From positions 33,068 through 75,705 of the forward strand of contig JADMJT010000030.1 of NCBI GenBank assembly GCA_018781585.1: 42,638 bases of DNA, given 5' to 3'. The notes beneath the pieces were generated by a model. That model had not been told where the DNA came from and made no database searches. It saw nothing but the letters and a program-made list of their open reading frames with translations. A program made the position numbers and the translations under genes. Positions 1-42,638 of this stretch are shown here, piece after piece (position 1 is the first letter of the stretch; the number at the start of each line of letters is the position of its first letter). The stretch comes from Burkholderiales bacterium. GTDB lineage: Bacteria > Pseudomonadota > Gammaproteobacteria > Burkholderiales > Thiobacteraceae.

Positions 1-2
1 TT

Positions 3-107
3 ACGCTGGACAATCTGCAAGGCTGGTTGAGTGACGACCCCGCACAACTCAAGCAGGCTGCTGAACTATCGCGTGGCCGCGCCATCGGATTGGGTGCCAA
101 GAGTTAG
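3..107 (+). CDS. C-terminal end of an unidentified protein (partial)
   Basis: An open frame enters from the left edge and stops at TAG 105-107, giving 34 residues that end in GRAIGLGAKS. The stretch is hydrophilic and looks like a helical C-terminus. I do not recognise the family from so short a piece. The next gene starts 38 bases downstream on the same strand. Coding status rests only on the open frame and protein-like composition. Confidence 0.4.
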   Translation, partial: TLDNLQGWLSDDPAQLKQAAELSRGRAIGLGAKS

Positions 108-145
108 CGGTTCGTCAGAGAAATTCACTAATCGGTAGGACTACG

Positions 146-373
146 ATGACAAGATCGCCTAAAAGAGACATCAGCACACTCTTAGGATATCTCATGTTCG
201 CCGCTGCGTTTTACACCTTTATCGACCCCACTTTTTGCGAAACGGGCTGCGGTAATCTAACCGAGCCAATTTTTGCCCTGCTATATTCTTTATTGGGCAG
301 TTGGGGGCCACGCGTTCTATTCATTACTGGCGGTATATTTTTCTTTTGGGTAGCCGCACATGATCTAGAGTAG
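146..373 (+). CDS. Small hypothetical membrane protein
   Basis: This is a 75-residue protein beginning with ATG after a TAGGA-like ribosome site about 6 bases upstream. Two hydrophobic stretches (about residues 11-26 and 42-71) suggest two or three membrane passes. Between them lies a CETGCG motif whose paired cysteines could form a disulfide or bind metal on the outer face. The DNA is visibly AT-richer than its neighbours. It ends 7 bases before the end of the oppositely oriented vapC. I do not recognise a family; function is unknown. Confidence 0.55.
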   Translation: MTRSPKRDISTLLGYLMFAAAFYTFIDPTFCETGCGNLTEPIFALLYSLLGSWGPRVLFITGGIFFFWVAAHDLE

Positions 374-379
374 GCAGCT

Positions 380-787
380 CTATCGAGCTATCTCCTCCCA
401 ATCCTCCATCCGTAACCCGATCACCCGCCCGAACTCGCCGGTGTTGTGCGTCACCAGCACTGCGTCGTGGGCGCGCGCAATGGAGGCGATCAACAGATCA
501 TTCGGGCCGATCGGTTTGCCTTGCGCAAGCAGATCGGTCCGAATCAACGCGTAGTGTTCCGCGCATAGATCGTCGAAGGGTAGGCTGTTCAAGGGAGAGA
601 AAAATAGTTTCAGCCGTTGCAGATTTTCTTCCACTCGCGTGCTGCGGCGCGCACCGAACAACAACTCGGCCTTGACCACGCTGCACAAGGCGATGTCGGA
701 CGGCGAGCATGAACGAAACTGGCGCATGATGCCCGGATGCGCCTCGTTCAGCAGGCGAATGCAGACGTTGGTATCCAATAAAAACAC
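380..787 (-). CDS. vapC: Type II toxin VapC, PIN-domain ribonuclease
   Basis: This is a 135-residue PIN domain. The acidic residues expected to hold the catalytic metal are visible: Asp5 in LLDTNV, Glu41, and Asp97 in GPNDLLIA, followed by the VTHN motif near residue 113. PIN toxins of this class cut RNA, usually tRNA or rRNA, and are held inactive by the cognate antitoxin. The start is GTG at 787-785, which overlaps the stop TAG of the upstream vapB by one base, so the two are translationally coupled. Family assignment is secure; the RNA target cannot be read from sequence. Confidence 0.92.
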   Translation of the reverse strand: MFLLDTNVCIRLLNEAHPGIMRQFRSCSPSDIALCSVVKAELLFGARRSTRVEENLQRLKLFFSPLNSLPFDDLCAEHYALIRTDLLAQGKPIGPNDLLIASIARAHDAVLVTHNTGEFGRVIGLRMEDWEEIAR

Positions 788-1020
788 TACTTTAGTTCCA
801 ACCGCTCTTCGTACTCGCCTTGCGACGGACGCACCAACGGCTCACCCTGCCATTGCCCGAAAACTTGCTCGAAATAGCCGACCGGCCATTGGCTGGGCTG
901 TCCGGCTTCCTGCTTCACGAGATTGGCCAAATACCGCGAAAGTGGCAACTTGGCTTGGCTGGCCTTGTTTCGGATTCGCGCCTCAATCTCGTCCGGAACA
1001 TAAAAATGTAATTGCGCCAT
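787..1020 (-). CDS. vapB: Antitoxin VapB
   Basis: This 77-residue protein has an N-terminal half (residues 1-40) with the beta-strand plus two-helix pattern of a ribbon-helix-helix DNA binder. Its C-terminal half, WPxGYFExVFGxWxGxPLxRP, is the toxin-wrapping tail seen in VapB antitoxins paired with this PIN subfamily. An AGG ribosome site lies about 8 bases before ATG 1020-1018. It is the first gene of the vapBC operon. As is usual for such pairs it probably represses its own promoter in the short AT-rich region 1021-1080, which contains repeated GTATGTG/ATATGTG motifs. Confidence 0.9.
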   Translation of the reverse strand: MAQLHFYVPDEIEARIRNKASQAKLPLSRYLANLVKQEAGQPSQWPVGYFEQVFGQWQGEPLVRPSQGEYEERLELK

Positions 1021-1086
1021 AATCTTAACCTAGAATGTATGTGGTATATGTGTTGCATGTTAGGCCACACTCCTGGCTGAGTCAAG

Positions 1087-1953
1087 TCAGCGCTGTGTCG
1101 TCAGTGCGCTACCCTTCCGCACCGACTCCCATGCGAGCAATGCGATCTTTCTTTCGCTACCCCATCGATATTGCCCTATCTCCCCGCCCTCCCGAATCAC
1201 GCGGTGACACGGCACCAGTACAGCGATGCGGTTGTGAGCGATGGCCGTGCCGACTGACCTGGCCGCTTGCGGCGCACCCGCCAAAGCGGCCACATCGCCG
1301 TACGATACAAGCTGCCCAGCGGGGATACGCATCAAGGCTTCCCAAACCTTGATTTGGAAATTCGTTCCCCTGAGCAAAACGCGAAGCAGTTTGGGATCGG
1401 CCAGTGCGCCAAATAATCGCTCTGCTAGGCCGTGCACCGCTTCATCATCCCGAGCCAAAGCCGCGTTTGGCCATTCGTCGCGTAACTCACTTTCTGCCGA
1501 CATTTCCATGCCATGCTCGACGAAGTGCAAATGGCATACGCCGCGCGCTGTAATGCCGGCGATGATTTCTCCGAGCGGGGTAGGCGCAAATCCAAACCGG
1601 ATAATCAGCCCCGCGCCCAAGGCCCCGACCTCGCCCGGCGTAAGCGCTTCGCAGGCCACCATCAGGTCATGCAGCCGACCCGGCCCCGACAAGCCGGATT
1701 CGACCGCAGCGCCCAATACATCGCGCGATTGCCGCAACAGCCGCTTCGCGTTCTCCTTGGTGAGAAACTGCAAGAAACGCTTGGGCGAAATGCCGGCCCA
1801 TTCGCTGAACAAACGTTGCAGATGATGCGGGCTTAGCCTCACATGCCGCGCGATATCGTCGAGCGAGGGTTGTTCGCGCGAATGGCTGCGCACAAAGCGG
1901 ATCGCCTTGGCCACTATTTCATAAGCTTTTGTTCGGTCTGATTCCTGCGGCAT
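1087..1953 (-). CDS. AraC-type regulator fused to O6-methylguanine-DNA methyltransferase
   Basis: This 288-residue protein repairs O6-alkylguanine by transferring the alkyl group to its own cysteine. Residues about 15-75 are an AraC helix-turn-helix ([19 protein letters not shown]). Residues about 120-205 are the methyltransferase N-domain, and the C-terminal part carries the active-site PCHRVI with Cys249. It lacks the N-terminal zinc/Cys38 domain of full Ada, so it cannot sense methylphosphotriesters that way. I chose ATG 1953-1951 because AAAGGG lies about 9 bases upstream and because about 285 residues is normal for this two-domain form; an upstream ATG at 1983 has no good ribosome site. 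It is divergent from grpE. Confidence 0.88.
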
Positions 1954-2053
1954 GCACCGGGCCCTTTCGATTGCGTCGGACATTCTTGCCGGAGACGAGC
2001 CGATTCGCCACCCGATTCTTGCGAGCACTCAGCCAATCTTTTCCCCGCCCCTA

Positions 2054-2081
2054 CTTGAAAAGGGGAAATTTGCCCCCAATT
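2054..2081 (+). promoter_or_regulatory. Sigma-32 (heat-shock) promoter of grpE
   Basis: CTTGAAA at 2054-2060 is an exact sigma-32 -35 core. After 13 bases comes CCCCAATT at 2074-2081, which matches the -10 consensus CCCCATnT in seven of eight positions. The same spacing is found at the dnaK promoter 575 bases downstream. The predicted start of transcription is about 2087-2090, inside the left arm of the hairpin at 2083-2100. Confidence 0.85.
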
Positions 2082-2082
2082 G

Positions 2083-2100
2083 CCTCCAAGACTTTGGAGG
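2083..2100 (+). promoter_or_regulatory. Hairpin sequestering the grpE Shine-Dalgarno
   Basis: CCTCCAA (2083-2089) pairs perfectly with TTGGAGG (2094-2100) around the four-base loop GACT. The grpE ribosome site GGAGG (2096-2100) lies wholly within the right arm, and the start codon is at 2106. In a transcript that begins upstream of 2083 the ribosome site would be hidden at low temperature, as in an RNA thermometer. A transcript from the sigma-32 promoter would start within the left arm and escape this. The hairpin is visible; its function is inference. Confidence 0.55.
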
Positions 2101-2105
2101 AATGC

Positions 2106-2633
2106 ATGTCAAATCAAGAAACTAGCCCAGCAAATGAAGCCCCACAAACCGCGCCGGAAACCGAGGTGATACCCAGCATGGAAGAGATGCTCCAGGCAGC
2201 CGAACTCAAGGCGCAGGAACATTACGACGCCTGGATGTATGCCAAGGCCGAGACGGAAAACATCCGCAAGCGCGGCCACGACGAGGCCGATAAGGCGCGC
2301 AAATACGCGGTGGAGAATTTCTCCGGCGAGCTCTTAGCGGTGAAAGATGCGCTGGAAGCGACGCTCGCGGTCGAGAACGCCAATCTGGAAAATCTAAGAA
2401 GCGGCGTTGATCTGACCCTGAAACAGCTCGGTTTGGTCTTCGCCAAATTTAATATCCAAGAGATTAACCCACTGGGCGAAAAATTTGACCCGCATAAGCA
2501 TCAGGCCATGGCCATGGTGGAAGCCGACGCCGAGCCCAACACCGTGGTAATGGTGATGCAAAAAGGCTATGCACTGAATGATCGCATCCTGCGCCCGGCG
2601 CTGGTGTCCGTGGCCAAGGCAAAAGAGGCTTGA
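2106..2633 (+). CDS. grpE: Nucleotide exchange factor GrpE
   Basis: GrpE is the cytoplasmic dimeric factor that releases ADP from DnaK. This copy has 175 residues. It has the usual disordered acidic N-terminus (to about 40), the long coiled-coil helix with [12 protein letters not shown], and the C-terminal beta domain with [12 protein letters not shown] and the [10 protein letters not shown] ending. The start ATG 2106 has GGAGG five bases upstream; longer readings from 1929 have no ribosome site and would run through the promoter. It is the first gene of a grpE-dnaK-dnaJ block, with its stop codon inside the dnaK sigma-32 -35 element. Confidence 0.96.
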
Positions 2634-2657
2634 AATAGCCTGCAACCGCCCCATTTA
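2629..2657 (+). promoter_or_regulatory. Sigma-32 (heat-shock) promoter of dnaK
   Basis: CTTGAAA at 2629-2635, a 13-base spacer, then CCCCATTTA at 2649-2657 make a perfect sigma-32 promoter. The grpE stop codon TGA (2631-2633) lies inside the -35 element. Transcription should start near 2664, about 28 bases before the dnaK ATG. Confidence 0.92.
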
Positions 2658-2692
2658 CAGAACAAGTCATCACTTTTTAGAGGGAATTTATC

Positions 2693-4606
2693 ATGGGAAA
2701 AATTATCGGCATCGATCTCGGCACCACCAACTCCTGCGTTTCCATCATGGAAGGCGGCAAGCCTAAGGTGATCGAAAATTCAGAAGGCACGCGCACGACG
2801 CCATCGATCGTCGCCTACACCGAAGACGGTGAGGTGCTGGTCGGCGCATCGGCTAAGCGTCAAGGCATCACCAACCCGAAAAACACCTTGTTCGCGGTGA
2901 AACGCCTGATCGGCCGCCGCTTCGACGAACCCATGGTAAAAAAAGACATCGACCTCGTGCCCTATACCATCGTCAAAGCTGACAACGGCGACGCGTGGGT
3001 AGAAGTGCGTGGCAAGAAAATGGCGCCGCCCGAAATCTCGGCCCAAGTGCTGCGCAAAATGAAAAAAACCGCAGAAGATTATCTGGGCGAGGAAGTCACC
3101 GAGGCCGTGATCACCGTGCCTGCTTATTTCAATGACTCGCAGCGCCAAGCGACCAAAGACGCCGGCAAAATCGCCGGGCTGGAAGTCAAGCGCATCATCA
3201 ACGAGCCGACCGCAGCCGCACTGGCTTTTGGTTTGGACAAGAAAGAAGGCGACCGCAAGATCGCGGTGTATGACTTGGGCGGTGGCACTTTCGATATCTC
3301 CATTATCGAAATCGCTGAAATCGAAGGCGAGCATCAGTTTGAAGTGCTCTCCACCAACGGCGACACCTTCCTGGGCGGCGAAGATTTCGACCAGCGCGTG
3401 ATCGACTATCTGGCGGATGAATTCAAGAAAGAGCAAGGCATCGACCTCAGAAAAGACATGCTGGCGCTGCAACGTCTGAAAGAAGCGGCGGAGAAAGCCA
3501 AGATCGAATTATCTTCGGCCCAACAAACTGAGGTAAATCTGCCCTACATCACGGCGGATGCGAGCGGGCCGAAACACTTGAACGTGAAAATCACCCGCGC
3601 TAAATTCGAAAGCCTGGTGGAAGAATTGATTCAGCGCACCATCGGCCCCTGCCAGATGGCGATTAAAGATTCGGGCATCAAAATTTCCGACATCGAGGAC
3701 GTGATCCTGGTCGGCGGTATGACCCGCATGCCGCTGGTGCAAGAAAAGGTGAAAGAATTCTTCGGCAAGGAACCGCGCCGCGACGTCAATCCGGACGAAG
3801 CCGTGGCCGTGGGCGCTTCGATCCAAGGCGGCGTGCTGCAAGGCGAAGTCAAAGACGTGCTGCTGCTCGACGTGAGCCCGCTCTCGCTCGGGATTGAAAC
3901 CCTGGGCGGCGTGATGACCAAGCTGATCCAGAAAAACACCACCATTCCAACCAAGGCACAGCAGGTATTTTCGACTGCGGATGACAATCAAACCGCGGTG
4001 ACCATCCACGTGCTGCAAGGCGAGCGCGAGATGGCGAACGTCAATAAGAGCCTGGGCCAATTCAACCTGGGTGATATCCCGCCTGCGCCGCGCGGCATGC
4101 CGCAGATCGAAGTCACGTTCGACATCGACGCCAACGGCATCCTGCATGTGTCGGCCAAGGACAAAGCCTCGGGCAAAGAAGCCAAGATCACCATCAAGGC
4201 GAACTCCGGCTTGTCGGATGAGGAAATCCAGCAAATGGTGCGCGATGGTGAAGCGCATGCCGAAGAAGACAAGAAGCAGCGCGAGTTGGTGGATGCACGC
4301 AACCAATGCGATGGCTTGATCCATTCGGTGAAAAAGACGCTCACGGAACAAGGCGACAAAGTCAGCGCCGAAGATAAAGCCGCGATTGAAGCCACGATCA
4401 AGGACGCCGAGGAAGCGCTCAAGTCCAACGACCGCGAAACCATCGAAGCCAAGATGCAAGCCTTGGGCACGGCCTCGCACAAGCTGGCTGAACAGATGCA
4501 GGCGCAAGCCGCGCAACAGGGTGCGGGTAACAACGCGCCTGGGGCTGACGGTAAAAAGGATGAAGACGTCGTCGACGCCGAGTTCGAAGAAGTAAAAGAC
4601 AAGTAA
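2693..4606 (+). CDS. dnaK: Chaperone DnaK (Hsp70)
   Basis: This is the ATP-dependent Hsp70 chaperone that binds unfolded hydrophobic segments together with DnaJ and GrpE. Its 637 residues are typical length. It begins with the phosphate-binding [11 protein letters not shown], has [11 protein letters not shown] near residue 200, VGGMTRMP near 340, the linker [19 protein letters not shown], the substrate-binding beta domain and the helical lid, and ends in the conserved [10 protein letters not shown] tail that docks co-chaperones. GAGGG precedes the ATG. It has its own sigma-32 promoter and is followed by a terminator-like hairpin before dnaJ. Confidence 0.98.
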
Positions 4607-4620
4607 GCTGGAAGCAGGAA

Positions 4621-4653
4621 GCGGTGCGCGGGATTTCCCGCCGCCGCTTTTTT
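4621..4653 (+). terminator. Terminator or attenuator between dnaK and dnaJ
   Basis: GCGGG (4628-4632) pairs with CCCGC (4637-4641) around ATTT. The outer GCGG (4621-4624) pairs with CCGC (4644-4647) across a small internal loop, and TTTTTT follows at 4648-4653. This is the shape of an intrinsic terminator. It probably reduces read-through so that DnaK is made in excess of DnaJ. Downstream, TACTGCTCAC occurs twice (4659 and 4680). Confidence 0.7.
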
Positions 4654-4696
4654 GCGCATACTGCTCACTGCCAACCGCTTACTGCTCACAAAAAAT

Positions 4697-5812
4697 ATGA
4701 CTAAACGCGATTTTTACGAAGTGCTCGGCGTCAACCGCGACGCATCAGACGACGACATCAAAAAAGCTTACCGCAAGCTCGCCATGAAGCATCATCCGGA
4801 TCGCAATCCGGACAGCAAAGAATCGGAAGACAAATTCAAAGAAGCGAAACTCGCCTATGAGATTTTATCCGACGCCAACAAACGTGCCCAGTACGATCAA
4901 TTTGGCCATGCAGGGATGGAAGCCGGGGCGGGGGGAGGACAAGGCTTCGGCAATTTCGCCGATGCATTCTCCGATATTTTCGGCGATATTTTTGGCGGGG
5001 CGGCCGGGGGGGGCAGACAACGCACCAACGTCTATCGCGGCGCCGACCTGCGCTACAACATCGACATCAGCCTGGAAGACGCCGCGCGCGGCAATGAAAC
5101 CAAAATCCGCATTCCCACCATGGAAGCGTGCGAAACCTGTAGCGGCACGGGGGCGAAGGCCGGCACCGCACCCACGACATGCACGATGTGCGGCGGCCAC
5201 GGCCAAGTGCGCATGCAACAGGGATTTTTCTCCATCCAGCAAACTTGCCCCACCTGCCACGGTAGCGGCAAGATGATCACTGACCCGTGCGACACTTGCC
5301 ATGGCGCAGGGCGCGTGAAGAAACACAAAACCTTGTCGGTTAAAATTCCCGCCGGGGTGGACGAAGGCGACCGCATTCGTTTAACCGGCGAAGGTGAAGC
5401 AGGCATCAACGGTGGGCCACCCGGCGATTTATACGTGGTCATTCAACTGCGCGAGCACCCGGTTTTCAAACGCGATCACGACGATCTGCACTGCGAAATG
5501 CCGATCAGCTTTACCGCTGCCGCACTCGGCGGCGACGTAGAGATTCCCACCCTGGATGGCCACGCCAAAATCAAAATCGCGGAAGAAACGCAAACCGGAA
5601 AAGTATTTCGCCTGCGCGGCAAAGGCATCAAAGGCGTGCGCAGCCAAACCCACGGCGACCTGTATTGCCACGTCGTGGTGGAAACGCCCGTCAACCTCAG
5701 CGCGCGACAGAAAGAATTGCTGCGCGAGTTGGAAAACCTAAGCCAAGGCGAAGACAACAACCCGCGCGCGAAAGGTTGGCTGGATAAGGTGAAGGAATTT
5801 TTCGGGCAGTAG
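4697..5812 (+). CDS. dnaJ: Co-chaperone DnaJ (Hsp40)
   Basis: This class I J-protein of 371 residues delivers substrates to DnaK and stimulates its ATPase. The J domain (residues 1-70) carries the HPD triad in [10 protein letters not shown] Gly/Phe-rich linker follows (about 75-110). The zinc domain has all four CxxCxGxG repeats ([32 protein letters not shown]), and then comes the C-terminal substrate-binding region. Start ATG 4697 gives the standard [11 protein letters not shown] beginning; there is no clear Shine-Dalgarno before it. It lies 90 bases after dnaK, behind a terminator-like hairpin. Confidence 0.97.
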
Positions 5813-5834
5813 CTAACGGAGGCAATTCACTGAA

Positions 5835-6383
5835 TCAGAAATTCGGCTTCGGCGACGCCCGCTGGTAGCGCGCAACACCGGCCATAATTTCCGCTTTTGC
5901 CGCGTCCGCGTCCACCCAGCCCTCGACCTTCACCCACTTATTCGGCTCTAGGTCTTTGTAGTGCTCGAAGAAATGAGCGATTTGATTGAGCATCATGGCG
6001 GGAAAGTCTTCCGGCTTTTGTATCCCTTTATACAAAGTACAAAGCTTGTCCACGGGTACGGCGATAATTTTTGCATCGATGCCCGCTTCGTCGGTCATCT
6101 TGAGCATACCCACTGCACGGCAGCGCACCACGACGCCGGTGATCAACGCCACGGGCGTCACCACCAGCACATCCACCGGATCGCCGTCCTCCGACAAGGT
6201 GTGCGGCACATAGCCATAGTTGCAGGGATAGTGCATGGCGGTGGACATGAATCGGTCGACGAACATGGCGCCGGTTTCTTTGTCCACTTCGTATTTGATC
6301 GGCTCACCGTGCATCGGGATTTCGATGATGACGTTGATATCGTTCGGCACGTCGCGGCCGGAGCTGACTTTATCTAAATTCAT
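5835..6383 (-). CDS. ppa: Inorganic pyrophosphatase (family I)
   Basis: This cytoplasmic Mg-dependent enzyme hydrolyses pyrophosphate to two phosphates and so pulls biosynthetic reactions forward. The 182-residue length fits the bacterial family I enzyme. Visible landmarks are [15 protein letters not shown] near the N-terminus, the [11 protein letters not shown] strand, and the signature [10 protein letters not shown] whose aspartates bind the metals. Its ATG overlaps the queD stop TGA by four bases, so it is translationally coupled to queD. It is convergent with dnaJ, separated by 22 bases. Confidence 0.96.
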
Positions 6384-6841
6384 TTTTCACTCTCAATCTG
6401 ACCGCGTACCGCGTCGGCCCAGTTGTTTGGCGTTTCGTAGAGGCGCACCCGCTCCAGGCGCAACTGATTGCCATAGACATCGATATACGCCGCATCGAGC
6501 ACCTTGAACGCCGCAAGCGCGAGATTCTCCGCCGTGGGCACGGTATCCAGCACCACGGTCTTGTGCCCCGGCATGCTATTGAGAAAATCCAGTACCGCAC
6601 GATCACCCTGGTACACCAAAAAGGCGTGATCCCAAACGTTGGCGATTTTTTCCAATGCAATATTTTTTACATCACTGAAATCCATCACCATGCCCTGCTC
6701 GGATGCGCCTTCGGTCTGAATGATCTCGCCCGACAAGGTGACTTCCAGCGCATAGCGATGGCCATGCAAATGCCGGCACTGGCTCTTGTGCTGCGGAATG
6801 CGGTGGCCAGCGTCGAATTCGAGTCTGCGTGTGATCAACAT
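6380..6841 (-). CDS. queD: 6-carboxytetrahydropterin synthase QueD
   Basis: QueD converts dihydroneopterin triphosphate to 6-carboxytetrahydropterin in the queuosine/7-deazaguanine pathway. The 153-residue protein has the zinc histidines His13, His26 and His28 and the catalytic Cys22 in the CxxxHGH motif that distinguishes QueD from mammalian PTPS. I chose ATG 6841-6839, with AGG about 8 bases upstream; an in-frame TTG at 6856 would overlap that ribosome site. It forms an operon with ppa by a four-base overlap. QueE and QueC are not in the window. Confidence 0.93.
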
Positions 6842-6905
6842 TGAATAAACCTGCAAAAATTCGTGCGATTATAGCATTTGCGTGAATAAGCCTTAGAATC
6901 CTGAC

Positions 6906-7763
6906 ATGCCTAATTCGCCACAACTCACTGTTACTGATCACGACCGCGATGCGGCGCATCGAACTTATGTTTACCCCGTCGTGTCGCGCCGTGCGGGTGG
7001 GGTATCGGTCGGCATCAACCTCAATTCCAACAACGCCTGCAACTGGCGCTGCATTTACTGCCAAGTACCCAATCTCAAGCGCGGTGCGGCCCCGCCGATT
7101 AATCTCAAGCAACTGGAAGCCGAGCTGACCTCCCTGCTCACCGATATCCTGCACGGCGATTTCATGCAGGCGCGTGTACCCGTAGATGCGCGGCGGCTGA
7201 ACGATATTGCCCTGTCAGGCAACGGCGAACCCACCAGCGCCAAGGAATTCCCCGAAGTCGTGCAGCTGATCGGCCGCGTGATGAAGCGCTTCGATTTGGT
7301 AGGAAAGATCAAGTTGGTGCTAATTACCAATGGCAGTTTGATTGCGCGCGAATCGGTCCAAGCCGGTTTAAAACGCATGGCGAAACTGAATGGGGAGATT
7401 TGGTACAAGCTGGATTCGGCTACACGCGAAGGCATGACACGCATCAACAACACCCGCCAGTCGCTCAAAAAAACGGCAGAGCATCTGACCCTGGCCGCCA
7501 GTTTGTGCCCGACCTGGGTTCAGACCTGCGTCTTTGCTTTGGATGGCGCCCCGCCATCGGCATTGGAACAACAAGCTTATCTGGATTTTTTAGCGCGTTT
7601 GATACAGCAAGACGTCAAACTGAGAGGAGTGCTGCTCTATGGGATCGCGCGGGAAAGTCACCAACCTGAAGCCCCGCGCCTGTCGCCGCTGCCACAGACG
7701 TGGCTGACGCAATTCGCCTATAAGATCGAACAACTGGGGCTGGCTGTCCGGGTGAGCCCGTAG
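6906..7763 (+). CDS. Radical SAM protein of unknown substrate (COG0731-like)
   Basis: This 285-residue protein has the radical SAM cluster motif C45-x3-C49-x2-C52 (CNWRCIYCQ). It is followed by the SGNGEPT motif near residue 100 that corresponds to the SAM-binding GGE and by the KLVLITNGS strand. These proteins bind a [4Fe-4S] cluster and cleave S-adenosylmethionine to start radical chemistry. It resembles stand-alone Fe-S oxidoreductases of the COG0731 type rather than QueE, which is shorter and begins with a TLQGEG motif absent here. It is divergent from queD-ppa, with 64 bases between starts. Substrate unknown. Confidence 0.8.
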   Translation: MPNSPQLTVTDHDRDAAHRTYVYPVVSRRAGGVSVGINLNSNNACNWRCIYCQVPNLKRGAAPPINLKQLEAELTSLLTDILHGDFMQARVPVDARRLNDIALSGNGEPTSAKEFPEVVQLIGRVMKRFDLVGKIKLVLITNGSLIARESVQAGLKRMAKLNGEIWYKLDSATREGMTRINNTRQSLKKTAEHLTLAASLCPTWVQTCVFALDGAPPSALEQQAYLDFLARLIQQDVKLRGVLLYGIARESHQPEAPRLSPLPQTWLTQFAYKIEQLGLAVRVSP

Positions 7764-7775
7764 CCAGCCCCAGTT
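7732..7775. terminator. Bidirectional terminator between convergent genes
   Basis: A perfect 14-bp inverted repeat, AACTGGGGCTGGCT (7732-7745) and AGCCAGCCCCAGTT (7762-7775), encloses a 16-base loop that itself contains CGGG/CCCG. The stop codon of the radical SAM gene (7761-7763) reaches into the right arm. It lies between two genes that end toward each other, so it can terminate both. Confidence 0.8.
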
Positions 7776-7781
7776 TAGAAC

Positions 7782-8087
7782 TTATTCCGCCTCAGGCTCT
7801 TTACGTCCGGTCTTGGCCGCTTTTTTCAGGCTCTTATATAAATCGGGGTGAGCGTCTTTCAGATACTCGATGATTTCAAGATCTTCGCGCTTAAGCCGGC
7901 TTAGGTCGATTTGCTCCACATGCACCAGACGTAGCAATTCTTTCACCGGTTTCGGCATCTTGCGACCGCTCTCGTAACGCGAACCACCGCTCTGGGTCAC
8001 ACCGATCTTGGTCCAAAAATCCTGTTGATTCAGCCCCAGCTTGCGCCGGACATCACGCGGATTAGCGATTTTTTCGAGCAATTTCAT
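7782..8087 (-). CDS. XRE-family helix-turn-helix regulator
   Basis: This 101-residue DNA-binding protein has a lambda-Cro type helix-turn-helix at about residues 18-45 (LGLNQQDFWTKIGVTQSGGSRYE). A predicted helical C-terminus follows, with a lysine-rich end. ATG 8087-8085 is preceded by GAGGA with suitable spacing; an upstream in-frame start is not needed. A sigma-70-like promoter lies at 8178-8206 on the same strand. It is not next to an obvious toxin or phage gene, so it may be a free-standing regulator. Target unknown. Confidence 0.82.
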   Translation of the reverse strand: MKLLEKIANPRDVRRKLGLNQQDFWTKIGVTQSGGSRYESGRKMPKPVKELLRLVHVEQIDLSRLKREDLEIIEYLKDAHPDLYKSLKKAAKTGRKEPEAE

Positions 8088-8177
8088 ATTAGTTTCCTCA
8101 TCCAACGGGTTATTAATGCATGTTCTATGGCTTCGACATGCAAGTTAAATGCCAGGTTCGATTCCTTACCAAATTTT

Positions 8178-8206
8178 AACATAGCTGCGAACGCAACAGA
8201 CTTCAA
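8178..8206 (-). promoter_or_regulatory. Sigma-70-like promoter of the XRE gene
   Basis: Read on the minus strand, TTGAAG (8206-8201) is followed by exactly 17 bases and TATGTT (8183-8178). Transcription would start about 85 bases before the ATG at 8087. The rest of 8106-8400 holds no convincing gene. Confidence 0.5.
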
Positions 8207-8403
8207 CCGCCTGAAGCAATACTAAATTTTCGCACGCCACCAGCACGCCCTGTATCGACCACCAGCAGAATCGCTTTACACCTAAACGTCATAAGCTCGT
8301 CAACGCGCGCGGATTTTCGACAAAGTGTCGTGATAAATTAACCCTCGCTTCACGGGTAAATTTCAAGTATGATGCGCGTCGTTGTGCTTTGCAGCAGTGA
8401 TGA

Positions 8404-8649
8404 TTCGCCGAGTTTAGGCGAACTCGATCCGGGACTGTATTCACAGCCCCATCGTCCCCGACCTTATTTTATTTAGCCGCATCGAAGAATTCCTTTTCGA
8501 GGTAATTGCGGCACTCGGTTGGCGCCGATGTTATAGCGCGCCGCTTAACCATTTTGGACTTGCGCCGCATTTGAACCGTCTCGCTTTTCAAGCGAGTCGT
8601 AACCTATTGGCTTGCGCCTACGCGCCTGCCATGCTGAAGAGGAATTGCC
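8404..8649 (+). promoter_or_regulatory. Long structured 5' leader of the RNA helicase gene
   Basis: No gene lies between 8106 and 8649. The part nearest the helicase folds readily. TTCGCC/GGCGAA (8404-8409/8417-8422) competes with CGAGTT/AACTCG (8409-8414/8421-8426). A long stem runs 8425-8454 (CGAT, GGG, CTGT against ACAG, CCC, ATCG). GCCGCA/TGCGGC (8476-8481/8507-8512) encloses TCGAA/TTCGA. CTCGCTT/AAGCGAG (8580-8586/8590-8596) has a three-base loop. A -10-like TATGAT at 8368-8373 could start this roughly 270-base leader. Helicase mRNAs often have regulated leaders, so a control role (cold or autoregulation) is plausible inference. Confidence 0.5.
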
Positions 8650-10020
<1,371 letters not shown>

Positions 10021-10043
10021 ACCGGTCATTTCATCGACCTGAG

Positions 10044-10069
10044 AACGGGGGCCATGTGCCCCCGTTTTT
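10044..10069 (+). terminator. Rho-independent terminator after rhlE
   Basis: AACGGGGGC (10044-10052) pairs perfectly with GCCCCCGTT (10058-10066) around a five-base loop, followed by TTTTT and further T-rich bases. It is 24 bases after the helicase stop and just before the lexA promoter. Confidence 0.92.
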
Positions 10070-10084
10070 GTTTTGTGCCCGTGG

Positions 10085-10130
10085 TTGACGCGAGAACATT
10101 TGTTCTCTATATTGGAGAACAAATGTTCTC
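10085..10130 (+). promoter_or_regulatory. lexA promoter with two noncanonical SOS boxes
   Basis: TTGACG (10085-10090), a 17-base spacer and TATATT (10108-10113) form a good sigma-70 promoter. Two perfect 16-base palindromes bracket the -10: GAGAACATTTGTTCTC (10092-10107) in the spacer and GAGAACAAATGTTCTC (10115-10130) over the start point, 23 bp centre to centre. Both contain GAAC-N4-GTTC, the Bacillus-like LexA motif reported for Sideroxydans, Gallionella, Nitrosomonadales and Methylophilales, not the CTGT-N8-ACAG of most betaproteobacteria. LexA bound here would repress lexA-umuDC. Confidence 0.9.
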
Positions 10131-10142
10131 TGACCCCGCGCC

Positions 10143-10733
10143 ATGACCGATACCGCTAAAGACGCCGACTACCTGGGCAAGTTGCAAGACTATTACGCTG
10201 CTTGGAAGAGCCTGCCCTCCTACGCCCGGCTGTGTGAAGTACTGGGGTTGGCCTCGCGCTCGGCGGTGGGCAAGGTGTTGAATCGGCTGCGTGAAGCAGG
10301 CTTTTTAGCGCGCACGCCGGATGAGATTTGGGTACCGACCCGGCGCTTCTTCGAGCGACCTTTGGCGGCGTTTCGCGTGCCGGCCGGCACCCCGGCCACG
10401 GCGGGCGATGCCGGGGTAGAAGCGTTCGCGGTTGATGATTATCTGATCGGCAAACCGTCGCACACCACCCTGGTGCCGGTGAAAGGCGACTCGATGATCG
10501 ACGCCGGTATTTTCGAAGGTGATGTCGCAGTAGTGGAAAAGCGCGTCGCGGCGCAAGCGGGCGATATCGTGGTCGCCATCGTCGACAACGAATTCACCAT
10601 CAAGACCCTGGCGCTGGAGCGCGGCAAGTATGTGCTGCACCCGGCCAACCCGGCCTATCCCGTGATCCGTCCGCGCAGCCAGTTGGAATTATTCGGCGTG
10701 GTGGTCGGCATCATCCGCAAATACCGAAGTTAA
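10143..10733 (+). CDS. lexA: LexA-type SOS repressor
   Basis: This 196-residue repressor has a winged-helix-like N-domain (about 1-70) joined to an S24 self-cleaving domain. The cleavage bond is probably Ala81-Gly82 (VPAGTP). The catalytic dyad is Ser117 (GDSM) and Lys154 (FTIK), with the same spacing as E. coli LexA. DNA damage and RecA filaments would trigger self-cleavage and derepression. The N-domain does not look like standard proteobacterial LexA, consistent with the unusual operators upstream. There is no Shine-Dalgarno before ATG 10143 and the leader is only about 20 bases. It is the first gene of lexA-umuD-umuC. Confidence 0.88.
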   Translation: MTDTAKDADYLGKLQDYYAAWKSLPSYARLCEVLGLASRSAVGKVLNRLREAGFLARTPDEIWVPTRRFFERPLAAFRVPAGTPATAGDAGVEAFAVDDYLIGKPSHTTLVPVKGDSMIDAGIFEGDVAVVEKRVAAQAGDIVVAIVDNEFTIKTLALERGKYVLHPANPAYPVIRPRSQLELFGVVVGIIRKYRS

Positions 10734-10739
10734 TCCGCG

Positions 10740-11216
10740 ATGCGCCATCCCATAAAACTGGAGCGCGACACCGCCATCCAGCGCGGCCTCACCCCTGTCG
10801 AACATTTAGATGCAGCGCTTCCGCACGGCAAACATCCCCTGCTTGCACGCCCGGTGCCCGCAGGATTCCCCTCCCCTGCGGACGATTATGTCGAGGGATG
10901 CATCAGCCTCGACGACTATTTGGTGCGCTCACCGGCATCGACGTTTTTTCTCAAAGTCGCCGGCGACTCGATGCGCGGCCTGGCTATCTTCGACGGCGAC
11001 CTGCTGGTGGTGGATCGCGCGCTGCAAGCCGCACACGAAAGCGTGGTGATTGCAGTGCTCGACCATGAATTCACCGTGAAGCAATTGCTGCACACGCCCA
11101 GCGGCTATGTACTGCACGCCGCCCATCCGGCTTATCCCGACATCGTGATCAAACCGGAGCAAGAACTGACGATCTGGGGCGTGGTGCGCTGGGCAATTCA
11201 TCGGGTGTCGGTGTAA
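10740..11216 (+). CDS. umuD: UmuD, error-prone polymerase V subunit
   Basis: This 158-residue S24 peptidase-fold protein begins 6 bases after the lexA stop. Its cleavage site is Ala41-Gly42 in the typical context AGFPSPADDYVE, where E. coli has Cys-Gly. The dyad is Ser77 (GDSM) and Lys114 (FTVK). RecA-stimulated removal of the N-terminal arm makes UmuD', which pairs with UmuC to give Pol V. It lies between lexA and umuC in one SOS operon, and lacks a clear ribosome site of its own, so coupling to lexA translation is likely. Confidence 0.94.
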   Translation: MRHPIKLERDTAIQRGLTPVEHLDAALPHGKHPLLARPVPAGFPSPADDYVEGCISLDDYLVRSPASTFFLKVAGDSMRGLAIFDGDLLVVDRALQAAHESVVIAVLDHEFTVKQLLHTPSGYVLHAAHPAYPDIVIKPEQELTIWGVVRWAIHRVSV

Positions 11217-11222
11217 AAATTT

Positions 11223-12509
11223 ATGCATAAAACTGCCATCGCCCTCATCGACTGCAACAACTTCTTCGTCTCGTGCGAGCGCGTGTTCCAGCCCCGGCTC
11301 GAAGGCCGGCCGGTGGTGGTGCTATCGAACAACGACGGCTGCGTGGTGGCGCGCTCGCAGGAGGTGCGTGATCTCGGCGTCAAAATGGCCGCACCGTGGT
11401 TTCAAATACGCGAGCTCGCCGAACGGCACGGCATCATCGCCCTCTCCTCCAACTACACGCTGTATGCGGACATGTCGAACCGGGTGATGCGTTTGCTCGC
11501 CGGCTTCAGCCCGCATCAGGAGATCTATTCCATCGACGAATGCTTTCTCGATCTCAGCGGCTTTAAGCATCTCGATTACGCCGCCTACGGCCAACGTGTT
11601 CGCACGATAATTAAACAGCATGTCGGGCTGCCGGTCTGTGTCGGTATTGGCGCGTCTAAAACGCTGGCCAAGCTCGCCAATCATGTCGCCAAGAAACAGC
11701 TTAGCCATACTGGCGTATGCGATTTCAATGCCTTAGACGCCAATGCACTCGATGCCCTATTAGGTACGATCGCCGTGCGCGAGGTATGGGGTGTCGGGCC
11801 GCGCATCGCCGCATGCTTGATCGATAGGGGCATCACCACCGTGCGCGATCTCAAGCGCGCGCCACCCAAAATGATCCGTACCCAATTCAGCGTGGTGCTG
11901 GAGCGCACCGTCGCCGAGTTGAACGGCGAAGCCTGCCTCACGCTGGAAGAAATCGCGCCGCCGAAACAGCAGATCATGGCCTCGCGTTCATTCGGCGAGT
12001 ACGTGTATACGCTGGAGGAATTAGCGCAGGCGGTGGTCGCCTACACCACGCGCGCCGCCGAAAAGCTGCGGCGCCAAGCCTCGCTCGCGGGGGCGATTCA
12101 AGTCCATATCCGCACCAATCCATTCAAGACCGACGTACCGCAATACCAGCGTGGCTTGCTCGTACCGCTGCCCGACCCCAGCGACGACACGCGGCAACTG
12201 GTGCGCGCCGCGCTGTTCGGACTGCACCGACTCTATCGGCCTGGCTTCGCTTACCAAAAAGCGGGCGTCGTGCTCAGTGAATTAATTCCCATCACACAAC
12301 GTCCACGCACCCTGTTCGACGATACCGCCGCCCAAGCGCGCAGCCAGTCCTTGATGCGCGTGATGGATGGCATCAACCGCATCATGGGCGAACACACCTT
12401 GCATTTGCTGGGAGAAGGTCTGGAGAAACGCTGGAAAATGCGCCGTGGCCACAAAACACCGAACTACACCACGCGTTTTGATGAAATCGCAGTCGCGCGT
12501 GCTGATTAA
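11223..12509 (+). CDS. umuC: UmuC, Y-family DNA polymerase V catalytic subunit
   Basis: This 428-residue polymerase copies past damaged bases with low fidelity. The metal-binding carboxylates are Asp10 ([10 protein letters not shown]) and Asp105-Glu106 ([10 protein letters not shown]). The steric-gate region [15 protein letters not shown] and the little-finger domain after about residue 240 are present. It starts 6 bases after umuD. It is near the usual 420-residue length and appears intact. Expression should follow the SOS boxes at 10092-10130. No terminator is obvious before the next gene at 12615. Confidence 0.96.
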
Positions 12510-12614
12510 CGGAACTTTTTCCCGCAACTGGTCTCCCATTAAAGTTATTATTTGGCAGAAGATTTCTGGAACCACATATTGCCGGTAAGCTGACGCCATG
12601 CTACTTTTGAAACC

Positions 12615-12965
12615 ATGAGCAAAACGTTGCGACAAAGCCTGGCGATTTTTTTGATGCTGTGGCTGCCGATTTTTAGCGGCAGCGCGCTGGCCATGGTGTC
12701 GTGCCCACACATGATGTCGCATGACATGTCCATGTCGGCAGCCGAGCATGCCGATCACAGCAATGCCCAGAGCCAACAACAGCAAGAAAATAGTCTTAGC
12801 TGCGATCAATGCGGCCTGTGTCAGGTTGCCTGCTCGCCCGGATTGACCGCCTCCCTGAACCCATTCATCGCCGCGACGTCCAGCGTAGAAAACGCCGCGC
12901 CGCGTAGCCTTTTCCGCTCCATCACCCTGCCGCTGTTCGATCCGCCTCCGCTCGCTCTCGTTTAA
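12615..12965 (+). CDS. Exported Cys/His/Met-rich small protein of a copper cluster
   Basis: This 116-residue protein has a signal peptide (about residues 1-26, positive start, hydrophobic core, SALA). A Met/His-rich stretch (CPHMMSHDMSMSAAEHADH) and a Cys cluster CDQCGLCQVAC near residues 62-72 follow. These are typical soft-metal ligands, so it probably binds copper in the periplasm. It stands first in the cluster followed by a CusF-like protein, a TolC-like lipoprotein and a multicopper oxidase. It resembles small DUF2946-like proteins of metal-resistance loci, but I cannot place it firmly. Confidence 0.65.
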   Translation: MSKTLRQSLAIFLMLWLPIFSGSALAMVSCPHMMSHDMSMSAAEHADHSNAQSQQQQENSLSCDQCGLCQVACSPGLTASLNPFIAATSSVENAAPRSLFRSITLPLFDPPPLALV

Positions 12966-13081
12966 CGCAAATATTTCCGCTTACCTCTCAGCTACCTGTA
13001 TCGCAGATGGGTAAACGCCTATATTCCTAATATCGATTGGCGATAACGCCGCCTGCGATTCACGCGATTAAAGGAGTCACC

Positions 13082-13588
13082 ATGAATACGATTCAACGCT
13101 TTGCCACAGGCGCTGCGCTTTTGAGCGCGTTGTTCACCGCTAACACTTATGCAGACGCCACCGATCCCACCGCACCCACCCTGCCGCTACGCTATGAAAG
13201 CGCATTTGCTGATTTCCGTGCGCAACAAGACACGCCGCTCCTGCCTTGGAAGCATTTATTTACGACGGCGGGTGATTTTGCTACCACGACCACCCAGACC
13301 GCACCCATCGTAGCCACCGCAAGCAACGCAAGCCTGGAGGCGCAAGCCAATAACGCGCCATCCGCGACAGCCAGTGATACACGTGGGCGAATCGAATCCA
13401 TCAACACCACTGAGGGTAAAGTAAAACTCAAGCATGGCCCGATCCCCAAATTCGATATGCCCGGGATGACCATGGTGTTCCGGGTGCAAGACCCAAAACT
13501 GCTCACGCAAATCAAGGTGGGGGATGAAGTCGGTGTCACGATGGAGAAAATCGGCAACGCTTTCGTCATTACGGGATTCCAAAAATAA
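13082..13588 (+). CDS. Periplasmic CusF-like copper-binding protein
   Basis: This 168-residue protein begins at ATG 13082, with AAAGGAG close upstream; an upstream in-frame start has no such site. A signal peptide runs to about residue 24. Residues 35-60 carry a conserved YESAFADFR motif often seen in copper-cluster proteins. The C-terminal 70 residues are a CusF domain with ligands His118, Met129 and Met131 in HGPIPKFDMPGMTM. The position of the CusF Trp44 that caps Cu(I) is Met126 here. Such proteins carry Cu(I) or Ag(I) to an efflux system. It lies 9 bases before a TolC-like gene. Confidence 0.82.
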   Translation: MNTIQRFATGAALLSALFTANTYADATDPTAPTLPLRYESAFADFRAQQDTPLLPWKHLFTTAGDFATTTTQTAPIVATASNASLEAQANNAPSATASDTRGRIESINTTEGKVKLKHGPIPKFDMPGMTMVFRVQDPKLLTQIKVGDEVGVTMEKIGNAFVITGFQK

Positions 13589-13597
13589 GGAGACGCC

Positions 13598-15010
13598 ATG
13601 ACCATTCCAATCAATCGACCCTTATCACGACCAAAACTACTGGTGACCGCACTCGCCACCCTCGCGCTCAGCGGTTGCGCCAGTTTTTCGGCGGATGGCG
13701 GCTTCAAACGCGTCGAGGGCGAGACACAATCTCGCCTCGGCGCGAAGGTGCAGGTGCCGCGTCCTGCGGATAGTGCGGCTACCGTACAAGTGCGCACACT
13801 GTTGGCCAAACCGCTTTCTGCTGACGATGCGGTGCAAATTGCGCTGCTCAACAATCCCGGCTTGAAAGTCAGCTTGGCGGAATTGCAAATTGCCGAAGCG
13901 GATTTAGTGCAAGCCGGTCGGCTACGCAACCCCGGCTTCAGCTTCGCGCGTTTGAAACGCGGCACGGAAATCGAACTCGAACGCACCTTCACGCTCGATA
14001 TCCTGGGGCTATTCGCCATCCCGCTCAAAACGGAGATCGAATCGCGCCGCTTCGAGCAAGCACAGCTCGGCGCGGCAGGCGATGTGTTGAAGCTCGCGGC
14101 GGAAACCCGGCGCGCGTATTTTAATGCCGTCGCGGCGCAAGAGTCCTTGGTGTATTTGGAGCGTGTGAAAATCGCCGCTGAAACCAGCGCGGAACTGGCG
14201 CAGCGCATGGCGCAAGTCGGCAATTGGAGCCGCCTCGCGCAAATGCGCGAGCAGTTGTTCTATGCCGATTCCACCAACCAATTGGCACGCGCAAAACAAA
14301 CAGTCATCGCGGAACGCGAGCGGCTGGCGCGGCTGATGGGGCTATGGGGCAGCGACCTCAACTTCAAACTGCCGGAGCGCCTACCTGAACTGCCCGCCAA
14401 GCCGGTAGAACGTACCGAGGTCGAAACAACCGCACTGCAAAGCCGGCTCGATGTGCAAATGGCCAAGCAGGAAGTAGCTGGCATGGCGCAGTCGATTGGT
14501 CTCTCCAAAGCCACGCGCTTCGTCAATGTGCTGGACCTCGGCTATCAGCACAATTCTTCGAATGAGGCGCCACGCCAAACCGGCTATGAGATCGATATCC
14601 AAATTCCGATCTTTGATTGGGGCGATGCAAAAGTTGCGCGCGCCGAAGCGGCCTACAGGCAAGCGGTAAACCGCACCGCCGAGACGGCGATCAATGCCCG
14701 CTCCGAAGCGCGCGAGGCGTATCAGGCCTATCGCACCGCCTTCGATCTCGCCCGGCACTATCGGGACGAAATCGTGCCGCTGCGCAAGAAAATATCGGAC
14801 GAACAATTGCTGCGCTACAACGGCATGCTAATCAGCGTTTTCGAATTGATCGCCGATGCGCGCGAGCAAGTCCTCAGCGTCAACGGTTACATCGAATCGC
14901 TGCGCGAGTACTGGCTCGCCGAAACCGATTTGCAGGGCGCACTCTCCGGCCCCGGCGGCGGATCTAATAAAATGACTACTAAGCCCGCTGCGAGCGGCGA
15001 TAAAAATTAA
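13598..15010 (+). CDS. TolC-family outer membrane lipoprotein of the copper cluster
   Basis: This is a 470-residue outer membrane efflux protein. The lipobox LALSGC puts the acylated cysteine at residue 27, followed by two long helical-hairpin OEP repeats (DAVQIALLNNPGL and a second repeat near QSRLDVQMAKQEV). AAGGAG lies just upstream of ATG 13598. It belongs with the CusF-like protein and multicopper oxidase, a gene order typical of copper-resistance operons. No RND pump or fusion protein is encoded on this strand, so its inner-membrane partner is elsewhere. It is only a distant relative of the NodT-type protein at 16604. Confidence 0.87.
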   Translation: MTIPINRPLSRPKLLVTALATLALSGCASFSADGGFKRVEGETQSRLGAKVQVPRPADSAATVQVRTLLAKPLSADDAVQIALLNNPGLKVSLAELQIAEADLVQAGRLRNPGFSFARLKRGTEIELERTFTLDILGLFAIPLKTEIESRRFEQAQLGAAGDVLKLAAETRRAYFNAVAAQESLVYLERVKIAAETSAELAQRMAQVGNWSRLAQMREQLFYADSTNQLARAKQTVIAERERLARLMGLWGSDLNFKLPERLPELPAKPVERTEVETTALQSRLDVQMAKQEVAGMAQSIGLSKATRFVNVLDLGYQHNSSNEAPRQTGYEIDIQIPIFDWGDAKVARAEAAYRQAVNRTAETAINARSEAREAYQAYRTAFDLARHYRDEIVPLRKKISDEQLLRYNGMLISVFELIADAREQVLSVNGYIESLREYWLAETDLQGALSGPGGGSNKMTTKPAASGDKN

Positions 15011-15025
15011 AGAAGGGAATTAATA

Positions 15026-16396
15026 ATGGTTACACGTCGAGATTTTATCCGCCGCTCCGGTGCCGCCTTGTTGGGCGCAGGCCTGGTTTCCAAGACAGCC
15101 GCCGCCGCTATCCCCGAAGCGGTGATGCAGGAATCCGCTGCAACGCAGGAACCCTTGCTGCCACCCAATGGCCGGCCCTATAACCCGATCGTCACGCTCA
15201 ATGGCTGGACGTTACCCTGGCGCATGAAAAACGGCTGGAAGGAATTTCATCTAGTGGCCGAGCCCGTGGTGCGCGAAATGGCGCCCGGCATGAAGGCCAA
15301 CCTATGGGGCTATAACGGGCAAAGCCCCGGCCCCACCATCGAGTGCGTCGAAGGCGACAAGCTGCGCATTTTCGTTACCAACAAACTGCCGGAACATACC
15401 ACCGTCCACTGGCATGGCGTATTGCTCCCGAACGGCATGGATGGCGTAGGCGGCCTCAACCAGCCGCAAATTCAGCCCGGTAAAACCTTTGTGTACGAAT
15501 TCGAAATGAAAAAATCGGGCACCTTCATGTACCATCCGCATGCCGACGAAATGGTGCAGATGGCCATGGGCATGTACGGCGGATTGATTGTGCATCCGAA
15601 AAACCCGAATCAGCACCGGGTCGATCGCGATTTTCTCTTCATCATGGCGGCCTACGATATTGACCCCGGCAGTTATACGCCGCGTGTTTCCGAAATGCTG
15701 AATTTTAATATGTGGACCTGGAACAGCCGCGTGTTCCCAGGAATCGATCCCTTTGTGATCCGTCAGGGCGACCGGGCGCGCATCCGCTTCGGCAACTTGA
15801 CCATGACCAATCACCCGATCCATATGCACGGCTATGATTTCGAAGTCACCGGCACCGACGGCGGTTGGGTGCCCAAGCGCGCGCGCTGGCCGGAAGTGAC
15901 CATAGACTGCGCGGTGGGTCAAATGCGCGCGTTCGAATTTGACGCGATATATCCGGGCGACTGGGCGATCCACTGCCATAAATCGCATCACACCATGAAT
16001 GCCATGGGCCACGACGTGCCGACCATGATCGGCGTCGACCAGCGCGGCGTCGCAAAGAAAATAAACCAGCTGGTGCCAGAATACATGGTGATGGGCGAAC
16101 GCGGCATGGCCGACATGGCGGAAATGGAAATGCCGCTACCCGACAACACCCTACCTATGATGACCGGCCAAGGGCCGTTCGGGCCGGTGGAAATGGGCGG
16201 CATGTTCAGCGTGGTGAAGGTGCACGGCAACATCAAGCCCGGCGACTACAAAGACCCGGGTTGGTATAAACATCCTAAAGGTACGGTCGCTTCCGAATGG
16301 ACCGGCGACATGCCGGAACCCAAACGAGCCAAAGCGCCCAAGGCCGACGGCAGCGAGCTCAAAGTCCGCAAGCCAAGCGGGCATAGCGGGCATTGA
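15026..16396 (+). CDS. Tat-exported multicopper oxidase
   Basis: This 456-residue oxidase probably converts Cu(I) to Cu(II) in the periplasm. It starts with a twin-arginine signal (TRRDFIRR, residues 3-10). Copper ligands are visible as HWH (128-130), YHPH (169-172), HPIHMHG (263-269) and HCHKSHHTM (316-324). That gives the trinuclear centre and a type 1 site in only about 340 residues, so it seems to have two cupredoxin domains plus a C-terminal tail of about 110 residues ending in HSGH. GAAGGGA precedes the ATG. It is the last intact gene of the copper operon. Confidence 0.9.
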   Translation: MVTRRDFIRRSGAALLGAGLVSKTAAAAIPEAVMQESAATQEPLLPPNGRPYNPIVTLNGWTLPWRMKNGWKEFHLVAEPVVREMAPGMKANLWGYNGQSPGPTIECVEGDKLRIFVTNKLPEHTTVHWHGVLLPNGMDGVGGLNQPQIQPGKTFVYEFEMKKSGTFMYHPHADEMVQMAMGMYGGLIVHPKNPNQHRVDRDFLFIMAAYDIDPGSYTPRVSEMLNFNMWTWNSRVFPGIDPFVIRQGDRARIRFGNLTMTNHPIHMHGYDFEVTGTDGGWVPKRARWPEVTIDCAVGQMRAFEFDAIYPGDWAIHCHKSHHTMNAMGHDVPTMIGVDQRGVAKKINQLVPEYMVMGERGMADMAEMEMPLPDNTLPMMTGQGPFGPVEMGGMFSVVKVHGNIKPGDYKDPGWYKHPKGTVASEWTGDMPEPKRAKAPKADGSELKVRKPSGHSGH

Positions 16397-16418
16397 TCAA
16401 TCTCTTTCAGAAAAGACA

Positions 16419-16526
16419 GACGGCGAGATGGGCTGGCAATTCACCCGCGCCGGCGAGTTCTATTACGCCTGCCTCCTGCCCGGCCACTTTGAAGCGGGCT
16501 TGGTGGGCAAAATCATTGTGAAGTAG
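16419..16526 (+). pseudogene. Cupredoxin C-terminal fragment
   Basis: Right after the oxidase, an open frame encodes the end of a plastocyanin-like cupredoxin: GWQFTRAGEFYYACLLPGH, then FEAGLVGKIIVK and a stop. The Cys and His copper ligands are kept, but the usual Met (GMVGK) is Leu here (GLVGK). The N-terminal two thirds with the first His ligand are missing. A small in-frame ATG at 16428 exists without a ribosome site. It is best read as a decayed remnant; a related piece occurs at 23236-23328. Confidence 0.65.
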
Positions 16527-16540
16527 CGCAGCGACCTACC

Positions 16541-16587
16541 TGTAGCGCCGGCTTCCAGCCGGCATGCAAGCAGGATGCTTGCGCCAC
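16541..16587. repeat. Dispersed palindromic (REP-like) repeat, copy 1
   Basis: Two hairpins stand side by side: GCCGGC-TTCCA-GCCGGC (16547-16563) and GCAAGCA-GGA-TGCTTGC (16566-16582), within roughly complementary ends TGTAGCGC and GCGCCACA. The 31-base core 16552-16582 recurs at 42529-42559 with one mismatch. It lies between the 3' ends of the copper operon and the efflux operon and could also act as a terminator. Confidence 0.8.
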
Positions 16588-16603
16588 ATTGGAAGTGAAG
16601 CAC

Positions 16604-18016
16604 CTAACTCTTCCAACCCCCGCCCAGCGCCTTAAACAAATCGGCAATCGCCGCACGTTGTGCGCGCTGGGCATCGGCGCGGTTCTGCTCTGCGTTGAGC
16701 AAATTGCGCTCTGAGTCGAGCACATCCAGCTGGCTCGCCACGCCATTTTCGTAGCGCAGTTTCGCCAGATGCAAAGACTGACGCAACGCGACAACACGTC
16801 GCTCTTCCGCCTCGAAGCGTTCGCGCATTTTCACTTGTGCGAGAATCGCATTTCGTACTTCCTTAAATGCAGTTTGAATCGCCTGCTGGTATTGGATGAG
16901 TGCCTGGCGTTCGCGCGCCTCGGCGGCATCGATTCCCGCTTTGAGTTTGCCACCGGCGAAAATCGGCTGCGCGATGGCTGCGGCCAGCGACCAGATGCCG
17001 GCCGGGCCGCTGAACAAATTGCGCAGCACCGCGCTTTCACTCCCCAAATAGCCCGTGAGCGAAATCGACGGGAAAAGCGCCGTACGCGCCGCAGCGATGC
17101 GCGCATTGGCCGCAATCAGGCGCTGCTCGGCCTCGATCAAATCCGGGCGGCGTAACAACAGTTCCGAGGGCAGGCCGGCGGGCGCCACCAACGCCAAGGG
17201 TACGCTGCCCGCCTCCTCCGGGTGTCGACCCACCGCCCCTTCGTAAATCGCCTTCGGGCTACGCCCGAGCAACACCGCGAGTGCATTTTCCTGCTGTCCG
17301 CGCTGAAGCGCCAAGGAGGGCAACTGCGCATGCGCTGCCGCCACATCCGCTTCCAATTGGCGAAAATCGAATTCGGATATCACGCCCTCTTCGAAACGCA
17401 ATTTTTGCAGGCCCAGCCATTCGCTGCGCGTGGCAAGTGCACGCTGTGTCGCAGCGATCTGTTCATCAAAGGCGCGCAGCGCAAAATAGCCCTGCACCAC
17501 ATCGGCCGCCAGCGTGATACGCACCGTCTCGCGCGCAGCCTCGTTTGCCAATAAATCGGCACGCGCCGCTGCCGTGGTATGGCGCAACCTGCCCCACAAA
17601 TCTAGCTCGTAAGCCACATTCAGCGTCGCACGATAGTCGTTGCGCTCGCGCGGCGTGCCGGGCGGCAGCGGCATCGAACTGCTTTCTGACGATTGCTGGC
17701 GGCTGCGTGTGAAATTCGCATCGACACTGGGCCACTCATTGGAGCGCGTCATACCCAATTGGGCGCGGGCTTCGTCCACGCGCGCCACGGCTAGCGCCAG
17801 ATTGGAGTTTTGCGCGAGCGCTTCATCGACCAGACGGTCGAGTTGAGGGTCGCCATAGAGCTTCCACCACGCCTTGTCGATGCCCGATTCCGCGCGGCCT
17901 TCAGCCGCCCAGGCCGCTGGTAACTCACCCGTGGCGGGCTGCAGCGGAGAACCGGTACTTGCGCAACCGCTTAGCCCGATCAGGGAGAGGACAATCAAAG
18001 TTGAACGCTTAAACAT
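16604..18016 (-). CDS. NodT-family outer membrane efflux lipoprotein
   Basis: This 470-residue OprM/NodT-type channel completes the tripartite RND pump encoded upstream. ATG 18016-18014 follows a perfect AGGAGG; the protein then has a lipobox LIGLSGC with acylated Cys18. The WWKLYGDPQLDRLVDEAL motif, the two OEP repeats and the LFPSISLTG motif are typical of RND outer-membrane factors. The start overlaps the end of the RND gene by eight bases, so the two are coupled. It is the last gene of the operon MFP-RND-OMF and is followed by the palindromic repeat. Confidence 0.93.
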   Translation of the reverse strand: MFKRSTLIVLSLIGLSGCASTGSPLQPATGELPAAWAAEGRAESGIDKAWWKLYGDPQLDRLVDEALAQNSNLALAVARVDEARAQLGMTRSNEWPSVDANFTRSRQQSSESSSMPLPPGTPRERNDYRATLNVAYELDLWGRLRHTTAAARADLLANEAARETVRITLAADVVQGYFALRAFDEQIAATQRALATRSEWLGLQKLRFEEGVISEFDFRQLEADVAAAHAQLPSLALQRGQQENALAVLLGRSPKAIYEGAVGRHPEEAGSVPLALVAPAGLPSELLLRRPDLIEAEQRLIAANARIAAARTALFPSISLTGYLGSESAVLRNLFSGPAGIWSLAAAIAQPIFAGGKLKAGIDAAEARERQALIQYQQAIQTAFKEVRNAILAQVKMRERFEAEERRVVALRQSLHLAKLRYENGVASQLDVLDSERNLLNAEQNRADAQRAQRAAIADLFKALGGGWKS

Positions 18017-21000
18017 CGCCCTCCTCCTTTTTCGAGGTGACATGAGGGTGTTGCACCGACTGGTGCGCGAGTTTTTTGTGGTGATCGATCTCTTCTCGCA
18101 GTTGCGACGTGCTGCGTTTTTCCACGAGATGCCGATCGGTAATGAGCTTGAAGAACATGGGCACGAAAAAAATCGCCAGGAAAGTCGCAGCCATCATGCC
18201 GCCCATTACCCCAGTGCCGACCGACTGCCGCGCCCCGGCGCCAGCGCCGCTGGAAATCGCCAGCGGCAACACGCCGAGAATAAAAGCCAACGAGGTCATG
18301 AGAATGGGGCGGAAGCGCAGGCGCGCGGCTTCCAGCGCCGCCGCCGAGGCGGAAAAACCCTCGTGATGTTTCATCGACGCGTATTCCACGATCAAGATGG
18401 CGTTCTTGGCGGCCAGACCCAGCAGGGTGACCAAGCCGATCTGGAAATACACATCGTTGGTCATGCCGCGCAACCATACCGCGGCCAGCGCGCCGAAGGT
18501 GCCAAAAGGTAAGGCCAGCAGCACCGAAAATGGCAGCGACCATTTTTCGTATTGCGCGGCCAGAATCAGGAACACCATGATCGCCGCCAAACCAAGCGCT
18601 AAGCCGGAGGTGCCACTGGATTTTTTCTCTTGAAACGACGCGCCGCCCCAGTCGTAGCTGAAGTCGGCGGGGAGCACTTCCTGCGCGATGCGCTCGACGG
18701 CCTGAATCGCTTGGCCCGAGGAGACGCCGGGCGCACCCTGGCCGATTAGTTTGACCGCCGGCAAATTGTTAAAGCGGTCGATCGAATCCGGCCCCGCAGT
18801 AAAACGCACATTGGCCAGCGCTTTGATCGGCACCATCTCGCCCTTATCCGAACGTACATAAATATCGCCAATCGCCTCCGGACGTTTGCGATAAGCTGGA
18901 TCCGCCGACATTAAGACTTGCCAAGTGCGCCCGTATTTATTGAAATCATTGACATAGTAAGTGCCGAGCGTCGCAGCCAAGGTGCTATAGGCATTATCAA
19001 CCGACACCCCGAGCGCTTTGGCTTTTTCCCGATCGAGATCGACATAGAGTTGCGGCACGGCGGCGCGCCAGAAAGTGTTGACGCCGCCCAATGCGGGATC
19101 TTTGTTGGCGCGCGCCAGAAATTGCCCCATCACTTCGGCCAAACGGGCCGCGCCGCCTTCGCCCCGATTCTGGATATAAAACTCAAAACCACCGGCCGTA
19201 CCCAATCCGAAGATAGGCGGCGGATTGAAGGCGAGCACCAGGGCTTCCTTGATGTGCGCGGTTTTCATGAAGAGTTCGCCCACCAATTCTTTGGACGTCA
19301 CCTGGCGCTTGTCCCAATGTTTTTGGGTGACGAAAATCGTGGCCGCATTGTTGCGGTAACCGCCGCCGATGAAATCGAAGCCGGTAAACGCCACCACGTC
19401 TTCATTCGCCGGGTTGGATTTGACCGCCTTCAACACCTCCGCCACGACCCGGTCGGTGCGCTCCAGCGTCGCGCCGTCGGGCAAGATTACCGCCGAGATG
19501 TAATAGCCTTGATCCTCGTCCGGCACCAAGCTGCCCGGCGTGACGCGCCACAAGCCGGCGGCGATGACCACCATGCCGGCGAATAGCAGTAAGCCAATGC
19601 CGCCGCGACGGATCATCCAGGCGACACCGTCGGCGTAGCGTCCGGTGACGCGATGAAATCCCGTATTGAACCAAGTGAAAAACCGCCCCGGCACTTTGTG
19701 TTCATGCTTCAACAGCATCACGCACAAGGCTGGCGTCAAGGTCAGCGCCACCATGCCCGAGATCACTACCGCGATGGCGATGGTCACCGCGAATTGGCGG
19801 TACAACTCGCCGCTGAGGCCGCCGAGAAAAGCGATGGGCACGAACACCGCACATAGCACCAAGACAATCGCCACCACTGGGCCGGTGACTTCCTTCATGG
19901 CTTTGATCGCCGCTTCGCGCGCCGCCAGGCCTTCTTCGTGCATGATGCGCTCGACGTTTTCCAACACGACGATTGCATCGTCCACCACGATACCGATCGC
20001 CAGCACCATGCCGAACAAAGTCAGGGTATTGATCGAATAGCCCAGCATATACATGCCGGCAAAGGTACCGATGAGCGAGACCGGCACCGCGGCAAAGGGA
20101 ATTAAAGTGGCGCGCCAATTTTGCAGGAACAGGAACACGACCAAGAACACCAGCAACATGGCCTCGGCCAAGGTGATCACCACTTCGCGGATCGAGACTT
20201 CGACAAAGCGCGTGGTGTCGTAGGGGATCGAGTAGGTGAAGCCATCCGGGAAACGGGCGGACAACTCTTTCATCTTGCCGCGCACCTCGTTCCCCACATC
20301 CAGCGCATTCGCGCCCGGTTGCAAAAAGATCCCCACCAGGGTTGCCGGCTGGCCGTTGATGCGGCCGATGAAATCGTAGTCCTTGGCAGCCAGCTCAACC
20401 CGCGCAACATCCTTGAGGCGCAGCGTGGAGCCATCGGCATTGGCGCGGATAATAATATTCTCGAATTCGCGCGCATCAGCGAGCCGCCCTTTGGTGGTGA
20501 TGGTGTACACCAGTTCCTGCGGGCCGCCGGTCGGCGTTTGGCCGATCTTGCCGGCGGCGAATTGCGCGTTCTGCTCGTTGATCGCTTGTACGAGATCGGC
20601 AGTAGTGAGTTTGAGCTGCGTGAGGCGATCGGGCTTGACCCAGATGCGCATCGCGTAATCTTTTGCGCCGAAAATCTGCACGTTGGTGGTGCCCGGTACA
20701 CGCTTCAACTGATCCAGCACATTCAGCAGGACATAGTTGGAGGTATACAAATCGTCATAGCGCCCATCGGGAGAATAGAACGCCAGCACTTGCAAGAAAG
20801 AAGACGAACCCTTCTCCACCGTCACGCCTTGCCGCCGCACTTCCTGCGGCAGGCGCGGTTCGGCTTGTTTGACGCGGTTATTGACGTTGAGCGCAGCTTG
20901 ATCGATATCGGCGCCGATATCGAAGGTGACTTGAATTTGCACCGTGCCATTGGACGTCGAGGTCGAGCTCATATAGAGCATGTGCTCGACGCCGTTGATT

Positions 21001-21206
21001 TGGTTTTCGAGCGGCGCGGCCACCGTTTGCTCGATCACCTCGGCCGACGCGCCGGGATAGACCGCGGTGACGGTGACCACTGGCGGTGCAATCTCCGGAT
21101 ACTGCGCGATCGGCAGCGTGCGCATCGCCGACAGCCCCGCGATGACTAAGAAGATCGAGAGGACGGCGGCGAAAATCGGACGGTCAATGAAAAAGCGCGA
21201 GAACAT
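18009..21206 (-). CDS. RND multidrug efflux transporter (HAE-1, AcrB/MexB-like)
   Basis: This 1065-residue proton-driven inner-membrane pump is full length. It starts FSRFFIDRPIFAAVLSIF and carries LPIAQYPEIAPP, the GIVVDDAIVVLENVER segment with the transmembrane-4 aspartate pair, and a second half with LLGLAAKNAILIVEYA. The periplasmic loops and GXGX motifs are like AcrB/MexB, so substrates are probably hydrophobic drugs or solvents rather than metals. The C-terminal cytoplasmic tail is basic. It lies 11 bases after the MFP gene and overlaps the channel gene. The divergent TetR regulator probably controls it. Confidence 0.95.
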   Translation of the reverse strand: MFSRFFIDRPIFAAVLSIFLVIAGLSAMRTLPIAQYPEIAPPVVTVTAVYPGASAEVIEQTVAAPLENQINGVEHMLYMSSTSTSNGTVQIQVTFDIGADIDQAALNVNNRVKQAEPRLPQEVRRQGVTVEKGSSSFLQVLAFYSPDGRYDDLYTSNYVLLNVLDQLKRVPGTTNVQIFGAKDYAMRIWVKPDRLTQLKLTTADLVQAINEQNAQFAAGKIGQTPTGGPQELVYTITTKGRLADAREFENIIIRANADGSTLRLKDVARVELAAKDYDFIGRINGQPATLVGIFLQPGANALDVGNEVRGKMKELSARFPDGFTYSIPYDTTRFVEVSIREVVITLAEAMLLVFLVVFLFLQNWRATLIPFAAVPVSLIGTFAGMYMLGYSINTLTLFGMVLAIGIVVDDAIVVLENVERIMHEEGLAAREAAIKAMKEVTGPVVAIVLVLCAVFVPIAFLGGLSGELYRQFAVTIAIAVVISGMVALTLTPALCVMLLKHEHKVPGRFFTWFNTGFHRVTGRYADGVAWMIRRGGIGLLLFAGMVVIAAGLWRVTPGSLVPDEDQGYYISAVILPDGATLERTDRVVAEVLKAVKSNPANEDVVAFTGFDFIGGGYRNNAATIFVTQKHWDKRQVTSKELVGELFMKTAHIKEALVLAFNPPPIFGLGTAGGFEFYIQNRGEGGAARLAEVMGQFLARANKDPALGGVNTFWRAAVPQLYVDLDREKAKALGVSVDNAYSTLAATLGTYYVNDFNKYGRTWQVLMSADPAYRKRPEAIGDIYVRSDKGEMVPIKALANVRFTAGPDSIDRFNNLPAVKLIGQGAPGVSSGQAIQAVERIAQEVLPADFSYDWGGASFQEKKSSGTSGLALGLAAIMVFLILAAQYEKWSLPFSVLLALPFGTFGALAAVWLRGMTNDVYFQIGLVTLLGLAAKNAILIVEYASMKHHEGFSASAAALEAARLRFRPILMTSLAFILGVLPLAISSGAGAGARQSVGTGVMGGMMAATFLAIFFVPMFFKLITDRHLVEKRSTSQLREEIDHHKKLAHQSVQHPHVTSKKEEGDV

Positions 21207-21217
21207 GGCGGACGCCC

Positions 21218-22384
21218 TTATTTTTTCGCGGGGTTGGTATCAGCGATGCGCACTGGCGCGCCGGGGCCGATTTTCATCACACCATCGACGATCACTTTAT
21301 CGCCCGCTTGCAGCCCGCTTTCGATCAACCAAGATTCGCCCGACCAATCACCCACCGTAACGGGTCGTGCCTCGGCCTGGTTCTGCGCGTTGACGACATA
21401 GACGAAGCGCCCCTGGGGGCCCTGCAACACCGCGCGCTGCGGCACGAGAATGGCGTCGGGACGTTGCGCACCCGTGAGCGTGACCCGCACAAACTGGCCG
21501 GGGTGTAACACGCTGGATGGATTCGGTAATACCGCACGTGTTTCGCTGGTGCCAGTTTCAGCACTGATGCGTACATCGGAAAAATTCAGTTTCCCCGTCT
21601 TATCATAGAGGCGGCCATCGGCGAGTTTGACGGTGACCGCAAACCGGCCATCTTTGGGCAGCGTCAAACGCCCGGCATCCACTTCGCGCTTGAGTTTCAG
21701 GCGCTCCTCGTCGGAGATACCGAACAGCACATACATGGGATCGATTTGGATCACCGAGGTCAACAACACATCCGGGCCCGTGACGTAATTCCCTTCGGAA
21801 CGTTGTGCACGGCCAGCGATACCGGATATCGGCGCGATCACCCGCGTGTAGCCAAGTTTGAGCTTGGCATCGTCAAGCTTGGCGCGTGTCGCTTTGAGTT
21901 CGGCGTCGGCAATCGCTTCAGCGGAGACTGCATCGTCGTATTCTTTTTGGCTGGCCGCTTTGGCGGCGTACAAAGGCTTCAAGCGCGCAGCGTTGTGCTT
22001 CGCCTGGGTTAGCCGCGCCTCGGCGCCGGCACGCTCCGCCTCGGCCGCCGCCAATGCCGATTGGAATGGCGCGGGATCCAAGCTAAACAGCGATTGTCCT
22101 TGCGCAACGCGCTCGCCTTCAATGAAATTGCGTTTTTGCAGAATGCCAGTGACGCGTGCGCGCACTTCGACCTCGCGCGAGCCCGCGGTTTGCCCAACGT
22201 ATTCGAAGCTGGCCGGCACGGCTGCAGGGGCTATCGTGATGACCGCCACCTCGGGCGGCGGCATGCCGCCATGCGGCTGCGAACCTGACGGTTTACAGCC
22301 TGCCGCAAGGAAACCCAGCGTGAGAATAGAGAGCGCCGCGAACATGCGCTTGCGTGGGAATAAGAAAAATAGGTGATGCTTCAT
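21218..22384 (-). CDS. RND membrane fusion protein (AcrA/MexA-like lipoprotein)
   Basis: This 388-residue periplasmic adaptor bridges the RND pump and the outer-membrane channel. A lipobox GFLAAGC gives acylated Cys30. The first beta-barrel/lipoyl segment EVEVRARVTG is followed by the helical hairpin (about 105-175), the second lipoyl half with GYTRVIAPISGIAGR, and the C-terminal barrel with QRAVLQGPQGRFVYVV. GGAGGG is about 9 bases before ATG 22384; an internal ATG (residue 14) would give a shorter signal and cannot be excluded. It is the first gene of the efflux operon. Confidence 0.94.
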   Translation of the reverse strand: MKHHLFFLFPRKRMFAALSILTLGFLAAGCKPSGSQPHGGMPPPEVAVITIAPAAVPASFEYVGQTAGSREVEVRARVTGILQKRNFIEGERVAQGQSLFSLDPAPFQSALAAAEAERAGAEARLTQAKHNAARLKPLYAAKAASQKEYDDAVSAEAIADAELKATRAKLDDAKLKLGYTRVIAPISGIAGRAQRSEGNYVTGPDVLLTSVIQIDPMYVLFGISDEERLKLKREVDAGRLTLPKDGRFAVTVKLADGRLYDKTGKLNFSDVRISAETGTSETRAVLPNPSSVLHPGQFVRVTLTGAQRPDAILVPQRAVLQGPQGRFVYVVNAQNQAEARPVTVGDWSGESWLIESGLQAGDKVIVDGVMKIGPGAPVRIADTNPAKK

Positions 22385-22461
22385 ACTGGGATACCCTCCG
22401 GGATGGAACGGCTTGGCATACGCGCTGTGCAGCTTGGCAGAACTTTATTGCATCTGATGTT

Positions 22462-22491
22462 ATCATACGTACATTCTTGTATGTATGTAAA
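22462..22491 (-). promoter_or_regulatory. Efflux operon promoter with AcrR-like operator
   Basis: The inverted repeat CATACGTACA (22464-22473) and TGTATGTATG (22478-22487), with a four-base spacer and one mismatch, resembles the AcrR operator of enterobacteria. On the minus strand TTTACA (22491-22486), 18 bases, and TATGAT (22467-22462) form a promoter for the fusion-protein gene that the operator covers completely. The TetR gene starts 56 bases away on the other strand, so it is probably autoregulated from the same site. Confidence 0.75.
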
Positions 22492-22542
22492 GTGCCCGCA
22501 TGGCTCGTGCCTGTGAGGCACCCCACGAAGGAGATTGCCGGC

Positions 22543-23211
22543 ATGGTCCGACGCACCAAGCAAGCCGCCTTAGAAACGCGCAGCCTGATTCTCGACACGG
22601 CGGAACGGGTATTCGAACAAAAAGGCGTGTCGCACACCACACTGACCGACATCGCCAAGGCCGCCGGGCTCACCCGAGGCGCGATCTATTGGCATTTCAA
22701 AAACAAAGTGGATTTGTTTCAAGCCATGATGGATCGCATCAAGCTGCCGATGGAACATACCAAAGCGCGTAGTAGCGCCGATCTGGATGACCCGCTCGCA
22801 TTTGTGCGCGATTGCGCGCTGGGTGTGTTGAAGCAGATCACCCGCGACCCGCAGACGCAGCGCGTGTTCGAAATCTGCTGCCACAAAGTCGAATACGTCG
22901 ATGAAATGACCCAACTGCGCGAACGCCATATCGAGTGCCGCTCGGAATTTTTATCGCAACTGGAACGCGGGCTGCGCCATGCAGCAAAACAGGGATTACT
23001 TCCCGCCAGTGTCAATCCACGTTATGCCGCGGTGGGCCTGCACGCGCTGGTGGATGGCCTGATCATGAATTGGGTACTCGACCCAAAGTATTTTCCGCTG
23101 GCCAAGGCGGCCGCACCGATGATCGATCACTACATTGACAGCCTCAAATCCGTAACGAGCAAACCCGCCGCACCCAAGAAAATTGCTAAACGGCGCAGCC
23201 GTGTAACTTAA
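22543..23211 (+). CDS. TetR-family repressor of the efflux operon (AcrR-like)
   Basis: This 222-residue repressor has an N-terminal helix-turn-helix (TLTDIAKAAGLTRGAIYWHF, about residues 33-52). The C-terminal ligand domain begins KVDLFQAMMDRIKLP and resembles AcrR/TtgR regulators. ATG 22543 follows AAGGAG by nine bases; longer frames start inside the operator and have no ribosome site. A lysine/arginine-rich tail ends the protein. It is divergent from the pump operon and probably leaves the operator when bound by drug, allowing pump expression. Confidence 0.92.
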   Translation: MVRRTKQAALETRSLILDTAERVFEQKGVSHTTLTDIAKAAGLTRGAIYWHFKNKVDLFQAMMDRIKLPMEHTKARSSADLDDPLAFVRDCALGVLKQITRDPQTQRVFEICCHKVEYVDEMTQLRERHIECRSEFLSQLERGLRHAAKQGLLPASVNPRYAAVGLHALVDGLIMNWVLDPKYFPLAKAAAPMIDHYIDSLKSVTSKPAAPKKIAKRRSRVT

Positions 23212-23235
23212 AGTGCAGGACTAAACCCTCTCGCC

Positions 23236-23328
23236 ATGGAGTATACGATTCGTGCGCCGGCGATGACGCAGCGAAATCGCTGGCAATTCACCCGCGCCGG
23301 CGAATTTGCATATTTTGACCTAGCTTGA
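23236..23328 (+). pseudogene. Second cupredoxin-like fragment
   Basis: A short frame from ATG 23236 to TGA 23328 encodes RWQFTRAGEFAYFDLA near its end, matching GWQFTRAGEFYYAC of the remnant at 16419. The DNA 23279-23303 is identical to 16432-16456 for 25 bases, and the next changes (GAG/GAA, TTC/TTT) are synonymous, as expected for once-coding copies. It ends exactly at the left border of the IS21-like element. It is too short to fold as a cupredoxin. Confidence 0.45.
23322..23328 (+). repeat. Putative target-site duplication, left copy
   Basis: AGCTTGA lies immediately outside the left terminal repeats and is repeated in the same orientation at 29056-29062 outside the right ones. Seven bases is within the 4-8 bp range usual for IS21-family insertion. 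Confidence 0.6.
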
Positions 23329-23397
23329 GCACCTATTTCGACGCAACGTGATCATCTGTTTCGATAAAACGTGATCAACGCTTTTGACAACGTGGCG
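23329..23397 (+). repeat. Left IS21-like multiple terminal repeat
   Basis: Units TTTCGACGCAACGTGATCA (23336-23354) and TTTCGATAAAACGTGATCA (23359-23377) are offset by 23 bases. A decayed third copy, TTTTGACAACGTGGCG, follows at about 23382-23397. Units point inward. Confidence 0.7.
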
Positions 23398-23436
23398 CCC
23401 ATACTAAAACCTGAACCCACCTTCGTGGGGTACTTA

Positions 23437-23661
23437 TCAAACGGCTGAAATGCAGCGGGAGCGGGAGTCCAGGCGATTTGCGGCGAATGTCTCATACTCG
23501 GCCAGAGCCGACTCTGAGGCAAGTAGTCGCTTCAGTCCGCTACCAACCGAGTGCGGCCCTTCGCGATCGATTGGGTTAAACGGCAGGTAACTGCGTACTC
23601 CTGTCATCCGTGGCGCCGACCACGGGCAACTGGCCGGCCGAGCGGAAAAATTTATATTCAT
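23437..23661 (-). CDS. Possible small hypothetical protein inside the element
   Basis: This is a 74-residue open frame from ATG 23661 to a stop at 23437 with no good ribosome site. The C-terminal half (SGLKRLLASESALAEYE) looks protein-like; I recognise no family. A CCCAC-CTTC-GTGGG hairpin at 23417-23429 lies just downstream and could terminate it. It sits between the left terminal repeats and the end of the NACHT gene. The remainder of 23212-23733 shows no other gene. Confidence 0.25.
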   Translation of the reverse strand: MNINFSARPASCPWSAPRMTGVRSYLPFNPIDREGPHSVGSGLKRLLASESALAEYETFAANRLDSRSRCISAV

Positions 23662-23733
23662 TCACCAACGTCCGCAATTTGATTAATAGCTGACAAATAG
23701 TCTAGCGAATCAGAGACTGTCTAATTGGCAGGA

Positions 23734-26700
23734 TTAGGCAGAAGCAATCAGGAATTCTTCCGCGATTGCCTGTGCAAGGGTAGTTACCTTTCCATCGAGA
23801 ACGTCCAACCCGTCTGGTACTGGAACTGCCCCTTCCAAGTACTCATTAAACCTTCCAATCATCTCAAGACGGCTTTCATTTTTTAGTTTTCCGGAAATGG
23901 CGAGGAGTTTTAATGCAGTGATTTTGCGTGAACAGTCTGGGTCAACGATTAGATTTTGAAGCAAAGCCTCTGCCGAGGGAGAGAATGCCCATTTACGCAG
24001 TCCTTGCTGATATTGGACTGGCAATGCGCGCCCCCATTCCCAAGTGGCCTCGATCATTCTTTCGATGCAGGCAAGCGCTTTCATTTCATCGCCCGTGATA
24101 CTGCATAGTGAAAGCGCAATATGAATGGGAAGCTTGGGTTGCTCATCTTGCTTCAATAGGGCTTGAAGTGCGGGAGTGTCTGGCCATCCAAGGGCCAAGG
24201 CATATAAAAAGTTGGAGATCGGTTGTGGTGGGGTCGCTACGTCTGTGCTCGATGGTGCCCATGCATCTCCCAAGTCATTTAACGCTTGGGAGTCTCCCCC
24301 GAATTGCTCGGCATAGATGCGCTGAGCCTCCGATATGTTGCCTCTATGGAACGATGATCCCCTGTCATTGATCATCTCAAGTAGACAGGTGCGCAGTTCG
24401 TTGGAGCCGGGCAGAAGCTCAGCCATTAAGGTCAGACTTTCTGGTGTGCGATCCTGGAGTGGCATGATCTTCAAGTATGTTATCAATTGGCTGCGCGCAG
24501 AACTATTAACCAAGGCCTCACTTGCAGTGCCGTTGTAAATGAGTCCTCCCCAAGGCATTTCGATGGCTTTCCCAAGCGCCTGTGAAGCGTTGTGCAACTC
24601 ATCCCAGTGCTCGAACAGGGTACGGGAAGTTAGGCTATCTGCTTCATGGTATTCGGCGAGCCAGTGAAGAGCAGAGGGAGAGCCTTTGGTCAGGACGTCA
24701 ATGCACGTCTCATATTTACCCAGTAGGAGGAAGCCGGAAAAGGCGCTGCGTCTACGTTTCTGAAAATAATGCCCCGAGGAATCTAGCTCTTCATGGAGTT
24801 TGCCCAGCAAAGGCTCCATGAGTTCAGGCAATTGCTGGGCTGCAATGCAGCGAGCCAAAACCCCGGAGGTGCGAATTTGATCACTATCCTCGGCAAAAAT
24901 GGAGGCAGTTAGCCGCTGAACGGTTTCCGGGGGGATCGGGTGTTCACGTATTACGCGAAATACCTCGGCCCTTGCATCGGACCTGGCTGGCCGCGCGGCC
25001 ATCAATAGCTTGGGGCGAATTGCCGGATTACCCTCATGGCTCGTCGCTATTGAAGCGATGGAAGGACCATCAATATTTGCGAATGCGGACTCAATCCACG
25101 TTTGTACATCGTGGTCGTTCGGAAAGGCTGCAATAAGCCTGCTTTGAAAATCGATCTTGTGGTAGTACCAGACATTCTTGGATAAGGCTTCCTTGACGAC
25201 GGCCAGACATTCGTCATCCCCGAATTCGTCAAGCAAGTGGCTAACGGGGGCGCTGATGTCACGTCCATCGGCTGTTCTTGCTGCTTTAAGTAGCCAACTG
25301 CGCCTTGCCTCTTTTTCCGGTACGAACGAATGTGCCCAGGTGGCAAGGAATGCAACCTCTCCGGGAGGTTTCAAGAATTCATTGGATAAAAATGTAGTTA
25401 CGGTATCGTCGTTATGCCATACATCCATGAGCGTTGAGATTATCCAGTATTTATGCAAACTATCGGTTTCGGTTAGATAGGCTGCAAGCAGCTCGGATTT
25501 TGCGGCATCGTCGCCAATTACCGAGTAGGCACGCTTTGCATCCGGCCCCCAATAAATAGCTTGGTATTTTGTGCGGCGCTCTTCCAAGTCTTTCCGAATC
25601 GCGCTTGATAATTCCGGATTGCCGCGGAATCCTGTGAACATTGCTTCCCAGAAGGATTCGTCGCGGATATGCGATGGAGAAAAGCTGAGAAAATAACCGG
25701 CAATGCTGTGCGCTACCTCTGTGTCTCCCGGCCATGAATGCGCCAGAAATGAGATAAGCCGCTCTTTATCGAATGGAGCATGGTTATACGGGTTGCACAA
25801 CTCATCCAAGGCAAGCCGCTTGAATTCTTCATCTTTCCCCCACCCTTGGACCAACACCTCGCGACAGGTGTCTCGCAGTTCATACGATACAGTCCCGTTG
25901 GTGAACATATGCCAGATTTTCTGGCGATCATCTTCGCTACGCAGGCCTCTTGATATTCGAATTGCGATGCCTGTCAGGGCCAAATCCGCGTCCCTGGATC
26001 GGCAAGCGTTAACAGCTAGTTCATCTAATGCATAGTGGTCAGGCCAGCCTTTCCATAAACCATGCAGAGCAGCAGCGCGTACGCCGGTATCCGGCCAGTT
26101 TTTGGCCTTTTGGGCTAATTCGTTTCCTAAATCACTTTCGGAGGCAAATATCCTTGCCAAGCTTTCTGCTGCTGCCCGACGACAGCTGACAGCCTCGTCA
26201 TGTAATGCTAATTTCAGGATGTGTAGCAAATCGTCGAATGGTTTCCAATTTCCCAGTGCCTTGATGAGTTTGGCTCTGTCCCATACCGAACGCGCAGGCA
26301 CCCAATTGGCGATACGGTTTTCGCAAGTATTGGCTACCGAAGGGGAGCGAAGGCCTTGGGCAATCTGGCCTGCCAAAGCTTGCCGTAATTTTTGGAAAGG
26401 CGTCGTCTCCACTTGATCGGCTGCCTCGTCGATAGTGGAGCGAGCTTCCCTTGGTGAAAGGCCGAGATCATTTGCAGCGAGTTCGGTTCGTAGCAGCAGG
26501 AGTTGGATTTTCTCCCAAGGTGTAGCTGCGGATTCTTTCAGACGGTCAATGGCGCGTTGGGTCGCCCCCTTGCCTTGGTCAGTTCCTCGGACACTGAACC
26601 ACGCCAGAATTACTTCGTGCCATTGAGGTTGGTTCCACACACTGGCTAGCCAGGTTAGTTGTTCTTCCTCATCCTTGCGCACCATGGCCTGGGCCGCCAG

Positions 26701-28635
26701 ATATTCCTGTATTGTCAGGTGGAAGAAGCCCAATTCATTTGGCGAGCGCTCCACGATCAGCCCCAAACCAGACAGAGCATAGTCTGTAATTAATTGGGCC
26801 TGATGCTTGGCCTCATAGTTTGTCAGGCCTGGGCCATTAAGATCGTCAGTCAGGAAGGCGCAAAACGTAGCTTGGCAGTCTGCGATGGTGATTACTCCTG
26901 CTCCACCACTTTCCTGGATATGCAATGCCACGCGCATAAGCATTTCGCGCATGTCTTCTGATCGCGGGGCTGTGTGGTTGGAAAGCCCGGCGGCTTGGGT
27001 GCGCGCTGCAGGATGGTCCGACAAGAGCATTTCAACGATCTTTTCATAGACCTTGATCCGTTGTTCCGGGAGGTGATGGGAATAACGAAAAATATCTATC
27101 AATAGCTGGCAAAAAAGCGGGGTTCGAGCAAGTTCAACTATTCGTGGATTGGCCTGGGTGGCTTTCAGGAATTCCTTGGTGCGCTGATGTAAATTTTGCG
27201 ATCTCTCTAGGCGTCCCTCTGTGGCTGCGATTTCCGGAGCTTCCAGGTATTCGAACCACATATTGGCAAACTGCTCGATTTGCTTTTCGTCAAAAGCTCC
27301 CAGTCGAGTGACGGGCCAAGCGCCATCCGGGCGAACTCGTTCATAGCCCCTCGGCCTGCTTGTGAAAACGGCTGGAGTTGACCGAATTGCCAAGAACGCG
27401 CTAATTCTATCCATGGCTTGTTTTGCTGCATTTATATCCTGCCCCTCATCCAGGCCATCAACTAGAAGGAGCATTTCGCCTTCCCTTACGGCGCGCCGAA
27501 ATAGTGGACGGATATCATCTGCTGCGTTTTGGTGAAGCCAACTGTCGAAATAATCCTCAAGGTTCAGGTTGGGTTGTGCCTGGATGACTGAGCTGAAACC
27601 GCCAAAGGAAATCCAGACAGGCAGCAATTTGCTCCATGGGGTTTGAAATGGGTCATCGCGCTTTGAGAGTAATTGCAGGGCAATGACGCGCAACAAGGTG
27701 CTTTTCCCATATCCAGGTTCCCCGAGCACCACACTCCTGTCATGTCGCGAGAACCACTCGCCTACCGGGATGCGGATTTCTTGGGTCGTGGTTGATTGAA
27801 CACGTGGGCGCCGGGAGTGCTGCATTTCGGTACCGCTGGGATTTTGTTCTCCCTGTCTTGGGATGGGCGAGTCCGTCGGCGACTCGGAAGTTGTTATATT
27901 TCGTGACTCAATTACGGCAGGAGCTATATAACGCTTAAGTAAGGAGGCTGGCCGTTGCGTGCCTAAACGCAAGCCTTGATCATGCCGGAGGAATAGCGTT
28001 GTGTAGACCTCATAAAGTTGAGAGCGTAGCTTTTCCAGCTCAACTCCATCAAGCTTTTCACCGAGAGATTTTGCAGCTTCTTCACCGTTAAATCGGCGGA
28101 CCCACTCCCGAAGAAAAAAGTCATCTACGAGGTCAGGATGGCTTTTGAGTCGCTCAGTTAGTTGCCCACCTTCAGAACCGTCCCAAACGTGAAATTCGAT
28201 ATTCTTAGCCGCCAAACGGGAATGTTGGGCAGCAATTTCATCAACCTGCTCTGTCCTGCTAAGGGCTGATGAGGTGCATAAAACGAAGCTTCTAGCTTTG
28301 TCAGCCCATTTCCCCTTCAGGAATTTGTCGACGGCTTTCTTGATATCTTCTCCTGAAAATTCTTTGACTCGCTTGCACTGGTAACAAGCAAATTCGCTGG
28401 GCGTTTGGTTCCGAGCAGCAAGAATATCCAGTCCGAATTGTGTTTGTCCGGGGATGCCGTAAACCCAGCATTCCGAGATTGCCGCTTCACGATCCACTAG
28501 CCGCTTAATTAGCCGCTCGAAATTTTCCCAAGTTAGTTCACCAAAAGGTAGAGTCTGCGCGCGAGTATCAATCGGTGGAGAAGGGAAGTTCCCATCAGGG
28601 GGGGCATTTAGCCAAGCAGGGGAGTTATTTTGCAC
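23734..28635 (-). CDS. Mrr-like nuclease-NACHT ATPase with helical repeats, putative antiphage sensor
   Basis: This 1633-residue protein has three parts. Residues about 30-170 look like an Mrr/PD-(D/E)xK endonuclease: GLDI with Asp70 and YQCKR with Gln86/Lys88 fit the GxD...QxK core. Residues about 285-700 are a NACHT NTPase: Walker A GEPGYGKST (305-313), Walker B LLLVDGLDE (389-397) and sensor TSRPRG (425-430). The remaining 900 residues look like HEAT/ARM-type helical repeats. This order (effector, NTPase, repeat sensor) matches bacterial NLR-like antiphage proteins such as Avs4 (Mrr-STAND) and bNACHT: sensing of a phage product would assemble the ATPase and activate the nuclease. GTG 28635 is the only usable start before an in-frame stop. 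Codon use is visibly AT-richer than flanking genes. Domains are read from motifs; the defence role is inference. Confidence 0.8.
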   Translation of the reverse strand: MQNNSPAWLNAPPDGNFPSPPIDTRAQTLPFGELTWENFERLIKRLVDREAAISECWVYGIPGQTQFGLDILAARNQTPSEFACYQCKRVKEFSGEDIKKAVDKFLKGKWADKARSFVLCTSSALSRTEQVDEIAAQHSRLAAKNIEFHVWDGSEGGQLTERLKSHPDLVDDFFLREWVRRFNGEEAAKSLGEKLDGVELEKLRSQLYEVYTTLFLRHDQGLRLGTQRPASLLKRYIAPAVIESRNITTSESPTDSPIPRQGEQNPSGTEMQHSRRPRVQSTTTQEIRIPVGEWFSRHDRSVVLGEPGYGKSTLLRVIALQLLSKRDDPFQTPWSKLLPVWISFGGFSSVIQAQPNLNLEDYFDSWLHQNAADDIRPLFRRAVREGEMLLLVDGLDEGQDINAAKQAMDRISAFLAIRSTPAVFTSRPRGYERVRPDGAWPVTRLGAFDEKQIEQFANMWFEYLEAPEIAATEGRLERSQNLHQRTKEFLKATQANPRIVELARTPLFCQLLIDIFRYSHHLPEQRIKVYEKIVEMLLSDHPAARTQAAGLSNHTAPRSEDMREMLMRVALHIQESGGAGVITIADCQATFCAFLTDDLNGPGLTNYEAKHQAQLITDYALSGLGLIVERSPNELGFFHLTIQEYLAAQAMVRKDEEEQLTWLASVWNQPQWHEVILAWFSVRGTDQGKGATQRAIDRLKESAATPWEKIQLLLLRTELAANDLGLSPREARSTIDEAADQVETTPFQKLRQALAGQIAQGLRSPSVANTCENRIANWVPARSVWDRAKLIKALGNWKPFDDLLHILKLALHDEAVSCRRAAAESLARIFASESDLGNELAQKAKNWPDTGVRAAALHGLWKGWPDHYALDELAVNACRSRDADLALTGIAIRISRGLRSEDDRQKIWHMFTNGTVSYELRDTCREVLVQGWGKDEEFKRLALDELCNPYNHAPFDKERLISFLAHSWPGDTEVAHSIAGYFLSFSPSHIRDESFWEAMFTGFRGNPELSSAIRKDLEERRTKYQAIYWGPDAKRAYSVIGDDAAKSELLAAYLTETDSLHKYWIISTLMDVWHNDDTVTTFLSNEFLKPPGEVAFLATWAHSFVPEKEARRSWLLKAARTADGRDISAPVSHLLDEFGDDECLAVVKEALSKNVWYYHKIDFQSRLIAAFPNDHDVQTWIESAFANIDGPSIASIATSHEGNPAIRPKLLMAARPARSDARAEVFRVIREHPIPPETVQRLTASIFAEDSDQIRTSGVLARCIAAQQLPELMEPLLGKLHEELDSSGHYFQKRRRSAFSGFLLLGKYETCIDVLTKGSPSALHWLAEYHEADSLTSRTLFEHWDELHNASQALGKAIEMPWGGLIYNGTASEALVNSSARSQLITYLKIMPLQDRTPESLTLMAELLPGSNELRTCLLEMINDRGSSFHRGNISEAQRIYAEQFGGDSQALNDLGDAWAPSSTDVATPPQPISNFLYALALGWPDTPALQALLKQDEQPKLPIHIALSLCSITGDEMKALACIERMIEATWEWGRALPVQYQQGLRKWAFSPSAEALLQNLIVDPDCSRKITALKLLAISGKLKNESRLEMIGRFNEYLEGAVPVPDGLDVLDGKVTTLAQAIAEEFLIASA

Positions 28636-28980
28636 AGACGTTTCTTTTAGAGTTAAAAAGATTCAACACATGCTGGACGTTCAAGTGAGTGTATCCGAAT
28701 TATTGTGTAAAGCAGCCTAGCCTGACTACTCTATAGTAATGGCTGCTCTGGCCGTGTTACTCGCAAAGGTTGTACGTCGGGTTTCAGAGGGAAGCTGCCC
28801 AACCAATGGCCGCTTTCCGACATGTTGAATTTCCGCTCCTGGCCGGTTGCCGCCGCTTGATGTAAAGGGCTAAGGGGCAGCAATGGCCGAATAAGAGACG
28901 GTCGCACAGCAGCACTTCAACTTCCGCTTCCTGTACGTTGCGGTCCGCTGTGCACGACAGCATGCCCGTATGGAGAGGGC
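28636..28980. other. Gene-free region upstream of the NACHT gene
   Basis: No open frame longer than 60 codons and no clear RNA gene is visible. It should hold the promoter of the nuclease-NACHT gene (minus strand), but I could not pick a convincing -35/-10 pair. Confidence 0.4.
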
Positions 28981-28986
28981 GAAGTG

Positions 28987-29055
28987 TGATCAGATGAATT
29001 CAACGACGCTGATCACGATAAATCAAAAACAGTGATCATCTCAGTCGAAATACGC
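28987..29055 (-). repeat. Right IS21-like multiple terminal repeat
   Basis: Read inward on the minus strand, TTTCGACTGAGATGATCA (29050-29033), CTGTTTTTGATTTATCGTGATCA (described as 29032-29010) and a unit ending CTGATCA (29008-28987) repeat with a 23-bp step. Their TGATCA ends are spaced exactly like those of the left end. Confidence 0.7.
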
Positions 29056-29062
29056 AGCTTGA
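29056..29062 (+). repeat. Putative target-site duplication, right copy
   Basis: AGCTTGA occurs directly outside the right terminal repeat and matches 23322-23328 in the same orientation. Between here and 29230 no intact gene is seen; a minus-strand open stretch (29059-29181, GERLLGVTGRYANTTGMGLE) may be a gene remnant. Confidence 0.6.
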
Positions 29063-29230
29063 TGCCAAATGGCCTCTAAACCCATGCCCGTCGTATTCGC
29101 ATAACGCCCGGTCACCCCCAACAAACGCTCGCCGCTGACCGATTCCACTCCAAGATCGAGGGTGAAAACACCTTCGACATCTTAACGCCAGCCATTTCCA
29201 AGCTAGACACGGCCTTTCCGGAAATTACGA

Positions 29231-29275
29231 GTAATTTAGTCTGGTATTCAACGGGTAACTTCGTCTAGTATTCAA
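29231..29275 (+). repeat. Tandem 24-bp imperfect direct repeats upstream of the chemosensory operon
   Basis: GTAATTTAGTCTGGTATTCA (from 29231) and GTAACTTCGTCTAGTATTCA (from 29255) match at 17 of 20 positions and are 24 bases apart. They end 58 bases before the first CheW start. They could be operator half-sites for a regulator of the operon or the end of a second, lost insertion sequence. Confidence 0.6.
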
Positions 29276-29333
29276 TCTATTGGTCAACACAGCCTTTTAT
29301 CGCAAAGGCCGCTTTCTTACATAAGGAGCGAAT

Positions 29334-29798
29334 GTGACAACAGCATCGGAGCAGCATCTCGTCGTTATCACCCTGGACGAACAACGCTACGCGCTGCGCC
29401 TAACCGCCGTCGAGCGCATCGCCAGGATGGTGGAAATCACGCCGCTTCCAGCCGCGCCCCCCGCCGTGAGCGGAATGGTCAACGTCCAAGGACGCATCCT
29501 GCCGGTGTATGACTTGCGTCGGCGATTCGGCCTGCCGCAACGGGAAATCAAACTGACCGACCAGTTCATCGTCGCGCGCACGGCGCGACGGCCAATCGCG
29601 CTGGTAGCGGACGCGGTGACCGATGTCGTCGCCTGTGCCGAACCAGACTTGATCGCGGCTGAAAACATCCTGCCCGGCGTCGCGTATATGGAGGGCGTGG
29701 TCAAGCTCAAAGATGGTCTGATCCTTATCCACAGCCTGGATAAATTCCTTTCGCTGGAAGAAGAACAATCCCTGAATCAGGCGCTGGATGCCGCCTGA
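29334..29798 (+). CDS. CheW-type coupling protein (WspB-like)
   Basis: This 154-residue single CheW domain links receptors to the histidine kinase. It shows the alternating beta pattern of CheW with LVVITLDEQRYALRL, GMVNVQGRILPVYDLRRRFGL and the later LIHSLDKFL strand. The start is GTG 29334, five bases after AAGGAG. It is the first gene of the Wsp-like cluster and is followed 7 bases later by the CheR gene. A tandem direct repeat precedes it. The WspB equivalence rests on gene order. Confidence 0.9.
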   Translation: MTTASEQHLVVITLDEQRYALRLTAVERIARMVEITPLPAAPPAVSGMVNVQGRILPVYDLRRRFGLPQREIKLTDQFIVARTARRPIALVADAVTDVVACAEPDLIAAENILPGVAYMEGVVKLKDGLILIHSLDKFLSLEEEQSLNQALDAA

Positions 29799-29805
29799 GA
29801 AAGCC

Positions 29806-31230
29806 ATGCCGCCCACACTTTCACCAACGGGGTTATCCGCCCTAAGCGAATTTCTCGCCACGCGGATAGGCTTGAACTTTCCCCGTGAACGTTGGAGCGA
29901 TCTCGAACGGGGAATCGCCGCCGTCGCGCCCGAGTTTGGTTTTTCAGATGCGGAATCGTGCGCGCGTTGGTTATTGTCCACCCCCCTTACGCATCCCATG
30001 ATCGAAACCCTCGCCAGCCATTTGACCGTGGGGGAAACCTATTTTTTTCGCGAGCCGCGAAGCTTGGAAGTGCTTGAGAATCACATCTTGCCAGCTCTGC
30101 TCGCACGGCATGGCGTGGAACGGCGCTTGCGGATTTGGAGCGCGGGCTGTTGCACGGGCGAGGAACCCTACTCCATCGCCATGCTGCTCGACCGGCTGAT
30201 CCCCGATCAACGGGGGTGGAATATCACGATCCTGGCAACGGACATCAACTCCAAGTTTCTTCGAAAAGCCGCGGAGGGCGTGTATGGCGAATGGTCGTTT
30301 CGCGGCACGCCGGCGTGGCTGCGGGAGCGGCATTTCAAAAAACGCCGAGACGGATGTTTCGAAATTGCTCCGCATCTCAAAAGGAAAGTGACTTTTTCCT
30401 ACCTCAATCTCGCCGACGATGCCTATCCCTCGCTCGCGAATAACACCAACGCGATGGACGTGATTTTCTGCCGCAATGTGCTGATGTACTTCACGCCGGA
30501 GCGGGTGAAAGCGGCGGCGCAGAATTATTACCGCTCGCTGGTCGATGGCGGCTGGCTGATCGTCAGCCCTGCGGAAACCTCGAACGCCCTGTTTGCCCCC
30601 TTCACCGCGGTGGCATTCCCCGGTGTCGTGCTGTACCGGAAAACAGCGGAAGCCGAGCATCGTGCCACCGTGGTCCAGTACCCGTCCCCGGCGCTTGTCT
30701 TACCGCCCGAAGCCTTGACAACACCGCCGGCGCCCATCGTGCCGCCGGAACCCATGGTAGTGGAAACAATGCATGCGGCGCCGATCCATGACGCGCCCTC
30801 CAAGCCGGTTGATCACGCGGCACTCTCTCGCAATGCACGGGAATGCGCCAATCAAGGCCGGCTGGCCGAAGCGACCGGGTGGTGTGAAAAAGCAATCGCT
30901 GCCGACAAGCTAAACCCGGCGCACTATTATCTTCTTGCCACCATCCGGCAGGAGGAAGGGCAGACGAATGAAGCGGTGCAATCGCTGAATCATGCACTCT
31001 ATCTCAATCCGGGTTTCGTGCTCGCTCACTTTGCCCTGGGAAATTTTCGCCTGTCGCAGGGTAGGCACCGTGAAGCGGAGCGACATTTCGGAAACGCCCT
31101 CGCACTGTTGCGTCAATATCCGAGGGGAGAAACGCTTCCTGAATCGGATGGACTGACCGCCGGCCGGCTGGCCGAGATCATCGCATCCGTAATATCGAGC
31201 ATGCCGCAGCCCGCCGCGGCCGGCGCATGA
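29806..31230 (+). CDS. CheR methyltransferase with C-terminal TPRs (WspC-like)
   Basis: This 474-residue enzyme methylates receptor glutamates with S-adenosylmethionine. The N-terminal helical subdomain is followed by HLTVGETYFFREP (near 75), the SAM site IWSAGCCTGEEPYS (110-123), ATDINSKFL (144-152) and FCRNVLMYF. A Pro-rich linker (about 290-340) leads to TPR-like helices (about 350-440), as in WspC. I use ATG 29806, preceded by GAGAAAG; ATG 29788 inside the cheW end is an alternative. luxR follows after 44 bases. Confidence 0.93.
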   Translation: MPPTLSPTGLSALSEFLATRIGLNFPRERWSDLERGIAAVAPEFGFSDAESCARWLLSTPLTHPMIETLASHLTVGETYFFREPRSLEVLENHILPALLARHGVERRLRIWSAGCCTGEEPYSIAMLLDRLIPDQRGWNITILATDINSKFLRKAAEGVYGEWSFRGTPAWLRERHFKKRRDGCFEIAPHLKRKVTFSYLNLADDAYPSLANNTNAMDVIFCRNVLMYFTPERVKAAAQNYYRSLVDGGWLIVSPAETSNALFAPFTAVAFPGVVLYRKTAEAEHRATVVQYPSPALVLPPEALTTPPAPIVPPEPMVVETMHAAPIHDAPSKPVDHAALSRNARECANQGRLAEATGWCEKAIAADKLNPAHYYLLATIRQEEGQTNEAVQSLNHALYLNPGFVLAHFALGNFRLSQGRHREAERHFGNALALLRQYPRGETLPESDGLTAGRLAEIIASVISSMPQPAAAGA

Positions 31231-31274
31231 GATACCTATGTGATGGCGAGCTTAATTCCGAAAAGGGAGACGTG

Positions 31275-32138
31275 ATGAAGTTGCGGCAGTTAGATCTCAC
31301 CCAATCCGAGTTGCAAGATATGCTCGATATCGCACACAACGCGATGGGCGTCAGCTCCGATCAGGAAATGCATAGCCTGCTATTGTGCGTGCGAGCGTTG
31401 GTTCCTTGCGAGAGCATCATCGCTTTTCTGGGCGAAACAAGCGCCCAAGGCAACCTCAAAGGCGTCGCCAAGCTGGTCAATGTAAGCTACTCCGCCGAAT
31501 GGCTGGGGGCTTACCTTGAAAGCGGCTATGCGGCAGTGGATCCCGTGCTGCTCACCCATTTCAGGCAGTTCAAGTCCCAGCTTTGGTCGGAAACTTTCCG
31601 CAGGGCGGCATCGGTTCCCGAACAGGATTTTATCGAGCATGCCAGCAGCTATAACTTGTCCGAGGGGATCACCCTGGGACAGCACAGCAATGCGAGGGCC
31701 TTGGGTAGCCTGTTCTCCTTTGCCGGCGAAGACATGGGCGAGCATCCCAGGCACCGGACTGTGCTTGCCCATCTTGCACCCCACCTGCATGTTGCGTTGA
31801 TGCGCACGGCCTTTTCTCCATCGGATTCACGCTCCCTCCTTTCTGCCCGCGAACGGCAGGTGCTGCAATGGATGATAGCGGGTAAGACCAACTGGGAAGC
31901 CTCGCGCATCCTCGGCATCAGTGAGCGGACGGTAAAATTCCATGTACAGAATATTCTGAGGAAGCTTCAAAGCTCGACGCGCGGCCAGGCCATTGCCCAG
32001 GCATTGGAACAAAGGCTGGTTGCCGGGTCTCTATCCAGTCTAGAAACGTGGATCGCTTCTGTCTGCTCTCGGAGCGGAAGTTTTCCCAATCCAGAATCGC
32101 CGCTACCGACTCTGCGCCAGCTGGCGGAAGTGCTGTGA
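31275..32138 (+). CDS. luxR: LuxR-family quorum-sensing regulator
   Basis: This 287-residue acyl-homoserine-lactone receptor has a ligand domain that keeps the conserved Trp76, Tyr80, Asp89-Pro90 and Trp104 (SAEWLGAYL, AAVDPVL, QLW). The GerE helix-turn-helix is ARERQVLQWMIAGKTNWEAS and on, about residues 190-250. A 40-residue tail goes beyond the usual LuxR end. ATG 31275 follows GGGAG; the frame can be read further upstream but without a ribosome site. It appears to belong to the cheW-cheR transcription unit. Its last 221 bases overlap luxI on the other strand. Confidence 0.92.
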   Translation: MKLRQLDLTQSELQDMLDIAHNAMGVSSDQEMHSLLLCVRALVPCESIIAFLGETSAQGNLKGVAKLVNVSYSAEWLGAYLESGYAAVDPVLLTHFRQFKSQLWSETFRRAASVPEQDFIEHASSYNLSEGITLGQHSNARALGSLFSFAGEDMGEHPRHRTVLAHLAPHLHVALMRTAFSPSDSRSLLSARERQVLQWMIAGKTNWEASRILGISERTVKFHVQNILRKLQSSTRGQAIAQALEQRLVAGSLSSLETWIASVCSRSGSFPNPESPLPTLRQLAEVL

Positions 32139-32652
32139 CCGGCCCGATTGTTTCATAGGGATAGCCGGCAATGACAAGCGCCCGCCAGAATCGTCTTTCG
32201 ACCGCCACATAGATATAGCGTACGCCGTTCTCCAGCGACCACTGGTACATCCCCTTATACATCAGCTTGGAAATGTGCCCTGGGGAGATGCCGTGTTGCC
32301 GTAGGTTGGGGGCCACCGTAAACCGGGTGACCTCGGCGGTATCCCTTTCCTTACGCACCCGATAGCCTGGCGCCAACAGTGGCGCAAACTCGTGCTCCAG
32401 CATGAATCTCCGGCTGGGCGGCAAAAACCGGAATACGCCCAGCAGTTCCTCTGTGGTTGAAAATACCCCCATCGACATTGAGAACGGGTCATGTTCGTCC
32501 GTTTCTAAGCCGTCCGGGCAGGGCGGAACCCATCTTAGGTTTTGACAAAATACTTCATGCCGGAGGCGGGCAGCCTTTAGCTGATCTTCCTTGCCGGCAA
32601 GCGAGCGGATGCAATAAGGGCCTTCATAAAAGCGGATGGTTGCGTAGTGCAT
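31918..32652 (-). CDS. luxI: LuxI-type acyl-homoserine lactone synthase
   Basis: This 244-residue synthase makes the AHL signal from S-adenosylmethionine and an acyl carrier. All LuxI landmarks are present with the right spacing: Arg31, Phe35, Trp41, Glu50, Asp52, Asp55 (RHEVF, LRW, ETDEHD), Arg75 (GVFRFLPP), and Glu107/Arg110 (EVTRF). ATG 32652-32650 follows GGAGGAA. The core ends near residue 195; a 50-residue tail extends into luxR on the opposite strand. A lux box lies about 86 bases upstream of its start. The acyl chain length cannot be read from sequence. Confidence 0.9.
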   Translation of the reverse strand: MHYATIRFYEGPYCIRSLAGKEDQLKAARLRHEVFCQNLRWVPPCPDGLETDEHDPFSMSMGVFSTTEELLGVFRFLPPSRRFMLEHEFAPLLAPGYRVRKERDTAEVTRFTVAPNLRQHGISPGHISKLMYKGMYQWSLENGVRYIYVAVERRFWRALVIAGYPYETIGPVTALPPAGAESVAAILDWENFRSESRQKRSTFLDWIETRQPAFVPMPGQWPGRASSFEASSEYSVHGILPSAH

Positions 32653-32737
32653 TTCTGAGTTCCTCCGGAGGAAACGAATGGATGGGTGAGCCAGGGTGTA
32701 GGGCTCTTTAATCAGGACAGCATTGAAGGAATGGCAC

Positions 32738-32757
32738 ACCTGCCCGAATGGACAGGT
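32738..32757. promoter_or_regulatory. lux box (LuxR-binding site)
   Basis: ACCTGCCCGAATGGACAGGT is a 20-bp palindrome with 7 of 10 paired positions and the invariant CT-N12-AG; it closely resembles known lux/las boxes. It lies upstream of luxI; the minus-strand GATTAA at 32713-32708 is a possible -10, placing the box near -43 to -47. On the plus strand it also lies about 200 bases before the second CheW gene, with a -10-like TTTATA at 32784-32789. Confidence 0.82.
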
Positions 32758-32960
32758 TTTATGTAGAGCGATTTGTGCTTTGATTTATAGGTTCTGGAAT
32801 GGGGCCAAATTTCCGGATTCGGGCCCTGCTTCAATAGAAGGCCGCGGGACTACGTGGGAAGTTTCATTGCTGGAGGAAGGGCACAGCATCGCCAATACAA
32901 TAAGCGAGTCCGTCGGCCATTTATACGATTTTCAATAGGTAGTCACCGACGAGTCTTTGC
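32758..32960. other. Gene-free region before the second CheW gene
   Basis: No credible gene is seen. A 71-codon frame (32723-32938) has no ribosome site and overlaps the lux box. The region may hold a plus-strand promoter for the five-gene receptor-kinase part of the cluster. Confidence 0.4.
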
Positions 32961-33605
32961 ATGCGTACACGTGATCCAACACCACAGAAAAAGCCGAAAG
33001 CCTCCATCGACTGGCGCGAAATCGAGCGGCGCATGGAAGCCCTGCGCGCCGTCATCGAGCACGCCTGGGCGCCGACGCCGGAGGCGGCCAAACGCATACT
33101 AAAAGCCCGGGCACAGGCGCTGGCCCGCGAGCCGGAAGCGGCGGAAGCCGCCGCCGAGCACATCGCAGTTGTGGAATTCACCCTGGCGCACGAGCGCTAC
33201 GCCATCGAATCGCACTGCGTGCGCGAGGTTTACCCCCTGGATAACCTCACGCCGCTGCCGTGCACGCCGACCTTCGTGCTCGGTATCGTCAATGTGCGCG
33301 GCGAGATTTTCTCGGTCATCGACATCAAGAAATTTTTCGACCTGCCGGAAAAAGGGTTGACCGATCTCAACAAGGTGATCGTACTTCAGTCCGGCGACAT
33401 GGCCTTCGGCATACTGGCCGATTCAATTATCGGCGCGCGCCGCCTTCCGATCGTCGACATTCAGCCCTCTCTCCCCACGCTCACCGGCATTCGAGCGGAA
33501 TATCTGCGGGGCGTTACCCCGGAATGTTCAGTCATCCTCGATGCGGAAAAACTCCTGGCCGACGAGAAGATCGTCGTGCGGGAACAAGTGGAAGGATCAG
33601 CGTAA
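32961..33605 (+). CDS. CheW-type protein with N-terminal extension (WspD-like)
   Basis: This 214-residue protein has an Arg/Glu/Ala-rich helical N-terminus (residues 1-70, with RILKARAQALARE). A CheW domain follows (about 72-205: AVVEFTLAHERYAIE, GIVNVRGEIFSVIDIKKFF). Extended CheW proteins of this kind accompany hybrid CheA in Wsp and other alternative chemosensory systems. No good Shine-Dalgarno is visible before ATG 32961. It lies 90 bases before the receptor gene. Confidence 0.88.
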   Translation: MRTRDPTPQKKPKASIDWREIERRMEALRAVIEHAWAPTPEAAKRILKARAQALAREPEAAEAAAEHIAVVEFTLAHERYAIESHCVREVYPLDNLTPLPCTPTFVLGIVNVRGEIFSVIDIKKFFDLPEKGLTDLNKVIVLQSGDMAFGILADSIIGARRLPIVDIQPSLPTLTGIRAEYLRGVTPECSVILDAEKLLADEKIVVREQVEGSA

Positions 33606-33694
33606 GCCCACTCGAATTCGGTAAAAAAACGGGGGCCATGAAATAGTTCCGCTAACCAGCAGCAGCTATCGAAGTTTTACAAGGAGATCAGGCT

Positions 33695-35155
33695 ATGACT
33701 ATCGGCAAAAAAATCATCGGCGGCTACATCGTCGTGCTGGCGCTGCTGGCGCTCGTGATGTTTATCGCCTTCTATTCGTTCGCCAGGATTCAAGCGACCT
33801 ACGACGGCTTCATCGACGTGGATGAACAACTGGTCGAGGGCGCCGGCAAGCTGCGCATCGAGCTGAACGACCAGATCGCCAACTACCGGGGCATTTTGCT
33901 CTATCCCGATCTCCTGAAAAGTTATCTGGAAGAATTACAGACCAACCGGCGCCGCTTCGGCGAGATCGTCGGAACCATGCGCCAGCTCGTTCGCAGCGCC
34001 GAAGGGCGCGGCATGCTGGAGGAGATCGCAGCCTTGCAGGCGAAGAACGAGCAGGCCCAGGATCGGGTCATCGAGCTGGCGCGGAGCGGAAAGCTCGCGG
34101 AGGCGCTGGCGCTGGGGATCAAGGAAGTACGCCCGCTCAACCGCGCCCAGGACGACAAGACAGAGCGCTTCCGCGAGCGGGAACAGAAGCTGATGGCGGA
34201 AGGACGTGCCGAGCTGGCGGCGACGGTCAATCTTCTCACGCTGGTAATATGGGGCACTTCGCTGCTCGCCCTGATCGTCGGCTTGAGCACCGGCTTCTTG
34301 CTCAGCCGCACCATCACCCGGCAACTCCGCGAGAGCATCACCCAGTTATCTTCCTCGTCCAGCGAAATTCTCGCCACCACCACGCAGGTGGCTGCGGGCG
34401 CGGCCGAGACCGCCACAGCGGTGAGCGAGACCACCGCCACCATCGAGGAAGTGAAGCAGACCGCCCAACTCGCGAGCCAGAAGGCGAAGTACGTTTCAGA
34501 AAGCGCGCAAAAGGTAGCACAGGTTTCCCAATCCGGCCGCAAGTCGGTGGACGACACGATCCAAGGCATGCAGCGGATTCAGGAGCAGATGGAATCCATC
34601 GCCGAGAGCATCGTGCGCCTGTCCGAGCAAAGCCAGGCCATCGGCGAAATCATCGCCACCGTCAATGATTTGGCCGAGCAATCGAACGTGCTGGCGGTGA
34701 ATGCCGCCATCGAGGCGGCCCGTGCCGGCGAACAAGGCAAGGGCTTCGCCGTGGTGGCGCAGGAAGTGAAGAGCCTGGCCGAGCAATCTAAGCAGGCCAC
34801 CACCCAGGTGCGCTCAATTCTGGGCGACATTCAGAAAGCCACCAGCGCCGCAGTACTCGCCACCGAGCAGGGCAATAAGGCGGTGGAGGCTGGGGTGAAG
34901 CAGACCGGCGAGACCGGCGAATCGATCCGATTGCTGGCCGAGAGCATCCATGAAGCAGCGCAGGCGGCGACCCAAATCGCGGCCTCAAGCCAGCAGCAGA
35001 TGGTGGGCATGGATCAGGTGGCGCTGGCGATGGAGAACATCAAGCAAGCAAGCATACAGAACGTCGCCGGCACCAAGCAGGCCGAGGTCGCCGCGCAAAA
35101 CTTGCATGAGTTGGGGCACAAACTGGGGGCGATGATCGGAAACAAGGCCGCATGA
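33695..35155 (+). CDS. Methyl-accepting chemotaxis-type receptor (WspA-like)
   Basis: This 486-residue inner-membrane receptor has transmembrane helices at about 8-28 and 180-203. They enclose a four-helix-bundle periplasmic domain (4HB_MCP type). The cytoplasmic hairpin has the conserved tip [20 protein letters not shown] and continues [20 protein letters not shown] canonical HAMP domain is not evident: the chain goes from [11 protein letters not shown] straight into signalling-domain heptads. No C-terminal CheR-tethering pentapeptide is seen. AAGGAG precedes the ATG. It is probably the sensor of the Wsp-like pathway, perhaps of surface contact as in Pseudomonas. Confidence 0.92.
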
Positions 35156-35202
35156 CGCGCTAGGTAATGTCTGGCGCACGATCCTGAAATCGGAACAAAA
35201 TT

Positions 35203-37512
35203 ATGGCGAAACAGAACGACGAATTCCAGAAAAGGCTGCTCGCGACATTTCGGATCGAGGCGGACGAACATCTCAGAGCGATGTCGTCGGGGCTGCTCGA
35301 ACTGGAAAAAACGCCGTCAGGCGATCATCGCGCGAAAATCGTCGAGCAGGTCTTCCGCGAAGCGCACAGCCTGAAAGGCGCCGCGCGGGCGGTGAGTCTC
35401 GCCGAAGTCGAAGCGGTGTGCCAAGCGCTGGAAAGCGTGTTCGCGGAGATGAAGCGCAACCGGCTTGCCGGCTCGCCGGCCTTATTCGACCTCCTGCACC
35501 AAGCGATCGGCGCGCTCGATAGGCTGGTCGATCCAAGTGCCGGGACGCCCTCCCCCCCATCCATGACCGCCATGCTGATACAGCGTCTCGACCATGCGTT
35601 GCAAGCACGGTTACACGAACCGGAACCCGCCGCGAAGACAAGGTTGCCGGAACAGTCGCCCGCTCACGCCGCGGATGCGCCCGCCGCGATGCGCGACATG
35701 CCTATTCCGTCCGCTAACCAGTCCTCCGAGACGATCAGAATCGCCACGACAAAACTCGACGCGGTGATGCGGCAGGTGGAGGAGTTGCTGTCGCCGCGCC
35801 TGGCATCGGCCCAGCGCGCCAAGGAATTGCGCGAGGCCGCCGCCGCGCTGACTGCTTGGAAGAAGGAGCGGGCGCAGATACAGCCCGCGTTGCGGCAGGT
35901 CGAGCAAGCGTTCGCGCGCAACAACAGCGCCAACGCTACCGCGCATGGGCGGCTGGCGTTGCCGAAGCTGCTCGAATACTTGGATGGCGAACAGCTCGCC
36001 ATGAAATCGCTCGATGATCGTCTGGCGCGGTTGAGAAAATCCGCCGATCATGATCAGCGCACGCTGGCCGGCATGACCGACGGCCTGCTGTGCGATGTGC
36101 GGGAAATGCACCTGCTGCCGTTCTCCTCGCTGATCGAAATTTTCCCGCGCTTCACCCGCGAGCTCGCGCGCGATCAGGGCAAGGAAGTGGCGTTGATGAT
36201 ACAAGGCGGCGAGATCGAAATCGACCGGCGGATTCTGGAAGAGATGAAGGATCCGCTGCTTCACATGCTGCGCAACTGCATCGATCACGGCATCGAAACG
36301 CCGGTGTTGCGCGCGGACAAGCATAAGCCGCCGCACGGAACGTGCGCCCTGGCGATTTCGCAGTTGGACAGCGGCAAAGTCGAGATTCTCGTTACCGACG
36401 ACGGGGCCGGCATCGACGCGGCCAAAGTAAAGGCGGCGGCCTGCAAACTCGGCCTCGTTTCCGCCGAGGAGACGGAGCGGCTGGAGGAATCGGCAGCGCT
36501 GGCGCTTATTTTCCAATCCGGCATCTCCACCAGCCCCATCATCACCGATGTTTCCGGACGCGGACTCGGGTTGGCCATCGTGCGCGAAAAAGTCGAGCGA
36601 TTGGGCGGTGCGATTGCGCTCGAATCGACCCCGGATGCCGGCACGTGCTTTAGGATCACGCTGCCGCTGACCTTGGCCACCTTTCGCGGCGTTCTGGTTC
36701 GTGCCGGCGAGCAGCTTTGCGTCATCCCCGCGGGCAGCGTCGAACGCGTGACGAGGGTCGCCCGCAAAGACATCCGCACCGTGGAGAACCGGGAAACGAT
36801 TCCGCTCGACGGACAGGCCGCCTCGCTGGTCTGGTTGACCGATGTGCTGGAAATGCCGCGCAAGCCAGGGGGCAGCGAATCGGCGGAGATGGCGCAGGCC
36901 GTCGTACTGGGGCTGGGCCCGGCGCACGTCGCATTCCGGGTGGACGAGATACTGGGCGAGCAGGAAATTCTGCTCAAGCCGCTCGGCCGCCAACTCGCGC
37001 GCGTGCGCAACGTCGCCGGCGCGTGCGTGCTGGAAACCGGCGACGTTGCGCCAGTGCTGAACGTGGCCGATCTGATGAAGTCGGCCGTGAAGCAGGCGAC
37101 GACGCCGCGCGCGGCCATTGCCGCGCAACTACCCGCGGATGCGGCCAAGCCATCCATCCTGGTCGTGGAGGACTCGATCACCTCGCGCGCGCTGCTCAAG
37201 AACATCCTGGAGTCGGCGGGTTATCGCGTCACCACCGCGGTGGACGGCATCGACGCCTACACCGCGCTCAAGACCGCGACCTTCGACCTAGTCGTCTCTG
37301 ACGTGGAGATGCCGCGCATGGACGGCTTCGATCTCACGGCCAAGGTGCGCGCCGACAAGCAACTCGCCGAGCTGCCGGTGGTGCTGGTCACGGCGCTCGA
37401 ATCGCGCGAGCACCGCGAGCGCGGCATCGATGCCGGCGCCAATGCCTATATCGTGAAAAGCAGTTTCGATCAGAGCAACCTGCTGGAGACCGTTCAGCGT
37501 CTGATCGATTGA
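35203..37512 (+). CDS. Hybrid CheA histidine kinase-response regulator (WspE-like)
   Basis: This 769-residue kinase has domains in order. The Hpt domain with phospho-His55 (REAHSLKGAAR) is followed by a linker with coiled-coil segments, dimerisation helices, and an HATPase domain with N box MLRNCIDHGIE (355-365), VTDDGAGID and GRGLGLAIV (452-460). A CheW-like regulatory domain (about 485-640) precedes a receiver with phospho-Asp700 (VVSDVEMPRMDG). CheA-REC is the architecture of WspE. It should phosphorylate its own receiver, CheB and the output protein's receiver. Only a weak GGAA ribosome site precedes ATG 35203. Confidence 0.95.
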   Translation: MAKQNDEFQKRLLATFRIEADEHLRAMSSGLLELEKTPSGDHRAKIVEQVFREAHSLKGAARAVSLAEVEAVCQALESVFAEMKRNRLAGSPALFDLLHQAIGALDRLVDPSAGTPSPPSMTAMLIQRLDHALQARLHEPEPAAKTRLPEQSPAHAADAPAAMRDMPIPSANQSSETIRIATTKLDAVMRQVEELLSPRLASAQRAKELREAAAALTAWKKERAQIQPALRQVEQAFARNNSANATAHGRLALPKLLEYLDGEQLAMKSLDDRLARLRKSADHDQRTLAGMTDGLLCDVREMHLLPFSSLIEIFPRFTRELARDQGKEVALMIQGGEIEIDRRILEEMKDPLLHMLRNCIDHGIETPVLRADKHKPPHGTCALAISQLDSGKVEILVTDDGAGIDAAKVKAAACKLGLVSAEETERLEESAALALIFQSGISTSPIITDVSGRGLGLAIVREKVERLGGAIALESTPDAGTCFRITLPLTLATFRGVLVRAGEQLCVIPAGSVERVTRVARKDIRTVENRETIPLDGQAASLVWLTDVLEMPRKPGGSESAEMAQAVVLGLGPAHVAFRVDEILGEQEILLKPLGRQLARVRNVAGACVLETGDVAPVLNVADLMKSAVKQATTPRAAIAAQLPADAAKPSILVVEDSITSRALLKNILESAGYRVTTAVDGIDAYTALKTATFDLVVSDVEMPRMDGFDLTAKVRADKQLAELPVVLVTALESREHRERGIDAGANAYIVKSSFDQSNLLETVQRLID

Positions 37513-37594
37513 GATTTATAAATATTTCGGTGCGCAGTGAATCGATAACCGGTCAAATGTTTGGGCAATGATCCATTAAAAGAAAGGCGTTTTC

Positions 37595-38656
37595 TTGATC
37601 AAGGTTCTAGTCGTGGAGGATTCACCGGTGGTACGTGAACTCCTGGTTCATATCCTCAGCTCGGATCCCGACATCCAGGTGGTCGGCACGGCGCACGACG
37701 GTGCGCAAGCGCTCGATGCCGTAGCACGCTATCGCCCCGACGTGATCACGATGGACATCCACATGCCGCATATGAATGGCTTGGAAGCCACACGCCGGAT
37801 CATGGAAACGGATCCGACGCCCATTGTCATCGTGAGCGGAAGCGAGAATCTAGGGGAAGTGGTCACGACCTTCGATGCGATGGAGGCCGGCGCATTGGCC
37901 GTGCTGCCACGGCCGCCCGGCATGGCGCATGCGCAGCACGAAGCGATCGCCCGCGAATTGGTGCAAACGGTGAAACTGATGTCGGAAGTCAAAGTGGTAC
38001 GGCGTTGGCCGCGCGTGCGGCGCGAAGCGGCGCACGCGGCGGGGATGGGGCTTACGCACGAAACGGCGAAAATCCGGGTCGTGGCGATCGGCGCCTCGAC
38101 CGGCGGCCCCCCCGCGCTGCAAACCATCCTGGCGGGGTTGCCGAAGGATTTCCCAGCGCCGGTGTTGATCGTGCAACACATGGCGGCGGGTTTTATCGCA
38201 GGATTCGTCGAATGGCTTGCGCATTCGGCGAATCTGCCCGTTCATCTCGCCGCGAACGGTGAACCCATTCTGCCCGGCCATGCCTATGTGGCGCCCGACG
38301 GATTCCAGATGAAGGTGGCGCGCGGCGGAACAATCGCGCTGACGCGGGACGAGCCCGAAAATGGATTGCGCCCGTCGGTTTCCTATCTGTTTCGCTCGAT
38401 CGCCGAAACCTACGGTTGCGACGCCATCGCCGGCCTGCTTACCGGCATGGGCCGCGACGGCGCGGAGGAATTGCGGCGATTGAAGGAACGCGGGGCGGTG
38501 ACCTTTGCGCAAGACAAGGATAGTTCCGTTGTGCACGGTATGCCAGGCGAGGCGATCAAGCTCGATGCGGCGATGTTCATTCTTCCGCCGGACAAAATCG
38601 CGGCGGTGTTGACCAATATGGCAAATAATAGAAACAAAAAGGAGTTCAGCCAATGA
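37595..38656 (+). CDS. CheB methylesterase response regulator (WspF-like)
   Basis: This 353-residue enzyme removes receptor methyl groups when phosphorylated. The receiver (1-125) has phospho-Asp54 (ITMDIHMPHMNG); the esterase domain has the triad Ser168 (GASTGG), His195 (VQHM) and Asp288 (GMGRDG). The start is TTG 37595 with AAAGG upstream, giving MIKVLVVEDS. Its stop overlaps the next start (ATGA, 38653-38656), so it is coupled to the output protein gene. In Wsp, loss of WspF locks the pathway on; the same adaptation role is inferred here. Confidence 0.95.
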   Translation: MIKVLVVEDSPVVRELLVHILSSDPDIQVVGTAHDGAQALDAVARYRPDVITMDIHMPHMNGLEATRRIMETDPTPIVIVSGSENLGEVVTTFDAMEAGALAVLPRPPGMAHAQHEAIARELVQTVKLMSEVKVVRRWPRVRREAAHAAGMGLTHETAKIRVVAIGASTGGPPALQTILAGLPKDFPAPVLIVQHMAAGFIAGFVEWLAHSANLPVHLAANGEPILPGHAYVAPDGFQMKVARGGTIALTRDEPENGLRPSVSYLFRSIAETYGCDAIAGLLTGMGRDGAEELRRLKERGAVTFAQDKDSSVVHGMPGEAIKLDAAMFILPPDKIAAVLTNMANNRNKKEFSQ

Positions 38657-41600
38657 AAGCAAGAAAAAAAGAAAGTAAGTGCATCGAAATTCTCATCGCC
38701 GAGGATAGTCCGACTCAGGCGGAACAATTACGCTTCCTGCTCGAGGAGCACGGTTACGGCGTTGTCACAGCTGGCAATGGCAAGGAGGCCCTGATGGCCG
38801 CGGTAGCGCACAAACCCACCTTGGTCATTAGCGACATCGTGATGCCTGAGATGAACGGCTACGAACTGTGTAAGGCAATCAAGTCCCACGAAAAATTGAA
38901 GGATGTCCCCGTCATCCTAGTGACCACGCTCTCCGATCCCAGTGATGTGATCAGCGGACTGGCATGCGGCGCCGACAATTTCATCCGCAAACCGTACGAA
39001 GTACGCTATTTGTTGTCGCGCATCGAATATCTGCTGATGAACATCGAACTGCGCAAGAACCAGAAGATGCAGATGGGCGTGGAGATCGACTTGGGCGGCC
39101 AGAAACATTTCATCACCTCCGAACGGCAACAGATTCTGGATCTGCTGATTTCGACGTACGAACAAGCCGTCCAAGTCAACAACGAGTTACAACTGCGGGA
39201 AAAGGAACTGGCGCACTCCAACCAAGTGCTCAATGGGCTGTATCGCATTGCCGATGGGCTGAATCAAGTTTCCACCGAACACCAGGTGGCGGAAACGGCG
39301 CTGGATCGCGCATTGGAACTGCCCGGGATTCAGGCGGGCTGGATATTCCTGCGCGAAGGCAAGTCCGGCTGCAAGCTCGCCGCCGCGCGCAACCTGCCGC
39401 CGGCGCTGGAACAGAAAGACGCGTTCGATGGGGAATGTCTGTGCCGCCGCAAGCTGGCTGCCGGCGATCTCGATTCGGCGACGAATATCCTCGAATGCGA
39501 ACGGCTCGCCACTGCGACGGGCGACACGAGCGGGCTGCGCTGCCACGCCAGCGTGCCGCTGTGGATCGGCGACCGCATGCTGGGCCTGATGAATCTGGTC
39601 GGGACGGGACAAGGACTGTTCGACGAAGAAGAACTGAAGGTGCTGTACGGCGTCGGCAATCAGGTAGCGGTGGCGCTGGAGCGGGCCAGGCTGTATGAAC
39701 GGATGGAACGATTGGTTGAGGAACGGACCGCCATCCTCGCGGCCGAGGTGGCGCAGCGCAAACACATCCAGGAAGAACAGGCGCGGCTCGTCGCCATCAT
39801 TGAAGCGACCCCCGACTTTATCGCTACCAGCGACCTCAAAGGCCACGTGCGCTACATCAATCAAGCGGGCCTGCGCTTGCTCGGATTTAGGCCCAATCAG
39901 GACCTCTCTGCACTGCGCATCGACGCAGGGTATGCACAGTGGGCGCTAAAACGGGTGCGCGAGCAGGGAATACCCTATGCGCTCAAGTATGGCGTGTGGA
40001 GCGGCGAGACCGCGTTTGCGCAATCGGATGGCCGGGAAATTCCCTTGTCGCAAGTCATTATCGCGCACCGCGGGGCTGGCGGAGCGGCCGAGTACCTATC
40101 GACCATCGCTCGCGACATTACACCCAGCAAGCGCGCCGAGGAGGCGCTGCGCGCGAGCGAAGCGCGTCTGCGCACCATCATCGAAGCGGATCCCGAGTGC
40201 GTGAAGATCGTGAACGCCGACCGGCGGCTGGTGCAAATGAACGCCGCAGGGCTCGCCATGATCGAAGCCGACAGCCTTGATAAGGTGCAGGGCAGCCTAA
40301 CAGAGGAACTGGTGGTGCCGGCGCAGCGCGAGTCCTACCGGGTGTTCGTCGACAGCATATTGAGCGGAAACCGTGGAGCCATCGAGTTCGAAATCATCGG
40401 GCTCAAAGGCGGGCGCCGCTGGCTCGACATCCACGCCGTGCCGCTGCCCAGCCAGAACGGCGGTCGCTCGCAGATGCTTGCCATCGCGCGCGATGTCACG
40501 CTACGCAAGGAGCAGGAAGCGCGGATCGTGCGCCTCAATCGGATTTACAGTGTGCTCAGCGGCATCAACACCACGATCGTGCGCGTGCGTGAGCCGCAGG
40601 AACTGTTCGAGACGGCGTGCCGCATCGCGGTGGAACACGGCGGTTTTACCTTCGCGTGGATCGGTATGCTCGACGCGGAAACGCGCAAGCTCGTGCCCTT
40701 GGCCAGAGCAGGCTGCGACGACGGCTATTTGTCGCAAATCAATTTATCCGCCGTGGAAGATGATCCCGGAAACTGCCGGCTGACGGCGGAGGCGATAATC
40801 CAGGTGAAGCCCGTCATCTGCAACGACATCGCTACGGACGAACGCATGGCGGCATGGCGCGACGAAGCCTTAAGCCGCGGTTATCGTTCTGCGGTTCTAT
40901 TCCCGCTCATACTGGAAGGACGGGCGATTGGCGTATTCGTGCTCTACGCACCGGAAGCGAATGTTTTCGACGACGAGGAAATGGCGCTGCTGACCGAGAT
41001 GGCCGGCGATATTTCCTTTGCCCTGGATCACCTCAAGAAAGAGGAGCGTCTCAATTATCTGGCTTACTTCGACGCCATTACCGACCTGCCGAACCGCGCG
41101 CTATTCCTGGATCGGGTCGAACAACGGATCAGTTCCGCACACCGCGATCAGGCGGTGTTTTCCGTCATCATGCTCGACCTCGAACGGTTCGGCAGCATCA
41201 ACGAATCGCTCGGCCGCCAAGCGGGAGACAGTCTATTGCGCCAGCTCGCGCAACGGCTGAAACAGGGGCTCAGCAAAACGGATATTCTGGCCCGGCTTTC
41301 AGCTGACTATTTCGGCATTGCCACTCGGCATGACGATAAAAGCACAAACATCGCTTATGTCTTGGAAAAGATTTTGTCCGAGATTCAGAATCAGCCGTTC
41401 CTGATCGACGGGCAGGAGCTGCGTATTTCGGCCAGGGCAGGGGTATCGTGTTATCCCACTGACGGCCAGGACACCGAGACCCTGTTACGCAACGCCGAGG
41501 CGGCGCTGAAAAAGACCAAGCTTTCCGGCGACAAATATCTGTTCTACACGCCCGAATTCAATGCGCGGGTCGCCGAAACGCTGAAGCTCGAAAACAAGCT

Positions 41601-42366
41601 GCGTCGGGCGTTGGAACAGGAACAGTTAGTGCTGCATTACCAACCAAAAATCGAACTTAAGAGCGGACAGATCAGTGGGCTGGAGGCGCTGATCCGTTGG
41701 AACGACCCCGAAACCGGTCTGGTACCGCCGCTGAAATTCATTCCCCTGCTCGAAGAAACTGGGATGATTCTCGATGCGGGCCGTTGGGCATTAGCGAAGG
41801 CGGTATCGGATTCCCGTACATGGCAAGCGAATGGTCTCCAATCCCCGAGGATTGCCGTCAATGTTTCGCCGATTCAGCTACGACAGAAAGATTTCGTCAG
41901 CATGGTAGCGCGTGTGATAAATGGCGGCGAAAACGCGGCGGTCAAGCTGGAGCTCGAGATTACCGAGAGCCTCATCATGCAAGATATAGGGGCCAATATC
42001 CAAAAGCTCCGGGGCATTCGAGAGATGGGCATCGAGGTCGCGATCGACGATTTCGGCACCGGCTACTCCTCGCTCAGCTATATCGCCAAGCTGCCTGTCA
42101 ACGTCTTGAAGATCGACCGGGCGTTCATCATCAACATGGTGAACAACGCCGATGATCTAAGCATCGTCTCCACCATCATTTCTCTGGCGCATTCCCTGAA
42201 TCTGCGGGTGATTGCAGAAGGGGTGGAGACCGAGGAACAGGCGAATCTGCTGCGGCTGCTCAAGTGCAATGAGATTCAGGGATACTTGTTCAGCCCCGCG
42301 GTTCCGGCGGAGGAAATCGAGGTTTTCCTGCGAGAGAAAAAAGCACTGGGAAAGCAACCGGGATAA
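38653..42366 (+). CDS. REC-GAF-PAS-PAS-GAF protein with degenerate GGDEF and intact EAL domain
   Basis: This 1237-residue output regulator has a receiver at 11-130 (phospho-Asp61, VISDIVMPEMNG), then coiled coil, GAF (about 195-345), a second coiled coil, PAS (about 375-495), PAS (about 500-625) and GAF (about 635-790). The GGDEF-like domain (about 800-965) has its signature degraded to SADYF (883-887), and LDLERF in place of the metal-binding strand. The EAL domain (about 975-1230) keeps EAL (1011-1013), NVSPIQL, EITES, DDFGTGYSS, KIDRAF, AEGVET and QGYLFSPA. It should therefore hydrolyse c-di-GMP rather than make it. It occupies the position of WspR and is coupled to CheB by a four-base overlap. 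Confidence 0.92.
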   Translation: MKARKKESKCIEILIAEDSPTQAEQLRFLLEEHGYGVVTAGNGKEALMAAVAHKPTLVISDIVMPEMNGYELCKAIKSHEKLKDVPVILVTTLSDPSDVISGLACGADNFIRKPYEVRYLLSRIEYLLMNIELRKNQKMQMGVEIDLGGQKHFITSERQQILDLLISTYEQAVQVNNELQLREKELAHSNQVLNGLYRIADGLNQVSTEHQVAETALDRALELPGIQAGWIFLREGKSGCKLAAARNLPPALEQKDAFDGECLCRRKLAAGDLDSATNILECERLATATGDTSGLRCHASVPLWIGDRMLGLMNLVGTGQGLFDEEELKVLYGVGNQVAVALERARLYERMERLVEERTAILAAEVAQRKHIQEEQARLVAIIEATPDFIATSDLKGHVRYINQAGLRLLGFRPNQDLSALRIDAGYAQWALKRVREQGIPYALKYGVWSGETAFAQSDGREIPLSQVIIAHRGAGGAAEYLSTIARDITPSKRAEEALRASEARLRTIIEADPECVKIVNADRRLVQMNAAGLAMIEADSLDKVQGSLTEELVVPAQRESYRVFVDSILSGNRGAIEFEIIGLKGGRRWLDIHAVPLPSQNGGRSQMLAIARDVTLRKEQEARIVRLNRIYSVLSGINTTIVRVREPQELFETACRIAVEHGGFTFAWIGMLDAETRKLVPLARAGCDDGYLSQINLSAVEDDPGNCRLTAEAIIQVKPVICNDIATDERMAAWRDEALSRGYRSAVLFPLILEGRAIGVFVLYAPEANVFDDEEMALLTEMAGDISFALDHLKKEERLNYLAYFDAITDLPNRALFLDRVEQRISSAHRDQAVFSVIMLDLERFGSINESLGRQAGDSLLRQLAQRLKQGLSKTDILARLSADYFGIATRHDDKSTNIAYVLEKILSEIQNQPFLIDGQELRISARAGVSCYPTDGQDTETLLRNAEAALKKTKLSGDKYLFYTPEFNARVAETLKLENKLRRALEQEQLVLHYQPKIELKSGQISGLEALIRWNDPETGLVPPLKFIPLLEETGMILDAGRWALAKAVSDSRTWQANGLQSPRIAVNVSPIQLRQKDFVSMVARVINGGENAAVKLELEITESLIMQDIGANIQKLRGIREMGIEVAIDDFGTGYSSLSYIAKLPVNVLKIDRAFIINMVNNADDLSIVSTIISLAHSLNLRVIAEGVETEEQANLLRLLKCNEIQGYLFSPAVPAEEIEVFLREKKALGKQPG

Positions 42367-42516
42367 AATTCGCCTGCCTGACCGCCGCCCTTTCTCCTGC
42401 TGTTGCTGCTATCGATCACTTTAAGTCCGTCGACAATACCTGGCCACCAAGCGGAAAAGAGGTGCCGCGCGAGTTGGATCCGGGGTGCCGCTAAACTTAT
42501 TGGGGATTGGTACGCC

Positions 42517-42566
42517 ATAGCGCACTTGCTTCCAGCCGCCATGCAAGCAGGATGCTTGCACTACAT
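42517..42566. repeat. Dispersed palindromic (REP-like) repeat, copy 2
   Basis: The core 42529-42559 matches 16552-16582 in 30 of 31 bases. The second hairpin GCAAGCA-GGA-TGCTTGC (42543-42559) is intact, while the first (GCCGGC stem in copy 1) has decayed. It follows the last gene of the chemosensory cluster by about 150 bases. Confidence 0.78.
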
Positions 42567-42590
42567 ACGTAAACTTACCTTATCCCTTGA

Positions 42591-42610
42591 CTCCGTACTG
42601 CGGTACGGGG
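42591..42610. terminator. Possible terminator hairpin
   Basis: CTCCGTAC (42591-42598) and GTACGGGG (42603-42610) form an 8-bp stem, with one G-T pair, around TGCG, followed by TTTAT. The T run is short, so termination is uncertain. No gene is seen in 42367-42638. Confidence 0.35.
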
Positions 42611-42638
42611 TTTATGCTTCGTGTCATTAGCCAAATGA

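Follow-up and report, generated by a model that had tools for sequence, protein, structure and literature searches.

Does the luxR/luxI pair that lies within a Wsp-like chemosensory cluster in this DNA control the genes around it, and how did it come to be there? Pfam domain calls in the window, i.e. the whole stretch of 42,638 nucleotides analysed, bore out the first-pass annotation, which had placed such a pair within a chemosensory cluster, and gave the order CheW, CheR+TPR, LuxR, LuxI, extended CheW, 4HB-MCP, CheA, CheB and a REC-...-EAL output protein, the gene for the latter being the last one visible as the contig stops at the window end (Table 1). Links between quorum sensing and c-di-GMP pathways of the chemosensory kind are usually made via distant regulation. 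Our searches of the open-licence PMC literature showed no description of AHL genes within a Wsp or chemosensory cluster, which agrees with the annotation's remark that it knew of no described system with this layout.

Table 1. Features of the chemosensory cluster and its luxR/luxI insert, in window positions
Feature	Position	Strand	Basis
cheW1 (WspB position)	29334..29798	+	Pfam CheW E 4.8e-28; G007 counterpart 96% identical
cheR-TPR (WspC position)	29788..31230	+	Pfam CheR E 4.2e-49, TPR also
luxR, CviR-like AHL receptor/regulator	31275..32138	+	Pfam Autoind_bind 2.5e-20, GerE 1.6e-20
luxI, probable AHL synthase	31918..32652	-	PF00765 3e-14, 53 bits vs cut-off 24
lux/CviR box ACCTGCCCGAATGGACAGGT	32738..32757 (core 32740-32755)	.	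pattern match and conservation in G054, G399
luxI-cheW2 intergenic region, presumed divergent promoters	32653..32960	.	three-genome alignment
cheW2 with N-terminal extension (WspD position)	32961..33605	+	Pfam CheW E 4.1e-30
4HB methyl-accepting receptor (WspA position)	33695..35155	+	Pfam MCPsignal, 4HB_MCP_1
cheA-REC hybrid kinase (WspE position)	35203..37512	+	Pfam Hpt, HATPase_c, CheW, Response_reg
cheB (WspF position)	37595..38656	+	Pfam CheB_methylest, Response_reg
output REC-GAF-PAS-PAS-GAF-GGDEF(SADYF)-EAL, probable c-di-GMP phosphodiesterase	38653..42366	+	Pfam domains; 4rnh/4rnf alignment
tract unlike G007: cheR end, luxRI, box, first ~45 nt of cheW2	30700..33005	+	borders approximate

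luxI is antisense to and convergent with luxR, overlapping its end by 221 bp; the best start is the ATG at 32652, which is preceded by GGAGG, and the GTG of the long ORF was dropped in its favour. An intact AHL pair between cheR-TPR and the extended cheW had been proposed and can be upheld, as the adjacent PF00765 synthase and Autoind_bind/GerE regulator each score above their Pfam cut-offs and key residues are kept. The best PDB match of LuxR is CviR (E 6e-46), the HTH stretch ISERTVKFHV is identical in both, and residues W, Y, D and W, which we take to be ligand-contact positions, align. LuxI matches EsaI and other synthase structures weakly, with R, F, W and E.D..D aligning to EsaI and E..R to the 6wn0 synthase, these presumably being the catalytic positions. 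Judged by LuxR sequence, convergent gene overlap and operator, which has the form CTGNCCN4GGNCAG and lies before the synthase gene, the pair is CviR/CviI-like, and the luxI product is a probable AHL synthase. Going by dN/dS values of 0.22-0.26 for luxR (first 210 codons) and 0.27-0.32 for luxI, both genes are under purifying selection.

The same luxRI insertion is present in the MAGs SKS4.bin47 (G054) and FK4.bin2 (G399), with the 221-bp overlap retained in 3/3 genomes. A search for conserved luxRI-wsp neighbourhoods had been suggested, and the layout does recur in relatives, which settles one half of the annotation's own refutation test. An assembly chimera was ruled out, since these two MAGs share the layout at 75-84% luxR/luxI identity. 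Both close relatives found for the window LuxI (84% and 81% identical; calls based on blastp, Pfam and genome searches) are located in this kind of cluster. Among the 34 clusters examined, luxR and antisense luxI lie between cheR and cheW2 in three and are missing from the junction in 31, so that the view of luxRI as part of a Wsp-type cluster stands for the former only, indicating an addition to an older operon rather than a fixed component. No luxRI remnant was detected by blastn in 31 of the 33 relative loci. Searches for a close LuxI gave 0 of 18 at E<=1e-10 in the G230 family and a single match, not a close one (27% identity), among the 22 of the G151 family; the 150 genomes of the G399 family hold no close LuxI besides that of G399 itself. 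In G129, G151 and G316 other inserts occupy the cheR-cheW2 junction.

The congener G007 possesses the cluster and lacks luxRI. In a tree of the Che core from 33 clusters the window pairs with G007 (100/100) and G399 nests among G151, G230 and G201, which are likewise devoid of luxRI (100/100); the starred branches force three label changes, and the three luxRI clusters are not a clade. Synonymous distances are 0.50-0.58 for luxR and 0.31-0.35 for luxI as compared to 0.70-1.57 for cheR, cheW2, cheA and cheB, with luxRI below the che genes in all three genome pairs. The scattered distribution, the younger luxRI and the luxRI-less congener suggest that the cassette was probably transferred into pre-existing operons of the Wsp-like type, each time at the cheR-cheW2 junction. 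In the comparison with G007 the identity of cheR drops from 90-99% to 69-83%, and cheW2 is 49% identical over its first 45 nt and 89-100% identical thereafter (80% in the last 15 nt); the route was probably recombination through flanking che sequence. A cheR-tail tree built to trace the donor of this tract identified none. Carriage of luxRI by a plasmid or phage was rejected on plasmid and viral-contig searches: plasmids gave no LuxR match at E<=1e-20, LuxI matches in 45 records, all below 60% identity (33-34% for the ten listed, six of which are annotated traI), and CheA at E<=1e-100 in one record with 43% identity, and the viral contigs gave no LuxI relative with patterns sensitive to close relatives only.

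In an alignment with 4rnh/4rnf, a GGDEF-EAL protein named 'Motility regulator', the output protein retains the EAL motifs and carries SADYF in place of GGDEF. By these motifs it is probably a c-di-GMP phosphodiesterase with degenerate GGDEF and intact EAL, and a WspR-type output (REC-GGDEF cyclase) was ruled out. The last gene of the G399 cluster encodes a hybrid kinase instead, hence the output is not constant among luxRI clusters. The annotation had read the locus as wspBCDAEF-R; the gene order was seen, but the output is not WspR and B-C-D-A-E-F differs from the wspA-wspF synteny that, together with at least 30% identity to reference operons, defines Wsp systems in PMC8552884. In the window the receptor gene comes after cheW2 rather than leading the cluster, and no wspR (REC-GGDEF) or wspH output gene is found up to the contig end. 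With such an output and order, 'Wsp-like pathway' is the safer name.

The lux box expected between luxI and the receptor-kinase half was confirmed. It is 88 bp from the luxI ATG and 206 bp from that of cheW2, the corresponding spacings being 93 and 352 bp in G054 and 83 and 220 bp in G399. The pattern CCTGYCCN4GGRCAGG, allowing one mismatch at most, has one site in the window's whole genome, which is this box with 0 mismatches, and the control (reversed pattern) also has one; as the pattern was written after the boxes had been seen, the exact match is built in and the uniqueness is not. All three genomes have one exact strict box, located in the luxI-cheW2 gap, suggesting luxI and the cheW2-mcp-cheA-cheB-output half as natural targets. 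The looser CviR consensus stays near or at control level (G000, 3 sites against 1; G399, 3 against 4), and the two further sites in the window's genome fall within ORFs. By eye, conserved bases run on from the box toward cheW2 between the window and G399, and in G054 an inverted-repeat element separates the box from cheW2. A consensus sigma-70 promoter was not found in the luxI-cheW2 gap, and a terminator search found none against 2.1 in shuffles, so the cheW2-to-output half may still be transcribed from the old promoter. In G022 and G082, whose pairs come next in closeness, none of the exact CviR-consensus sites listed is near luxI.

We propose that a CviR/CviI-like cassette (luxR, convergent luxI and one operator) entered a Wsp-like operon at the cheR-cheW2 junction, splitting it in two: cheW1-cheR-luxR on one side and, on the other, cheW2-mcp-cheA-cheB-output, a unit whose start would lie beside the operator. 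AHL-bound LuxR would activate both luxI, in a positive feedback loop, and the receptor-kinase-output unit. The array would then be assembled, or its stoichiometry fixed, when density is high; once stimulated, it would phosphorylate the EAL phosphodiesterase and lower c-di-GMP. We assign this reading a probability of about 0.55. The sequences show the insertion and its recurrence, the conserved operator and the purifying selection that acts on both quorum-sensing genes; from these we infer an AHL response of the cheW2-mcp-cheA-cheB-output half, and cell density may control part of the Wsp-like array. A bolder version is less likely than not: the cassette would be a horizontally mobile, self-contained quorum switch whose only strong genomic operator coincides with the promoter of the invaded operon, entering at one junction through che recombination, cutting the operon in two, placing the receptor-kinase-output half under density control and having one chemosensory array as its whole AHL regulon.

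The box might instead control only luxI, with weaker quorum targets elsewhere and the che operon as a tolerated insertion site. The shorter distance to luxI and the G054 inverted-repeat element allow for this, as do the other inserts at the same junction, and weak boxes have been proposed to be functional in Chromobacterium, where CsuR sites are said to be 56-69% similar to the ideal, so that weak sites can matter. We nevertheless consider it rather unlikely, because the window LuxI and both close relatives are found in one kind of cluster, none of the three genomes has a second exact strict box, and base conservation extends on the cheW2 side. Alternatively, AHL-induced luxI transcription could run antisense through luxR toward cheR, lowering luxR/cheR and changing receptor methylation at high density, which would make the coupling mainly negative. 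The conserved convergent overlap and the lack of a detected terminator fit this, and overlap-based negative regulation has been proposed for csuR/csuI. A shorter overlap, however, is also present in Chromobacterium with the pair away from its targets, thus the overlap need not concern che, and interference of this kind appears improbable.

As to the origin, luxRI could have been present in the clusters' ancestor and lost in most lineages. Junction, orientation, overlap and box are identical in three separate lineages, and tree counting is compatible with one gain and several losses. The lower synonymous distances of luxRI in all three pairs, the missing blastn remnants and the G007 comparison, which indicates a replaced tract rather than a simple deletion, speak against such an old association and render it very improbable. 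Even harder to credit is that the LuxI-like protein is another acyltransferase (e.g. PEP-CTERM/exosortase-associated) and the regulator EpsA-like, with no quorum signal involved. NCBIfam synthase models do match LuxI below their cut-offs, as does TIGR03694 (PEP-CTERM acyltransferase; 55 bits, cut-off 112), and EpsA tops the NCBIfam matches of LuxR (84 bits, cut-off 170). PF00765 and Autoind_bind exceed their cut-offs, though, synthase and pocket residues are retained, and the best TraI synthase model outscores TIGR03694 in the window (61 v 55 bits), G054 (65 v 56) and G399 (63 v 46).

If the proposed density control by the transferred cassette is true, one cis-acting element ties quorum sensing to a chemosensory c-di-GMP pathway. 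Since some related clusters carry the cassette and others lack it, even in one genus, they form a natural before-and-after pair for testing how density control is wired into such an array and how wiring of this kind evolves.

A luxR-luxI pair also directly adjoins the same kind of Wsp-like cluster in G139 (L126/L177), but it is of a different lineage (35% and 28% identity), arranged in tandem and upstream of cheW1, and none of the four exact CviR-consensus sites of that genome is on the luxRI cluster contig. The window cluster shares CheR-TPR and a multidomain response regulator with ACF pathways, whose REC regulators combine with GAF, PAS, GGDEF or EAL according to the main text of PMC3447774, where a term search gave no LuxR, LuxI, quorum or homoserine. 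With Wsp (wspABCDEF-R in Pseudomonas, -H in Burkholderia) it has in common two CheWs, CheR-TPR, one 4HB receptor, CheA-REC, CheB and a c-di-GMP-type output; it differs by the receptor following the second CheW, by the EAL output with degenerate GGDEF in place of WspR/WspH and by the luxRI insert, and LuxR, LuxI and quorum gave no hits in a term search of the main text of the 2021 Wsp survey (PMC8552884). The closest likeness of the pair itself is to CviI/CviR of Chromobacterium violaceum and CsuI/CsuR of C. subtsugae, as regards LuxR sequence (238 residues including the HTH) and, going by PMC12114271 and PMC10847564, in which a CviR box and a convergent overlapping gene pair are described, the convergent overlap and the CTGNCCN4GGNCAG box ahead of the gene for the synthase. 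The overlap is 221 bp in the window as compared to 73-80 bp there, and, whereas csuI/csuR are described apart from the genes they control, the window pair is located inside a chemosensory cluster.

The pairing of luxR and luxI within a Wsp-like chemosensory cluster is real and recurrent. The window (G000:C101:33068-75705) ends where its contig ends and belongs to a 2.84-Mb genome of 134 contigs, and every gene named in the first-pass annotation was borne out by Pfam. The last 221 bp of luxR are shared with luxI, and luxR starts 44 bp after cheR in the window, 12 bp in the MAG SKS4.bin47 (G054) and 36 bp in the MAG FK4.bin2 (G399). Elsewhere in the window a 1633-aa protein combines Mrr-type nuclease, NACHT and HEAT domains, with marginal PADLOC matches only; such a build is that of STAND-type phage-defence proteins.

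Coordinates and sequences of the features discussed
Feature	Location	Strand	Sequence or remark
Mrr-NACHT-HEAT gene	window 23734-28635	-	
Wsp-like cluster	window 29334-42366		
luxR	window 31275-32138	+	
luxI	window 31918-32652	-	ATG at 32652, preceded by GGAGG
20-bp box, window	window 32738-32757	luxI strand	ACCTGTCCATTCGGGCAGGT
20-bp box, G054			ACCTGTCCTTTCGGACAGGT
20-bp box, G399			ACCTGTCCGAACGGACAGGT
Gap between cheW2 and the receptor	window 33605-33695		
Region with the additional receptor gene, congener G007	L065 9401-11080		
MITE-like element, G054	L063 9683-9846		AGGAGCCTGTCGGACTT ... AAGTCCGACAGGCTCCT
Palindrome (x3), G139	L177 6946-7086		GTTGGGCATTTATGCCCAAC

Scanning 84,980 species genomes for LuxI, a search sensitive to close relatives only, yielded two relatives with 84% and 81% identity, one on the G054 contig, recovered also in the order search, and the other in G399. 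Both genomes have the order cheW1-cheR-luxR-luxI(antisense)-cheW2-mcp-cheA and also cheB, with two GGDEF genes (G054) or one (G399) between cheA and cheB. The extended CheW was found at E<=1e-20 in 33 of the 399 genomes of the order search, and together with G399 these (the window, G007 and 31 fetched genomes) gave 34 clusters annotated by script, three of which carry luxRI between cheR and cheW2. Blastn with the luxRI region of the window detected it in 2/33 relative loci, those of G054 and G399. A LuxI-like match at E<=1e-3, many of them weak, occurs in 16 of the 33 genomes with extended CheW, adjoining the cluster in three (the window's own, G054 and G139) and lying elsewhere in 13; besides the window LuxI, the window's genome contains one weak match (28% identity, E 1e-4). 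In G139 a different luxR-luxI lineage is arranged in tandem immediately before cheW1, and a palindrome is repeated three times between the two genes. Receptor genes also vary: G054 has two in the cluster and the window one, and G007 has an additional one between cheW2 and the shared receptor.

A tree of CheW1, CheR (residues 1-285) and CheW2 (20-214) from 33 of the 34 clusters, G392 being left out, paired the window with luxRI-less G007 (100/100) and G399 with luxRI-less G151, G230 and G201 (100/100); the tree includes one long branch (G316) and eight rows of odd letter make-up, none of them a luxRI carrier. It forces three changes of the luxRI label, which may equal one gain and two losses. 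At nucleotide level the window and G007, where cheR and cheW2 are 17 nt apart, are 90-99% identical between 29260 and about 30700 and 69-83% identical over the remaining cheR. The first 45 nt of window cheW2 are 49% identical to G007 and 71% to G054, and the rest is 89-100% identical to G007 except for the final 15 nt (80%). This low-identity tract is a difference between window and G007, and either may be the side that changed. The cheR tail of G399 groups with its luxRI-less kin. Among the three carriers luxR has a dS of 0.50-0.58, calculated on its first 210 codons and therefore free of the overlap, and luxI one of 0.31-0.35, calculated on the entire gene and hence partly lowered by the overlap. 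The values for cheR, cheW2, cheA and cheB are 0.70-1.57, which means that luxRI has a more recent common ancestor than the surrounding genes; dN/dS values of 0.22-0.32 for luxR and luxI indicate purifying selection. The arrangement has probably spread horizontally.

The luxI-cheW2 gap of G054 contains a MITE-like inverted-repeat element. By eye, G129 and G151 carry inverted-repeat elements at the cheR-cheW2 junction, and G316 has an apparent ParA-type gene there (loci L117, L120 and L145).

CviR proteins are the best solved relatives of LuxR (3qp5, E 6e-46, followed by LasR, 2e-18), with an alignment spanning 238 residues and an identical DNA-binding stretch, ISERTVKFHV; its best NCBIfam match is EpsA (84 bits, below the cut-off of 170). 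The similarity of LuxI to solved synthases is weak (EsaI, 3e-5), and in NCBIfam it stays below the cut-off throughout, scoring 61 and 60 bits against TraI synthase models (cut-offs 250 and 292) and 55 bits against a PEP-CTERM-associated acyltransferase model (cut-off 112). The LuxI proteins of G054, G399 and two further genomes, G022 and G082, give the same pattern, the best TraI model ranking above the acyltransferase model in all, and we regard it as very improbable that the window protein is not an AHL synthase.

The box core lies upstream of the luxI ATG by 88 bp in the window, 93 bp in G054 and 83 bp in G399, and upstream of the cheW2 ATG by 206, 352 and 220 bp, respectively; outside the box the three gaps are dissimilar (mean column identity 62%). 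The strict pattern CCTGYCCN4GGRCAGG, written after these three boxes were seen, matches exactly once in each carrier genome, always within the luxI-cheW2 gap, and nowhere in the genomes G007 and G139. Allowing one mismatch, sites (control in brackets) numbered 1 (1) in G000, 1 (0) in G007, 10 (5) in G054, 5 (5) in G139 and 8 (2) in G399. Exact sites of the looser CviR consensus numbered 3 (1) in G000, 2 (0) in G007, 11 (4) in G054, 4 (5) in G139, 33 (7) in G022, 9 (1) in G082 and 3 (4) in G399; as some of these are close to the control, such counts alone are near background there. Both other sites in G000 are inside ORFs, those in G399 are one inside and one between ORFs, and among the sites listed none is near luxI of G022 or G082. 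The weight of the evidence lies in the shared position and conservation of the box.

The insertion splits cheW1-cheR-luxR from cheW2-mcp-cheA-cheB-output and places the operator at the head of the latter unit. AHL-LuxR would activate luxI and this unit alike. The analysis detected neither a sigma-70-like promoter in the luxI-cheW2 gap nor a terminator. Judged from sequence, a regulatory link between the AHL system and the che genes is plausible.

The output protein comprises REC, two GAF, two PAS, GGDEF and EAL domains. Aligned to its best solved relative, the GGDEF-EAL 'Motility regulator' 4rnh, it has SADYF in place of GGDEF and retains EALIRW, ELEITE, DDFGTG, KID and AEGVE. Homologues of near luxRI-less clusters (L116, L121, L123, L124, L125) have no intact RxGGDEF by pattern and retain EAL; more distant clusters have homologues (L138, L139, L140, L142, L143) that retain both. 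In G399 the gene after cheB encodes a hybrid histidine kinase, and the additional genes of G399 and G054 encode HAMP-GGDEF or PAS-GGDEF proteins. With outputs and additional GGDEF genes unlike, the carriers probably do not all control c-di-GMP in the same direction. The G399 family (L147-L149, L151-L156) provides a second AHL/c-di-GMP gene neighbourhood: in 9/10 other LuxI loci returned, a different luxI lineage, mostly with luxR, adjoins a gene matching the window output (39-40% identity, one 36%), and Pfam assigned PAS-GGDEF to two of these neighbours.

In Chromobacterium, as described in two studies (PMC10847564, PMC12114271), a 16-bp CTGNCCNNNNGGNCAG box precedes the synthase gene, and cviI/cviR or csuI/csuR are convergent with an overlap of 73-80 bp; box and convergent overlap recur in the window, where the overlap is longer. 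Wsp systems are defined by wspA-F synteny with wspR or wspH in a survey whose main text contains neither LuxR, LuxI nor quorum (PMC8552884). A CheR-TPR survey describes REC outputs with GGDEF, EAL, PAS and GAF, and LuxR and LuxI are absent from its main text (PMC3447774). Searches of the open-licence literature did not turn up a Wsp or chemosensory cluster with an AHL pair in it. Within that literature the combination appears to be undescribed, each of its components being of a known kind.
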